From NCBI GenBank assembly GCA_026770025.1, contig JAMXDE010000051.1:1-64000 (forward strand): DNA of 64,000 bases, written 5' to 3'. Source of the stretch: Craspedostauros australis. Lineage: Eukaryota > Bacillariophyta > Bacillariophyceae > Mastogloiales > Achnanthaceae. Shown here piece by piece: positions 1 to 64,000 of the stretch. Position 1 is the stretch's first letter. Each line of letters starts with the position of its first letter. Under the pieces are notes generated by a model. That model was not told the DNA's origin and made no database searches. It worked only from the letters and a program-made list of their open reading frames with translations. The translations under genes were made by a program, and so were the position numbers.

Positions 1-946
1 ACTGCTTCTATGGTTCCATAACAGCCATTTCAGCGATGGAGCGGGAAGGAAAAACCTGGAGTCAAGAGCGTCAACTGGCACCTGACGACAAGTTTCCAAA
101 AACATGATCGAAGCTCTCAACAATCAACATGCACTATGGTGTTGTTGGACTCAGGTGACTTGACATTCTATTTGGAGATCTAGTATTCTATAAGATAACA
201 CTTGAAAAAGTGCTTTATTGCAACATCGCGCTGATATTTTTTTGGACAAAGAGAGGTAGAAAGTTGTTGGGCGTGATTATAACGTGCAGGTCAGCCCACT
301 CGAAGAGGGGCTCAAAGTCAGTGCTGCGCCAACGCTGGTACATGTATGTACACGCGCTGTGGAGGTTCGGTGTGCTTTCCTCCGCACAGGAGGGACAGGT
401 GTTGTTGACTTCTGCTGCCTCGCTCAGCGCTTGAAGTTCGTTTTCGACGTGCAGCTGCCTTCACATTTGGGGGGGGGGGGGGGCGTATTGACAGAGAGAT
501 ATATTTCGCTGCGAACAGCTGACGTTCCACTTTGTGGCGATGGCACCTTGAGACTACCGAAGAACCTGACGAAGGACGGACCATGGGCAACCAAGTTGTT
601 CTCCACCACAAAGTTTAGACAACAATTTTATAATTTACCGCACTTCTCAATATTGGTCGAATGGGTCGCCTCAGTTCTATTCCACGAATCCATTTTCTGC
701 AAACTTGACATCACACTGCACCGTATTGCGCTGCCTGAACGGATTGTACAGCGTTTCTCCAGCATTACGGAAGGAACTGAGAAGAGCCGACTCCGAAGGA
801 GGACTTGCATAAACCGAGTACTACTATCTGTAGAAGAACGATACCCACATGCCTTTCAGGCATCACCACGAAGAGAAGGAATAGCGATTGGAGCCGAAGC
901 TGGAGCTGGATTAGGAAGGAATTTCCGCATCACAACGCTCCGAACG
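1..946. other. Upstream flank of the RING-finger gene
   Basis: No gene is supported here. The reading frame of the downstream RING gene is open back to about position 284 but contains no ATG before 947, so this is more likely 5' flank or 5' UTR than coding sequence. A run of 15 G residues lies at 469-483. Confidence 0.5.
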
Positions 947-2788
947 ATGGTGGCCAAGCCAGCCAAACCCTCGGAGCACGACAGCGATGTATGTCCCGTG
1001 TGTTTGCTTCCGCCATCTGAGACGGTGTCCTCCTCTGGTGATGTGATTCCTTTCTGCGTGGCACCCTGCCGGCACAGTTTGTGCAGACTGTGCGCGGAAA
1101 GGGTCCTCTACCACAAGGATCTTCAGCACCGCCACAAAAACAATTCGGAATCCAAGCTGTCGTTTGCCACGCAGGGAAAGTGCCCGACGTGCCGACACCC
1201 CATGAGCATGTTCGATCTGACGAATGCAACACCAGAATCAGCACCCGCGTTCGTCCCCGCGCCAGTGCCAGCAGATGCAACGGCAGCACCCACCAATCCC
1301 TCGTTTCCCAAGAACTACGACTTCCAGTCATGGCCGATCCGTGGATTCCGGTACGCACAGAGGAGGCACGATCGCTTGCTCGCGTTCGAGTCAGGACTCA
1401 TGGTTTCCGATGTCTGCTTCGATTTCTCCCATCACACACCTCAACTCAGATTCACCATGCAGCAATCATTGGCATCGGAATCGGAATCTGTGCTCAAGAT
1501 CCTGGAGTTCACGCGTGGGAAAGCCCATTTCCATTCAAAATCCTGCACCTTCCACGGCGAAATCACGGTGCATCCATGCAACCCAATCGGCCATCACAGG
1601 ATTGAATCGATCCTCGTGATGTTGCAATTCTCTCGGGATTTCAGATTCATTGCGGATGGATACATCGAAGAGACGCTCCAGGCAACATCGCCGCAGGAGT
1701 TCCCCATGGATGGGACGTGGAAAGTGACGTGGCCGGGGCATCAACCAGACACCTTCAGTGCATCCATCACGCTCTACGCGCACCACTTCTCGCTCTATGG
1801 CCTGCACTACGACGTCAAAGTCGGAGAAGACGGCGTCCCGTATTTCTCATGGCCAGCGGATGTCATCCCCGACGATGGAAATCAGCAAAATCCCTCAGTC
1901 GTCCAGACAGCAACCGGACCGATTGATCGTGCCGGGGTCGGGCAGGGAGCCAATATTGGAGACGTTGTCGAGTGGACGACGACGAACAGAGATTTCGGCC
2001 GGATTGTGTGGTGCCGCATGCAACGATCGGCTCAAGCCCAGACGCCCCGCCTGACATTCGTCACGCCGAGCCAGTCATTGGCGGCATTCGAACGCGTCGT
2101 TTCGACCGTCGAACCAAGTCGTCCCAAGTACCATTCCGCAGCGCCTTGGGGCAACACGTTCTGCCAGGGTCTCCGTGTGGGATTGGCATCGTACCACTTC
2201 GGCGCTGCGTCTGACGATCAGGATGCTGGCGGCCTCCCGCCTGTTCATATCTCGTACGAGCACCCCTTTACATCGCAATGGCCTTCATTGGACAATGGAT
2301 CACCCGTTCCGTCACAGGTCCCATTCCACAACACTTCGTGGGATCCAGCCGAGCGCGTCTTCCGTGGCGACATCTGTTGGCAGCAAGACTACGGTACGAC
2401 ATGGCAAAGCTGCCGCCGATGGTCATACGAAATGCAGTTCGACAAGGACTTCACATGCATTGTGTCCGGCCAAGTCAAGTCGCTCCTGGAGCACGCCACG
2501 GAAACCACGGACATGTCCTCCTTTGGCACCGACCTGGTGTACGTGAATGCTGCGATCGAAGAGCACTTTCGACAGCTGTGGGGTGCCATGAATAACGATG
2601 TGAGTAACGAGGATAACAACGACGATCCAGTCGACGGGGGGATGTCCCATCGATTTTCGCGGCTGTATCGGGGCCTGAGGAGTCAATGGGAGGCAGAGAA
2701 TGCATCCCACCAAACCATCATGATGCTTACCTCCGTCTGCATGAAGACCCTCATTGATGGGGGAGAGGATGTCATTGAGTTGCGCTGA
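947..2788 (+). CDS. RING-finger (C3HC4) protein, putative E3 ubiquitin ligase
   Basis: A 613-residue intronless protein. The N-terminus carries a C3HC4 RING: C16/C19, C41, H43, C46/C49 and C79/C82, with a long loop between the third and fourth metal pairs. RING fingers of this kind usually recruit E2 enzymes, so an E3 ubiquitin ligase is the likely role, but no substrate can be inferred. A Pro/Ala-rich linker follows at about residues 95-125. The remaining 480 residues hold Trp- and Phe-rich beta-type segments. Two stretches look alike: each has an 'F-H/R-G-E/D-I' strand followed by an aromatic-rich strand ending 'F-S/D-x-D-F-x-x-I'. This suggests an internal duplication of an uncharacterised domain. 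The start is the first ATG of the frame. The stop faces the stop of the GT61 gene on the other strand. Confidence 0.8.
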   Translation: MVAKPAKPSEHDSDVCPVCLLPPSETVSSSGDVIPFCVAPCRHSLCRLCAERVLYHKDLQHRHKNNSESKLSFATQGKCPTCRHPMSMFDLTNATPESAPAFVPAPVPADATAAPTNPSFPKNYDFQSWPIRGFRYAQRRHDRLLAFESGLMVSDVCFDFSHHTPQLRFTMQQSLASESESVLKILEFTRGKAHFHSKSCTFHGEITVHPCNPIGHHRIESILVMLQFSRDFRFIADGYIEETLQATSPQEFPMDGTWKVTWPGHQPDTFSASITLYAHHFSLYGLHYDVKVGEDGVPYFSWPADVIPDDGNQQNPSVVQTATGPIDRAGVGQGANIGDVVEWTTTNRDFGRIVWCRMQRSAQAQTPRLTFVTPSQSLAAFERVVSTVEPSRPKYHSAAPWGNTFCQGLRVGLASYHFGAASDDQDAGGLPPVHISYEHPFTSQWPSLDNGSPVPSQVPFHNTSWDPAERVFRGDICWQQDYGTTWQSCRRWSYEMQFDKDFTCIVSGQVKSLLEHATETTDMSSFGTDLVYVNAAIEEHFRQLWGAMNNDVSNEDNNDDPVDGGMSHRFSRLYRGLRSQWEAENASHQTIMMLTSVCMKTLIDGGEDVIELR

Positions 2789-3112
2789 GAAAGCGATTTC
2801 GCTGCTGCACGTACGTATTTGTATCCCCAGAGATTAGGAATTGTGGAACTGTTCTACTTTAATCTATAATGTAATACATATGTACTTCACTCCACTGTGC
2901 ATTATTCATGCATTACAAGGAAATGCCGCACGTACGATTCCAACAACATGCTCGTAGTATGAGCTCGCAGAGTACTTTGTGTACCGGAGTGTTGCAGTCA
3001 ACACGGCATATAAAGTGGACGCCATGCGGCGTCTGCATACGGTACGATGCATCGCAGTGCTCGTAAGCAGCCCTACTGGTATCCAGCCCGTTGCTGTTTG
3101 CGCACGCCAATG
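2789..3112. other. Convergent intergenic spacer
   Basis: A 324-bp spacer between the 3' ends of the RING gene and the first GT61 gene. It should contain both 3' UTRs and polyadenylation sites. The stretch around 2860-2890 is AT-rich. No gene is seen. Confidence 0.5.
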
Positions 3113-4489
3113 TCACGCATCGCCAATTTTGCAGCACTGTTTCCAATTCTCCATCTGGATCCGAGTAGCTTGCACGATCATCTCGACAGGGACACAGAGC
3201 AAAGAACGGCGGGCATTTGCGCGTCCGATCTTCGTGGCTCCAAGCTGCTTCGTTTCTTCGATCATGTCTTTGCCGAGGTAAACGTACGAATGGTTGACGT
3301 TCGCAACAGCCGCCAAGGTTCCGAAGCAATGCGGGATACCATACCCATGCGGTATCACTTCGATCACGGACCCGCACCGCTGCATGAATGGGATACCCGT
3401 GAGATGCGCGCCGTGGGGCGATAGCAGGATGTCTACGTTGTTCAACGCTTCCACCTGCTGCTCGAATGTGAACTCGTCGAAGAATACGATTGGTGGCCTG
3501 TACGGCAAGCGCAGTTCATGCTGCAGGATCTTGGATGTGGCGGGCGCATGAAGCAGACGTCGGCTCTTTCTACGATTGACGATGACGATGCGAGGTGTCG
3601 TGTTCTGAAGTGTTCTACGTGCTTCGTCAACATGCATCGTGCCGCAGCTTGCGTCCTGGTATTCCTCCTCCAGCCCAAGCGTCGTCAACACGCTGCGTCG
3701 GAGGTGTGCCATATCACCCATATGTGCCGCGAAAAAGCCTTTGTTGCGCGGTGTGTTAGCGATCAGCAACTTCTTGCGATCGGACGTGTAGCTCTGTCTG
3801 TAGTTCATTATCGTCTTTTGGATGACAGAGATATTGGTGTGCTCCAGGACTCGGATCATGCCAGCGCTAAAGGAGGAGCTATTCGAGAAGATCTGATAAT
3901 ACTGCGGGTGGACCAGCAGGACATGCTCCGCATCGGGAAAGTGCCGCCACAAAGACCAGCACGGGACGAGATGCTGCATCTGATGCGGGAAGTGATGGAT
4001 GAACAAGTATTCGGTGAAAGTGCACGCAACTGTTCGGATGCGCTGGTCGGAAGCTCCGCCATCTCTTGGTGGTGCCGCACCCAACGCTATCCCTTCATGA
4101 TCCCATGCCTTCTTGAGATTCCCGTACGCAGCCTTGAAGAGGGCGTCGACAGGGTACGTTCTCGGATAATGGCTCACATTGAACGCAGCAGGGATGTTTG
4201 GATCAAGGATATTGCAGTTGTGATTCGGTGGGTCGTGAAACTGCGCATCGGCTGGGTGCAGCATCATGAAGGGTGGAAAGGACGCGTTCTTGTGCTCATC
4301 CGAGGGTTGGTGCAATAGCGGCTGTTGGGCTGCATTGTTGGAGACTGAACCCATCGGCATGTCATTTTGCGGGTTGCGGAGAGCGATGGAACCGCCCGCG
4401 AGGATACGCGTGGACACCCTCAAGCCAATCAAGCTCAAAGTCAGCACCGTTGCGATCGCAAGCTTTTGGTGGCCGCTGAGGCTTCCCAT
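3113..4489 (-). CDS. GT61-family glycosyltransferase (DUF563 type), copy A
   Basis: A 458-residue protein. A short N-terminal cytoplasmic tail is followed by one hydrophobic segment (about residues 10-30), as in type II Golgi enzymes. The C-terminal half carries the GT61/DUF563 signature: 'VDILLSPHGAHLTGIPFM', then 'CGSVIEVIPHG', preceded by a basic 'NRRKSRR' strand and followed by 'YVYLGKD'. GT61 enzymes transfer xylose, arabinose or GlcNAc to glycans in the plant and animal secretory pathway; the donor here cannot be predicted. ATG 4489 (context GCC ATG G) was chosen because the frame upstream opens only with a TTG. A paralogue lies at 22275-23738. A GA-rich tract on the coding strand (4662-4698) falls in the likely 5' UTR. 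Confidence 0.85.
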   Translation of the reverse strand: MGSLSGHQKLAIATVLTLSLIGLRVSTRILAGGSIALRNPQNDMPMGSVSNNAAQQPLLHQPSDEHKNASFPPFMMLHPADAQFHDPPNHNCNILDPNIPAAFNVSHYPRTYPVDALFKAAYGNLKKAWDHEGIALGAAPPRDGGASDQRIRTVACTFTEYLFIHHFPHQMQHLVPCWSLWRHFPDAEHVLLVHPQYYQIFSNSSSFSAGMIRVLEHTNISVIQKTIMNYRQSYTSDRKKLLIANTPRNKGFFAAHMGDMAHLRRSVLTTLGLEEEYQDASCGTMHVDEARRTLQNTTPRIVIVNRRKSRRLLHAPATSKILQHELRLPYRPPIVFFDEFTFEQQVEALNNVDILLSPHGAHLTGIPFMQRCGSVIEVIPHGYGIPHCFGTLAAVANVNHSYVYLGKDMIEETKQLGATKIGRANARRSLLCVPVEMIVQATRIQMENWKQCCKIGDA

Positions 4490-5249
4490 GGCGGAGAATC
4501 GACAACGCAAAGCTCCCGTGCCGCTTCCAATCCATTCTCAAGAGCTGCGCCCTCTCCACCGCAGACGCATTTCTGTGATGGCGCCACACTTTGTGCTTGA
4601 TGTGCGTTGCGAGCAGCTTATAAATACGAGCCACACCAGCGATTCTGCCGTCTGGTCTCTATCTCTCTTGCTCTCGCTCTCCCTCTCCCTCCAGCGTGGG
4701 ATTAATGTCTCCGACGAAGTCCTGGCTGTTGTTGTTGCAGAAGATACGCGAGGTCCAATCGCGGAGGTAACATGGACACAACGAAGCAATGTCACTGGAT
4801 CGATCCGGGACTCGCACTCATGTCTTCGCGGGACCCCAATGTCAGTGTGACATTGTTTGATGGCGAGGTCTGAGTCGCGGGTGCATGGCGCAAGGTTACA
4901 CAGTTCAGAGCTACATACCTACGCGGCTGAAGTAGATGACCCGATGGACGTGACCGCAACCACACCGTCCATTGTATTATCGCATGTGCGAGTATGGCAG
5001 AGCATTGTAATCTCTAGAGAGAGAGAGAGAGAGAGAGTTGTAGAGTAGGATGCCCCTGTTCTTGTTGCGCGACCACTTGTTATAAATCAAGATAAATAGT
5101 AATCGAATTGATAGACATCTAAAGGCTACAGCAGAGTCTCTGGGTCCCTTGAAGATTGTACCCGCCGATGTTGCTATTGTTGTTGCTTTTGCTATTGCTA
5201 TTGCTGTTGGCACTGGTACAGGTGCAGGTACGTGCGGAATGATGCTCTC
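4490..5249. other. Intergenic region with two GA-rich tracts
   Basis: Promoter and 5' UTR side of the GT61 copy A gene and 3' side of the acyl-AMP ligase gene. It contains a CT-rich tract at 4662-4698 (GA-rich on the coding strand of GT61) and a perfect (AG)11 at 5016-5037. No gene is seen. Confidence 0.5.
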
Positions 5250-8200
5250 TCATGCTTCCTCATCTGATGATCCGTCATACATTGACAGCGGTTGCTTCGT
5301 GCCGGGCGGTTGGATGTCGCTGACCATCTTCCACGGGCTATGCTCCATCAATGCCGCATCCTGCGTCGCTGCTCCCTTCCTCATGAGTGCGAAGGACATT
5401 TGGTGCATCACACCATCCACGTAGCACTTACCCAGCGACAGCGTTGAGAACACACCGTAATGACCAGTGATGATACCCTCGTCCACCACAGCTCCATCAG
5501 CAAATGTCACCAGCGGAGCTTCGTAGATGCGAAAACCGAAGTACAGCATCTTTCCTTGGATAGTCGCCCCTCTGAATTGCAGCAGAGCGTTCATCATTGG
5601 TGTGCCCCAAAGAATGGATTCGAAGGACCATTCCTCGAAGAAGAAGCCGTAGGACATGTACGCCGAGTACAGCGAAACGGACCATGGCTCTCCACGTTGG
5701 ACGCCTCCGATAAGCGAGATAACCTCGATCACACGAAGGAGAACGAGCCAGACGATGGCCTGGACGACAATGGACACAACGACGATGACGGGGGCCGCGG
5801 CCAGTGGTGCTTCTGTTTTCATCATGATTGACATCAGCTCATATGACGGGATGAGGCTCGCCGCCACTATCACCACCATGATGGCATGCGCCAGCGTGTT
5901 GTTGACGGTCATGAGTGCCAATCTCCACGTGGGGAGAGGCACGTTGCTTGGATGGTGGTCCTCGTTGATCATATCACTCGTGACGTGCGTACTCGGCAAC
6001 ACCAACGATCTGTCGATGGTCACGCCAGGGCCGCATGTCAGCGCCATGCCAACGCTGCTATCCGTGACCTTGGTTCTCTTGTACTGACCGCCCTCCTCGA
6101 CATCGAAGTCGCAAAAGGAGATGAAGGATCGTCGGACCGTGATCAGATCCAGCTTCGATGGAGGGAAGGTAGTCACTCCCGCCCTCGATCTCATGTCGAT
6201 ATCCATGCCGTGTGCCATCAGGACGAGGTTCCACAGTTGCGAGTAGAATGTCAGGTCGAGGAGCAACATTGTTCCGACGAAGAAGTGGAAGTTGCATGCC
6301 CAGTCGGCGAACTTGGAGAACGTTCCTGTTCGTGCTGCACCCGGCCGTTTCTTGCCGATCAGCACCCACTTGAGGATGACGCTGGTGATCACGAAGAAGA
6401 TGGACGTCAGGCCAAAGAGCGCGATCCTGTAGATGATAGGGGAGTATCTCCATTCCGGAAGCTTATTCCCGACCAACTGATCGGCAGCCACGAAGCAACT
6501 GAAGGCGAAGTACAGCTCGATGGCGAGCCACATGACTTTCATCATTCCCAACACGGTCGATGAACCGGTGGATGTAGCGGATGTCATGTCCTCACTCGCT
6601 GTTTCGATTGCGGATTCTTCATCGCCATCTGGGAGGGCTGCCGAAGGAGCATCGACGAATGCTGGGTTGCCCTTGATTGTGGTGTTCGGGGGTGCCTGAG
6701 CGCCTTCCACCAGCACCGACACGCGCTGTACCTGGCAGCCGGAGCCGATGCTAGTTCCAGGGAGCAAGGCGCCATCGACTGTGGCGTCTGATCCAACCTG
6801 AATCTTGCGGAACTTCACGCTGGGACCTTGCTGCTCATTTCTCCATGGGCCGAACACACGGCATCGGATGTTCATGTTGATCGTGGCGTTTGCACCAATC
6901 TTCACCAAATCGAACTCTCGGATGGTCCCGTTCACGCTGGCTGACCTGTGGATGTTGGCACCCATCAGGTAGTAGAACATCATCATCAAAGGCGTGCCGG
7001 CGATGATGCAGCCAACGAAGCGTTCCCATACATGCACCAACCGATCGACGAACCACCATCTGATGAAGTAAATATTGGTCTGATTGGCGTATCCTTCTGC
7101 GTATCTGCCAATGACGATCCACTTCGAGAGGACGATCGCGGAGGTGAACGCAATGGCCCAGACTGGAACGATCAAAGGGAACAGCACCCACTCAAGACCG
7201 GGGAGGACGTTGGAGTCGGCGATGGCCTTTCCAACTTCATACGCTGGGATGATGGGGAGCGCGAAGATGACGAGCATGATGAACGCGCCGATGGCTTGGG
7301 TGATGGCGACGGCGGCTTGAGAGAGTGGCTTCTCGTTGGGGAAAGTCACAAGCCTCTTGAGGGTTGGGAGGTTGGTTGGTAGAGGCAGCCCCGTTGATGC
7401 CTCAAGGAAGGCTCTTAGATCCACAACTTTTGGAAACAGTTGGAAGACGTTTGAAGGGAGGACTTTGTTGTATCGTTGAGAGAGGGACTGGCGGAGCTCC
7501 AACTCCATCATGGAGGACAGTCCAACATCCTTCCATTCATCGTCGGGGTGGACGCCTGATCTCGTGACGTTCTCGATGATCTCATGGAAGTCCATGTCGT
7601 TGATGTTCCAGTCTTCCATCGCGGACTTCCTCAACGATAGGTGCGAGGATTGAGCTGCCGTGCCAACATCGTGCGCGCTGAAAAAGTGCGATGTCCCGGC
7701 CACATCTAGCACTATCTTCTGCGTTCCATCATGAAGGCGCTGGCGGTTGTGGCGTCTCTGGATCTTGCCGCTTGTTGTTTTGGAGATGGTCCGTTCCTCC
7801 ACAGCGACGACTGATGCCGGTGTCAACCCGATCTGGTCAACGACGGCCTTCTTGATCTGTTGGCAGATGCTTTCGACGTCATCTGTATCTGCTGAACGGA
7901 TCTCAAACACGATCTCCAACTGCCCATCGTTGTCGGTGTCGTCGGATGAAAAAGCAGCGATGCAGCCTGGACGGACAGCAGATGATGCATCTTCCACAGC
8001 TTGTTCGATGTCTTGCGGGTAGTAGTTGACACCATTGACGATTATGATGTCCTTCTTGCGGCCGCAGATGTAGAGATAATCGTCTTGGTAGAATCCGTAG
8101 TCACCTGTTCGCAAGTATACCTTGCTATCGGCATCTGCATCGGATGGTGTGGTCTCCTGCAGTCTGCCTTGGAATGTTTCGGCAGTGAGCTGTGGCTGAT

Positions 8201-9818
8201 TGTAGTATCCAGCGGCAACGGATGCTCCCGCGATCCAGATCTCTCCCGTGACGTTGTCAGAGACCTGCGAGCAGGTGTCCGGGTCCACAATGATGATGTC
8301 TACCAAACTGTGCAGATTGCTGCGTTGGGCGATGGCCACAAATGGGTGGAGATCTTCATCTGGTCGGACGGTCGACAGATGGAATCCAAAATTGAAGCTT
8401 GCTCCAACCACGTTCTCGGCCAGACCGTATCCAGCCATGAACCAGTCCTCGCACAACCCGTGCGGGCAGAAGGCCTTCGAGAATGATTCGTTCGTATCAA
8501 GCCGGATTGGCTCCGCGGCATTTTGCAGCTCGAATATACTTGAGAGATCAAGGTTGGGGATGGGATTGGACTTGCCATGTTTTGCTCGTGTCTTCGCCTC
8601 GTTGAACTTGCGGACGACCAGTCGAAACGCGAAGTCGGGGGCGGCGCTGAAATGGCACTTGTGCTGTGACATGAGATCGACCCAGAGCAATGGGTTGCGG
8701 ATGAAGGAAACCGGCGAAATCATGTGGACTCTCGAACTCGATGCCAGTGGCGCAATCACCATTTGGATGAGGCCCATGTCATGATACTGCGGCAGCCATG
8801 AAAATGTGGAGAACCGCTCCGGAAGTTGCTTGCCGCTTGTACCCTTGTCGAAGCAAGTGAGCCAACTGCTGTGCAGCAGCTCGATGTTGGCCCTCACTGC
8901 GTCATATGTCACCATCACACCCTTCGGGTTGCCGGTGCTTCCAGACGTGTACTGAAGGAAAGCCAGATCCGAGCCTTGGATGTTCGGCTCATCAAAGGAA
9001 GGTGGTGGCGACGACGAGCGGCCAGACAGGAGGCTGGACAGGAATCCTTTCTTTGCCTGCTTGGGGCCGGCCTTGCTCTTGCCGCTTCTCCTGTCGACCA
9101 AGAACGGATCATGATGGATGACGCGATCGGTCACTTGGTACTTCACCCCGCTTGGCCACATGGATCGGCTCTTGGATGCCGGATTTGCGCGATCGGCGAG
9201 ACGCAGCAGGTTGATGGTCGTCTGGGTGAGAATGACTGCCGGGGAGCAATCCTCGATCACCTTGTTCATCTTCGCGAGTGACTTGACGAGCGGTGGTCCT
9301 GGAGGATAGACCAACACAGCAGTCACGCCTGCGCGGAGGCATCCCAGAAAGATGGCGAAGAAGTGCAGTCCGAAGTCGTAGCAGAGCACGACGCGATCGC
9401 CTTTCTTGACGTCCCACTTGTTGCGGAGGAGATGGGCGCATTGTCCCGCTTCATCCCAGAGCTGCTGGAAGGTGTAGTTGTTGATTGCCTTTCCCTTGTC
9501 GTTGTACCAAGTGGAGAAGACGGTGTCGGACTTGAGTTCGACGATGAACTTGAGATGGTCGATGAAAGAGTTATCCTTGATGGACTGTTGGATGATTTCG
9601 TGCTCAGTGGCGTTGGTGTTAGCGGTAGGGCTGGCTGTGCGGTTAGCTGCGGCGTTGCTGGTGCCGGTCTCGATGTCATCGACAGCGGCGTCGTTGTTTT
9701 GGTGTTTGGAATGGTTGGCCTTTGCTGGTGGCGCACTCATGGGGATGGCGTTGCCGACAACGTCGATGGTGGCGGCGCTTCGGACGCCGGAGGAATGAGT
9801 TGAGGTAGTCACGTCCAT
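5250..9818 (-). CDS. Fatty acyl-AMP ligase / acyl carrier / Pls-PosA-type membrane tail fusion
   Basis: A 1522-residue intronless protein. Residues about 80-690 form an adenylate-forming enzyme of the fatty acyl-AMP ligase type, with P-loop 'YTSGSTGNPKG' at about 290-300, 'YGLAENVVG' near 464, 'YLRTGDYGF' near 568 and the C-terminal Lys motif 'TTSGKIQRR' near 685. An acyl carrier domain follows; 'DVGLSSMMEL' places the phosphopantetheine Ser at about 769. The last 700 residues alternate hydrophobic membrane blocks with hexapeptide-like left-handed beta-helix segments (about 955-1050, 1215-1285, 1410-1460). That layout resembles the terminal domain of Pls/PosA-type peptide synthetases. By family knowledge the ligase would adenylate a fatty acid and load the carrier. 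Transfer by the membrane part to an amine or alcohol is inference. The first ATG in frame is 9818. Confidence 0.8.
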   Translation of the reverse strand: MDVTTSTHSSGVRSAATIDVVGNAIPMSAPPAKANHSKHQNNDAAVDDIETGTSNAAANRTASPTANTNATEHEIIQQSIKDNSFIDHLKFIVELKSDTVFSTWYNDKGKAINNYTFQQLWDEAGQCAHLLRNKWDVKKGDRVVLCYDFGLHFFAIFLGCLRAGVTAVLVYPPGPPLVKSLAKMNKVIEDCSPAVILTQTTINLLRLADRANPASKSRSMWPSGVKYQVTDRVIHHDPFLVDRRSGKSKAGPKQAKKGFLSSLLSGRSSSPPPSFDEPNIQGSDLAFLQYTSGSTGNPKGVMVTYDAVRANIELLHSSWLTCFDKGTSGKQLPERFSTFSWLPQYHDMGLIQMVIAPLASSSRVHMISPVSFIRNPLLWVDLMSQHKCHFSAAPDFAFRLVVRKFNEAKTRAKHGKSNPIPNLDLSSIFELQNAAEPIRLDTNESFSKAFCPHGLCEDWFMAGYGLAENVVGASFNFGFHLSTVRPDEDLHPFVAIAQRSNLHSLVDIIIVDPDTCSQVSDNVTGEIWIAGASVAAGYYNQPQLTAETFQGRLQETTPSDADADSKVYLRTGDYGFYQDDYLYICGRKKDIIIVNGVNYYPQDIEQAVEDASSAVRPGCIAAFSSDDTDNDGQLEIVFEIRSADTDDVESICQQIKKAVVDQIGLTPASVVAVEERTISKTTSGKIQRRHNRQRLHDGTQKIVLDVAGTSHFFSAHDVGTAAQSSHLSLRKSAMEDWNINDMDFHEIIENVTRSGVHPDDEWKDVGLSSMMELELRQSLSQRYNKVLPSNVFQLFPKVVDLRAFLEASTGLPLPTNLPTLKRLVTFPNEKPLSQAAVAITQAIGAFIMLVIFALPIIPAYEVGKAIADSNVLPGLEWVLFPLIVPVWAIAFTSAIVLSKWIVIGRYAEGYANQTNIYFIRWWFVDRLVHVWERFVGCIIAGTPLMMMFYYLMGANIHRSASVNGTIREFDLVKIGANATINMNIRCRVFGPWRNEQQGPSVKFRKIQVGSDATVDGALLPGTSIGSGCQVQRVSVLVEGAQAPPNTTIKGNPAFVDAPSAALPDGDEESAIETASEDMTSATSTGSSTVLGMMKVMWLAIELYFAFSCFVAADQLVGNKLPEWRYSPIIYRIALFGLTSIFFVITSVILKWVLIGKKRPGAARTGTFSKFADWACNFHFFVGTMLLLDLTFYSQLWNLVLMAHGMDIDMRSRAGVTTFPPSKLDLITVRRSFISFCDFDVEEGGQYKRTKVTDSSVGMALTCGPGVTIDRSLVLPSTHVTSDMINEDHHPSNVPLPTWRLALMTVNNTLAHAIMVVIVAASLIPSYELMSIMMKTEAPLAAAPVIVVVSIVVQAIVWLVLLRVIEVISLIGGVQRGEPWSVSLYSAYMSYGFFFEEWSFESILWGTPMMNALLQFRGATIQGKMLYFGFRIYEAPLVTFADGAVVDEGIITGHYGVFSTLSLGKCYVDGVMHQMSFALMRKGAATQDAALMEHSPWKMVSDIQPPGTKQPLSMYDGSSDEEA

Positions 9819-11279
9819 GTTGCTAATATGCGCGAAGTTGTGCAGATTCTGATGCTGTTGGTCTATGTCGACGAGTATGTTGATAGTTGTGGTTGAGCAC
9901 TTGTGGTTTGTTGATTGTGTGAGCTGACGGTGTGTCGGTTCCAAATTCCCAGGTGGCAAACACGATGATCAGCGATCACCATCGAACGGCAGAGCATTGA
10001 CTGCGTGCTACTCGTACGAGTACGGTATAGAGTACTTCATCGTGATCGTGCGTAGTGTACCAACAAGGAAGTCCAGCACGTATGCACACGGATGTATTCG
10101 TATTCATTTTCGTGCTCGTAGTCGTAGTCACAGTCGTACCCCATCTGAGCTATGCATTCGTATCTCGCTGGTGCAATCATCGGCGCGTGCTGTTTGCGCT
10201 TCATAATCCTGACAGGCGCTTGATCAGATTTCCGTGAAGGCGCCAAAAACATCCCCGGTCACTACTTTGGGATCAAGAAGTCTCATTCGTCCCTTGCGGT
10301 CACACTGGTACGATCATACTGTGGCCGATCTCGGATGAGACTCCCAAGACACCGGATAGAATGGAGGGGTTCGAGTGGCTATTTTTTGGCGTGGCCGGCG
10401 ACTCCAGCCAATCAAATGGCTTAGACTTTATCACTGGCACGAGCAAGCCATCCCATTGAAGGGTGAATTGAGGGGAGTTTGGGTCATTTCTCCCGAGCTT
10501 TGTTGCGCTTGGAGTTCTCATTTGGAACCGTGTGACGCAGACGATCCGTTCTGTGCCGGATCGATTCTCGTCGTGAACGCTGACAGAGACGGTGGGATTG
10601 GGTGGTTGGTTTTGCACGAGGAGTTGAACAACTTTTACACTTTCTCAGAAATCACGTATTGAGCAAATAAAATGCAATTTTTGCGTGCAGTATCTCCGTG
10701 TGAGTATCTCGACGTGGCAAACTCCATTGTCGTAACTGAACGACGATTCCGACCGATACGTTCATGATATCATTGCTATGGGACTATCGTAGCTCCGTAC
10801 TGTTGTCGCTCATATCAAGTACTACCACCATAGTACCAAGTATTACGAAAAATTGACAAAATTGTTTCCACAAAATCCCAACAAAACAAGGACAGAAGTG
10901 TCCCTTTGATGTGAACGGTGACACAGCGCCATCGCCATCGCCATCAACCATGCCAACACCAACACCAGGATTGGCATCGACACAGAAGATGGTATCGATG
11001 CTGTCATTGAGTCCAACTATGCAGAGGCTTGCACTAACAAAAGGTCCAACCCATGCTCTGTATAGTGCTTGGAACAACTATCTGCTGAACACATTCAGCC
11101 ACGCTTCCGACAATACACATCCAAAGACGCACATCCAACAACGCAGACTCCATCCGCTTCGTTGGAGGTGATGGCAACATCAAGATAGCCAATTCTATGC
11201 ATCGCCCATGTGTATCACAGCCAGCCAACAACTGCCAACTTGCAATGATCATGGCGTTTATTCCAAACATAAGCATTGT
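9819..11279. other. Intergenic region between the acyl-AMP ligase gene and the old retrotransposon
   Basis: The 5' flank of the large acyl-AMP ligase gene. A palindrome TACTCGTACGAGTA lies near 10010. Open frames of about 100 codons occur on both strands at 10300-10662, but they overlap each other, have no recognisable motif, and are not called. The rest is without visible genes. Confidence 0.4.
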
Positions 11280-12077
11280 TGTGTTCGGCATGTGCTTGTT
11301 GGCAAGTCCCAATATTGGTACACTTGCTGTTGCTTGCAATGAAGATGGTGGTGGTGGTTGATCTTGATTTTGTTTGCTATTTCATTACATAGAAACCAAT
11401 ACTCTTGGTGTTGACTCCAGTGCTCCTGGATGTCCTGTCTGTTGATCCAAACCAACCATGAGTCAGATGCAGATTTGCTCCCTCTCATGATGCTCATCAT
11501 TGTCCCTGTACTTCTCTCTTACACTTGTTTGTGTAGCACTCCTATGAGATCCTACACATTCGATTCATTGTTCATCACCTTATCTTCCATGAGCATACTA
11601 CCATGCGCACGTGTAGGCGCTTTTGTCTAATTCCGAACTCCTTCTTGACCTTTCAAGATCTCGATGACCAATCGTCATTGAATCTTCCTTGTTCTCTGCC
11701 GGATGTTGAGACAGCTGTTGATGTGGTGACACAATAACATCCTGTCAACGTCAGCTGCTCTCTTCCATGCGTTCTCTGATTCCTTATTCCATCATCATAT
11801 GGTGGTCAGATGGTCAGGTCGTCATTTCGGGTTTAGTTGCAACCTCCATCGATCCTTGCTCGATGCCATGTCGGCTGGTGGACGTACAAAAGTCCTGATC
11901 CTCTCAGGTTAGATTGTCCCAACGTCCCCATGTGATTCTTGGGTGATTTGGTGTGTCCGAGTTTGTTTTGTTGTTCTCAAACATGAAACGTTCGGGACAC
12001 AAATATTGTTGATGCTAGTTGGTCGAGTCGAGGCGAACCAATTGGATGGGCGATGCACATACATATACATCTCGACA
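11280..12077 (-). repeat. 3' LTR of the old copia element
   Basis: Matches 18341-19140 in order along its length. Shared blocks include CATCTCGACA at the inner end, 'GTGGTGACACAATAACATC' (the other copy has one change), 'GTCATTGAATCTT' and 'TATTTCATTA'. The inner border directly follows a purine-rich tract. The outer border near 11280 is approximate. Confidence 0.65.
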
Positions 12078-12085
12078 CCCTTCCT
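12078..12085 (-). other. Polypurine tract of the old copia element
   Basis: On the coding strand AGGAAGGG sits directly before the LTR start TGTCGAG and 12 bases after the gag-pol stop. This is the usual place for the primer of plus-strand DNA synthesis, and it fixes the LTR border. Confidence 0.6.
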
Positions 12086-12097
12086 GTGTGCATTCGG

Positions 12098-15000
12098 TTA
12101 TGCAAATGTTCTCGATGTGTCAAGGTACGACTTCTCGTGTTCACGTTGTAAGTCGGCCTTGATGTTCTTGGTGAATCCGTTGCTTGTGTTCTGCTCTGAC
12201 TTGACGAAGATGATTTCGATGGTCTTGTTGGTTACCATGTTCCTCACGTAGTGATGGCGCACGTCGATGTGCCGCAATCGTTGGGATGTTGATGGGTTCT
12301 TGGCAATGAAGATTTCTCCGATGTTGTCCATGCGGACCTTGATCGGTGTCTTCACTGGGACACCCACACTTTCGAGTAGCTGCACAACGAAGAAGATTTC
12401 CTTTGCTGCTTCGGAAAGGGCAACATATTCTGCTTTGGATGAGCTGAGTGTGACGGCCTTCTGTGCCTTGGATCGCCAAAGGATTGGTACCTTGCACAGG
12501 TATAGGATGAACCCTCCTACGCTGATTCTCGTGTTCTTGTCTCCTCCATATTCGCTGTCGCAGAAGAGCTCCATGTCCCAGCCGTCGTCGTCTGGACATG
12601 CTGGATGGATCTTCAATCCATAGTCCTTTGTATCGATCACATACTTGATGATCCGATACATCTCCTTCATTGCGGCCTTGGTGGGCCCGATCAATACCTT
12701 GGAGAGTTCCCTCACAGGGTTCGCGATATCTGGTCGCGAGTGCTTGATGAGGAAGAGTAGCATACCGACGCCTCGGCGGTATTCGACATGTTCTTCTGGT
12801 CCGACCTTCTGCAGTCCGTCATCTTTGGATGGTCGTACGATGATTTGACCCGGGGTTCCTGGTGTTGCGTAGCGTTGCATCTTCTCAACCTTGGTTCCAA
12901 ACTCTTCAATGAGATGTTGGATGAGATGTGGTTGACGCAACGTTGCTCTGGTCTTGTCATGGTTCAGTTCGATGTTGCAGCTGAGGTAGTCTCCGAGTCC
13001 GCGCTCGATTGTCACCTTGAACTTGCTGCCTTGGATGTCCTTCAGGAATGTCTCCAGTGCCTTGGAGTCTCCGCAGCAGAAGCAATCGTCCACGTAGATG
13101 GCCACGATCATGCTTCCTTCGTTCGTCTTCCTGTAAAACAGGCACGGGTCTGCTGCGCTCTGTTCGAAGTTGATATTCTTGAGGGTCGAAACCAACATCT
13201 TGAACCATTGCCTGGCGCTCTGCACAAGTCCGTAGATTGGCTTATGTAGGGTCAGGGCTTCGTCTGGTTGATGATCCATCCCGTTGGGACAGTTCATGTA
13301 GATCTCCTCGTCGAGGCCTCCGTGTAGGAATGCCGTTACGACATCGACGAGTGCGCAGTCCATCTTCTTGATCAGCATGATCACCATCATGACCCAATAG
13401 GTCACGTCATGGATGACGGGTGAGTAATGCTCTTGGAAGTCTACTCCTGCAACTTGTGAATAGCCACATGCAACGAGCCGCGCTCGATGTGTGCCGTCAC
13501 GCTTCAGCTTGAAGACCCATTTGCATTTGCAGCATCTGCGGCCGCGTGGGATGGTATCTTGTTTGATCTTGCTGTACACCTTGCGTGTATCCATGGAGTC
13601 AAACTCCTTCTTGATGGCTGCTCGATATCCCTTCCGATGGATAGAATCTGGGTGATTGAAGGCTCCATCGAATGTTGTAGGTTCGATGTGCTTTTCTGGT
13701 TCCTTGTTCTCGTCCTGCATCGACAATCCGATGTCGATCGCTGGTGATTCGGTAATGATTGCATTCATCCCATATAGTCCAGTTGTGCTATGGTGAGTGA
13801 TCTCGATCTCTTCATCTTCGTCTTCGATTTCTTCGTCATCTGTAGTTTCGTTGTTAGAGTCGTCGATCATCTCGTCGCTGAGTTCGTCGCTCGCCTCATT
13901 GGACGATGGATCGCTCTCATAGCCTTCTTCCTTTCGACCTGGTTCGTTGAAGTCTGCGAGCTCGCGCAGAGCTCTGGGAATACTCTTTCCTGCAGTTGAC
14001 TTGGGATTAGCTTCTCCCTTCCTGCCTCGTGCTTCGTGACGTCGGATCCTCTCCTTTCTAGCTATGTCACGCTTACTTGGTTTGCTTGGTGGAGGTCTGG
14101 ATGGTGTGTCATGTGTAGACCTCGCTGGTGTGTTCGGAGGAGTGACGCCTGTGTCATCGTCGGCTTCGTCGCCGGATGGTAGGATCTCATCATCCTCATG
14201 ATTGGATTCGCTCCGATCTTCCTCGTCATTCTGGATTAGTTGAGTCACTACTCCACCGTCCTCATTATCCTCATCATCGCTGTCTGATAGGATGTAGTAC
14301 CTGTTGCTGTCAGCGAAAGATACTCTCTTCACCTCTGATGTTCGACGCGCTGCCGTCCTTGGCGTTGCTCCCTTCCGTCCGATGGCCTTGAAGCTGTCTG
14401 CGTCCGTGGTGTCTGCATTGTTGACTGTGTTTGGTGCTTGCGCCCAGCCACGGAACAGTCCGTATGATTGATTGAGCCATTTGATGTTGCGAGAACAGAC
14501 CAGTGACTTGGTTGATGGTCTGTACATGTTGTACACTCCTGATGCGTGTTGGTGTGCATATCCAATGAACACCATCTCTTCTCCTCTATTCTTGAGTTTG
14601 GCAGTGATCCCACCATAGGTCGTCTTCACAACACCCACCTTTCCGAATGTTCGAAGTGCATCAGCATATGGTGGATCACTATCGAAGAATTGGCGGTGTG
14701 GTGGCTTCTTCTGATTCTTCGCTACGGTGATGTTGGCGATGGCGGTGGCAGTGCTCACGGCTGCTGCCCACAGGCCATGCCTGTACTTGTCATTGAGTTG
14801 TGCTCCATTGAGCATGGAGCCGATCTTGGTGTAGAGATACACAAACTTGTGTTCTACTCTACCATTCTGCTGTGGCGTGTTGGATGCCGTGAACTCGAAT
14901 TTCGCATTCAGTCCAGCATTGACGAGAATGTCCTGCGTGGATTTGTTCTCTCCGCTGTTGTCTCCTCGGAAGATGATTTGTTGGTCACCTGTCGGTGATT

Positions 15001-18000
15001 TGATCGTTTGCACAAATCATTTGATGTATCCTGGTTGGTTACTTTTGTTCTTCAGAAAGAAGCTCCAGCAGTAGTCTGTGCAGTTGTCCACAATCAGAGT
15101 CCATTAACGTTTATCTCCGAAGCTTATGTGTGTAGTGTAACTAATGTCAATGAAAAGGCGTTCGCCGCGGCAACTCGCTCTTGGGATTCTGGTCTTCAAG
15201 ATGTTCTTCACTCTCGCATTCGCGACTGCGCAGTCGCGACATACCGGCATCTCGCCGATGATCTTCCATCCGTATTGAGCGGCCGTCCGCTTCATGGTCT
15301 CAAGTGGCGCGTGGCCGAGCATTCGGTGCAGGTTCACTGCGCTCACCTCTTTGGATGGATTCTTGATGATGGCTGTGGAAGTCTTGTCGTCCTCAGATGG
15401 CATGATGGGATGCATCTGCACTCCCGTGATGAATCCGTTGGAGGTGCAAAAGATCCAATCGAAGATGATCTTCTTCCCAGCTCTGTTGATGATGTCCATC
15501 AGAATGCCGTTGTTCCCAATCTGGTAACTGTTGTACAGAGCCTTGTTCATAGAGAAAAGGTTCACCACCATCTTGGGTGTGTACTTTACATCATCGAGCC
15601 AGATGGTGTGGCCAGTGTTGTCTCGTTGCTTGATTTTCAAGCGGATGGATCCCATCTTGGGAGAATCCAGCTTCATGCTGTCTCCCACTTGGACGAAAGA
15701 CTTGATGTGTCGCACGTTGAAGAGGGCGGCGTCTGAATTGACGATGTGCCACGAAGCTCCACTGTCAGCAAGCCAGGTGTCCTTGTTGACCTTGTCCTTG
15801 TATCTGGTGCTCAGCTCGTGGAGCTGCTCTACGGCTGCTGCAGCTATCTCGTCGTCAAAGCTGTCATCGTCGTCGTCTTCGTGAGCTCCATCTTTGTTGT
15901 ATGGATTGTGGTGATTCTCATCATCCATGTCGTCGGGTAGTTGTGCATAGTCCGATGGAACTGTGCTGTTTCGATGAGTTCTGGTGACTGGATCGAAAGG
16001 TGCTACTCGTGATCGCTCACGCAGTAGCACGCGCATACACCCTCCAAGGATGTAATGCAGATCCGTCTCTGGGATCGTTTCTGTGTCTTCTGCTTCCAAC
16101 AGTCGATTGATGATGACTGAGTTGGCGAGAATCTCTTCAATGGATCTGAAGTTCTCAGACAGAATGGATCCCATCATGTTCACCCATATTGGCATGAATG
16201 CTCCTTCTGGAGTTCCTGAGAACATCTCCACTCCCACTGCCATCACAGCGTCGAAAATCAGTTGCTTTTGAATCGTCAATGCTGTGGCCGTTCCGTGGGG
16301 GATTGTGTCATGTCGATGGATTTGACTCGACCTGTTGGGATTCTCGACTGGTGGGAATTGGATCCCTGTCGGATAGACGACACGCTCGTTCGGATTGAAG
16401 CTGTCGTCTGGGTGATATTCTGTTTCATCACTATCGTCTTCATCGAAGATACCCGATCTGTTATTCCCTGCCGCTGGAGCGGGCGGCGCCGCGCCGCCAT
16501 TCGTTTCATCTCGGCCTCTGTCATTCTTGTTGGGTTCGTCGTCATCTTCTTCACTCATGGCCTCCTTGATGTCGCTATCGATGGCCTCGTTGCCCATCTC
16601 AGCTCCGTCGCCGTATGGACCGATCAGGTCGTGCGCGTTGAAGCAGCATTCGTAGCTCACTTCGCGTCTTGGATCCACCTCGTGGATGATGGGCTCCTCG
16701 CTGAGCCATTCTGGGACGATCTCATCGTCCTGCGCTTCGTCGTCACTTCCAACGTACTCGAAGCTATCGAAGAAGGAGTCTTCGATGTAGTCGTCGGACA
16801 CCAACATGCAGAGCGGCATGTCCTTTGCCGAGAGTACCATCTCGTGCCCGCTCTTGTCGTGTCCTTGTGTTGCTGTGTTGGCCTGTTCGTCGGCCTTCTT
16901 CTTCTCGTTGAACTTCTTCTTTCGGCATTCTGCCTCGCGATGTCCGAAGATGCCGCAGTAGTTGCACTTGCCCTTGAAACCGCTTCCCTTGTTGCGATTG
17001 TTGTTGCGCTTTCCGTTCATCTTGTTATTGTTGTTGTTTTTCTTGTTGTTCGATTTCTTGCGTTCTGGGCAATCGGCGGATCTGTGACCATACACACCAC
17101 AGTTGTGGCAGGTACCCTTGAAGTTACCGGTACTCGTGAAACCGGTGTCGTTGCTCTTCGTGTTACTGTCTTGGAAGTCGTCCACGTATGCCTTGCCTCC
17201 TTGATGAGTGGCGTATGCTGTGCGGAGTACTCCTCTGATCGCGTTGATGGTAACCAGTTCCGGATTAAACGTGAGTTGGTGTTGGAAGTTCACGATGTGG
17301 GTTCTGTATTCCACGCTCACCGTGCTGAGGATCTGCATGATCATTTCCTCGTCCGTGATCTTGTACTTGACATCGTGGAGACGCGATCGTAGACCCTCGA
17401 GTCGCGTGATGTAGATGTCGGGGTCCGTGTTTCTCTTCATCTTTTCGTTGTTGAACTGTCGCTTGAGTTTGATCTTCGTTGCTGCATCGGATGGACGGAA
17501 CTTCTCCGCGAGAACATTCCACGCTGCGTGTGGATCTCCTTCGGGATAATCGTCGGAGACGCATTGGTTGATGTACTGGATGGCCTGCTTGCCTTTTCCT
17601 TTCTCTGCATCCATCATGAGGACCAGATCGCTGAAGCAGTCGCATCCCAGCTCGTAGATTTCCTCCATCGCTTCCTTGGCATCGTTGACGGCTGCCTCGA
17701 TCTCACTCACTGTTGGGATCTTCGTCTTGCCCAACATCACGTCTCTCGTCTTCTGTGTACAAGTGTATGCCTTTGCTTGGGACTCCCATGCGCTATAATC
17801 CTCTTGTTCACCACTGAATATTGGCGCCTTGATGCGTCGCTTGTTCGTGTTGGCTGGTGTCGCCATGTTGACTTGTTGTTTCGTTGTTGGTGCGCTCGCG
17901 CCCTTGATTTCCGTTTGTTTCTGTGTTGTCGATTCCTCGATTTTCGCTTGTTGTTTCGCAAGGATTGATTTGCTCACAAATTCTCCTCCTGGTGGTGTCT

Positions 18001-18271
18001 CACTTTTCCCACCCTGTTTGGCTGTGCGAATGCTCTCCGTCACACCAGTCTCCTCTTGCTTGACCGTCTTGAGAATCCTCTTCTCCTCACGGTGTAGTCT
18101 TGCAGACCGTTCCTCTTCGATCTCGTTGATTGCGCTTGCGTCTACGCCTGATAGGACAGTAGCCGCGGCTGCTTCCTTCTCTTGTCATGGTTGAGTCTCA
18201 CTCGCACCTTCTTCTTGCTTGATAGCCAGTTGGGACAGAGGGATGTCTTTCAATTCCTCTTCCTTGCTCAT
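12098..18271 (-). pseudogene. Ty1/copia gag-pol with three in-frame stops
   Basis: One frame of 2058 codons runs from ATG 18271 to the stop at 12098 without any frameshift. It is interrupted by TGA at 18185-18187, TAA at 15104-15106 and TGA at 15017-15019. Gag has two CCHC zinc knuckles (CHNCGVYGHRSADC and CNYCGIFGHREAEC) in an Asn/Lys-rich region. The protease motif is 'LADSGASWHIV'. The pre-integrase region ('MLGHAPLETMKR') and integrase core follow, the latter ending in 'NTPQQNGRVEH' where related proteins have E. Reverse transcriptase carries 'YVDDC' and RNase H carries 'SSSKAEYVALS'. The second and third stops fall within the integrase. It cannot make an intact polyprotein unless stops are read through. 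Confidence 0.8.
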
Positions 18272-18340
18272 TCAGCCTGCTGCTCTTGAATGATGTTGTC
18301 TTCCTTGCACAATCCAATCCGCAGGCTTGCCCTGATCTAT

Positions 18341-19140
18341 TGTTCATAAAAGTATTGGCAAGTTCCGTGAACGGATACCTTGCGATCGTGGAAGATGGTG
18401 TTGTTGTTTGGTGCTGATTCTCTCTGATATTTCATTATGCTGCTACTCCAATCTGCTTGGTGTACTCTGTTGCTTCGACTGATGCTCTTGGCACATCTGT
18501 TCGATGGTCTGACTATGAGTCGGTACACAAGATACTCTCTTACTCTTGTGTGTGTTCTCTCTCTCTCTCTCTCTCTCTTGGTATTGCATGTTCACACCAT
18601 GCAATATTATGTATTCGATGCATACTCCGCATTTCGTTATCTACAAGCTCACTACTCCATGAGTAATTGTCAATGCACCCACACTGTATTCCTCCTTGCA
18701 TACTTATGATCTTGATGTCCCTTGGTCATTGAATCTTTGCCTTCTTGATCTGATGTGGAGACAGATGCCAATGTGGTGACACAATGACATCTTGTTGATG
18801 TCAGCTGTCAGATTCCAAGGTCCTTGTCATTCCACATTCCATTGATGATGCAATGGGTCAGCAAGGGTATCGTCATTTGAGGTTTAGTTGGGAAGTATAT
18901 CAAGCCTGACTTGATATCACATGTTTTGTTGATGGATGGACAGACGATGTTCCTCATAATCTCAGAAATCCGTGCTTACAGATTTCCTCCAGAAATTCAG
19001 TTCGTTTTCGTGTGTTCCATTTCATGATGTGATGTTGGCAAATCACAGTTCACTATTGACACGAATGTAGTTGTACCATCTGTACATGAGTAAAAAGAAA
19101 ACGGGTGAACGATGCACATACACGAATGTACATCTCGACA
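18341..19140 (-). repeat. 5' LTR of the old copia element
   Basis: Partner of 11280-12077. It contains a (TC) microsatellite of about 23 bp near 18555-18578 that the other LTR lacks. On the coding strand it begins TGTCGAGATG and ends GAACA, followed by ATAGATCAGGGC, the position expected for the primer-binding site; I did not recognise the tRNA. Confidence 0.65.
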
Positions 19141-20937
19141 CAGGTGTCAATGATATCTCTACACGCACATTGATGTGACAGGGATGGATGGATGGGTGTT
19201 TGTTGAATGCCAAGTATGGCACAGCTGAGTATGAGAGGGTGGGGGACTGTTGTGTTGAAGTATATTTATTGTTGGGGATTGTTTGTTGGCATGGCTTGGG
19301 TTCTTGGCATGGCATGCTTCTTCTTTCACTCTCGATCCCACTGCTGCATGAGCTACACAATTGCTCCACGGATGAAGTTGAGTTGGAAGGGTGGGAGGGA
19401 GGAGGCAGTGTCGATTGGTGGTCTTGTCAACGAGTTTCTGAATGGTTGTGTTCAGAGTAGAGCGTGGATTGCCACACACAAGAAACCAACGCTCCTCCTC
19501 GTTGCCAACAACGCTAGTAGATCACGTATCAAAGTACTCAATTTTTGGCATTATCGTCCGTATTTTTGAGCGGTGGCTGCTGTTTGGACAGAAAGCAACA
19601 CGAAGAGACAAGAATCATGCATTGATTGGCACACACAAGTTACAAAAAGAGAGAGATCCGGACAGTCAATCAATAATGTTTGTTCAGATTGGGAAAAACG
19701 CGAAAACCAATGTTGGTACCATGAGGAAACAAACAGTTTGACGAAACAGTGTGGGCGACAGGAAAGGAAGAAAGCGAATCGTGACGTCACATGGGCATTG
19801 GAAAGACCCTAATCCTCACGAAAGTGACTGTCTCCATTGCGCCCAGACGAGTCTCTATTGCGGGGCTCCCCCTGGCATTGAGTCATCCTGGTGTGTCTCA
19901 GTACCCAAGTTCTGGGGCCACTCGAACCCCTCCAATAGTCGAAGAGTGGGTGCGACATAGTAGTAGCTCAACAAGAGGCACACTGGTTGAGGCTTCGAAG
20001 TTGTGACTGAGGCATCCGTTCTGTGACTGGTTTCGCGTTTGTGTTTATTGGACAGTTTCGTTGTGGTGGCCGGCGAACTCCACAGGAGCCAAATTCGTCA
20101 GCATTTGCCGCAATGAAGAAGTTTCAAGGTTGTTCTCACTGGTCGCTCCAACCACCGAATCATGGTTTTTTGTTTGTTTGCCGCAGCTTTGTCTACGGTC
20201 GTGGTGGTTGTTCGTTCGTGTGGGCGGGCACAGCGGGAAGCATGAAATCGCATAGGTACCTGACCGCTCATGCACGCACGGGCGAAGAGAAGTACGTTCG
20301 GTGTAGAGACCATCACCGAGCACGTATGCTGCATGGTACACGACCTGTGCAAGCGTGTCATGAAACCCACTTTGCCAAAGCACACTCCGTGCAGCCATCG
20401 TCGTACGTGTACAACGAGCAACGTGGAGTGCGTGGCCGCCAACCATCGTACTCGTAGGACCCACAAAGGATGTGAACTGATCCCGACCTATTCTCATCGC
20501 AATTCCATGTGCTTGTGTCATTTACGAGTAGGTTGTATCACATTACTAACTTTATCGAATGAATTATTATGGTTTATTCTTGTATGAGTATGTATCCATT
20601 GAGTATCGTACGACTATTATTGGTTGCTCCTATGGAACTGCTGATTCCATGTGCGCTCCGCCAGGCTCTGAAAAGGGAGCTTGTGGTATCATTCAATTCT
20701 GAGTTGCATCATCTTCGATGGTCAATCACGCTATTGACCACGGTTCTTGGCTCTAGTCGCCATGTGTAGCTCGTACGTATGCACTACATCGGCGGTGACA
20801 TGCATCGCGGTGGAGTTGCGCATTTCGCATTCCCACGTACGCCTCTCCAATGTATTGCAACAGCATTGCTGTATGGTATGCGTGCGAGTAAGAGTACGAG
20901 TACGAGTCTGTTTGATACAATCGATCCGACCGGACCA
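19141..20937. other. Intergenic region, no supported gene
   Basis: About 1.8 kb between the old copia element and the 3' end of the small membrane-protein gene. A GTGACGTCAC palindrome containing the bZIP/CRE core is at 19781-19790, and GAGTACGAGTAC-type repeats are near 20890-20910. Overlapping open frames of 100-160 codons occur on both strands around 20000-20520, without motifs. Confidence 0.4.
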
Positions 20938-21519
20938 TCATGCGACCTTTGTGGGCACAAAGGCCGCTTCTTCATCCTCGTCCACATTGTCCCTCTCAAC
21001 ACTGTCTTCGATCGACACCACGGATCCTTGAGTATCAACAGTCATATCGTCGGAGTCGTTCGTGCCATCGGCCTGCGCCCTGCGCTCCCGCTTGCGACGA
21101 TTTCTACGCTTTACTTGTCGGCGCACAAGCACGATACATTGGACGCCCCTGACGGTGATAGCGACAGCGAGCAGTGTAGTCCCTCCCACAACCATGCAAG
21201 CGATGGTACCTCCAAGCAGTGCCACGTGGCAACATCGACGAAGGTGACGGCGCCGCCTCTTCTTGCGCAATGCTTGTTCATTCATGCGGTTGCTGTTGAT
21301 GGTGCCGAAGGAAGGCTTGTCTGCTCCCCTTCCGTCCATGATTGGGGCAGCGTCGTTGTCATCGTCGTCATAATAGCCATCGTGGTGGCTGACAACAACA
21401 ACATCGGTGCCAATGCCAACACCAATGTTCGTGCTCTTTGCAGATGAGCTGTCGTCGTCACTTGCATGCTCATGCGCATGTGCATGAGTTGGGATGATGA
21501 TCTGAGTGGAATCGACCAT
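20938..21519 (-). CDS. Small basic/acidic single-pass membrane protein, copy A
   Basis: A 193-residue protein of unknown function, clearly paralogous to the gene at 45472-45981. Shared features in order are an N-terminal 'ST-x-II-x-PT-x-AHAH' box, an acidic/Ser-rich linker, 'APIMDG-x-G-x-x-KPS' (about residues 58-70), a highly basic block (84-97), one hydrophobic segment (about 98-120), a second basic block (132-148), an acidic tail, and a C-terminal 'VP-x-K-V/I'. The hydrophobic span flanked by Arg/Lys on both sides suggests a membrane anchor, with the charged tails possibly binding nucleic acid or an acidic partner; this is inference. ATG 21519 was chosen over an upstream in-frame ATG (21591) because it matches the start of the paralogue and has context ACC ATG G. 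Confidence 0.65.
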   Translation of the reverse strand: MVDSTQIIIPTHAHAHEHASDDDSSSAKSTNIGVGIGTDVVVVSHHDGYYDDDDNDAAPIMDGRGADKPSFGTINSNRMNEQALRKKRRRRHLRRCCHVALLGGTIACMVVGGTTLLAVAITVRGVQCIVLVRRQVKRRNRRKRERRAQADGTNDSDDMTVDTQGSVVSIEDSVERDNVDEDEEAAFVPTKVA

Positions 21520-22274
21520 GGTTGTTGGTGGTCGTGCCGCTTGCGACGATTGGATGATTGGATTTATGACAGCGAGGAGCACGGATGCCATCCGCCCACA
21601 TCGTCGATCTATTCCACCCTCGACCCATCTGTTCTCCCCCGTTGGTGGTCAGCGCATGCTTCGGGAGTATTTCCCGTCCATGAAGTCGTGGCAAATTGTG
21701 ACCACGAAAGGGGAGGAGGTACGAGTCAGGAAAGAAACAATCGCAGACCATGATGTGAGCACCGATGGAACATGAAAGAATGGCGCCCTCTCCAAAAGGA
21801 AAAACCGCGAATTTCACCAGTTTGTTGCTTCGCACACTTGATTCGTGTGGTGAGACGAGATTGTCCGAAGTTCAATGGAGAAGGCGGCGAATGACAAATG
21901 GCGAAGCACAACAGGAAAGAACAAAAAACAGAATGCAGCACACGCCACAAAAAAACAGAAATGGAGTTCTGAAATCCAGAGAGAAACCTGCAGAGGAAAG
22001 AGTAACATCATCAGAGATCATTGTACAAACTCGTAGAATAGCTCGTATGGAACATACTCGCACTGTACGAGCTAAACAGAGTCGAGCATGACATCATATC
22101 AATAATGCAATATGTTCAGATCCAATCGGAAGCTATTATATGCACTCTACGATAAGACAGTCCAGAAGAGAGAGAGAGAGAAATCATCGTTGAAGACGAG
22201 AATGCGGAGGGCAGGAACTCAAGCAGCGGCTGCGCCGCAAATGAAACTGCGGGCATGAAATGCTAGGCTTCTTT
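21520..22274. other. Intergenic region, no supported gene
   Basis: The promoter side of the small membrane-protein gene and the 3' side of GT61 copy B. An (AG)7 tract is at 22167-22180. An in-frame upstream ATG at 21591 could extend the small membrane protein by 24 residues. Confidence 0.4.
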
Positions 22275-23738
22275 CTAGTTGAGGTCTGGCATACTCGTAG
22301 ACGTAAAACCGCAGCGCTGTCTCCAATTGTGGATCTGCTGCGACAAAGCTTCCAGGATCGTATCGATCGGCGTGCATAATAGCTGTTCGCGCGCTATTCT
22401 TCGAGATTCCAGTGTCTTCATGGCCTCCTTCCTCTCTTCGTCGATATCCTTCCCAAGGTAGATGACGGTATGGTTAAGATTGGATAGTGCAGCCAACGAC
22501 CCGAACCACCGTCGAAAGTCGAAGGTGTGGGGGAAGACTTCGATGACTGACGAACACTGCGGCATGAAAAACAAGGTGCTCTCCTGTGCACCGTGTGGCG
22601 TGAGAATGATGTCGATGTTTTGGAACGCTTCGATTTGCTCCTGCATGCTGAAGGTCTCGTAGTAATAGACTGGTGGCGTGTAGGCCAAGCCAAACCGATC
22701 CTTGATGGCGGCGGATATGTTTTGGGACTGCAGCAGTCGACGTGTGAATCTCCGGCTGAGAATCCCAATCCGCGGCATGTATTCGCTCGATTGCTCCATC
22801 AATTGCTGCTGCTCTGCGGGAGTCATGTTGAAATATAGTTCGGTATCATCAACTCTGAGATCTGTGGAGCAGTGCGGCATTGAGAGTTTGGATCCTGGAA
22901 TGCTCTCGAGCAATGTCTGCTTGAAGGTTTCCAGATCGTCGCTGTTGGCCATGTTGTAGTCGACGAATGAAAATGTCTGCGCCACGAGAAGCTGCTTGAG
23001 ATCTGACGTATTACCGTACATCTCAACGTACTCTGCCTTCGTCATTTCGTAGATAGGGGTGTTTGCATATTTGAGCATTTCAAGGAGTGCCCGGTTGAAA
23101 GGATGCTTCCTGATTTGGTGGAGCCTTCCGACGTCGATCACCATTGTGCGATTTGCATCAGGGAAGCGTTCCCACAGGGACCAGCACTCGAGCATCTGTT
23201 GCAGGAAATGCGGGAAGTGGTGCACGATGCTTGTTCTGAAGAAAAAGCATGCCACCATCTCGAAAGGTTCACCAGTAATCGACTTTCGCGTTTTCCATGC
23301 TTTGTTGAGACTCCCGTGGACCTTGCCCAGAAATTGCTCCGGACGATACCGATTGGGGTAGTCGGTGGTCATGTAGGTCGATTCGAGACTGGAGTTGGTG
23401 ATGGTGCAGGTGCGGGGTTCCGGATCTGCGAATTGCGGGTCGTTGTGATGCTGTTTCATGAAGTCTGGGAACGCAGAGATTGATCGAGGAGGGTCGAGTG
23501 GTGGCGGTGGACCCTGTGCTAGGCTCTGTTGCGAAAGGCCCACCGAATCGCCGATAGTCGACGAATGGACTGCTTGGTCAACGAAGCTCGTCATGATCGA
23601 GGGCTGAATGATGGGACTTTCATCTATGGCAGGCTTCGGCCGGACGTTGGGATCAAATAGAGGCATGGCGGAAAACATGATGATGGCCACAACGGAGACC
23701 ATCGGCGTGACCTGTCTTCCTTTCTTCTTATGTGCCAT
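22275..23738 (-). CDS. GT61-family glycosyltransferase (DUF563 type), copy B
   Basis: A 487-residue protein. The N-terminus 'MAHKKKGRQ' precedes a hydrophobic anchor (about residues 12-28), a type II topology suited to the Golgi. The catalytic half carries 'IDIILTPHGAQESTLFFM', 'CSSVIEVFPHTF' and 'VIYLGKD', which align with copy A (3113-4489) in the same order, as do 'ILSRRFTRRLLQS' and 'YYYETFSMQEQIEAFQN'. In this copy the HGA motif is followed by QES where copy A has HLT, so acceptor or donor specificity may differ. ATG 23738 is the first ATG in frame. It is divergent from the NYN-domain gene at 24514, so the 775 bp between them may hold both promoters. Confidence 0.85.
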   Translation of the reverse strand: MAHKKKGRQVTPMVSVVAIIMFSAMPLFDPNVRPKPAIDESPIIQPSIMTSFVDQAVHSSTIGDSVGLSQQSLAQGPPPPLDPPRSISAFPDFMKQHHNDPQFADPEPRTCTITNSSLESTYMTTDYPNRYRPEQFLGKVHGSLNKAWKTRKSITGEPFEMVACFFFRTSIVHHFPHFLQQMLECWSLWERFPDANRTMVIDVGRLHQIRKHPFNRALLEMLKYANTPIYEMTKAEYVEMYGNTSDLKQLLVAQTFSFVDYNMANSDDLETFKQTLLESIPGSKLSMPHCSTDLRVDDTELYFNMTPAEQQQLMEQSSEYMPRIGILSRRFTRRLLQSQNISAAIKDRFGLAYTPPVYYYETFSMQEQIEAFQNIDIILTPHGAQESTLFFMPQCSSVIEVFPHTFDFRRWFGSLAALSNLNHTVIYLGKDIDEERKEAMKTLESRRIAREQLLCTPIDTILEALSQQIHNWRQRCGFTSTSMPDLN

Positions 23739-24513
23739 CTTCTCTGTCTGTACGAGTACAAGTATGGAAGCACCGGTCCGAGTGCGGGTGCGAGTGTGAA
23801 TTAGAGCACGGTACTATACTCGTACAACGGCAAACAGCAACAGAGTCGTCGAAGGCGTCTGACGGCTGAGTTGGATGCCTTTGTTGCCTTTGTTGCCTTT
23901 GTTGCGTTATTTTCGTTGGTTACACTGGTTGTGCTGAGGATCTGAACCGAAGGTACTTGATGTGTTTGTGCAGCATTTTTGCAGATGGTGTTTGTGTTCT
24001 GACCAGCATTGTCGCCATCACTTCGCTCGCAACCAGTTGCCAATAGTTCCACACTGTGCAGGGGTCTTCCCAGGTTGTTACACACATGAGACTGTGCAGA
24101 TGGATATGATCGGCTTGTTGAACCGCGCACGACAACAGGTTTGTTCGTTTTGTTGTTTCTGATTGTTTTCTGCTCATTTTTTGGCAACGCTTGACTCAAC
24201 GGACTCTTCCCAAACAACGAAAGACACGACGTCCTGTTTTCTCAATCACTTGGATTCCAAATTCCATTCCGCAAATGAACCAGAACCTGTCAGCGAACAT
24301 TCGACAGTCGCTTCGCCACCCATCAAACCCACAATCTGAACGTGTGTCGATTGGCGCCAACCAAAGCCCACAATCCACGCTCCGTAATCCCGTTCGCAAC
24401 TCGTATGTCGTGCTGCGTTGCGCATCATCGCCATCCTCCACGATCCACGCTGCTCCCACACGAGCTACCTCCTGGACGATCCAGCTGATGCCCGCTTGCC
24501 GACCTGATCTTTC
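23739..24513. other. Divergent promoter region
   Basis: Separates the starts of GT61 copy B (-) and the NYN-domain gene (+). It holds GTACGAGTAC (about 23751-23760), TACTCGTAC (about 23817-23825) and a short repeat of 'TTTGTTGCC' near 23879-23907. No gene is seen. Confidence 0.45.
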
Positions 24514-26724
24514 ATGCTGATGGGAAGCTTCGTTGGTCTGCTGTTGACGTCATCGATGGTGTTGGAGGTAGTATTGCTGGCGAGTGCCCCCGTGCTCGGG
24601 CTCGTACCTTCGGTGGGAGCACTGCAGTCTTCATGGCGAGACCACCAATGCCATGGTGCGCCTCTGAGATCGGAGCCTTTGCATGCCACGCATCCTGAGG
24701 CGCTGGCCTTTGGCGTTGGCCGTGATCGTCATGACGAGACCAACTGTGGCGACGAAAGCAATGACACGGACGGCGACGAGGACAGATTGGAAAAGAGAGG
24801 GAAGCTGCCGCCGCCAGTCAGCGCATTGGATGCATCGTTGCGCCAGATCGTTCGGAATGCGATGCCATCAACACCATCGCATGAGGCTGCGTCACAATCA
24901 TCCCGTGGAGTATATCTGCTGCTGGATGCGAACAACATTCGCGGTTCTGATGACTTTCGCTGGACCCTGTCAGAGCTGATTCACAACCTCATTCACTGGT
25001 CAACTCAGGAATTGATGATGCCAGAGAGAAAAGCCCGGGCGCAATACATACTCGTACATCCCGTTCTCGTGGTGGACCATGGCTCTCGAATGCAGGCCTT
25101 CGATTATTCCTGCGACGGCCTCGCCGTTCTGTGTGCGGGTCCGCACCAAACTGCCGATGATCTTATTGTGCACACCACCGAGTGGTTGCTCAACGGAAGC
25201 GCCGAGCAACCTGCCGACCTGCTTGCGCACCAACAATCAAGTGAACCTCATGGTGTCAAAGGCAATCCGAGCCGTTCGTCGAAAAAGTCGGTGGTCCTGG
25301 TTGTCACTTCCGACGGTGAATTGAGATCACGGTGTCGCAACCATGGCGCTTCAAAGGTTTATGGTAGTCCGCAAATGGTGAGGCTGCTGAAAGAATGGAA
25401 ACGGGTTCAAGTGGAGCGCCAGAAGATGAGCAATGGGGGAAGCGGCACTGCCGGCCGAGCTGGTGTGTTTCATCAGTCTGGCGTGTCGGTCCAGCTCGGC
25501 TGTGGGTTGCAACTGCTTCGGTTCGTAGAAGATGATGTTCGGGAACACGAGATCTACGTGATGCAGCAATCGAGAGGAGCCAACCCCCGACATTCCAACT
25601 TGCGGAACTCGTCTTTATTCCAAACGACGATTGCGACTGATACGACGGCACCCATCACGACAGTGGGAGCAATAGCATCGTTGCCATCTCCACCTCTATC
25701 GCCGTCTCCACTCTCACCCTCACCCTCAAGCCATGAACACAATCTGGCAGCATTTGCGGAAGAAAGCTGGTATCGAATTGTTGCTGCTGAGAGCCTTCGG
25801 AGGTTGCTTCATCTCCACCAAGGCGATTCGCCAATGCGCACGATCGCGCAACTGAACGAATCGTCTTACGGATCGACAGTTATGAGCAAGCTATGTCACG
25901 CAATCAATGACCAGTCGTATGATGAAGCTTCTGGAGCAGGTTTCCATCGCAGCGATTCTTCGTCCATCACATCATTGTGTCAAGATCACCGCATCAACGA
26001 AGACGTCCACCAACAGCGCCAGATGGCGCAGTACTTCACCCAGTGTCTGGCAAGCCATGATCACGCCAGTGACGGCGGAAAAAGTGCGATGAACCCTCTC
26101 GTTGCCGAACGAGCCCCAGCTCGGATGGATCAGGCAAAGGCGCTGCTGCGAAAGTACGTGGAACAGACCCCGCACAAGACGCAGGACGAGATCCTGGCTC
26201 GTTACTGCAACGAGAGTCCGTCGCAAGTGCAATTCACACGAAAGCATGATCTGAAGACGTTGCTGTTGGAGGAGGTCGCTGTTCGAGAGAAACGAAAGGG
26301 CAACAAGCGCCGACGCTGGTATCTGTTGCCATTGGGTGATGGGGAAATTGACGGCGATGTCACTGCCGACGAATCATCAACCGACGAGAGCGGCAAAGTA
26401 TGGGGCGACGATCAAGGCACGTACCAGGCGCAGCTCGTCAATGAGCGGAGGAAGTTCCGACGTCGACGTAGTCCGAATAGGGTGAAGAAGCCACCAGTCA
26501 CCGAGCGCGGCAAGTTCCTGGAACAATCGGGGCAAATCGAGTCGCGATGGTTTGCTGCGTTGGACGAGTCCAGTGCACAAGTACAGCAGCAGCGGGCGAA
26601 ATCCTTCATCAATAGAGACGCAACGATCTCCTATCCTCTGCCTTTCTGTTGTTGTTTCGCGCTGTCTGCTTCTGGACTCGTATGGTACAATACGAAAGCT
26701 GCGTTTGTTCTTGTTTGTTATTGA
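24514..26724 (+). CDS. NYN-domain protein (YacP/Rae1-like putative endoribonuclease)
   Basis: A 736-residue intronless protein. The first 40 residues are hydrophobic and Ser-rich, a possible signal or organelle-targeting region. Residues about 130-300 match the bacterial YacP/Rae1 (DUF901) class of NYN/PIN-like nucleases: 'VYLLLDANNIRG' (D138), 'VLVVDHGS' (D188), 'TADDLIVHTTEWL' (D215/D216) and 'VVLVVTSDGELRSRC' (D267). These acidic residues would bind a metal ion in an RNase site. In Bacillus, Rae1 cuts mRNA at the ribosome. The remaining 430 residues are low-complexity and then basic (about 585-685), and could bind RNA. The last 40 residues are hydrophobic and may come from reading past a missed intron. 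Role in RNA cleavage is inferred from family. Confidence 0.7.
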   Translation: MLMGSFVGLLLTSSMVLEVVLLASAPVLGLVPSVGALQSSWRDHQCHGAPLRSEPLHATHPEALAFGVGRDRHDETNCGDESNDTDGDEDRLEKRGKLPPPVSALDASLRQIVRNAMPSTPSHEAASQSSRGVYLLLDANNIRGSDDFRWTLSELIHNLIHWSTQELMMPERKARAQYILVHPVLVVDHGSRMQAFDYSCDGLAVLCAGPHQTADDLIVHTTEWLLNGSAEQPADLLAHQQSSEPHGVKGNPSRSSKKSVVLVVTSDGELRSRCRNHGASKVYGSPQMVRLLKEWKRVQVERQKMSNGGSGTAGRAGVFHQSGVSVQLGCGLQLLRFVEDDVREHEIYVMQQSRGANPRHSNLRNSSLFQTTIATDTTAPITTVGAIASLPSPPLSPSPLSPSPSSHEHNLAAFAEESWYRIVAAESLRRLLHLHQGDSPMRTIAQLNESSYGSTVMSKLCHAINDQSYDEASGAGFHRSDSSSITSLCQDHRINEDVHQQRQMAQYFTQCLASHDHASDGGKSAMNPLVAERAPARMDQAKALLRKYVEQTPHKTQDEILARYCNESPSQVQFTRKHDLKTLLLEEVAVREKRKGNKRRRWYLLPLGDGEIDGDVTADESSTDESGKVWGDDQGTYQAQLVNERRKFRRRRSPNRVKKPPVTERGKFLEQSGQIESRWFAALDESSAQVQQQRAKSFINRDATISYPLPFCCCFALSASGLVWYNTKAAFVLVCY

Positions 26725-26950
26725 TGTGTTGATGTTAACTATGGATTCGTTCGTTCGTTCGAAACGATTTTATTTGAATTGCTTCAATGTGTTGTTCATG
26801 TGATCGATACAAGTCTCTCCCTCCCCTTTTGCGCGTGATGCTGCAACGTATAATACATACGTAACCATAATGTACCCACATACGAGTATGCCCGCATGAG
26901 TGTGTGCGAACGCGCGCCCCGTTTGCTTGCGTCGGATTGTTCCAGAGGGC

Positions 26951-29830
26951 TCAATCCACTCGATTGTGATGACTGGAAGAATCGAGTTCGTCGATGACAG
27001 CACATCGTTTCCGTTTGGTGATGAGGATGTGCTGCAGTCGTTTTGCCAGATCCGCAGACACGACATTGCGGATGTTCGAGTTGTGATAGTTCTTCTCGTG
27101 CTCTTGCGCACACCTGCCGATTGCAACATTGTCGTTGTTGGTGTGGCGATGAGAGGCTGCACCAACCTTGGGCACTGTTCCACGTGAGTTGTCGAAGTCA
27201 GTTTTGCCAAGCCTCTTCCCATCGATGCCGTGGTCCTGCGGGTCTGCACGACCCTGTTGCTGTCGTTCAGAATGACCCTCCCCACAGTCATCCTTCGACT
27301 CCTGTTGTCGGGATACGGTACCTCGACCACTTCCACGATCTTTATCACCATCATGATCGTCTGCGTCGTCGTCGCCCTCGTCGTTCTTCCAGTAACCACG
27401 AGCCAGGATGTCATCCAGCAACGCCTGTCGGCGCTTGCGACCATGGAAGATATCCTTGAGCTGCGATGTGAATAGATCGCAAGAAGAGCTCGATGAACCT
27501 TCGTTGTTGTTGAAATCCTGCGTGAAGGAAAAGTCTGCAGGACGACAGGTGCTGGCTGTGTCCACCACGAACATGAGATGTGGCTGCGAATCATCCATGT
27601 CATCTCCTTCATTGTCGTCGGCGTCATCCTCAGACTCGGGCTGCGTGTTAGGTGTGTGATCGCTATCGCTGATCCGAGTGTTGTTGGCGATGACGAGATG
27701 ATCCTGCGCTGATGATGACGTTGTTGGAGGATGTCCACCGCTCCTGTTGCCGCTGCCGTTGCGCGCGCTGATGGTGCTCTTGCTGCCGCAGCTGTGCATG
27801 GATTCGTTGATGGTCCCCATGCTGTGGAAGGAGTTGAAGTCGATGACTCGTTCCGTTGCCGCCGTGCGGTTGCTATCTGACGGGATGGCATCATCGCCTC
27901 CGGCCAAGTGCTGGGACAGTGCGTCTGACGCTCCCTTGCCGCAGACGGTCGTTGTTCCTGCATTGCTGTGAGTGTTGGCAGTCCTCACTTTGCGAAGCAG
28001 CTCCTTTGGGGACGGTGCCTGCTGGAAGTAGTGTCGCAACGATCTCGCGAAGCTTTGCAGTTGGATGATGCCACGGCCAGCTGACGCGTTCTCGGAGTGC
28101 CGGACGGGCATGACCTGGCTTCGCTTCCGCCGTTCCATGGCCGCCTCCTCGTAGTAGGACGATTCGATCTCGGCCAGGAGGTCGTTGCGTTGCTTCTTGG
28201 AGGAGAAGAGTGAGTTGAGGCTGTTCTGGATCCTCGCGGACGTGATGGCGACCGGCCTTGGGGGAGAGGCGATTGGTGGCAAGGGGGCAGATCCCAACAT
28301 GGGTGAGAATTTGTGCGTGCGACCAACCAAGTGGGATGTTGCGCCGGGCAATGCCTGGGAGACAGTCCGTGGTCGGCCACTGACATTCTCGCCCGCGGTG
28401 GCATGATCGACGACGGCGGCGCCTGGTTGTTGCTGCTGCTCGCTGTGAACGATGGAGGGTGGAACAGCGCCTGATTCATTGGCATCCGATGTGCTGATGG
28501 TTTCACCAGCGCTGCTCCCGAAGGTGCTGATGCTGTTGATCGTGCACGTGGTGGAGGTGCTGGCGCTACTGACGGTGCGATAGACGACGGCGCTGGCGTC
28601 CTTGCGGACGACCCCACTTTGCCTCTGCTGCTTGGCGTAGTCCTGCTTGAGGTGCTCCAGCACGACGGCCGCATCGTTGAGACCCATCTGATGGGCCAGC
28701 TGCTGGCTGGGCACGGAGAAGACGGAGTACACCTCCATGATGGCTTCGTCGTCGTAGTCGTGCGTGAGGCTTTCGGAGGAATCCCTGGTGGTGCTGGCGT
28801 CCTCATCCTCCAGGATCTGGTTGTAGTCGGACCACTGCAAGGACTGCTCCTCGAGCACGGCCGCGATGGCATCGAGCTTGAGGTTGCGGCGCTCCCTGGA
28901 TCCCCGCTTCGTCTTTCCCTCCAGACCTCTCGTGCAGTAGCAGTCCTGCGTGACCGGGTCGTAGTAGATGGTGGGGTCTATGGAGGACACGACCATGAGG
29001 AGGGCGGTGGAACCCGCTCGATTTCGCTGGAAGTTCATCATCTGCTTGACGGTGGCCACGCAGCTCCTCTTGATGTCTGCGTACTCCTCCGGCGATATCC
29101 AGGTCCTCGACTTCTCCAGCTGGCCGATGTTGTTGAGGTGAGGTATGCGGCGGTTCTTGACCGTGCGGTTGAATCTGACAGATCTGCTTTGTTGTGGTTG
29201 TTGCAGTTGTCGCAGTTGTCGTAGTGGTGGTTGTTGGTTCTTCATGATGGACTTGAGGGGACGCTTGAGGTGATGCGATGGTTCGAAGAGATGCTTCTTG
29301 ATGGCCTTGGGACCGTTGCCGCTGTGCTTGTGGCAGTGTGAACGTGAGTGCGAATGTGAGGCCTTCGCGTGCTGACGATGACCAGCTGTCCTGTCCACCC
29401 TCTTGCTCGTTGCTCCATGCGCATGGCGTTCTCCATGGCCGCCTTTGGAGCTAATGACACCAGCGATGGAGGCGGTTTCCATCGGGTACTTTTGAAGCCG
29501 CTGGTGGGCCTGTTGCTTTCGACTTCCGCTCTTCAACGACGATGATGATGATGATGCAGATGATACCGACGACGCAGACGACACACTGGATGCCGATGAT
29601 GCAGAGGACGACGACGTCGACTGACTCAGGGCAATGCGCTGCATGAGGCTGTTCTCCTCCGCCATTCTTCTGCTGGACTCCACTGCTGTTGACAACCGAG
29701 ATGCGGCAGGACCGTTGAGCACATATTCATGCTCATATGTTGGTGTTTGTGATTGTGCCTGTCCTTGGATAGTAGACTCGGACAGGGAAGCCTCTCCGTC
29801 CCACGTTTGGGACTGCGAAATGAGCGTCAT
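26951..29830 (-). CDS. RGLE-motif family protein, copy A (function unknown)
   Basis: A 959-residue intronless protein, mostly low-complexity (Ser, Gln, His, Arg). The conserved core lies at about residues 205-370: a strand 'SVRFNRTVKNRRIPH', then 'RTWISPEEYADIKRSC', then 'YCTRGLE' near 298, followed by a helical stretch ending 'EVYSVFSVPSQQLAHQMG'. This combination of a VRF strand, an aromatic 'W-x-S/T-x-x-E-Y' helix and a Cys-x-RGLE loop is one I know from many uncharacterised diatom proteins. The gene at 49750-51501 is a second member. The C-terminal third repeats a short 'R-A-L/V-L-D-D/E-I' helix (F-x-x-x-RKRR-x-A-L-L-D-D-I; KRK-x-A-V-I-D-E-L). ATG 29830 lies seven bases downstream of a (GA)14 tract. 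Nuclear location is plausible from the basic runs but not shown. Confidence 0.65.
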   Translation of the reverse strand: MTLISQSQTWDGEASLSESTIQGQAQSQTPTYEHEYVLNGPAASRLSTAVESSRRMAEENSLMQRIALSQSTSSSSASSASSVSSASSVSSASSSSSSLKSGSRKQQAHQRLQKYPMETASIAGVISSKGGHGERHAHGATSKRVDRTAGHRQHAKASHSHSRSHCHKHSGNGPKAIKKHLFEPSHHLKRPLKSIMKNQQPPLRQLRQLQQPQQSRSVRFNRTVKNRRIPHLNNIGQLEKSRTWISPEEYADIKRSCVATVKQMMNFQRNRAGSTALLMVVSSIDPTIYYDPVTQDCYCTRGLEGKTKRGSRERRNLKLDAIAAVLEEQSLQWSDYNQILEDEDASTTRDSSESLTHDYDDEAIMEVYSVFSVPSQQLAHQMGLNDAAVVLEHLKQDYAKQQRQSGVVRKDASAVVYRTVSSASTSTTCTINSISTFGSSAGETISTSDANESGAVPPSIVHSEQQQQPGAAVVDHATAGENVSGRPRTVSQALPGATSHLVGRTHKFSPMLGSAPLPPIASPPRPVAITSARIQNSLNSLFSSKKQRNDLLAEIESSYYEEAAMERRKRSQVMPVRHSENASAGRGIIQLQSFARSLRHYFQQAPSPKELLRKVRTANTHSNAGTTTVCGKGASDALSQHLAGGDDAIPSDSNRTAATERVIDFNSFHSMGTINESMHSCGSKSTISARNGSGNRSGGHPPTTSSSAQDHLVIANNTRISDSDHTPNTQPESEDDADDNEGDDMDDSQPHLMFVVDTASTCRPADFSFTQDFNNNEGSSSSSCDLFTSQLKDIFHGRKRRQALLDDILARGYWKNDEGDDDADDHDGDKDRGSGRGTVSRQQESKDDCGEGHSERQQQGRADPQDHGIDGKRLGKTDFDNSRGTVPKVGAASHRHTNNDNVAIGRCAQEHEKNYHNSNIRNVVSADLAKRLQHILITKRKRCAVIDELDSSSHHNRVD

Positions 29831-29833
29831 GCT

Positions 29834-29867
<34 letters not shown>

Positions 29868-31861
29868 TGAGAACGGGAGGGCACAGCGCGTGATGCTGTG
29901 GATGCGCTCGCCCGATCCGTCAGCGGTCCCCCAAACCCCAGGTGGCCAAACGACGACCTATTCCTGAACAATGTTTTGCTTTGCTTTGCTCTGTTGTACA
30001 CTATTATATGTGGTCCTCTGATAACCAACCAACTGACTGACTGAGTGTTGCTGTTGCGTAATGGACTGTGACTGTAGATGGACAGTGGACAGTGGATAGT
30101 GGATGGACAGTGGATGGGATAAATGGGATGCCTGCTTCTTTAGTTGATTGAGGAGATAGGAACCTGAACGTCAGATCCAAAGCATTCCGCAACAGATCAC
30201 GATTATCAACAACAAAGCAGAGGATTGATTTGGATTGTCCGTGTGCGACTTTCGCGCGCTTCACTCTGACTTCGACTCCGACTTCGTGCTGGCCGTGCCC
30301 CCTGAGTGTGTGGGACAGGTATTGCCTTCCTCGATGCGAGTATGGTAGAGGTCGTAGTTGTGCTCCTTGCTGATCGAGGTGATGACGATGGTTGTCTCTG
30401 TTGTTGTGTTGCTGTGTTGTTGTGTTGCTGTGGGTTGCCTGTTGTTGGGTGTTGTCGGGTTTACTACTACAACCGACTACCAAGAGAACAGTCTCCTGAG
30501 GCCGTGCGTTGCTTCTGGTGCGTTCCGTTCTGTCTTGCTGCTGCTTGGTCGCTCTGCTGTTTCTGTCGTTGGTGTTGGTCTTGCTGTTCTGTTACCAATA
30601 GGTCGTGCTCCAAATAATGCTCCATGGCTGTGTTGGTCTGTTTCTCTGCTGGTCTTGTTTGTTACTGTCACGAAACCATCCACACCAGCAAGAACAACGA
30701 TGAATCAACCAGTCAACCAGACCGCCGCACCAACAAACACGCGGTCCACACGTGCAAACCACAACACAACGCGCCAATCGCGCACCCAACCAACGACACA
30801 TACGGTACCGTGTAAACTGGATGATACATCCGGGTCACGTGCGCAAACGGTGAAAAAGTGCGAGAAAAGAATCCGCACACCAAACCAAGTCAGTCATTCA
30901 CCCCCACGATTGCCGCAATTAAGAGTCCTACGTTGATGGCAATGACTCGAGGGAAACAGGACTGTACGCCATGGCGCCGTGAGATGACCGTCTTTGTGCG
31001 GTTCCAGCCATTGTCCGTTCCTCCTTTGCCATCTTGAATCACGAATCACCAAGATTGTGATAAACGCAAACAACATCGACCTGGTGATGTCGCGATGTGT
31101 CGCAGATGGGATGTCATTGCGCACAAACCAACAGCGCCAGCCCAAACAAGACCGGCAGCGACCACATCCCTCGCCGAAGAACAAACCTTCCCCTGTACAT
31201 CAAGACGTGCGTTCACGCAGCACTGTCGTGACAGCAGCGTTGCAAATATCATTGATCTATGTTGATCCATCGTTGTGTTGGAACACCTCCTCCACAGTAC
31301 CCGCGTGTGTCGCTCCGCGTGTCCCGAGGTGCGACAAGTTTGGTATCAACGCGGAACGGATGGTCATGGGTCCCGAATGAAGTATCATGATGACCCGTCA
31401 CAAACACGATCGGATTGTTCCTTTCCCCAAGAACACGACTGCTTCGAATGCTGTTGTTTCATGACTCCTTTCTTCTCTTTCTCTCTCAAAAATGGTTCCT
31501 GTGGGAAGAACGCAAGAAAAGTGCCCAAAAATGCAAGTCGACTGGATTGTGCAGATAGACATGCGGAGGATAGGACCCAGACATGCGAAGATGTGTTGCA
31601 GGTGATGGAGCAGTTCACTTTGTGTGGGTGCTCATGTTGATGTACTCTATGACTATAACGCGTTGATGTGCACATATAATATATCGTACCCAAGACGATT
31701 CCATCGCTACTTTCTACCAGTGTCATTGTTGCGGCTACGCAATACCTCTCTCCTCTCCGCTGCTACTCATAATACAGGGCTGATCTTTCTACTACTGCCA
31801 TTGGCGTGATTGCTGCGGCCGTTGTGCTTTCTTCCTCAGATAATGCAGACGACACTGACGA
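29831..31861. other. Intergenic region with GA tract, no supported gene
   Basis: It begins with the 5' UTR of the RGLE copy A gene, including (TC)14 at 29837-29864 on the plus strand. Tandem TGTTGTG-type simple sequence lies near 30400-30440. Several overlapping open frames of 100-190 codons are compositionally simple and show no motif. Confidence 0.4.
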
Positions 31862-32827
31862 TCAGCTGCCATTTTCGGAACCAAGTTTCTGAGCGAGTCC
31901 TCTGTAATCCTCAAGGGAAGAGTCGGCGGGAACCCCGAGGTAAGCCGCGATCTTGGTCTGGATGGCCAAGGTTGTGTAAGGATCTTGATTCAACATCTGC
32001 ATGGGAGTCGGGGCGGCTGTGTTCGGCCATCCTGTGCCTTCGCACGTGCCTTCACCCGTGAAACCTGGCGCTGCTGCTTTTGCTCCCGTCTCGTCCTCCA
32101 TCTCGAGAGCATGCGCTTGCGATGATTTGGCTGCTCCAACTGGCTCTTTACGCGGCGATCGAGTCCGACCATTGCCCTTCATTTCGCCCCAGTGTGAACT
32201 TGACGATGAGTTTGCCAAATCTGCTTTCGGATTCGTCATCCTTGACTTTGGACCTGAGTTGGACAACGTGTACCCCTCCAGAAAGCATCTGAACCCACGG
32301 TGGTTGGAAAGAAGCTGGTTGGTGTAAGATCTCATCGAATTCTTGCATCTCTCGAACTTGTTTTCCATCTGCAGCATGCCTTCCTTGTAGCGCACGAAGT
32401 CTGCTTCCATCAGCTGCACATGACTTTCGATGAATGATCCCAGCTCCTCGCCTTTGTATTTGCGTGCCAATCCTCGCATCGTGTCAGCAGTCTCTTCCAT
32501 CTGGCCCATGTTATTGCGAGCGCGTTTGTATCTGCACTCCAGCATGAGGTAAGCCTCTGTGATGGGCCGCTTCCTCGAATTGGCCGCACAAAGTGGCTTC
32601 TCCTCACGCAGAGCACTCGTAAAGGCTGTTTCTGCTGGCAGCGGCAGTCGCGTGGGTTCCATTTCGCGTTCTGTCGCGGGATGTGCGCCCTGCATCGATT
32701 GTTCAGTTGGTTTCGCGTTGGTGCTGGCGTTCCTGTCGATATTGATGGCGTTGGTACTTGGCGAAGCCACCGTGTTGCTTGTCACCGATCGACCGCGGTG
32801 TAGAGAAGCCTCTGCGGACATGGTCAT
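31862..32827 (-). CDS. Coiled-coil protein of unknown function
   Basis: A 321-residue protein without a family I recognise. Residues about 80-190 are charged and heptad-like ('MLECRYKRARNNMGQMEETADTM' region, then 'MEADFVRYKEGMLQMENKFERC'), consistent with an alpha-helical coiled coil. A small hydrophobic C-terminal module follows, 'LAIQTKIAAYLGVPADSSLEDYRGLAQKLG', which looks like a short three-helix interaction domain. The middle is Ser-rich with 'RTRSPRKEP', a possible phosphorylation or nuclear-import site. The frame extends upstream to 33025 but with no ATG, so ATG 32827 (or 32821) is taken as the start. Reality as a gene rests on length, composition and the helical pattern only. Confidence 0.5.
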   Translation of the reverse strand: MTMSAEASLHRGRSVTSNTVASPSTNAINIDRNASTNAKPTEQSMQGAHPATEREMEPTRLPLPAETAFTSALREEKPLCAANSRKRPITEAYLMLECRYKRARNNMGQMEETADTMRGLARKYKGEELGSFIESHVQLMEADFVRYKEGMLQMENKFERCKNSMRSYTNQLLSNHRGFRCFLEGYTLSNSGPKSRMTNPKADLANSSSSSHWGEMKGNGRTRSPRKEPVGAAKSSQAHALEMEDETGAKAAAPGFTGEGTCEGTGWPNTAAPTPMQMLNQDPYTTLAIQTKIAAYLGVPADSSLEDYRGLAQKLGSENGS

Positions 32828-34181
32828 TGCCCTTCTTTTGTTCTCGATCCAAGCCGTGCTGGTGGAAGTGTGGTATTGCCTTCGGTTGTTTGTTTGCACA
32901 GAAGCTTCGAAGTGATGGCTTTGATCGATCAAGTGTGATGCGTTTGATATGACGCTCGCGGCGACAACGATGATGGTGTGATGGGCGGAGACTGTTGTTG
33001 GCGTTGTCGGCGTACTAATATGCAATCGTACGAATACTCAATGCGTGTGCATGCACAAGTACTTGTGACTGTCGGTGTGAATGTGATTGTGAATGTGAAT
33101 GCGAGTGTAGTTGTGCCTGTGGCTGGCTGCACCGCAAGATCAAGCAACATGAAAGAGTCCGAGCAGCTCGCAGCTGTGCTTCTGCGACATGTCGTTGCTT
33201 CGTTGCTTCGCTTTGTTTGCCTCCATCTGTCCCTTGATGGCAGTGGCATCAACTTGCTCAACTGTTGCTTTGCGATTGATGCCCCTCCCTGCTGTTACTT
33301 TCCCCATGGCGTTGCGTGCAACCTCTTTATCCGCTGCCCCATGCCCATCTGCTGCCCATGCTCGTTTATGAGACAAGACTTGAGATCGTTTCTGCTTTAT
33401 GTGTGAGATTATCCACCATAGTTGCTCTCTGTCATGGATGTGACCTGCAGTACTTATCGTCTCAGCACGCACAGTCAGAAAAGACGCGCAGAGCCTGTTG
33501 CCCCAGCTGCCGGAAGCATTTTCGACTTTTTCGACCGTTCCGCCCAAGAACATCCTGTTTCTTCTTCGTTTTCTGCTTCTGCCCACAAGAGTGGAGTGAG
33601 AAGGACCATAGCTGCGAGGTACATGCGCGACGACCTGCGACTATGCTTTGTAGTGAGCAACCACACGTATCTGTGGACATCGTGAAGATGGCCATGGTAC
33701 CAGCCGGCGGCACGGACTCCAACAGGCCCTTGCCTCCCAACGATCTCACAGCCACGGGTAGCCGTGCACAAAACTCATCAATCAATGAGCCGGCCGCGGA
33801 AGGGGAGAGAGCTGGTGAAGGAGATTGATCAACCACCACAGCAGCCAGCTCTAATGATTTGGATGGTATTATACGTCGGAGAGAGTAAATTGAGAATGGA
33901 CAATGTGGAAGAGAACAACGAGGACAAGACGCGAGCCATTCGAGCTAGATTTCGTCGGCGTGCTATGGGCAATTTGTTATTTTCCTATCGTGCCGTTTTG
34001 GACACGGAAAAGGCACCATTTGCCTTGTTTTCGCCAAAAATGGGAGTGTGTCAGAGCGGATGTGTCCAAACCCATCCCAACCAATTATCACCTCTGTTTG
34101 TGGGTGGATACGACCTCCGACATGTGCGATGATCATGGAAGATCCCCCGAATCCACACAGGGACGAGTACTCGCGGATGTT
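32828..34181. other. Intergenic region, no supported gene
   Basis: About 1.35 kb between two minus-strand genes. Open frames of 120-170 codons occur on both strands around 33140-33840 but overlap each other and show no domain. Nothing else is seen. Confidence 0.4.
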
Positions 34182-34919
34182 TCACACCTCGTCCTCACTA
34201 GCTTCCTCACCAGCTTCCTCCACCATGGATGATTGCAAGGCGCTCGCAACTGACTTCAGACACACAGTGCATCCTGCCGTGCCTCTCTCCAACAAACGAT
34301 GACGCTTCGAGAAAGCAACCACCGCCTTGCCTCCATCAATCACGGCCTTGCCCGATCGTTGGCAGATCTCATGGTCCTTCTCAAGCTGTTTCGCGCTCTC
34401 CCAGCTGCGAGCAGCAGCGTCCTTGGCCTTCGTGGTCACGTCGTACTCCTTGTCAATGGCGACAGCCTTGGCTTGTGTTGCCAATGCGACGTCTCCCATG
34501 GCACGGGCGAGATCTCCGGTCGCTCCATCGTCGGAAGCCGAGGCGTATGCCATTCCGATGGCTGCGATGGCCGCGAGGATGGGACCGCTGATGATGCACC
34601 CCAGAATGCATCCGGCTGATCCTGAAGCCGCGATCCGTGCAGGTTGGCATGCTTGTGGAGATGGCTGCCGTGGATTTTCATGACGTTCGGCGTGGTTGTT
34701 TTCGATGGCGGCAGCAGTGTCGGCAGCGGTAGCATCGTCCACTTGCGGTTGTGTTGCAGTGCCGACGGCCGTGGCGTCATTCGCAGCTTCATGATCGTGC
34801 TGATGCGCGTGTTGTTCGTGTTCATACTCCATCAGCAAGAATTCCATTTCGGAGCTGTTATTGCTGCTGCTGTTGCTGCTGCTGTCGCTGTTGCTGTTGA
34901 TGGTGTTTGATGAAGTCAT
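34182..34919 (-). CDS. Small glycine-zipper membrane protein (function unknown)
   Basis: A 245-residue protein. The N-terminus is Ser/Asn- and His/Glu-rich. Residues 96-127 form a Gly/Ala/Ile hydrophobic segment ('GSAGCILGCIISGPILAAIA') with a glycine-zipper pattern, suited to a membrane helix that packs against itself. The C-terminal part repeats a helical unit with 'A-x-A-I-D-K-E-Y-D-V-x-x-K-A-K-D-A-A' and 'A-K-Q-L-E-K-D-H-E-I', reminiscent of K-A-K-x-x-D-x-x-H repeat proteins in stramenopiles. ATG 34919 is the first ATG of the frame. The young copia element inserted about 580 bp upstream of this start, in the region between this gene and the divergent gene at 45472. Confidence 0.6.
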   Translation of the reverse strand: MTSSNTINSNSDSSSNSSSNNSSEMEFLLMEYEHEQHAHQHDHEAANDATAVGTATQPQVDDATAADTAAAIENNHAERHENPRQPSPQACQPARIAASGSAGCILGCIISGPILAAIAAIGMAYASASDDGATGDLARAMGDVALATQAKAVAIDKEYDVTTKAKDAAARSWESAKQLEKDHEICQRSGKAVIDGGKAVVAFSKRHRLLERGTAGCTVCLKSVASALQSSMVEEAGEEASEDEV

Positions 34920-35496
34920 GTTCCGAAGTGGTATGCTGATTGTTGTTCGTCTCTTGTGCTCGTTTCGTGATCGGTGATTTGCGGTTGCTGGTGATGATGA
35001 ATTGGAATTGTGAGAGTAAGATACCTACAAGTGCCATCGATGGGGTCATCCTCCATGCTGATGTATCAGTCTCGCATTGATGTGTTCACTTGTTGCTTAC
35101 TGTTCCTTCTTCTTCGTTCCTTCGTGTATTGCCCTGTTCTGCGAAAAATAGATCGTGCTCTTCTTTTGTGAACCTGACCACAGAGCCACGAACAAATCCA
35201 CAGAGTTCTCCCACCGAATGCCAAACGCCCCTCCGATTGAACTTCGGACTATTTTGGTGTTCGATTGGTGAATGAAAAAGGGACGTGACAGTATGCAGAG
35301 CAGGGTAGAAAAAGGAGAGTAGATCATGAGTGTTTGCTTTATCTAGTCATAGGCGAGTAGCAAAACAGGCGCATTGTCGATGCAAGGCTTGAGAGAGTTG
35401 AATTCCAAGAGCACCGCAGCCATAATGCTCAGTAGAGTTTACTGCCATACGATTATGAGCAATTTGAATGGATCGTGGAAACCTCTCCAATCGAGC
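34920..35496. other. Promoter-side flank left of the young copia insertion
   Basis: The left part of what was one intergenic region between the genes at 34182 and 45472. Poly-(CAR) simple sequence near the gene start is in the adjoining coding region. No gene is seen. Confidence 0.45.
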
Positions 35497-35501
35497 ACCA
35501 T
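35497..35501. repeat. Target-site duplication ACCAT, left copy
   Basis: Identical to 44639-44643. The 5-bp duplication is the size expected for Ty1/copia integration, and it fixes both outer ends of the element. Confidence 0.9.
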
Positions 35502-36189
35502 AGTTAGGATTCGGGCGTAGTCGGCGCGAATCGGTGGAGGATGTCTCTTGAATCTGCCAGCTTCGGGATAGCCGTGTGATGCAGTTCAAGAGAGGTGTAC
35601 TGATTGAAGAGTTGTTACTGTAACGATGAGTAGATGAGTGCTTTGTAGCTAATCCTTGTCTGTGTTTATTATGAGTTAGCTTGTAGTGTTAGTAGGGTGA
35701 AGAAACGATGCCACACAACTTGGCGAGACCCTGCACTGATGTACTTGGTTCAGTGCTACAGGGTATACAGTCATTACAGCGCCTTGCTCTCCACATACGT
35801 AGATACACTGCAGTGTAGATCATGGCATGTGGCAGTGACGACCATGAAGCAGTGGCTGTGGTTGGAGCTGGCTCTCGGATTCCATTGTTTGAGTTGAAGC
35901 AGGTTGGATACACGCGTTAAGACCACGGCAGTGGTGCAGTAGTCATCAGCATGGAGGGAATCAAAGTATGTTGTAGTAAAAGGATCTGAGGAGCATATAG
36001 TTCCCAAGGTGGGATGTGAGTCAGGTTGGTCATGTTTGGGTCATGATGGATTCGTGAATGGAGGAGAGAAAGGAGGAGAAAAGATTTGGTGGTCGATCAA
36101 GTCGGAAGATTTCGCGCCAAAACCAAGAATTTCTCCCATCAGGTTGATACCGTGTTCGGTAATAGTCTGTCCCTCATTGAATCTCAACT
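35502..36189 (-). repeat. 3' LTR of the young copia element
   Basis: 688 bp. On the coding strand it begins AGTTGAGATTC directly after the polypurine tract and ends CCTAACT at the target duplication. It is matched by 43951-44638 without a difference that I can see. Confidence 0.95.
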
Positions 36190-36200
36190 CTCCCTCTCAG
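36190..36200 (-). other. Polypurine tract of the young copia element
   Basis: On the coding strand CTGAGAGGGAG directly precedes the 3' LTR start AGTTGAG. It independently confirms the unusual LTR terminus given by the target duplication. Confidence 0.75.
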
Positions 36201-36272
36201 TGTTGGGTCGTGATTGGAGTTGTGGTATCGATGAAAACTTCATCCTTCGTTGTTGTTTGTTGTTGTTGGTCG

Positions 36273-39200
36273 TTACCAACCCATGATCTTGGATCGTAGG
36301 TATTCAAAGACTGCGATGGACAGTCCTTTGGTGAAGATGTCAGCCAATTGCTCCGGTGTTGCAATATGCTGGATGCAGATGAAACCTGCCTTGACCCAGT
36401 ACCAAAAGAAATGCCACTTGGTCAGGAAATGCTTGGTGCGCGCGGTCGGCTGGTGATTGGTGGCGAGAGAAATACAAGCTTGGTTGTCCTCGAAGACAGT
36501 GCACTGGAGATTGGTGTGCAGCGGCATGTCGGTGCCGGCGTTGTTGATCACTTGGCGAATGAGTTGTTGGATGGGAATCAATGTTCGCATTGCCAGGGAG
36601 AGAGCGGCGTACTCGGACTCCATCGTGGATAACGCGATCTCAGTTTGGAGTTTCGACTTCCAGATGAGAGGGCATCCACCCAATGTGATGAGATATCCCG
36701 TGCGTGATTTCACCGACACTGGATCTTTGCTGTCCTCACGTTGGTAGAGGCCTGCGAAGTCAGCGTCTACGTAGCACTTGAGGTCGAGTTGCCCTGTAGG
36801 GCGAACGATGGTGCCCATGGTTTCAGTGTGCTTGAGATAGCGCATGATGCGCTTGACCGCTTTGGCGTGTGATCGGCGGGGATCGTGTCCGAAGCGAGCG
36901 ACTTGGGAGACTGCGAAGGCGAGATCGGGACGAGTGTTCGTTGTGAGGTAGAGCAGCATGCCGACGACAGAGCGGTAGTTCCATTTCTCGTTCATGGCTG
37001 GTTCATTCTTGCACTGTCCGAGTGCGAGTTGAGTAGTAGGTACCGGGCATGGATTGCAGTTCGACATCTTCGTTGTCTCAAGGACCTTTTTGATCAATCC
37101 TGGTTGTCGAAGATGGACAGTATCCGCCTTCGGGTCACGGCAGAGCTCAATCCCCAGGAATTCAGTGAAGCTGCCTTCCTGGGTAAGCTCGAACCCGAGT
37201 TCACGCATTGATGCAATGAAGTCGTCAGCGTCCTTCTTGGTCTTGGAGGCGATTCCTGCATCGTCAACGTAGAGAACGATCATGATGTTGCGCTTGATGA
37301 ACAAGCATTGCTCTTGGTCGCAGGCTGTGAAGCCGACTGTGATTAGAGCTCGGATGAGGTGCTCGTACCACAGGCGCGGGGCGATCGTCAATCCGTAGAG
37401 ACTTTTGCGAAGTCGGAGACAGGTGTTGGGTCCCTTGCTTGACTTGAAGCCGCGAGGAAGGTGAAGATGCACAGGCTTGTGGATGGAGGCCTGCACGAAG
37501 GCATTCGTGAAGTCGATTGACGTGGTTGTCCAACCCATCACAATGGATGTGCTCAGGAAGATGCGAACCGATGACCAGGCCACGACTGGCGCGTAGGTGG
37601 ATGCATCTTCATTCATGAGATCTCCACGGCAACACCAGCGACCCTTGTACTTCTTGATCGTACCATCCGGCAAGCGCTTGCGACGGAAGACCCAGGTCCC
37701 TGGGAAGATTCGATCGTTGACGACGTCGGCCTTTTGAATCTCTTCCCATGTTCCCTTTTCGGTAAGTGCCTTGATTTCCTTTTCGGCTGCTTGCATCCAC
37801 TCATCCTTGTTGTCGTCGCGAATCGCTTCGTCAAAGGAAAGGGTGTCAGGGTCATTGCTGGATGCCTTGTACGTGGATGAGCGTTCGGCGATATCCAAAT
37901 CGCCACCTGTTGCGAAGTAGCTCATCATGTGTCCATCAACATAAGTTGGGAAGTTTGTTGAGTCTCGTTGTGGCTCGATGATCGAGACAGCATAGGCATG
38001 TTGTTCGATGTTAGCCCACGCGTGCTCTGGAATACATGTTGCTGTGTCCAGGATGGACGATGGGTCAACTTCAAGTGTCGATCCGATTTTGTCGGAGACG
38101 CGCGTTGCTGGAGCCATCTTGAGAGGTGCCGTGTTGGTTTCGATCATCCCTTGGACAAACTTCTCGACTTCGAATGCACTTGGCTGTGGCCATGGCCCTG
38201 GACGAATCGTCGTGACTTGGCGACGGAGTAGTTCGAATGCGAGACGATAGCGATGATTCTCAGAGATGGCGTTCCACACGGAGCGAGTCCTTTTGAAGAA
38301 TGTGTTTCCACTGATTCTGGATTCGGGAGGAAGAAAACCCTTCATCATCAAGTATTCCGGATCCTGATACGACCATGGCTCTGGTTTGGCCGATGACATG
38401 TAGTCAAAGGCATCGAAGCTGGGGTTCATGATGCCGGTTCGTATGAAAGCACTCAGTCTGTTGACGAATTGGCCGACGGCGTAGTCAGTCGCTTGTCTCC
38501 TGAGGTCGTCACAACGAATCTCGCAGTGAAGGTCGACTTCGAAGTGTCTCTCCATGTCCGAGTAGAAGTCCTCGTAGACGTCTTGGAATGGCGTTGGTCC
38601 CTCTTCGACCATATCGTCTGGATCCGGCTGCCACCAATCGGCCATGTTGATGCTTGCTTCTTCTGCTTTAGCCGGCTTTGGGGCGAACGTTGGAAGGACG
38701 ATGTTGGTTGGTTGTGGATTCAACGTATTGAATCGACCTCGAAGTCTGCGCAATAAGTAGTGAGCGTCCACCTTGAATTGGTGTAGGTCGATGGAGAGAG
38801 AGTCGCTGCCTTCGCGTTGGAGAGGTTCGATTGTATGTAGGCAATCGACGACAGCTTGTGAGAATGTTATGATCGACGACGAGTCGGGGTGCAATTCCCT
38901 GGGTGTTGTGGCCTGTTCAATCTCTTCCAAGGTAGCTACTGCGGGGCAGAAGTAGTAATCGTCGGTGTCTTCGTCGTCTAACCATGCGGCTTTGCCTCCC
39001 ATGCGCGCATACGTGAATCGCTTTGGTTGTTTGCGATTTCTCGTGCTTCGAGGTCTTACTGGCGTTGGTTCAAGCTTAGGCATGATTGGTGTCATGGAAC
39101 CGGTTTCAGTTGGTGTCGGATCTGAAGGTGGTAATGGAGTTGCCGGTCCCGAGATTGGTGACTCTCGGAGAGGTGAGTCAAATTGCGGTTGAAGTGTTCG

Positions 39201-42200
39201 CTGGTCCGGTGACTCTATAGTAGGGTCAGGTACCGGGGACTCATAGGGAGCTCCCTCTGTCGAAGACATTTGCTTGTTGGCTCCCTCTGAAGCTGGCATC
39301 GGAGGGGCGAGAGTTTCACTCATGAGATCCGGGATCTGTTGTGTCGTTGGTTGCGACTCTTTCGCCAATACCTGTGGCGCTCTTTCACGGATGGTTCGTT
39401 GGTTTCGCGCCTCAGTTATCGGTGGTGGAGTATTATCGTCGTTGCGTTGTAACCGGTTGTGGTCTCGCGTGTCTGATGCGAAGGTGTCGTCCTGCTCCAT
39501 TGATTCCACATCGTCGTCATCAAATGGATATTGAAAGGTGGTGTCACCAAACATGCGAGTCCATTCTTCCGATTGATAGCTTGGAAGTTGCTTCAAGTCG
39601 GTAGCAATTGTTGCGAACCAGTCGTCGAACACAACATGGAACTGAGGTGTGATCGAACCTGTCCGTGGTGATAGGACCAGGGGTACGGTTGAAGCATGCT
39701 TCGTGGAGAGACCCATGTTCACGTATCTCTCTCCTCTTGGTTCCCATCGGGGTATCTTGCGCCCGTCGGCCAGTGCTTTGTTAAGGACATAGACTGGGCT
39801 GCCCCATACGTGCAGGTTATGAAGTTGCTTGAGGGGGAGACGAATGCGTGACAGAACATCGTAAGGTGTGAGGCCTGTGGCGGGGTTAGGCACGCGATTG
39901 TAGATATACGCGGCATGCACTACGGCCATTGGCCACAGTTGAGCGTCGAACATTGTTGGCCAATGAATGCTTTGATGCATCATCATGGTTCGGGCCATTG
40001 ATACAATTGTTCGAATGCTTCGTTCGGCGATTCCATTGTGATGATGAGCGCCGACGCCTGCGAATCGATGGACTTGATGGAATATCTCAAGGTGCTTGGA
40101 GTATTCGGGTGAGGTGAAGGTAGTTGCGTTATCTGATAGGTAGGATCGCACGGGGACTCCCACATCTCGACACATTAGTTCGAACCGTTCCTTGGCCTCA
40201 AGGGTAGCGTGTGTGGTTAGCGCTGCTACTGGTTCCACATGAATGTATCCGGAGGCGTGATCGACGAAGATGGCTCCGCCTTTGTACATTTCGTTTGGAT
40301 CACCTTTGCCTCGTCCTGAGAAGAGGCGTCCTGGTGTTCGACCGACGAAGTGGTCCACTGATACTTGTTGTCCTGGGAACAAGTGGTCGGTGCGCAAAAC
40401 TCCTTGTTTGTCACGAACGACATGTTGGGTTATTCCTGGTGAAGGGCGACGGTGCAGCTTTCCGAATTGACATGCGGCGCAGAGGGGAAGGCTCGTGACC
40501 TTTGCCGCAGCTGTGTGCATCTTTCTAGACGATTCTGACCCAGTGAGTGCACCCGAACGCAGCAGGAACTTCACTCGACTGAAGGATAAGTGTCCGAGAC
40601 GATAGTGCCACCGAAGAAGTTCCTTTTGCGGTTGGGTGAGGTTCACGTTGTGGTCCGACACGGTAGAGACGATGGACGTTAGTGCAGCTGGTACATCATG
40701 GATGTTGTCGGCGCTGTAGCCGACGGATGTTGGCAACCTTGTGGATTTCTTGTAGTTCGCTACGATTGCATTGCGATCGTCGCTTCCCAGGATTCCGCTG
40801 AGTTTGCAGGAGGACTTGTCGAATACGATCGTTTCTCCCTGATACTCATCGAGAAGACTGGAAGTGCTGATTAGCTTGACCTTCGATTCGGGTACATGGA
40901 AAGCAGGCAGTCGCAATTTGCGAGGGCTTCCAGTCACATCAAGAACATACCACTCGACAGTTCCCAACGCATTCACTTGGATTTTCTTGAGGAACCCGTT
41001 AAGAAAGGTCGGTCTTGGTGGAGGACTTGGAGTAGAACAGAAATCGTTGAGGTCATTTGTCACAGAGATTGACGCTCCGCTGTCCCATACAAGTTCGAAT
41101 GGAGCATCGGGCGAGAGATAACTCTCAGCTTTAGCTGGAGATGCGAAAGCATTGCGATTGGTGAAATAGGATGCTAGACCTTGCAGAGTGAGTAGTGCGG
41201 GCATGTCATTGTCACATTGTTGTTTTTGATTTCGATCATACATCAAGTCGATTCCGCGAGTTGGGTACAAGCTCCAGAGGTTTCGTGAGATGGATGAGGT
41301 GCGACCTTCCTGGCGGGGCAATTTTGCAGTCGTGAATGGTTGGTTTTTACCATAAGTGGAAGTTTTCGACTGGTTCCAGTAACGACGTTTTGATCTGTGA
41401 TTGCGAGTTTTGGTCCGGGCCTGGGGGCGCCACACACGTTTTGTTCGTGGGGATTTTCCTTTCGACACGTTTACGGGTTTGGGTCCATCTTGGTCGAGAC
41501 TTTCCATCACAAGGTCGTAGAGACTGCGTTTCACAGCCCCATTGAAGTGTATGGGACGTTTGTGCACTTGCTTGAACCGTTCCTTGACTCGTGCCTTGTT
41601 ATAGGCTAAATCAGTAGAGTTGATTAAGTTGGGTCTTCGTGGAACGTTCGTGTGGAGGAGGAGTAGAGTTACGGCGATTAGCATCCAGGCATTAGCTGCC
41701 GCGATGTACCACCCATACTCTACTCCGATGGTGATTACTTGGAGTGAAGCGAAGAGGAGAACCATTCCAACGATGCTACCGAAGTAGTTGAAGGAGGTGA
41801 AGAGGTTCCAGATGAGGGACCACCAGGTGTCTTCGTCTTGGCTGGAGGCGGCTGTGAAGCATGTCCAAGCAGCCATGTCGATGGAGAGGTTGTCCTGTTT
41901 GGGAACGTTCTTGCCCTTTGCCTTCGCCTTGAACTTGAAGTTGTCCTGGTGGCTCTCGGTGTTGTGCGAGAGACGCCAGCGGCGGCACTTGGCGCACCAC
42001 ATGAACGTCTTGTCGTTGACAAGCTTGCGTTGTGGCTCACCGGGCTTGGGAGCTTTGGACGACCAGCCCTGACCGGCGTTGCGTTTGGCGTCGCGTTCCT
42101 TGGGCTTCTTGAAGTTGTTTCTCTTTCCATCGTTCTTGGAGAAACCCTTGTGTTGCTCGAGAACGTTGGCGCTTGGATTCTGGACGACGTTGTTGGCGTA

Positions 42201-43517
42201 CGAGTACTTGGGCACGTTGCTATCTCTGGTACGCCTGATGGCATGCCAGCGATTTCCGCGCACTTCGTTTTCGTACGACGCCTCGGCCTTGTTACAGATA
42301 GCCATCCATGTGAGGTCTTTTGCAGCAAGCTGGGGGCGAGCGTGCTCGTACGTGAAGACAGGGAGACGCATGAGGATTTCCTCAAGGTCATCCTTCATCA
42401 CATAGAGAGGACGTCGGTACTGTTCACCAGACCGGATCTGTCCTCCCGCTTGGAGGAAGGCATCGAGGATCGTTCGGAGGAGACGGAGGTCGAAGCGACC
42501 AGCATCGTCGAGGCGCTTGCAGAGAGCACGAAGGTGGACCGCCATGAGACCAACGTTCTCGTTTGGAAAACGTCTGCAGTTGACTTCACGGATCTTGGCT
42601 GCGAGGGCGTCTTGTTCATCCAAGGAGTTGGCGGAGTTGCTGTTCATGAACTCAACGAAGAGAGTGATGAAGTTATCGTGGAACTTCGGCTCAATTCGGT
42701 TCATGAGCTGGTCTTCGAGGACTGGATCAAGACTGTCACGGAAGAACACTGCGGCCGTCCAGTTGTTCTGGACGTCGTAGTGATCCCACTTCAGATGGTA
42801 CTCGTTGAAGTGCTTGGTGGCATCTTCAAGAGTGAAAGCGGCTGGAGAGTCAAGCACACAAGTCATCTCTGACTCTGCGTTGCTGTCAGCGATGTACGCC
42901 ATGGTGAGGAGTCCAGTTTTGGCCATGTGGTTACGCACCAGGCGGATGAACTGCTGGATGTTGCCTCCCTTCTTGAACTTGTCTGAGAGTCCTTGCTCTC
43001 GCTTGGACTGGTTGGTGGAGTCAGCACCGTTGTGGAGAATTCTCTGTTGTTGAGAGTTGGTCCACCTGGTCTGTGACTCGTCTTGGAGGCCGGTCCACGA
43101 CGCATTTGGTGCGCCTGCGGTCCAGGGTACCCAGTTGCGTCCTTGCTTGAGGATACCTCCCATGATGGGAACGGTTGGTTTCCCAGAGAGGTCGTCGTCG
43201 TCGTCTTCGCTGTCCTCGTCTGACTTTCTGCTCTTCTTGGGCATGGGTGTTTCCATGTCGAAGAGGCTGTCATCGAGGAAGGACTGGTCCGTCCGAGCTC
43301 GTGTGGCGCCGACTGATCGGCTACGCCCGAGACCGGAACGGCTTGGTGTCGTGGTGGCTGTTGCTGCTGCTTGGGCAGTGGCTACAGCCGCGTTCGCTGC
43401 TTCTGCAGCGGCTTCGGCCGCCAACGTCGCCTGTGTGAGGCGGGCGTTCTCGACCGTGATCGCTTCGAGCTGCGCTTGCAGCTCTTCCAGCGTGGCAGGG
43501 GTTGTCTCTTCCGCCAT
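36273..43517 (-). CDS. Ty1/copia Gag-Pol polyprotein, intact
   Basis: 2414 residues in one frame; about 1300-1500 is common for copia. Gag occupies about 1-640. In place of a CCHC knuckle it has C-x2-C-x6-H-x4-H (CAKC...H...H, about 505-520). Two hydrophobic helices follow at about 577-597 and 601-620. Protease: 'VWDSGASISV' near 812. Pre-integrase: 'HYRLGHL' near 975 and 'CAACQFGKLH'. Integrase DDE: 'VSVDHF' near 1053, 'YLSDNATTF' and 'HHHNGIAERSIR'. An acidic, Pro/Thr-rich spacer of several hundred residues precedes reverse transcriptase ('IVLYVDDAG' near 2083). RNase H has 'YVDADFAG', 'STMESEYAALS' and 'VFEDNQA'. ATG 43517 is followed by an Ala/Glu-rich coiled coil. No frameshift separates Gag and Pol, so processing must be proteolytic. 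Confidence 0.95.
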   Translation of the reverse strand: MAEETTPATLEELQAQLEAITVENARLTQATLAAEAAAEAANAAVATAQAAATATTTPSRSGLGRSRSVGATRARTDQSFLDDSLFDMETPMPKKSRKSDEDSEDDDDDLSGKPTVPIMGGILKQGRNWVPWTAGAPNASWTGLQDESQTRWTNSQQQRILHNGADSTNQSKREQGLSDKFKKGGNIQQFIRLVRNHMAKTGLLTMAYIADSNAESEMTCVLDSPAAFTLEDATKHFNEYHLKWDHYDVQNNWTAAVFFRDSLDPVLEDQLMNRIEPKFHDNFITLFVEFMNSNSANSLDEQDALAAKIREVNCRRFPNENVGLMAVHLRALCKRLDDAGRFDLRLLRTILDAFLQAGGQIRSGEQYRRPLYVMKDDLEEILMRLPVFTYEHARPQLAAKDLTWMAICNKAEASYENEVRGNRWHAIRRTRDSNVPKYSYANNVVQNPSANVLEQHKGFSKNDGKRNNFKKPKERDAKRNAGQGWSSKAPKPGEPQRKLVNDKTFMWCAKCRRWRLSHNTESHQDNFKFKAKAKGKNVPKQDNLSIDMAAWTCFTAASSQDEDTWWSLIWNLFTSFNYFGSIVGMVLLFASLQVITIGVEYGWYIAAANAWMLIAVTLLLLHTNVPRRPNLINSTDLAYNKARVKERFKQVHKRPIHFNGAVKRSLYDLVMESLDQDGPKPVNVSKGKSPRTKRVWRPQARTKTRNHRSKRRYWNQSKTSTYGKNQPFTTAKLPRQEGRTSSISRNLWSLYPTRGIDLMYDRNQKQQCDNDMPALLTLQGLASYFTNRNAFASPAKAESYLSPDAPFELVWDSGASISVTNDLNDFCSTPSPPPRPTFLNGFLKKIQVNALGTVEWYVLDVTGSPRKLRLPAFHVPESKVKLISTSSLLDEYQGETIVFDKSSCKLSGILGSDDRNAIVANYKKSTRLPTSVGYSADNIHDVPAALTSIVSTVSDHNVNLTQPQKELLRWHYRLGHLSFSRVKFLLRSGALTGSESSRKMHTAAAKVTSLPLCAACQFGKLHRRPSPGITQHVVRDKQGVLRTDHLFPGQQVSVDHFVGRTPGRLFSGRGKGDPNEMYKGGAIFVDHASGYIHVEPVAALTTHATLEAKERFELMCRDVGVPVRSYLSDNATTFTSPEYSKHLEIFHQVHRFAGVGAHHHNGIAERSIRTIVSMARTMMMHQSIHWPTMFDAQLWPMAVVHAAYIYNRVPNPATGLTPYDVLSRIRLPLKQLHNLHVWGSPVYVLNKALADGRKIPRWEPRGERYVNMGLSTKHASTVPLVLSPRTGSITPQFHVVFDDWFATIATDLKQLPSYQSEEWTRMFGDTTFQYPFDDDDVESMEQDDTFASDTRDHNRLQRNDDNTPPPITEARNQRTIRERAPQVLAKESQPTTQQIPDLMSETLAPPMPASEGANKQMSSTEGAPYESPVPDPTIESPDQRTLQPQFDSPLRESPISGPATPLPPSDPTPTETGSMTPIMPKLEPTPVRPRSTRNRKQPKRFTYARMGGKAAWLDDEDTDDYYFCPAVATLEEIEQATTPRELHPDSSSIITFSQAVVDCLHTIEPLQREGSDSLSIDLHQFKVDAHYLLRRLRGRFNTLNPQPTNIVLPTFAPKPAKAEEASINMADWWQPDPDDMVEEGPTPFQDVYEDFYSDMERHFEVDLHCEIRCDDLRRQATDYAVGQFVNRLSAFIRTGIMNPSFDAFDYMSSAKPEPWSYQDPEYLMMKGFLPPESRISGNTFFKRTRSVWNAISENHRYRLAFELLRRQVTTIRPGPWPQPSAFEVEKFVQGMIETNTAPLKMAPATRVSDKIGSTLEVDPSSILDTATCIPEHAWANIEQHAYAVSIIEPQRDSTNFPTYVDGHMMSYFATGGDLDIAERSSTYKASSNDPDTLSFDEAIRDDNKDEWMQAAEKEIKALTEKGTWEEIQKADVVNDRIFPGTWVFRRKRLPDGTIKKYKGRWCCRGDLMNEDASTYAPVVAWSSVRIFLSTSIVMGWTTTSIDFTNAFVQASIHKPVHLHLPRGFKSSKGPNTCLRLRKSLYGLTIAPRLWYEHLIRALITVGFTACDQEQCLFIKRNIMIVLYVDDAGIASKTKKDADDFIASMRELGFELTQEGSFTEFLGIELCRDPKADTVHLRQPGLIKKVLETTKMSNCNPCPVPTTQLALGQCKNEPAMNEKWNYRSVVGMLLYLTTNTRPDLAFAVSQVARFGHDPRRSHAKAVKRIMRYLKHTETMGTIVRPTGQLDLKCYVDADFAGLYQREDSKDPVSVKSRTGYLITLGGCPLIWKSKLQTEIALSTMESEYAALSLAMRTLIPIQQLIRQVINNAGTDMPLHTNLQCTVFEDNQACISLATNHQPTARTKHFLTKWHFFWYWVKAGFICIQHIATPEQLADIFTKGLSIAVFEYLRSKIMGW

Positions 43518-43653
43518 GATGGATAGCGGGGACTTCTCGAGTAGTCTTCAGACGTCGAGGGGATCGATCTGTTTGCCTTTTCTTGCTCTTGCTCGACTTC
43601 ACTTCGTTGAGAAGGTGTGCACTGAAGTTCGATGCAGGCTTTGAGAGGCTCGT

Positions 43654-43870
43654 ACTCGGTCAGCGAGTGCGGGTATAGCTTGCTTTAGCAGAGGCTACTG
43701 AAGCTCGACCTTGGGTCGCTTACCTTCAGCTGGGACTTTTGTCCTCTTGAGTGGCTCGATTTTCGAGCGTTGGGAGTCTGATTTCAAATCAGATGCATAC
43801 GATGAGGACTTCGTCCTTTGTTGGAGGCTCGGTCTGCGAGCTGTGCCTTTTGGCTTGGTCTCAGAGAGAC
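43654..43870 (-). other. Array of small hairpins in the copia 5' leader
   Basis: Short perfect inverted repeats follow each other: ACTCG/CGAGT 43654-43668; CTGAAG/CTTCAG 43698-43729 enclosing CGACC/GGTCG 43706-43718; GGAC/GTCC 43733-43744; GCTCG/CGAGC 43754-43768; TCTGATTT/AAATCAGA 43777-43793; AGGAC/GTCCT 43805-43817; GCTCG/CGAGC 43827-43841; GCC/GGC 43845-43854; GTCTC/GAGAC 43858-43870. Centres from 43712 to 43834 are spaced 23-26 nt. They would form stem-loops in the leader RNA and may serve packaging, dimerisation or translation; the role is inference. Confidence 0.6.
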
Positions 43871-43935
43871 TCTTGCGATCGGTTGGCAGAGGAAGATTCT
43901 TGGTGGAGTTGATTTGACTTGAGAGTATTTGGCAA

Positions 43936-43950
43936 CCACTCGCAGCTACC
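43936..43950 (-). other. Candidate primer-binding site of the young copia element
   Basis: Directly after the 5' LTR on the coding strand, GGTAGCTGCGAGTGG follows the last LTR base T, so TGGTAGC... would pair with a tRNA 3' CCA end. The tRNA was not identified, and it is not the usual initiator-Met sequence as far as I can tell. Confidence 0.4.
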
Positions 43951-44638
43951 AGTTAGGATTCGGGCGTAGTCGGCGCGAATCGGTGGAGGATGTCTCTTGA
44001 ATCTGCCAGCTTCGGGATAGCCGTGTGATGCAGTTCAAGAGAGGTGTACTGATTGAAGAGTTGTTACTGTAACGATGAGTAGATGAGTGCTTTGTAGCTA
44101 ATCCTTGTCTGTGTTTATTATGAGTTAGCTTGTAGTGTTAGTAGGGTGAAGAAACGATGCCACACAACTTGGCGAGACCCTGCACTGATGTACTTGGTTC
44201 AGTGCTACAGGGTATACAGTCATTACAGCGCCTTGCTCTCCACATACGTAGATACACTGCAGTGTAGATCATGGCATGTGGCAGTGACGACCATGAAGCA
44301 GTGGCTGTGGTTGGAGCTGGCTCTCGGATTCCATTGTTTGAGTTGAAGCAGGTTGGATACACGCGTTAAGACCACGGCAGTGGTGCAGTAGTCATCAGCA
44401 TGGAGGGAATCAAAGTATGTTGTAGTAAAAGGATCTGAGGAGCATATAGTTCCCAAGGTGGGATGTGAGTCAGGTTGGTCATGTTTGGGTCATGATGGAT
44501 TCGTGAATGGAGGAGAGAAAGGAGGAGAAAAGATTTGGTGGTCGATCAAGTCGGAAGATTTCGCGCCAAAACCAAGAATTTCTCCCATCAGGTTGATACC
44601 GTGTTCGGTAATAGTCTGTCCCTCATTGAATCTCAACT
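43951..44638 (-). repeat. 5' LTR of the young copia element
   Basis: 688 bp, same sequence as 35502-36189. It would hold the element promoter. Confidence 0.95.
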
Positions 44639-44643
44639 ACCAT
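44639..44643. repeat. Target-site duplication ACCAT, right copy
   Basis: Identical to 35497-35501 at the outer end of the 5' LTR. Confidence 0.9.
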
Positions 44644-45471
44644 TGCCAATTTCCGACCAACCAATCCACATTCGTCAGCCAGCCACCAGAATGTATGGTG
44701 GCCAGGGGCCCATCGCACACGCTGACACACGCCGACACGCGCACATCATCCTCGCGATCCGTCGAAGCAGAGGTAGACACAGGAGAGCTCCCGGCTCGTA
44801 TAACCTGCTTCGATTCGTTGGCTCTTGCTTTGGCTGGTATTGCACACGGGGCATTCATTCCATGCTGATCTCTGTTGATCTCAACAAATCCAGGCCCTTC
44901 CTTCGCAGTCTCAGATGTGGCTTCTGATACGTCTTGCTCCCGATCATCAACGGTACTGGTATGATGCTCTACAGGCACTTGCACTCATCGTGTGAGTACT
45001 TACGACCCATGATACCCTCCCATACCTCGCATCCCACCTGTGGTGTGCTTGGGTTCGTCTTCGAATTTGGCACGATGGGAGAAGCGGAGCATAGGTAGTA
45101 CGATTCAAGTCCGCGAAAAACAAACTGGTGAACAGCCCCATCTTCATCATTCTGAGGGAGGGCGCTCTTCTTTGTTGTTCCATCTGAATCTCATTTGTGC
45201 AAATTTAGTTCGTGGATCGTTATCTCCTTGATAGCAGCCAGTGCGTTGATCACGAGACTGTGAGTTGGAGTGTTGGTAACTGCCCTCACCAAACAACGGA
45301 ACAAATGTAATAGGCAGATCGCAGAGGGACTTGTGGTTGGGGCGCATCGATTCTGGAGAGATCGATGGCATCCCAGTTCCTTCCTCTCACAAAATCAAAT
45401 CATCACAATCATCATCACGACAACAACCAATCAACCAATTCACTACCCAACCTATTCTACACAGAACAACC
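44644..45471. other. Promoter-side flank right of the young copia insertion
   Basis: The right part of the divided intergenic region, leading to the small membrane-protein gene at 45472. The 100 bases before that ATG are rich in CAA/ATC and look like a 5' UTR. No gene is seen. Confidence 0.45.
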
Positions 45472-45981
45472 ATGGCCCAATCTACCCCAATCATCACCCC
45501 CACCAACGCCCATGCCCACGCAAGCAACGACGACTCGCCTGACAAGAACGTGAACAACGATATCGACATCGTCGTCGTCGGTAGCCCCGGTAACACGAAC
45601 GACACCGCCCCGATCATGGACGGAAGCGGAACCGAGAAGCCTTCTGACAATAACAACAACGGCATGACTGATGAAGCGATGCGCAAGAAGAAATGCCGCC
45701 GCCGCTGCCGCTGCAGGCTGGCAATGATCGGCGGTGGCGCCGCTGGTGTGATCATCGGCGGAAGCCTGCTGTGCGGAGTCGGCGCCATTATCGGAGGTAT
45801 CGGCGGTGCCGTGCTGACCCGCAAGCTCATGAAGCGCAAGTATCTTCGCAAGCATCGCATGGCGCAGGCCAACGCTGCGGATGACGCGACCGTTGGTTCG
45901 CACGGATCCGCCGTGGTGGTCGAGGACAATGGAGCTGGGAAAGAGGAGGATGTGGCGATGGTGCCTGCGAAGATTGTGTAA
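45472..45981 (+). CDS. Small basic/acidic single-pass membrane protein, copy B
   Basis: A 169-residue paralogue of the gene at 20938-21519. It has 'STPIITPTNAHAH' at residues 4-16, 'APIMDGSGTEKPS' at 46-58, a basic Cys/Arg block 'RKKKCRRRCRCR' (71-82), a glycine-zipper hydrophobic segment (about 84-114), a second basic block 'RKLMKRKYLRKHR' (117-129), an acidic tail and the terminal 'VPAKIV'. The hydrophobic segment has GxxxG-type spacing, favouring helix-helix packing, which is weaker in copy A. ATG 45472 has context ACC ATG G and is the first ATG of the frame. Function is unknown. The conserved terminal boxes suggest binding partners rather than enzymatic activity. Confidence 0.7.
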   Translation: MAQSTPIITPTNAHAHASNDDSPDKNVNNDIDIVVVGSPGNTNDTAPIMDGSGTEKPSDNNNNGMTDEAMRKKKCRRRCRCRLAMIGGGAAGVIIGGSLLCGVGAIIGGIGGAVLTRKLMKRKYLRKHRMAQANAADDATVGSHGSAVVVEDNGAGKEEDVAMVPAKIV

Positions 45982-47065
45982 ATGATCGCAGTTCTTGGAT
46001 CATCTGAGTAGGAGCGCGAGTACGCGGATGAGTACGAGTACGAGTACGATTGCCGAACGAGGCAGAAGTACTCAACACGTACTCCATTGCAACAGGTTGG
46101 AAGGACATTGACAAGATGCGAAACACTCAACACCGCTGCGATGAATACTATTGTATTATATATATAATACTACGGATGATGCAGAATGGTGGCTTCGAGC
46201 ATTCTGCGCTATGAATGTCCAAGGAACCGTGGCCAATATCGTGTTTGGCCATCGCAAGCGATGCAATCCAGCGTTGGATGATACCACACACCCTCGTCTC
46301 GCTGGGTATGATACGCACCAGTAGTATACGACGAGTGCAGACGTGGGTGACAACGTTGGATTCCATGCACAGAAATACGATATTATGGAACGATAGTATC
46401 AAAGAAAAACTAGCAATTTAGTTGCACAATCGTATACTTCACGATCTATTACATGATATCCTATTATATTAATATAATGGAATACTTGGTTACAACCTCA
46501 CTCCTAATGTGGTGGTGTCTTGGAGATCAACTGAACCTAACATGCTCGCACACGCGAGAACTACTTGTCCTTGTATTCAGATAGAACGTACCGTGCAGCG
46601 CGCTGGCGCGAAGGATCCGTGTTAATTTGTGGTGGCACCAAGTGACGCCAGCCAAACATGGGTAAAAGCCTGTCGATGCGACATTGAATGGGCCTATTTG
46701 AATAATGTTAAAGGCCTGAACTACGGAATCTACGTGAATTTGGTGATGATGACGATGTTGGACGCAGTTGCTTGTTTGGAGGCGCGGTTGTGGTTTCTCG
46801 CTTTCTTCCTTTGTGATCCACCAAAGATAGAGAGTCTGAGTAGTTGGTATGGCGCATACTTGCGGATGATCGATACCAAAGGAATGCAGGGCAGTTGACA
46901 GAAGCGTTGGACAACAATACGATCCACAAGGCCTGCACTCTTACGTGTACGATCTACTATATTCTATTCTATAATAGTATACTCTAAGTTCAATCCACCC
47001 GCACTCGACGAGAACGAACTATTGCTGCTCGAGGACGATTGTCTCCCACAGAAAGAGTTGAAGCG
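45982..47065. other. Intergenic region with AT palindromes
   Basis: Follows the small membrane-protein gene. GAGTACGAGTACGAGTAC occurs near 46032. Two perfect AT-rich palindromes are present, GTATTATATATATAATAC at 46153-46170 and ATTATATTAATATAAT at 46463-46478. A further inverted pair TACTAT/ATAGTA spans 46955-46979 just upstream of the next gene. No gene is called. Confidence 0.45.
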
Positions 47066-49153
47066 ATGGCCATTGGTGAAGAAGAGAGTGCGACAATGAA
47101 TGCTGAGGCAGTTGCATCCACAGATCCATCCGTGGCTCCTGAAGTGGCTCCTGAAGTGGCCCCTGAAGCGGCCCCTGATGTGGAGACGAAGGTGGAGATG
47201 AAGGTTGATAGCGAAGCAGAGGTGGCAGCCAGTGATGATACTGTTGCGGGCACTTTGAGCGCGCTTGAACAAGCTGTGGACACAGATGCAGACGCATCCA
47301 AGGAGGCACCGCCTTCCACACCGACAACGACAGTACCAACGACAGTACCAACGACGACGACAACGTCAACGACGGCAGCAGCAGCAACAGCAACAGCTCC
47401 TGCCAACAGATGGAGAACATCGTTCACGAATTGGCGCAATCGAAGGAAGCAGCAACAGCAGGATCGACTGCAACAACAACAGCAACAGCGGGAAAGGTCG
47501 GCGTCCATCAGCAGCATCAACTCGGCCGCATCAGCATCAGAGGCATCGACCAATTCCAGAACGTGGGATTCGCGCAGAAGTGATGACGATGCGCGGTTCA
47601 CGCCACAGCAGGCCAGCTTCCTCAAGGAGTTGGAGGACGGTGGTATCTCGCTGCTCGATCGTCGTCCCCACAGAATCAGCATCACGGTCTACCGACCACC
47701 GGCCAGGTCGAGGGATGCGGCCGTCACGCCACGCGACATTGCGTCGTTGGGATTGGTCATTGCGGAGAAGGTCCTTGCGTCCGCTTCTGTGCTTGAGCCG
47801 TCGTCGTCGTCATCGCCGGCTGTGTCGGTCACGGAAGAGTGCAGTATCAGCAGTGAGGATGATAATGGAAAGAACACTGCGGATGCTGGCAACGTTGCAG
47901 ATGCTGACAAGGACAAGGACAATGACGATGGAAAGAACACAGATGGCAACACCAACGATGATAACAGCAACAATGATAACAGCAACAATGATAACAGCAA
48001 CGATGACAAAGACCAAGCACAAACCACCCAAGATAGTAACAACAACAGCAACACAAAGGGCAACGAGGCGACCACCACCCCATCCAAGATGTTCTTCATC
48101 AAGTACATCCTCTCGCAGAGCATCCTCCTTCCCGTCGATGACAACGAAGACTCGCAGATTGGTGTCATGTCGGGCGATGAGATTATCGCTGTCAATGAGA
48201 TCAACCTGCGCGAGACCGCCATGCCCCTCATCCAGCTGCAGGAGTACTTGGACAACCTCGATGGTCTTATCACGTTGCAGTTCTCGACCGTGCATCCGAC
48301 GCATGCCGCAGACGATGATACCGAACAGCAGCAACAACAGGAGGAGCAGCAACAACAGCAACAACAACAGCAACAACAAGAAGAAGATGTGAAGAATGAT
48401 GGTGAAGGGAAACAACCTGCAACCTTGTCCTCCTCCTCCTTGTCGTTGTCAGATGAAGCATCGTCGAAGCAGATAACCGATGCAAACAAAGAGGAGGCCC
48501 AGCCGTTTCTGTACCGGACCATCCTCCTGCCGTTTCCAAAAACCATGTCGGACGAACAGATCAAAAGCCTGAAGGCCGAATCGGATACCACCGTTGCCGA
48601 GGAAGCCTCCGACAACGAACCCAACGCACAGTCCAAATCTTCACAACCGCGATTGCTGTTCCTACAACAACAGAACCGACTCGAGCTGGATGACGTGCAA
48701 CGCCTGTCGCAACACGTGCCGCGTTTCCCGTCACCGCGCGTCTTCGACACCCTGCAAACGGGCGACCTCGTGATCGCCGTCAACTACACCACGTGCCTCT
48801 CCGTCCCGCCCAACGACGCACTCGAGCTGCTCCACGCCATGGGCGACCTGGACAGCATGCCGTACCTTTCCTTCACGACGCTGCGGCCCTGCCAACGCGG
48901 TGCGCAACGGGCGAGTTGGAAACAGCGATTTCGCCGCACGGCTGTGGCGGTGGGTGGCGGCACGTTGGTCGGCGTCGGTGCCGCCATCATGGTGACGCCG
49001 TTGCATCCGCTGGGGCATGCCATGGCCATCGGCGGCGTCGGCGTGCTGGGTACCGAGTTCGATGCGCCGCGGCGGTTGTTGCGGTCGACGTTGCGGCGGC
49101 GGAAATCGGCGGCACCCGATGAGGCCGGTGTTGTCGATGCCAAGGAGGAGTGA
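47066..49153 (+). CDS. PDZ-like and PGPGW-like membrane-associated protein
   Basis: A 695-residue protein with long low-complexity stretches (Thr/Ala at about 80-112, Gln at 128-141, Asn/Asp at 275-325, Gln at 420-438). Two segments resemble PDZ cores: 'IGVMSGDEIIAVNEINLRE' followed by a helix and 'ITLQFST' (about 365-408), and 'LQTGDLVIAVNYTTCLSV' with 'NDALELLHAM' (about 563-592). Near the C-terminus 'VGGGTLVGVGAAIMVTP...HAMAIGGVGVLGTEFDAPRRLL' (about 629-672) follows the pattern of the PGPGW putative membrane domain, with HPLG in place of PGPGW. PDZ domains bind protein C-termini, so a membrane-linked scaffold is plausible. The PDZ call is tentative. ATG 47066 is the first ATG of the frame; a second is at 47096. 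Confidence 0.65.
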   Translation: MAIGEEESATMNAEAVASTDPSVAPEVAPEVAPEAAPDVETKVEMKVDSEAEVAASDDTVAGTLSALEQAVDTDADASKEAPPSTPTTTVPTTVPTTTTTSTTAAAATATAPANRWRTSFTNWRNRRKQQQQDRLQQQQQQRERSASISSINSAASASEASTNSRTWDSRRSDDDARFTPQQASFLKELEDGGISLLDRRPHRISITVYRPPARSRDAAVTPRDIASLGLVIAEKVLASASVLEPSSSSSPAVSVTEECSISSEDDNGKNTADAGNVADADKDKDNDDGKNTDGNTNDDNSNNDNSNNDNSNDDKDQAQTTQDSNNNSNTKGNEATTTPSKMFFIKYILSQSILLPVDDNEDSQIGVMSGDEIIAVNEINLRETAMPLIQLQEYLDNLDGLITLQFSTVHPTHAADDDTEQQQQQEEQQQQQQQQQQQEEDVKNDGEGKQPATLSSSSLSLSDEASSKQITDANKEEAQPFLYRTILLPFPKTMSDEQIKSLKAESDTTVAEEASDNEPNAQSKSSQPRLLFLQQQNRLELDDVQRLSQHVPRFPSPRVFDTLQTGDLVIAVNYTTCLSVPPNDALELLHAMGDLDSMPYLSFTTLRPCQRGAQRASWKQRFRRTAVAVGGGTLVGVGAAIMVTPLHPLGHAMAIGGVGVLGTEFDAPRRLLRSTLRRRKSAAPDEAGVVDAKEE

Positions 49154-49749
49154 GGTACACGCATGTCCACGCTGGTTATCTGGAGAGTTTTGGAATAGGA
49201 AGCGGTTCTCGATGTGGTTTGGTTCGGGCTTGAAGCTTGTGTTGGTGGCACAACTTTGCTCTTCCCATGATGCTGGCCTCTTGTGTGATGGAGAAGAGTA
49301 GAACCAAGCACGCGTGCCACCTCCGTGTGAATGGCCTTTGCATCGAAGGAAGAGCACCGGAGATCCTACTTGATAGGTAGATCGAACGATACTGGTACCA
49401 TGTTCGTACACTTACGAATACACTCCCATCAGTAACATTACATACTCGGACTCGTATCCGCGCTCTCCGAATGGCAGTACTGGCCTTCTTATTCGTACTG
49501 GTTTGCACATCCGTCCAGGACCAAAGAATGAGTGAGGGTGTGTGATCGTACGATCCAGAAGAACAACAAAGACGACGAGCTGTGCGTCTCTCCTTTCCGC
49601 CTCATCTACAATGCATGGTACTGGTCTGCACTAGTATAACTATGATATGATCAATGGCATATGTCAAAAAAATTGTATCTATGGTAAGCTGATTAGAGTC
49701 CTTCACTTTGCTCAAGATTTAGCACGACTGCTGATAGTCTATGATGTCC
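49154..49749. other. Convergent intergenic spacer
   Basis: Lies between the 3' ends of the PDZ-like gene and RGLE copy B. No gene or strong repeat is seen. Confidence 0.45.
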
Positions 49750-51501
49750 TCATCCCGATCGCAGGTACTTGGGTGCGACGGGACGTGGGCGACGCACGAC
49801 TCTCTGCTGCGGACGCGGTGACTGCGATGGAGGCGGCGGTGTCATGGAGGGTGCCACCATGCGATGCATGTCACCGGCCGGATCCAAGGTCGCGGCAGGA
49901 TCTGGCTGCGGCTCGCGGCTGGCCCTCCATCCACGACGGCGGAACCCGGGCGCTGTGGTTCGCGACTTCTTCTTGTCGGCGCCGTTGCCGCTGCGGTGGT
50001 GGCTGCTGCTGTCGATCATCGAATGCATGCTGTGGTGGCTGCTGTTGGTGAGTCCCTCGGCCAAGCGCAAGGACGCGGACCGCGAGATGCTGTCGGCGCG
50101 TGTGTGAGCATTGTTGTTGCTATTGCTGTTGGTGGCGGCAGCGGTGTTCTGTGGATTTCTCGATGAACGGGTGGTGCGTTCCTTGAGCTCCTGCAATCGC
50201 TCGTTGACCTCGTCGTAACCGGTGTTGGCCATCTGCGAGGTGGTCTGCAGTGGCCGGTACGAGGTCTGTCTCTGCGCCTGCTGCAGTTGTGCTGGCATGC
50301 CCATGCGAGATGCGCTGGTGTTGGCGCCATACTCGTGGCGTTGGCCCAAGTTGGCAGTGGCTGGTGCAGCTGCGCGCACTGTGGTCCTGGTCTTCTGGAT
50401 GTGGTTGGACTTGTTCGCGTCAACGTCGAAGTCGAAGCTGGCAAAGGAGGCGTAGAGCTTCTCATCGTCCTCGTCGTCTTCGTAGAAGGCAGGGAAGCTG
50501 ACGCCGGTCGCCACGAGTCCCGTGCTGAGCGAAGGCGTGATCATGCTCTGCTCCAGCCTGCTGCTGCGAGCGTTGCTGCGAGCGTTGCTACGAACGTTGA
50601 TGGTGCTTGGGAAGGCATTCGTCGGCGGCGTCGGAGAAGACGACCGCGAAGGAGCGCGCCTGCGCGCTGGCGACAGAGACGAGGAACGCGATGTGCTGCT
50701 GCTGCTGTTGGTGCGGTGGATGCGCTTGGCAGCCAGCTCATCCTGCATAGCGCGGGCGCGAGCCTCCTTGACGGCGCTGTGCGCGTACTCGCTGTAGACG
50801 ATGGCCAGGAGACGAGCATCGTGCGCTCCCACGCCCTCCTCCCGGAGCAGCTGCTGCTCCACGAGGGTCTCCTGCACAGACAGGATCTGATGAGCCTTGC
50901 CGCGAGAGTCCCACATGTCCTCCAGGCCTCGCGTGCAGTGCTTCTCGTCGTCCAGCAGGATCATGCCGTTGCGGCTCTCGGCCTTGGTCTGCTCGCGTTC
51001 CTGCGTCATCTCGTTCATCTCCGCTCGGCTGTACCATCTGGTTGCGACGTCGTACGGGTGTTCTTCCTGCTGCTGCTGCTGCTGAGAGTGTTGCGGAAAG
51101 CCACGTGGAAAGCCATGCTGAGAAGAAGACAGACCATCGCAGGCAGACGCGGACGATTCGCACACCTGCACGCGTCGCGAGAACCTCACGGCTCCCTTGA
51201 TCGCTGGGCTGGTCTGCTTGTGGCTCTGCGGCAGCGCATCTCTGGCCAGCGACGATGACCGTCTCCAGGTGGGTGGGAAGGACTCGTACACAGATTGCGG
51301 CACGATCATGCTCAAGTTGTAGAAGTGCTGCGGCGATTTGCGGAGTCCGTCCATGTTGCCATCGCTGCTTCCGTTGTGGCTATTGCTATAACTGTTGCTG
51401 TTGCTGTTGTTATAACTGTGGCTGTTGTTATAACTGTTGCTGTTGCTATAACTGTGGCTGCTGGGGCCTTGCTGGTCGTACATTTCGTGGAGAGGTGGCA
51501 T
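49750..51501 (-). CDS. RGLE-motif family protein, copy B (function unknown)
   Basis: A 583-residue protein. Its N-terminus is a Ser/Asn/Tyr repeat tract encoded by 51366-51460, where GTTATAACTGT-type units recur. The core matches copy A at 26951-29830 in order: 'AVRFSRRVQVCE' near 103, 'TRWYSRAEMNEM' near 157, 'KHCTRGLEDM' near 187, then a long helical block with 'LAIVYSEYAHSAVKEARARA'. This second member preserves the helical block better than copy A. A second conserved-looking stretch in the C-terminal third is 'YDEVNERLQELKERTTRSSR'. The frame opens upstream to 51906 without a convincing start; ATG 51501 begins the recognisable protein. Function is unknown, possibly a regulatory or scaffold protein because of its disorder. 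Confidence 0.65.
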   Translation of the reverse strand: MPPLHEMYDQQGPSSHSYSNSNSYNNSHSYNNSNSNSYSNSHNGSSDGNMDGLRKSPQHFYNLSMIVPQSVYESFPPTWRRSSSLARDALPQSHKQTSPAIKGAVRFSRRVQVCESSASACDGLSSSQHGFPRGFPQHSQQQQQQEEHPYDVATRWYSRAEMNEMTQEREQTKAESRNGMILLDDEKHCTRGLEDMWDSRGKAHQILSVQETLVEQQLLREEGVGAHDARLLAIVYSEYAHSAVKEARARAMQDELAAKRIHRTNSSSSTSRSSSLSPARRRAPSRSSSPTPPTNAFPSTINVRSNARSNARSSRLEQSMITPSLSTGLVATGVSFPAFYEDDEDDEKLYASFASFDFDVDANKSNHIQKTRTTVRAAAPATANLGQRHEYGANTSASRMGMPAQLQQAQRQTSYRPLQTTSQMANTGYDEVNERLQELKERTTRSSRNPQNTAAATNSNSNNNAHTRADSISRSASLRLAEGLTNSSHHSMHSMIDSSSHHRSGNGADKKKSRTTAPGFRRRGWRASREPQPDPAATLDPAGDMHRMVAPSMTPPPPSQSPRPQQRVVRRPRPVAPKYLRSG

Positions 51502-52006
51502 TGTGAATGTGATTGTGATTGTGATTGTGAATGTTATGGCAACTGGTTGGGGAGCAGCTGCTGCGTTTCTTGGTGCTCCGTTTGTTTTGCTCGTATTTCT
51601 GCGTTGACTTGTGTGCGAGTGTTTCTGCTTCTTGTTTGTGTCTGCGGTAAGCGCCGTTTCAGCACACTTTTGGCGTCGCTCTTGTTTGCTCTTCACTTCA
51701 CCGCTATGTACGCGCTTTACCGCGTGATGTGCTTCTGTGCAGTTCCACCACTGGGAGCAACGGTAAAAAACAAAAATTACCATAGGTCGGAAAACAAGCT
51801 GAAACGAAACACGTACGCTACGGTGGCTTGGACTGAATAGCATGATCGGGGCAACCAGTGTTGGAGTGCGGAGAGCGAAGCAACTCACAAACCCGAGAAG
51901 CACCACTCCTGTGTTGTTGGCAACTGTGCTGGTTTTGCTGATTAAGTGTGCATTTGTTCGTGTTGTGGTTGATTGACTTGTGTGGGACTATTGATGTGTG
52001 GAGTAA
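51502..52006. other. Intergenic region left of the putative DNA transposon
   Basis: The 5' flank of RGLE copy B and the 3' flank of the putative DNA-binding gene. The left end of any transposon should lie here, but no terminal inverted repeat with 56455-57180 was convincing by eye (only TTGGCAAC/GTTGCCAA). Confidence 0.4.
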
Positions 52007-53644
52007 TTAAGGTGCCATTGGGGTTGTTGCCTTTGGGCGTCTGAGTGAGCGTTTGGTGTTTCTCTTCGGGGTCGCAGAGGTGGCAGAGTTCTGTTGTTTG
52101 GGGCACAACACAGTTGCAGTGTTCATGACAAAAGACACTGGATCAGTATCGTCGCCTTCGGTCTTCACGTTGTATCCAAAGTTTGTGTTGATCTCAGTGC
52201 ACTCGAGCGGATCTTCGTCATGCGCAACATCTTTGTATTGCTCGAAGCGGTCAACGAAGTTCGGTACCACCTTGGACAGGAAAAGTTTGCGCACCTTGAC
52301 AAACATGAAGCCATCAGACACAGGGAAGTCCGTGCTTGCTGCTTCAAACAATTTGTCATAGTACAGCTGCACTCCAGCCTGCTCCTTGGAGAACATCTTG
52401 GCCACTTCATGATTGCTGTCCTGTGTGTTCTCATCTGTCTGTGGCAAGTAAGTTGCTGCATCGAAAAATCGCACATCGACCTTGAGGGAGAGCTCCAAGA
52501 ATTGCCGTGCACTCTCCTCCACAATTTGGAATGCCACATTCTCCCAGTGCATGAGGTACAGGCAGTGGTAGTGGATTGAAAAGCCACGACGCTGATCAGC
52601 TTGATTCGCAGTTTTGGTTGGTTCGTCCACACTGATGGGGATAAGATGCAGGCCCCCCAAGACGAGGGCCTTGAATTCCTGGCCCAATGGGTTGACGGTC
52701 ATCTTCTTCATATTTTTTGTCAATTCGCCGACTTCGCCAAAATCGATCTTCCTTGGTCCCAATTCGTGTTCGTTGGTGTTCGCTGGTGGGCTGGTGTCGG
52801 TGGTGGTGGTTGTGTCGCGATGGTCCTCCTCGAAACGCGCGCGCTTGTTGGATGGATTGGCTTGTGGTGGCGCTGTCACCAAAGGGGTGTCAACGAGCGT
52901 CTCAGAAAAACGAACAACAGGAGAATGAACGGATCTGGCTGCTGCGATCTGTGTGCTGGCTTGAGGATCTGGTTCAAAGGATGCCTCAGAGATGGGACTT
53001 CCAAGAGTTGTGAGATGCCCTGGAGTGAGGTCTGCGTTGTTGTTAGTGTTATTGTTGCTGTTGTTGTTGTTGGTGGTGGTGGTGTTGCCACTATCGAGAT
53101 CGATGCTCTCCAAGCTGATATCACTTTCGTGATCGTTGTCAACGAAGCTCTCGTCGTCGTCGTCGTCGTCGCTCTCTCCAAATGCGTCGCCTGGTTGAAT
53201 GGCCAAGCCACTGCGCTCTGTTGCTGTGATGTCCCTGTTCCTGTCTGGTGTAGCAGGGAGGCCAGCTCGGCGTTTGAAGTCAGTTGGCAGGCCTGAACGA
53301 GAATGGAAGCAGTAGCAGCAGCAGCAGCAGCATGTGAGTTTGATCAGGCATGCTTGTGACACAGCAATCCAACTCGTGTACTTACGCTGATTCTTCCCTT
53401 CCCTGTGGAGCTTGAGACGATTGATGCAGCTTCTGAAGTTGCCACGCAGGTTGTTGCGGTTGTAGTTCTTGCCTGGTGGTGCCTGGATCCAGTCAGGATG
53501 GTTGGTGATGAACTGTTTGAAGTTGGGGGCGATTTCGTTGCGGAAGAGACCACCGATGATGTACGCTGCGTCGTCGCTGGTACCTTTCCACTCGGTGTAT
53601 GGTTTCTGTGATGGATTATCAGCTGCTGGTGTTGTGGGAGCCAT
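52007..53644 (-). CDS. Putative transposon-associated DNA-binding protein (two exons)
   Basis: Exons 53644-53386 and 53292-52007, joined in phase, give 514 residues. The N-terminal 80 residues ('YTEWKGTSDDAAYIIGGLF...WIQAPPGKNY...LRGNFRSCINRLKLHRE') form three predicted helices with spaced Trp residues. This resembles the SANT/Myb-like or trihelix-type domains that accompany DDE transposases. An acidic, Asn/Thr-rich linker follows, and then a C-terminal domain (about 290-480) I do not recognise. The start ATG 53644 gives 'MAPTTPAADN'. It is divergent from the DDE transposase at 55373-56454, with 1.7 kb containing the 21-bp repeat arrays between them. Harbinger-like elements encode such a pair. 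The DNA-binding role is inference from helix pattern and neighbour. Confidence 0.55.
   Translation of the reverse strand: MAPTTPAADNPSQKPYTEWKGTSDDAAYIIGGLFRNEIAPNFKQFITNHPDWIQAPPGKNYNRNNLRGNFRSCINRLKLHREGKNQRKYTSWIAVSQACLIKLTCCCCCCYCFHSRSGLPTDFKRRAGLPATPDRNRDITATERSGLAIQPGDAFGESDDDDDDESFVDNDHESDISLESIDLDSGNTTTTNNNNSNNNTNNNADLTPGHLTTLGSPISEASFEPDPQASTQIAAARSVHSPVVRFSETLVDTPLVTAPPQANPSNKRARFEEDHRDTTTTTDTSPPANTNEHELGPRKIDFGEVGELTKNMKKMTVNPLGQEFKALVLGGLHLIPISVDEPTKTANQADQRRGFSIHYHCLYLMHWENVAFQIVEESARQFLELSLKVDVRFFDAATYLPQTDENTQDSNHEVAKMFSKEQAGVQLYYDKLFEAASTDFPVSDGFMFVKVRKLFLSKVVPNFVDRFEQYKDVAHDEDPLECTEINTNFGYNVKTEGDDTDPVSFVMNTATVLCPKQQNSATSATPKRNTKRSLRRPKATTPMAP
53293..53385 (-). other. Intron with CAG-type repeat
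   Basis: 93 bp, donor GC|GTAAGT and acceptor TTCAG|GCC on the coding strand. The length is a multiple of three and contains no stop, so the frame stays open if it is retained. Retention would add a run of six Cys from a (TGC)n tract (near 53316-53333), which is unlikely in a normal protein and supports removal. Confidence 0.7.
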
Positions 53645-54010
53645 GATCTCGAAATGTGAGGCTTGCAACTTGCCTACACCTTTGCTCGGCTCACACACAG
53701 TGGCAACACGAGACAATCCTCAGACGACAGTGCTGTCCGAATCAGCCGCGCTCCACATCAGCTGCTGTCATTGCTGCTCATTCGTTTCAAACCGCAGTCC
53801 TGTCAACTAATTCAAAACAGCGATCAACAGCAACTGTCACTTTCAGATACAAACTGCAGGATGCCTACTTTGGATATCAGGCAGACTACGAGTGAGCAAC
53901 ACGATCAACAATTCAGTTGGTACATCTACACACACTATTCAAGGCCAAGATTGGCATTCATCGATGCGTCCATCGGCAGTTTTCCCCGCGCGCCGATGGA
54001 GGGGCGGGCT

Positions 54011-54120
54011 GTGGGAAGCAAAATGTGAGTTTGGGAAAATGTGGACACGCATGCCAAATGAGAAGTGTCGCATGGGAAAAAATAACGTTCCATGGGAAAA
54101 AAATAACGTTCCATGGAAAA
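54011..54120. repeat. Inverted arm of the 20-21 bp TTTCCCATG repeat
   Basis: The GGGA core (reverse complement TCCC) recurs at 54013, 54033, 54053 (degenerate), 54074, 54094 and 54115, spaced 20-21 bp. Two adjacent units read CATGGGAAAAAATAACGTTC with one added A in the second. Orientation is opposite to the array at 54262-54414. Confidence 0.65.
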
Positions 54121-54261
54121 TTTGTCTTCATGCATGCGATATTTCTGTGTTCCCATGGGAGCGCAGCGTTCCGTTTTCCCATGTGTTTGAGACGTACGTA
54201 GCTGGCAGTACAGTTTATACGATCGATTGTCTTGGACTCCGTGGGAAACAATGCATCAAAA

Positions 54262-54414
54262 TTCCCACGCGACAGCCTCGATTTCCCATGCGACAGCCTT
54301 GATTTCCCATGGAATCGATTCGTTTTCCCATGGAGCAAGCCCGTTCTCCCATGCGGCTGGCTCGTTTTCCCACGCGGCTGGCTCGTTTTCCCATGTGGAT
54401 GACTCGATTCCTTC
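54262..54414. repeat. 21-bp tandem repeat, seven units
   Basis: TTCCCA (or TCTCCCA) starts at 54262, 54283, 54304, 54325, 54346, 54367 and 54388, exactly 21 bp apart, with a decayed eighth unit near 54409. The unit consensus is about TTCCCATGCGNCNGGCTCGTT. The core TTTCCCATG is conserved and the spacer varies, which points to the core as the constrained part. Translated on either strand it gives heptad repeats, but no gene is otherwise supported there. Confidence 0.8.
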
Positions 54415-55372
54415 GCATGCCTCCTCTCAGTTGTCCATGTGAGACAAATCCATCAAATCACAAACAACAACAAATCTATGCCACATTTTGATGTGGCCCA
54501 CCCGAAAACCCACCGCTCGCAACACCCGATGCTGCGCAAAGCACAATCCAGCCGAACCATCAGTACAGCACCATGCAGGACATCCCACACACTGCGAGAC
54601 CTGGCACACAAGCATGCTTGCAACAACATAACTTGTACGAATGCTCTTATGCATGTATGTATAGTTGTATTATGTTTCAATTTGAATACTAGTAGTTGCA
54701 ACTGTCCGTGGGAGGCTGCGAATTCGTGTGGACAGGCATGGCAAGAGGAGAGTGCTTGTTCGGTACAGATGCAGCTGTTCGTTGTTGTGTTGCTGCTGCA
54801 TGTGGCGACATGGTAGTTATACCTGAATGTATGCTGTGCTCTAGCCCAGCGATGTTGGCTCGCCAATACGGTATCGCAGATCAGAGTAGAATACAGCGAG
54901 TACTCGTAGTCACATGTGATGATCGTGAGCTACTCGGCCAATCAACCGATCAGAGCCAACAGAGCGAAAGAGATGACAACGTGGCAGCCATCGTTTGCAA
55001 CTGTATCACGTCAGCAGCAGCCAGATCCACGATACGTACAAGCACAGTGGGTCACCAGGCAAGCTTGCAACAACATCAATCCAAGCACACTCCAACAGCA
55101 GTGTCGGTGTTGACCGTGCTCATTGCATCATTACCACAACAGTTGGATAGCATCAACATCACAGTACCATCCACAGTGACATCAACTCCATCAGTAGCAT
55201 CAGTATAAACAACAACAACAGTAAAAGGAGGAGGCAACAGCAGTGCAGTTGCAGCAACGAGCCGCAGACCAACTGATCGAACGAAAAGCAACATCACTTG
55301 CAACAAGCATCATGGTGAGTTTTGTGATGGGCGTTTGTTTGTGTGGCGACGTGATGTCCTGTGCGGAGCTTG

Positions 55373-56454
55373 ATGTGTCGAGGCAAAGCGCAGCGACCCG
55401 TAACACGACCTCACACGAACCCTTTGTTGTCTGCCGCACAATGCTGCACTCTTGCTGCTTTTGACTGTGACGCGGCACACTTGCGGAACAATCAATCAAA
55501 GCGCTACGACTTGAAAGACATTACCAGAATCGGATTGGACATTGTGGGGCATAATGCATCATATGACCCAGCAAAACCAGCAACACAAACAAAATTTATC
55601 TCTCTGTACGGGCTTTCTCCACGCATGTGCCTAGTTATGTGGAGCTATGCTCGTGGTGTCCCGAAATGTCATCCCAAGCATTTGTATTGGACCTTGTACT
55701 TCTTGCGACACTACGATTGTGTTCTTGCGCTGTCATCGAAAATGTCTGCAGACCCCAAAACGCTTAAGAAGTGGATTTGGCTTCTCATGGATGAAATTCA
55801 GAAGGGATACAAAGGCGTGGTAAGTGCAGAACACCCTTCCGATTGATACATCTCATGATAACACTTACATAACGACGACTCACATCACCTTTTTGAATAC
55901 TTATGCTGTCGCTATTTGTACAACAGATTAAATGGAGGAATCGCTTGAAGAATGACAAACAGCGAACGTGCAAAGTCACAGTGGATGGGACTGACTTTCG
56001 CATCCTCGAACCTCAGCCCTTTTCGAAGAAGTGGTACAGTCACAAATACAAGGGCGCTGGTCTGCGGTACGAGGTGGCGATTTGCATTCAAACTGGTGAC
56101 ATCGTTTGGTGCCATGGTCCATTCTCTTGTGGTGAATGGCCTGACCAAAAGATCTTCAACCGTTCGCTCGCGGGGAAACTTGCTCCTGGTGAAATGGTGG
56201 AAGCGGACGGAGGGTACGGTGGCCCTCTCGTACGCAAACCAAAGGACTACGTTACTCACGCAGACAGGGACGGCAAGAAGCAAGCAAGAGCAAGACACGA
56301 AACCATCAATCGTCTCTTCAAGAAATGGAAGATCTTGTATGAACCATTTCGCCACAACATGAAGCTTCACAAGACAGTGTTCAAGGTGGTTGCCATGATC
56401 ACACAGCTGTCCATTGATGAGGGCTTCTTCCAGCCTTTCCAAGTCAGTTACTAG
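55373..56454 (+). CDS. DDE transposase (IS5/Harbinger-like), two exons
   Basis: Exons 55373-55819 and 55927-56454 join in phase 0 to 324 residues. The N-terminal part has 'FISLYGLSPRMCLVMW' and a helical region 'KHLYWTLYFLRHYD'. Exon 2 carries the catalytic domain: 'KVTVDGTDFRI' (D169), 'YEVAICIQTGDIVWCHGPF', 'PGEMVEADGGYGG' (D243) and 'ARHETINRLFKKW' (E274), then 'FRHNMKLHKTVFKVVAMITQL'. These are the three DDE positions and surrounding motifs of the DDE_Tnp_4-like family known from diatom genomes. It would cut and rejoin DNA at the element ends. All catalytic residues are present, so it may be functional. The start is uncertain: a 5' exon ending at about 55314 is possible. Confidence 0.8.
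55820..55926 (+). other. Transposase intron
   Basis: 107 bp, donor GTG|GTAAGT and acceptor ACAACAG|ATT, with a T-rich stretch before the acceptor. Removing it joins the two halves of the conserved family sequence without a gap. Confidence 0.8.
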
Positions 56455-59055
56455 AGAGACAGCGACTAAACAAGTAGAGCAGACCAGAGTAATTGGTTGT
56501 ACACACAGGAACAATGCATCGCGCAGGAGACCCATTTTGCCTGTGGTTGTCGTCATTTTCTGTTTGTGTGGTTGCCAATTCGAATGAATCCCGTTGGGTC
56601 TTTGTTTTTAGACCTGAGGGAAATTATCTATATTACCATGGCTCCCTGTACCCGTGTAAGCGCGATGCTCGTTCTCTCTCTCGCGTTTTTGCCCTCGCAC
56701 ACAGGCTTCTGCACCTTGTCTCACGCGTGGACACGTCCCCCAACCAAGGCACAGCGTTGGCCTTCCGTGTCGACTACTGTCGGTGTTCTCCCCTCCTGTT
56801 TGGAAACCTCCCGGGCCGTGTTAAGTCTTTCAATGGCCCTCCACGTCGGAGAAGAAGGACGGGATACATCACAGCCTGCCGTAACCATTTCGGCGAAACA
56901 TCCACACGCAGTTTTGGGCGAGAAGCAAAAGTTCACCGGTTTCAACTGTGACTCGTCGAAATGTATGCAAATGCCCTCTGCCAATCATATCGTTGCGTGG
57001 CTGACCATGCGTTAAGTGTTCTGTCGCAACCAGGAAGAAGTGACGACCAAAACACGTCACATCATCACCAACCACAGTTCTTCTCCATTTCACGATCACC
57101 AACCGGATGGTATCACAAAAACCATTTCAAGGGTTAACAGAGGAACACATTTCGGTATACTACATACATAATATGCCCAAATGAGCTTCATGAAGGGTTT
57201 GTCCAAGTGCTCCACTCGCACACAGCGGCATCATTGAGCAAAACGTGGGCTGCGTAACCTTTGTTTCGTTCCAATCGGATGCGATTGTACTCGAGCACAA
57301 GAGAGAGAGAGAGAGAGAGGAGGACAGCGAGTGTAGTATCTTAACAGTCCACGATCATCCCACCAACCACACATGACAACTGAATCGAAGTGGGTGAATC
57401 GCACATGGATGGGCACGGTTGTCGTGGTCGTTCATGGTTGGCGCGTTCTCGATTGGCCACTGTTTGGAGCGACTCGCATCCGATTCACGGCAAACAGCAT
57501 GCAGTTTTCGCATGTACTCTACACACAGTACCTGTGCTTGTCATGGTACTGGTTCAGATCTCTATTGTATTCGACCACTGCGACCACATTGCCAAGTTTC
57601 AGCTTCTGAAAGAGAACGCCAATTCGAGAGACAAGAACAAATCGTTGCGAACTTCTGAATTGTGACACGAAGGAACGCGGGAGAACATCCGATGGCACAA
57701 ACACGACAGAACAAAAAAGCCCACGACGCAACGTCGAAACCATCCCAAAACAAGATCCGCTATCGGCGAACAGCATCACGTGGGCATACGAGAACTTGAT
57801 ACGACAGCCTCAACTTCAGGCGCAATTGCTCCACATAACGCAAATTGTTCAATACTTAGAGACAGGGACAGAGACACATCATGAGTCGCAAGCTACCGCG
57901 TTCTTCGCTCCACAAGGCGATCTCGAACAGCGACGTGCAACAAGACCACGAACGAACAGTATTCTCGAACGAGAAGTGGCATCCAGGCGTGCGTGTGGAC
58001 GTTGGTTGCGAGTGATCTTTCGTGCGACGGCGGATCTTGCGTGAGGTGAGAATGTCACGATACCGCCATTCTCGTGTTCCAAGACCGTGCATCGCTCCTG
58101 TAATCTTGGCCACCAAGACCAAACAGGATGGTACCACACGTATGGAACGAGGCAGACAGGACGAATCGTCTTTGGTGGGGATGGTTTGGGCGGTCTTGCT
58201 GCTCTGCCTTGTCGCCGCAAGATCATCGGACTTCGCTCTTGCGATTGTTTGGAATGTGGCTGCTTGCACGTGCTCATTTTCATTCCAATTCCGGCTTCAT
58301 CCGTCTTCTCTTTCTGCTCTGTGCTTCATCTTGATCGTCGTTCATGATGGACGCGTGGGTGATTGGCTCTCTCTTGGCACGACTCGGCTATCAACCTTGA
58401 AGGAGGATCGCCGTTGGGATGTTGGTCGGTGTTTTCGCCTGATTGCCTCGCATGGTGCGTTCGCGTTCACAAATGCTCTACCCTGTGTCGAGGTTGCAGG
58501 TGGTACCCTTTCTGAACTGTGGAAACAACATGGTGGAACGGGCAGGTGCCAGTCCCCGCCTACATCTCTGGTGAGGCAATGATGGCCACGACAGGGACAA
58601 GTGGCGCCAGTACCCACCATGCACTTTCCTTTGCTTCCTGTTGACAATTGTGGGCAGCTTCCAAAACATCAATTGCCGCATTGATGATCTGCATGTGTTT
58701 GGTTTTTGGGTGGCGCGGCGTGCGGGGCGACTGAACGACACTTGAAACAAAGACAGAGTTTCACACGTAGGATCTCTAGCCTCGCATGTCTAGATTGTAG
58801 AAGGATAGGATGTCCCACTTGAAGTCGTTGCATGTCACGTGACTGAACAGTCAATCCAATCACGATAATGGTTGATCGAGCAAAAACACCACAACACACA
58901 CTCACGCGCAAAGAAGATTGGCACAATCACAACCATGCGACTACATGCAGAAGCAGATCAGTGTCGCCATTGTTCCACTCGACTCGTTCATACCAATACT
59001 CACGAAGACGAATAGTCGTACGAAGACGACAGGCCAGGACACTGCATGACATGAA
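56455..59055. other. Intergenic region, no supported gene
   Basis: About 2.6 kb between the transposase and the sulfotransferase. A GA microsatellite is at 57301-57319. Open frames of 125-190 codons (56638-57015 with a signal-peptide-like start; 58022-58582 with one hydrophobic segment) show no family motif. The right end of the DNA transposon should lie in the left part. Confidence 0.4.
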
Positions 59056-60537
59056 ATGGCACAATACACCGAGAGAAGAAGAACAGGCAAAGCGAAACGA
59101 GCGCAGTTCTCGACGCTCGTGTTCCGCGGTCTCTTCTTCGTGGCTGTCATCATCATCGTCGTCCAGCATCAGGCTCTGCTGAAGCAGCAGCGCGAGTTGG
59201 AGGGAAGAGACGGTGGCGGGCGTGCTCATGCGGACAATGCCATCGCAGGGCCTCCAACCTCCAAGCATGGCTTCGTTTGGCATCGCAACGTCACGCGCTG
59301 CATGATCGGCCAACGCGAAGTATCGCTGCCGTCCTTTCCGGACTTCATCATCGCCGGGGCTCAGAAGAGCGGCACCACGGCCTTGTTCAACTTCCTGTCG
59401 CAGCATTCCTTGTTGCGAAACAGCGACAATCCCGAGACGCACTACTTCGATTGGACCTACCCGGGTCCAAAACACATCGACGAATGGCTGATCAAGCGCA
59501 ACTTGACGATGCAAGTTCACACGGAAACGGAGCTGCAATGCGCTTTTCGATTGGACTACGCGAGGGAGTGGCGGCAATGGGACGAAGTTGCGCGGTGGAT
59601 CGGCTATGGAAGCACTCCCGACGGCGCTGATGCGAATGGCGGTGGTGCCAATGGCGCATCGAGCAATGATGCAAGCCCTCCGGACATGGCAACCTCGAAG
59701 TACCTCTACTTCGAAAAGACGCCATCCTATCTCTTCCATTCGAAGGTCCCGCCAAGGATCAATCGAATCGGCTCTCTCGGCGGAGCAACGCCGCCCAAGA
59801 TCATCTTCATCCTGCGCAACCCCATCGACCGTGCCTATTCGCACTACCGCGTGAGCAAAAGTGCCAGCGACCGATCCTTCGAGGATCTCATCGATGCCGA
59901 AGTCAGGTGCATGACCAATGTCGGCTTGGTGCAGGCACCGACGAGGGAGGAATTCATGGATCTGCTGAGCGCGTCCAATCCAGATCCGAACGATCCGACC
60001 TTCCAGCGACGAGTCTGCAACTTGAGATCATTCACTTCGGCGCATGCAGCGGCACCTGCAGCAAATGATAACGGTGCCCAAGACGATGGAGATCGCCACC
60101 TCCGCGATGCGGTCCAGAAGCTGAGGGACAAGTTCGCACCGCCGCAACTGACACGAGCCAAGACGATCGCGGCGCACGAATCAGTCTTCCGCCGCATATT
60201 CGCCAACAACTTCCTGCAACGCAGCATGTACGCCACTCACGTGCGCAACTGGATCAAGTACTTCCCGCTGCACGACAAGATGACGATCGTCCTGTGGGAG
60301 GATTTTCGATCGTCCCCGCACAAGGTGTACGGCAGAATTTTGGACTTTGTCGGTGTGCCAGCGTCGTTGCATGAGTACCCGGACAGCGGGTTCGACGAGC
60401 AGCACAACTTCAACAGCGAATATGTAGAGCCGATGGATGCAGGGACGCGTTGCTATTTGCGGTATTGGTTCGATGCATACAACCGCGATTTGAGCGATCT
60501 CATGCAGATCGGGCGCGACGACTTGCGATGGGATTAG
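59056..60537 (+). CDS. Golgi-type sulfotransferase (Sulfotransfer_1 family)
   Basis: A 493-residue type II membrane protein: basic N-terminus, one membrane anchor (about residues 20-36), then the catalytic domain. The PAPS 5'-phosphosulfate loop is 'FIIAGAQKSGTTALFNFL' (97-114). 'YFEKTPSYLF' (218-227) matches the KTP motif of heparan-type sulfotransferases. The 3'-phosphate motif 'IIFILRNPIDRAYSHYR' lies at 249-265, with R254 and S262 as likely contacts. A later block, 'ITKYF/WIKYFPL...MTIVLWEDF', is typical of the fold. It moves sulfate from PAPS to a carbohydrate, or possibly tyrosine, in the Golgi. Diatom extracellular polysaccharides are often sulfated, so such a substrate is plausible. 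The insert at 188-212 is low-complexity. ATG 59056 is used; an upstream ATG at 59051 is in another frame. Confidence 0.9.
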   Translation: MAQYTERRRTGKAKRAQFSTLVFRGLFFVAVIIIVVQHQALLKQQRELEGRDGGGRAHADNAIAGPPTSKHGFVWHRNVTRCMIGQREVSLPSFPDFIIAGAQKSGTTALFNFLSQHSLLRNSDNPETHYFDWTYPGPKHIDEWLIKRNLTMQVHTETELQCAFRLDYAREWRQWDEVARWIGYGSTPDGADANGGGANGASSNDASPPDMATSKYLYFEKTPSYLFHSKVPPRINRIGSLGGATPPKIIFILRNPIDRAYSHYRVSKSASDRSFEDLIDAEVRCMTNVGLVQAPTREEFMDLLSASNPDPNDPTFQRRVCNLRSFTSAHAAAPAANDNGAQDDGDRHLRDAVQKLRDKFAPPQLTRAKTIAAHESVFRRIFANNFLQRSMYATHVRNWIKYFPLHDKMTIVLWEDFRSSPHKVYGRILDFVGVPASLHEYPDSGFDEQHNFNSEYVEPMDAGTRCYLRYWFDAYNRDLSDLMQIGRDDLRWD

Positions 60538-61843
60538 CGCTGCTGGTCCTCGGTGATACCACCCGTATGTGGCCGTGATGAATGTTGGATGCGAGTGACG
60601 ACGGCAGAGTTGCATAGCTAGGCATGACAAAGCATCAAATCGATAATAGTACGCCAACATGCAGCGAGTCCATTCGAGGAGCCTGGCATGCTTCGTTCTG
60701 CATCTACACCTGGCAATGCACGCCAGAGCCCGATGCCTCCGTCGTCACAACCAACCTTTTTCATTTTGAAACGCTGCGCACGAGTACTCGTACAGCAACG
60801 ACATCCAAACCATCAGGCATGGCGGCCAGCTCAATCTGTCTCATGTTTTCTTCGTTTTCGAACATTGAAGGAATATTGTGGGAGAACAGGAAAAGCACGA
60901 ATTGGACGACATTTATACATTTAGATCAGAACGCAATTTTCAGAGAGGCGAGAAGCAACCACCTGGCCAATCGCACCACCAACCCATCGGACGCGGCCGG
61001 CTTCGTCCACGGCAACACTCTATGTAGGACGAGGATGAGGACGGGTGCTCCCAATCCGATCTCTCGCATGTGGAAGAGGACGATGGTCTGGGCGAACGAC
61101 CGAAACGCTCGGGACGAATTCGATCGCCAGTGGATGTGCGGAGGAAATTGAGCATGCATCCGCGTATTATGAAACCAGACCTGCCATTGCTTCAGGGTGA
61201 AAGAGGGGGGATCATTGATGGAGTGGATTGGAGAACGAGCATGGCATGAGAGCATAGGAGTAGCAGCAAAGGTTGCGCGGCGGCTGCTTATCATTATGGG
61301 TGCACCATACAGTAGCGCGAATGTAGCTGCGGCCATTCCCTTTGGAGAGATTGCACCTCGATGCGTCGATGGGATGTAGGGTCGCGCCGTGATGTTTGCT
61401 TTTCCTCTCCTTGCCCTTAGCATGACTCTTGTGCGCGTATGCGTGCGCAGTGTGCTGAGGCGCGCCGTGTCGCGGAATATGATGCTCCGCTTTATCGCAT
61501 AGCATCGCAGCGCAGGCAGGGAGGAATGTTGCAGCAGCAGAAGCTGATGGGCGTCGCCGAGGATTCGCCGAGCTGGATTCAATGAACAAGCTGGAGGTTG
61601 CGCCGTCATGATCAAATCTCGGCAAGTGTGGTGCTGGGACCACTTCCGACGCCGCTCACCAAATCGCTGTGCAATCAGCAGGCGCACTCCGTGGTCCTGT
61701 GGAGTTTGGTGCAACGTGGTATGGCGCCATGTACTCCAGGAGTACATACGTATCTTATCGATGGGCCAGCTTTCTCAATCCGCCAGGTGCGGCGCCGTAG
61801 CAGGCGGCGGGCATGCGAAAGTAGGAGCCAATTGAGAGGTCTA
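60538..61843. other. Convergent intergenic region
   Basis: Between the sulfotransferase stop and the stop of the zinc-finger gene. ACGAGTACTCGTAC occurs near 60780. Open frames here are out of context and show no motif. Confidence 0.45.
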
Positions 61844-64000
61844 TCATGTCGGGTTGTCTTGATTTCGATTGAATCGGAGCACGCCGTCGCGCTCGACCAG
61901 ATTCATTCGCTGCGCCGCGGTGGACCAGTACGCTTTGCCGCTGCTGGAAAGGGACTTGTTTTTCCGCAACTCGACCAGCCGTTTCCTCACCGAAGCCGGG
62001 ATGTGCTGGCATTTGGTGGGCATGAGATGAGCCTGCGCCATTTGCTGCGCGGTCTGGTAAATGCCCGATAGCTGTCGATTGCCCGCCGTACGAGCATTCG
62101 GGGCATGTGGCAATGGTGCGCGCCGTTGGGCCATAGCGCGTACCGTGTTCAGTTCCAGCATGGGGAAGAACAAGGGCAGAAAATGTGACATGAGCGAAGC
62201 ATCAAGCAATCAGAAGCACACAGCCGAGATTTGCATGGGAGGACTGCCCGCAGCCTCGAGCAAAGACTGTATTCATACGTGGATACCAACAAAACACACA
62301 CACAAACACATACATACATTCATGCACACAAACAAACACAAGTGCATCGTATTCCCACAGAAGAACGAATCGAATCCATGTTTCCACCTTGCCATGGGCG
62401 TGGATCGCGGATTCGCTTCTCTCTGTTGGAAAGCACACACAGCACCTTGTCAAGCATGTGATACAAAGAACGTCCACTCGCATGCCCCGCTCTCATTTCG
62501 GATTATGCCATGCCATGCCATGCCATGCCATCTAATCGCAGCAAATGCGAGCTCGTGCAACACTTGGTCTTACCTTGCTTGGGAAGTAGACGGCGCCTGA
62601 TTGGCGTTGTTCGATCGAGAGCATGGCGCAGTGCCGGCACTGGATACCGACCTGCCCCAAGATGATCGGTTTGTTGCGACCTTGCCGGATGATGACGGCG
62701 TCTTCCGTGGTTGCCTCGAAGTACTCGATCTGCTGTCTGACGAAGCATTGGTAGTCCGACAAAAAGCTGCGATCTTCGTCGGAAAACAGCAGCGTGCGGT
62801 GCAGTTCGTTGTTTTGCAGATTGTGATTCTGCTGGTGCTGGTGGTGCTGCTGATGGTGCTGCTGATGGTGGTTTTGCTGGTGCTGTTGGATGGTGGCGTT
62901 GCTGTCTATTCCGAGAGCTGGGAGCATCCAAGGCTGTCTCTGAGCCGCCAGAGCAGCTTCTGAGGGTCGATCCTGAGGCTGTCTAGCAAGATCTGTAGGA
63001 TTGTCGTCTTCGTGCAGGAAGGGCATTATGCCACCATCGCCACTGCGACTGCGACTGCCGCTTCCACTACCATCAACGTTCCCAATCTGGGCATCTGGAC
63101 CACCAAGACCAGCGACTCCCAAGCCATCGTGCGTGTCATCGGAACGAGAGTGATCGTTCGGGTTGTTGTGGAATGCATGAGGCAGTGACGCAGCAGACAT
63201 CGCCCCACGTTGTGGAGGTAGGCCGTTGAAGAGGCGGTGAGTACCGGTGGCGTGCGGTTCGGATGATCCGTGCAATGAGGAAAATGCTTGAGGATTGTTC
63301 GCAGCGTGTGGTGTGGCAGGCGAAGTTGCTGTTGTGGGGAAGATCTGATTACCCATGACCGCCAAGGGAGTTGCAGAAGCGGAAGCCGCCCCTGCTGCGA
63401 CTGCCTCGATCGTTGCTGGATGAGACGTTGCGGATTGACCCGATGCGCTGGTGGGATTGGTGAGGCCTGACTGGAGACCCTGCGTAGCCAAGGAGGTCTG
63501 CAACTGGAGATTGAACGTAGCGAGCGCGTTGTGGTCCGGATGGGCGCTGTTTATCGATCCGAGCGAGTTGTTTATCAGCTGCAGAAAGATCTGAGGGTAC
63601 ATGGAGGCCAAGGAGACGAGCACGTTGGGTTGCTGCAGCAGATGAGCGACGGAAACGTTGCTCGGATTGGCGAATGGATTGGCAGGGACAGGTTGAGCTT
63701 GGGTGTTGTTGACAGCTGCAGGATTGTGATTTGAAACAGCGTCCCGCAGCGGTACCGCCGACACGGGGATCCAACGTGAACCTTGCACCGCATCTTGTGG
63801 CTGCTGCTGTTGCTGCGAAGTCTGTGGATGTTGTGTGGACTGTTGCGATTGGTGATGCTGCTGTGACTGCTGCTCTTGTTGTTCATGGAGTGGAGCATGA
63901 GGCTGTGGCTGTCGCTGCTGCTGTTGGTTGCCTGAATCAGAGCCTGCGGTGGCGCCAGGCTGCTCATTTGGACCAACTCCATCGGCAACGCCTCCTTTGG
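61844..64000 (-). CDS. CRHC zinc-finger family protein, 5' end outside the window
   Basis: Exon 64000-62574 (open to the edge, so partial) and exon 62071-61844, joined in phase 0. The long N-terminal region is low-complexity (Gln, His, Asn, Ser, Ala), including a His/Gln tract at 62810-62900. The conserved C-terminal domain spans the intron: 'FLSDYQCFVRQQIEYFEATTED', 'LGQVGIQCRHCAML', 'GAVYFPSK' | 'LSGIYQTAQQMAQAHLMPTKC', then 'HIPASVRKRLVELRKNK' and 'GKAYWSTAAQRMNLVERDGVLRF'. CRHC plus the following H and C make a probable C2HC zinc site. I know this domain from many diatom proteins of unknown function; transcriptional regulation is a guess from the Gln-rich arm. The exon junction restores the expected domain exactly. 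Confidence 0.75.
62072..62573 (-). other. Intron of the CRHC zinc-finger gene
   Basis: 502 bp, donor AAG|GTAAGA and acceptor GACAG|CTA on the coding strand. It is much longer than the other two introns here. It contains ATGCC x5 at 62505-62529 and a CA/ACAT-rich microsatellite around 62290-62340. Confidence 0.75.
62505..62529. repeat. ATGCC pentanucleotide repeat
   Basis: Five perfect tandem units inside the intron of the zinc-finger gene. Confidence 0.85.

Follow-up and report, generated by a model that had tools for sequence, protein, structure and literature searches.

The closest described relatives of the protein reported here are the Pls and PosA synthetases (TIGR02353), which, as described in PMC10522769, combine an adenylation domain, a carrier and three pairs of membrane helices alternating with beta-helical segments. 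According to that source poly-lysine is not made by the adenylation and carrier domains alone, which implicates the tail in bond formation, and the Pls tail has been modelled as three packed left-handed beta-helices. Eukaryotic homologues are already on record in the same paper, from fungi and from some Metazoa, Alveolata and Amoebozoa, and a eukaryotic tail of Pls type is therefore no novelty by itself. The other end of the molecule finds parallels in didomain fatty acyl-AMP ligases (FAALs) such as HapA and NocH, where a FAAL is followed by its own carrier and which PMC11837247 describes as handing the acyl chain to a PKS/NRPS or a ketosynthase, and in DIP2, described in PMC8460268 as a DMAP1-binding domain with two FAAL-like domains. 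The latter source gives a FAAL-specific insertion or helix and rejection of CoA as FAAL traits.

The window, a 64,000-nucleotide stretch of DNA from the diatom Craspedostauros australis, contains one frame in which these elements are brought together (Table 1). Like Pls/PosA the protein has an adenylating domain, a carrier and three membrane-helix pairs alternating with beta-helical segments, and the tails have KW, GxP, Glu and His positions in common. Unlike Pls/PosA, however, it has a FAAL as first domain and no amino-acid A domain, it has lost the E-D-R..K residues that follow the His, its repeats 2 and 3 are short, its tail is 17–20% identical to bacterial Pls tails, and it belongs to a large recombining gene family. 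As in the didomain FAALs, a FAAL precedes its own carrier, but the diatom chain continues into a Pls-type membrane tail. With DIP2 it shares a eukaryotic FAAL-like domain, although the layout differs, as a lone FAAL is followed here by a carrier and a tail of Pls type; there is a single AMP-binding stretch, and no match to the DMAP1-binding domain was seen in Pfam at E up to 1. Hexapeptide acyltransferases such as LpxA and LpxD, which have a left-handed beta-helix, assemble as homotrimers and possess neither membrane helices nor an activating domain, whereas in the diatom tail a single chain holds three repeats, two of them degenerate. A search of open-access full texts turned up no description of a protein that joins a FAAL to a Pls-type tail, which is not proof of absence. 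The single intact frame claimed in the earlier note is confirmed at the same coordinates, with 1522 codons and no internal stop; an upstream TTG start would extend it to 1569 aa.

Table 1. Features of the window gene and its product (positions in the window; residues counted from the ATG).
Feature	Position	Strand	Basis
Complete coding frame	5250..9818	minus	1522 aa from ATG plus stop; relatives span most of length
Variable N-terminus, residues 1-80	9579..9818	minus	Paralog identity comparison
FAAL N-terminal domain (AMP-binding), residues 112-539	8202..9485	minus	PF00501 E 1.2e-56; NCBIfam; PDB matches; tree
FAAL C-terminal domain, residues 589-690	7749..8054	minus	PF23024 33.7 bits vs cut-off 27
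Acyl carrier domain, residues 752-804	7407..7565	minus	PF00550 E 0.002, below cut-off
Ser769 in GLSS, carrier domain	7512-7514	minus	Invariant in paralogs
Membrane helix pair 1, residues 839-857 and 879-897	7128..7304	minus	Family-averaged hydropathy; model helices
Beta-helix 1, residues 953-1052	6663..6962	minus	
Membrane helix pair 2, residues 1098-1149	6372..6527	minus	Hydropathy; model
Degenerate beta segment 2, residues 1205-1290	5949..6206	minus	Block E2-B2; low model confidence
Membrane helix pair 3, residues 1305-1360	5739..5906	minus	Hydropathy; model
Beta segment 3, residues 1405-1470, with Glu1433 and His1453	5409..5606	minus	Residue conservation; block E3-B3
Glu1433	5520-5522	minus	Beta segment 3
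His1453	5460-5462	minus	Beta segment 3

The first domain appears to be FAAL-like, nearer to FAALs than to amino-acid A domains. In the NCBIfam ranking, FAAL or FAAL-bearing models stand at the top (1.4e-88) and the amino-acid adenylation model AA-adenyl-dom reaches 3.8e-36, with the subfamily cut-off exceeded for none of the 25 models shown (for example PRK05850, 297.7 bits against 775). FAAL-type enzymes are among the best solved-structure (PDB) matches, and the DIP2-like AMP C-domain model of Pfam matches at E 4e-8. In a 30-row tree, eight diatom and eight bacterial FAAL-side rows group together (100/100) while all 14 Pls A domains lie on the opposite side (100/100); the diatom branch is long (1.83), as is that of the FAAL-side row L133. 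Two of the eight bacterial rows (L130 and L137) are annotated as fatty acyl-AMP ligases and the other six are tblastn matches of the window protein, so the FAAL name rests on NCBIfam and the weight of the tree lies in the separation from Pls A domains. At least 30 of the 31 paralogs keep the adenylation motifs and the C-terminal SGK lysine. The tree, in which the domain does not cluster with amino-acid adenylation domains, and, independently, NCBIfam support the suggestion that this domain looks lipid-specific. Residues 1–80 ahead of it are far more variable, with a mean pairwise identity of 0.41 against 0.76–0.85 in the FAAL parts (33 paralogs).

The carrier was proposed in the earlier note from its Ser motif, and the serine itself stands, being kept in 31 of 31 paralogs and in all 14 rows of a diatom/bacterial alignment, whereas the window copy scores under the PF00550 cut-off (18.8 bits against 20.8). 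Among the paralogs L012 exceeds this cut-off with 23.2 bits, and L027 has no match up to 0.01.

The tail on its own matches TIGR02353, the Pls/PosA terminal domain, at E 2.6e-22, and a profile-profile comparison of the diatom tail with that domain gives E 1e-28. At 79 bits the window tail misses the curated cut-off of 423.1, and by these comparisons it is best described as a homologue of the Pls/PosA terminal domain that is not filed as a Pls/PosA member. Hydropathy reveals three hydrophobic pairs alternating with strand-rich segments, and the structure model has the same three-repeat layout, in agreement with the alternation of membrane blocks and beta-helix segments, and with the Pls/PosA kinship, that had been read from the sequence at first sight. 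Repeats 2 and 3 are shorter and degenerate, with low model confidence in places, and internal repeats are weak when the diatom tail is compared within itself alone. In 30 column shuffles block E2-B2 did not exceed 17.6, its actual score being 37.6; block E3-B3 scores 31.0 against a shuffle maximum of 24.2. The first beta-helix of the model matches N-/O-acyltransferases in a structure comparison chiefly of model residues 77–251; none of the matches listed extends to the other repeats, about which this comparison is therefore silent. A mixed diatom/bacterial profile finds LpxA and LpxD among its matches to solved chains, so that solved members of the left-handed beta-helix acyltransferase fold are represented; as gamma-carbonic anhydrases head the list and a diatom-only profile gives weak matches to solved structures (best E 0.011), the match lists do not single out acyl transfer.

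Residue conservation in the tail was judged against 89 columns that are nearly invariant (at least 38 of 40) in bacterial tails. All 33 paralogs and all 40 bacterial Pls tails have a His at the position of His1453, and at that of Glu1433 a Glu stands in 30 of the 33 (Asp in the other three) and again in all 40. Beyond this His, the residues E, D, R and K of all 40 bacterial tails are replaced in all 33 diatom paralogs, and many further near-invariant bacterial columns, chiefly in repeats 2 and 3, are altered or absent. The alignment of repeat 3 is of low identity, the aligner chose to place a one-residue gap ahead of the His, and a smaller alignment (A2) did not recover the His column.

These domain identities, like the conservation, average selection, copy number and mosaicism described here, come from sequence comparison, and from them we infer all catalytic steps, the roles of His and Glu, the acceptor and what the mosaicism is for. 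Given the order of FAAL, carrier and a membrane tail of acyltransferase fold, activation, loading and transfer within one chain is the simplest reading. The FAAL would adenylate a fatty acid with ATP and load the acyl group onto the phosphopantetheine of its own carrier at Ser769, and the tail would then pass it on to an acceptor at the membrane that offers an amine or a hydroxyl; His1453, next to Glu1433, would probably serve as the general base. The canonical Pls/PosA tail joins amino acids, and the loss of E-D-R..K after the His may go with a change of substrate. We regard a single-chain, membrane-anchored acyl-conjugate synthase as the best explanation of the gene, and a fairly probable one.

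It is rather unlikely that the protein is instead an acyl-carrier loading station or a lipid regulator like DIP2, in which the tail would only anchor the protein or sense lipid and the acyl group would be used by another enzyme or by none. The FAAL C-domain does match the DIP2-like Pfam model, DIP2 is reported in PMC9342972 as a diacylglycerol regulator, and the degenerate, low-confidence repeats 2 and 3 of the model make a non-catalytic anchor possible; however, the protein lacks the DIP2 layout, and the tail His (33/33), Glu (30/33) and carrier Ser (31/31) are retained. Less probable still is a polymerase as in Pls/PosA, with the FAAL activating an amino- or hydroxy-fatty acid and the tail joining many of these into a polyamide or polyester. 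The characterised relatives of the tail do polymerise (PMC10522769), and the three-repeat layout and the His are kept, but the 33 paralogs lack the charged residues that stand next to that His in 40 of 40 bacterial tails compared, and repeats 2 and 3 are shortened. We know of no diatom polyamide or polyester product of amino- or hydroxy-fatty acids.

No FAAL-Pls fusion was seen among prokaryotic Pls loci when the best 80 of 156 relatives were examined; the adenylation domain is of amino-acid type in 78, and the other two (L061 and L086) have no adenylation match in the DNA examined. Nor is there such a fusion in 31 loci that come from 28 of 1566 genomes sampled across four phyla: 25 are A-type, L175 weakly, and six have no adenylation match in the DNA examined. 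One of these six, L147, was extended as L153 and encodes a 1504-aa protein (L153:961-5472, G324:C244) in a genome drawn from the phylum of L060 (Myxococcales). Its domains match a FadD7-type acyl-CoA ligase model (1.7e-75), PP-binding (7.6e-14) and the Pls-type tail (9.3e-49). L153 therefore resembles the diatom protein in joining a non-amino-acid acyl-activating domain to a carrier and a Pls-type tail in which the His is kept and EDR is absent, but the best model for its activating domain is that of a FadD7-type acyl-CoA ligase and not of a FAAL, and for this reason its fusion looks independent. In these two lineages only, the diatom family and L153, loss of EDR..K with retention of the His appears to accompany a change of substrate, which offers a testable specificity rule for the tail. 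The Pls/PosA membrane domain, otherwise characterised in amino-acid polymerisation as far as PMC10522769 describes it, would thereby be extended to a likely fatty-acyl donor, with L153 as the bacterial parallel. A tree of bacterial tails places no donor for the diatom tail, whose branch is 3.59 long (that of L153 is 2.42), and no relative was found among the viral contigs scanned. In two other loci, L155 and L156, Pls-type tail matches lie in frames of 824 and 861 aa with no adenylation match in the DNA examined; these are possible stand-alone tails, L156 being partly masked.

Within the host genome (74.8 Mb in 90 contigs) 31 loci including the window gene, with 31 of 65 candidates scored, match the window protein over most of its length at 59–100% identity, four of them on contig C9 and three each on C20, C2 and C7. 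The membrane part of TIGR02353 is matched at 38 loci, counted as 43 rows less two that match the hexapeptide end only and three second rows of the same genes. None passes the TIGR02353 cut-off; in the control search 13 of 14 genomes had matches, one of them above the cut-off, and the host counts are of membrane-part rows only. Long frames are present at 34 of the 38 loci, namely the 31 from the full-length search plus L121, L123 and L126. The frame of L031 is shorter (1375 aa from ATG), and L024 has a TAA within the matched span, yet a frame of 1526 aa. L122 and L125 are truncated, and the loci on C45 and C20 are fragments beside transposon frames. The long-frame loci found stand for at most 34 distinct genes, as there may be alleles among them. 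The FAAL C-domain has 41 matches genome-wide, 34 in the long-frame genes, two in L122 and L125, and five elsewhere (three on C54, and C20:629076 and C8:111426). The three on C54 (G000:C54:123991-141769) lie in frames of 692–741 aa in a row after the full copy at C54:99700, and in two of them the matched part contains a TAG.

Judged by dN/dS, the family is on average under purifying selection. Ten sister pairs give 0.18–0.36, except for 0.70 in one nearly identical pair, and values pooled by domain, which took only pairs with dS of 0.05–1, lie at 0.14–0.39; repeat 3 has the highest of these, with individual pairs up to 1.08.

The copies are also mosaics of one another. In a set of 33 genes, which never included L122 and from which L031, L125 and two transposon rows were removed, we distinguish 12 FAAL types (codons 290–480, 88% cut) and nine tail types (codons 920–1470, 85% cut), both thresholds being our choice; 16 sites in 285–560 are fixed within FAAL types but different between them. 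One FAAL type is paired with three tail types (L011, L013 and L020), four FAAL types occur beside one and the same tail type, and there is one complete loop of four combinations. L013, for example, is 98–100% identical to L011 in 60-codon windows starting at codons 261–741 (66–93% to L014), and 98–100% identical to L014 from codon 921 on (49–79% to L011). Seven of the 33 genes pass a two-sided 5-point criterion, L012 only against distant partners (83% and 68%), and in the four cases read the exchange points fall between about codons 490 and 900. In AU tests, for which the groups were picked after seeing the identities, FAAL data reject two tail clades (p 3e-39 and 2e-70) and tail data reject two FAAL clades (p 2e-5 and 9e-8). 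Flanks are involved as well: L003 and L004 share FAAL, tail and 450 bases of 3' flank at 100% while their closest upstream relatives differ, and L019 matches L006 in its upstream and L018 in its downstream flank. The many combinations and incompatible trees indicate that FAAL and tail halves have been swapped among copies, and either gene conversion or ectopic crossover would produce the observed flank and half mosaics. That haplotigs or misassembly have inflated the copy number and mosaicism is very improbable: the L001/L002 segments, which align at 90–97% apart from a copia-bearing insertion, could be alleles and L003 and L004 are nearly identical, but mean nucleotide identities of 68–87% between FAAL types and 59–78% between tail types lie far beyond allelic difference, several copies share one contig, and the mosaic genes are open frames.

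Exchange of FAALs and tails among dozens of copies would give many donor/acceptor combinations. We tentatively suggest, as a possibility and not as our main expectation, that the family is a recombining library of one-protein lipid-conjugate synthases, in which FAAL halves would select the acyl group and tails the acceptor, with upstream flanks exchanged too, so that more than 30 intact paralogs would make diversified, undescribed acyl amides or esters, possibly tied to the silica wall, in a manner like bacterial module swapping. Such a family would point to an undescribed class of algal lipid conjugates. In this eukaryotic synthetase family several domain swaps have already come about by recombination with the reading frames left intact, and in-frame swaps with exchange points at about codons 490–900 are what designers of chimeric synthetases seek.

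The host is a silicifying alga, as marked by a very large family of silicon transporters. At least 480 of 513 positions are covered in 32 rows, 28 of which have no stop; many fragments come in addition, and the control search matched one of 14 genomes, below cut-off. The transporters and the LTR copia elements fit the eukaryotic host that the earlier note had assumed. Three of the 38 family loci lie less than 2.5 kb from a silicon-transporter match, against 0.34 expected under uniform placement (Poisson 0.005, and 0.04 within 10 kb and 0.03 within 50 kb), using 55 of 88 rows with further pieces of the same genes left out. However, two of these three loci seem to go back to duplication of a single segment, and the remaining 35 lie more than 37 kb from such a match or have none on their contig; we treat the linkage as weak.

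No recurrent gene cluster was seen around the copies in the few flanks of 4–6 kb examined. GT61 glycosyltransferase frames lie on both sides of the window gene (3116-4510 and 22278-23738). We considered GT61 as a linked pathway and rejected it, as there are 74 matches genome-wide and, by eye, only the copies on C49 and C1 have one within 5 kb. Between the window gene and the second of these frames, 10362-19934 is an insertion of about 9.6 kb relative to the homologous segment of contig C1, which is without it, and contains LTR copia frames (gag, RVT_2) at 12101-18043. Further along the window, a 2414-codon frame at 36273-43517 on the minus strand matches a copia-type reverse transcriptase in its final part (36276-37700), and 59056-60534 encodes a sulfotransferase-domain protein (PF00685, 9.9e-15).
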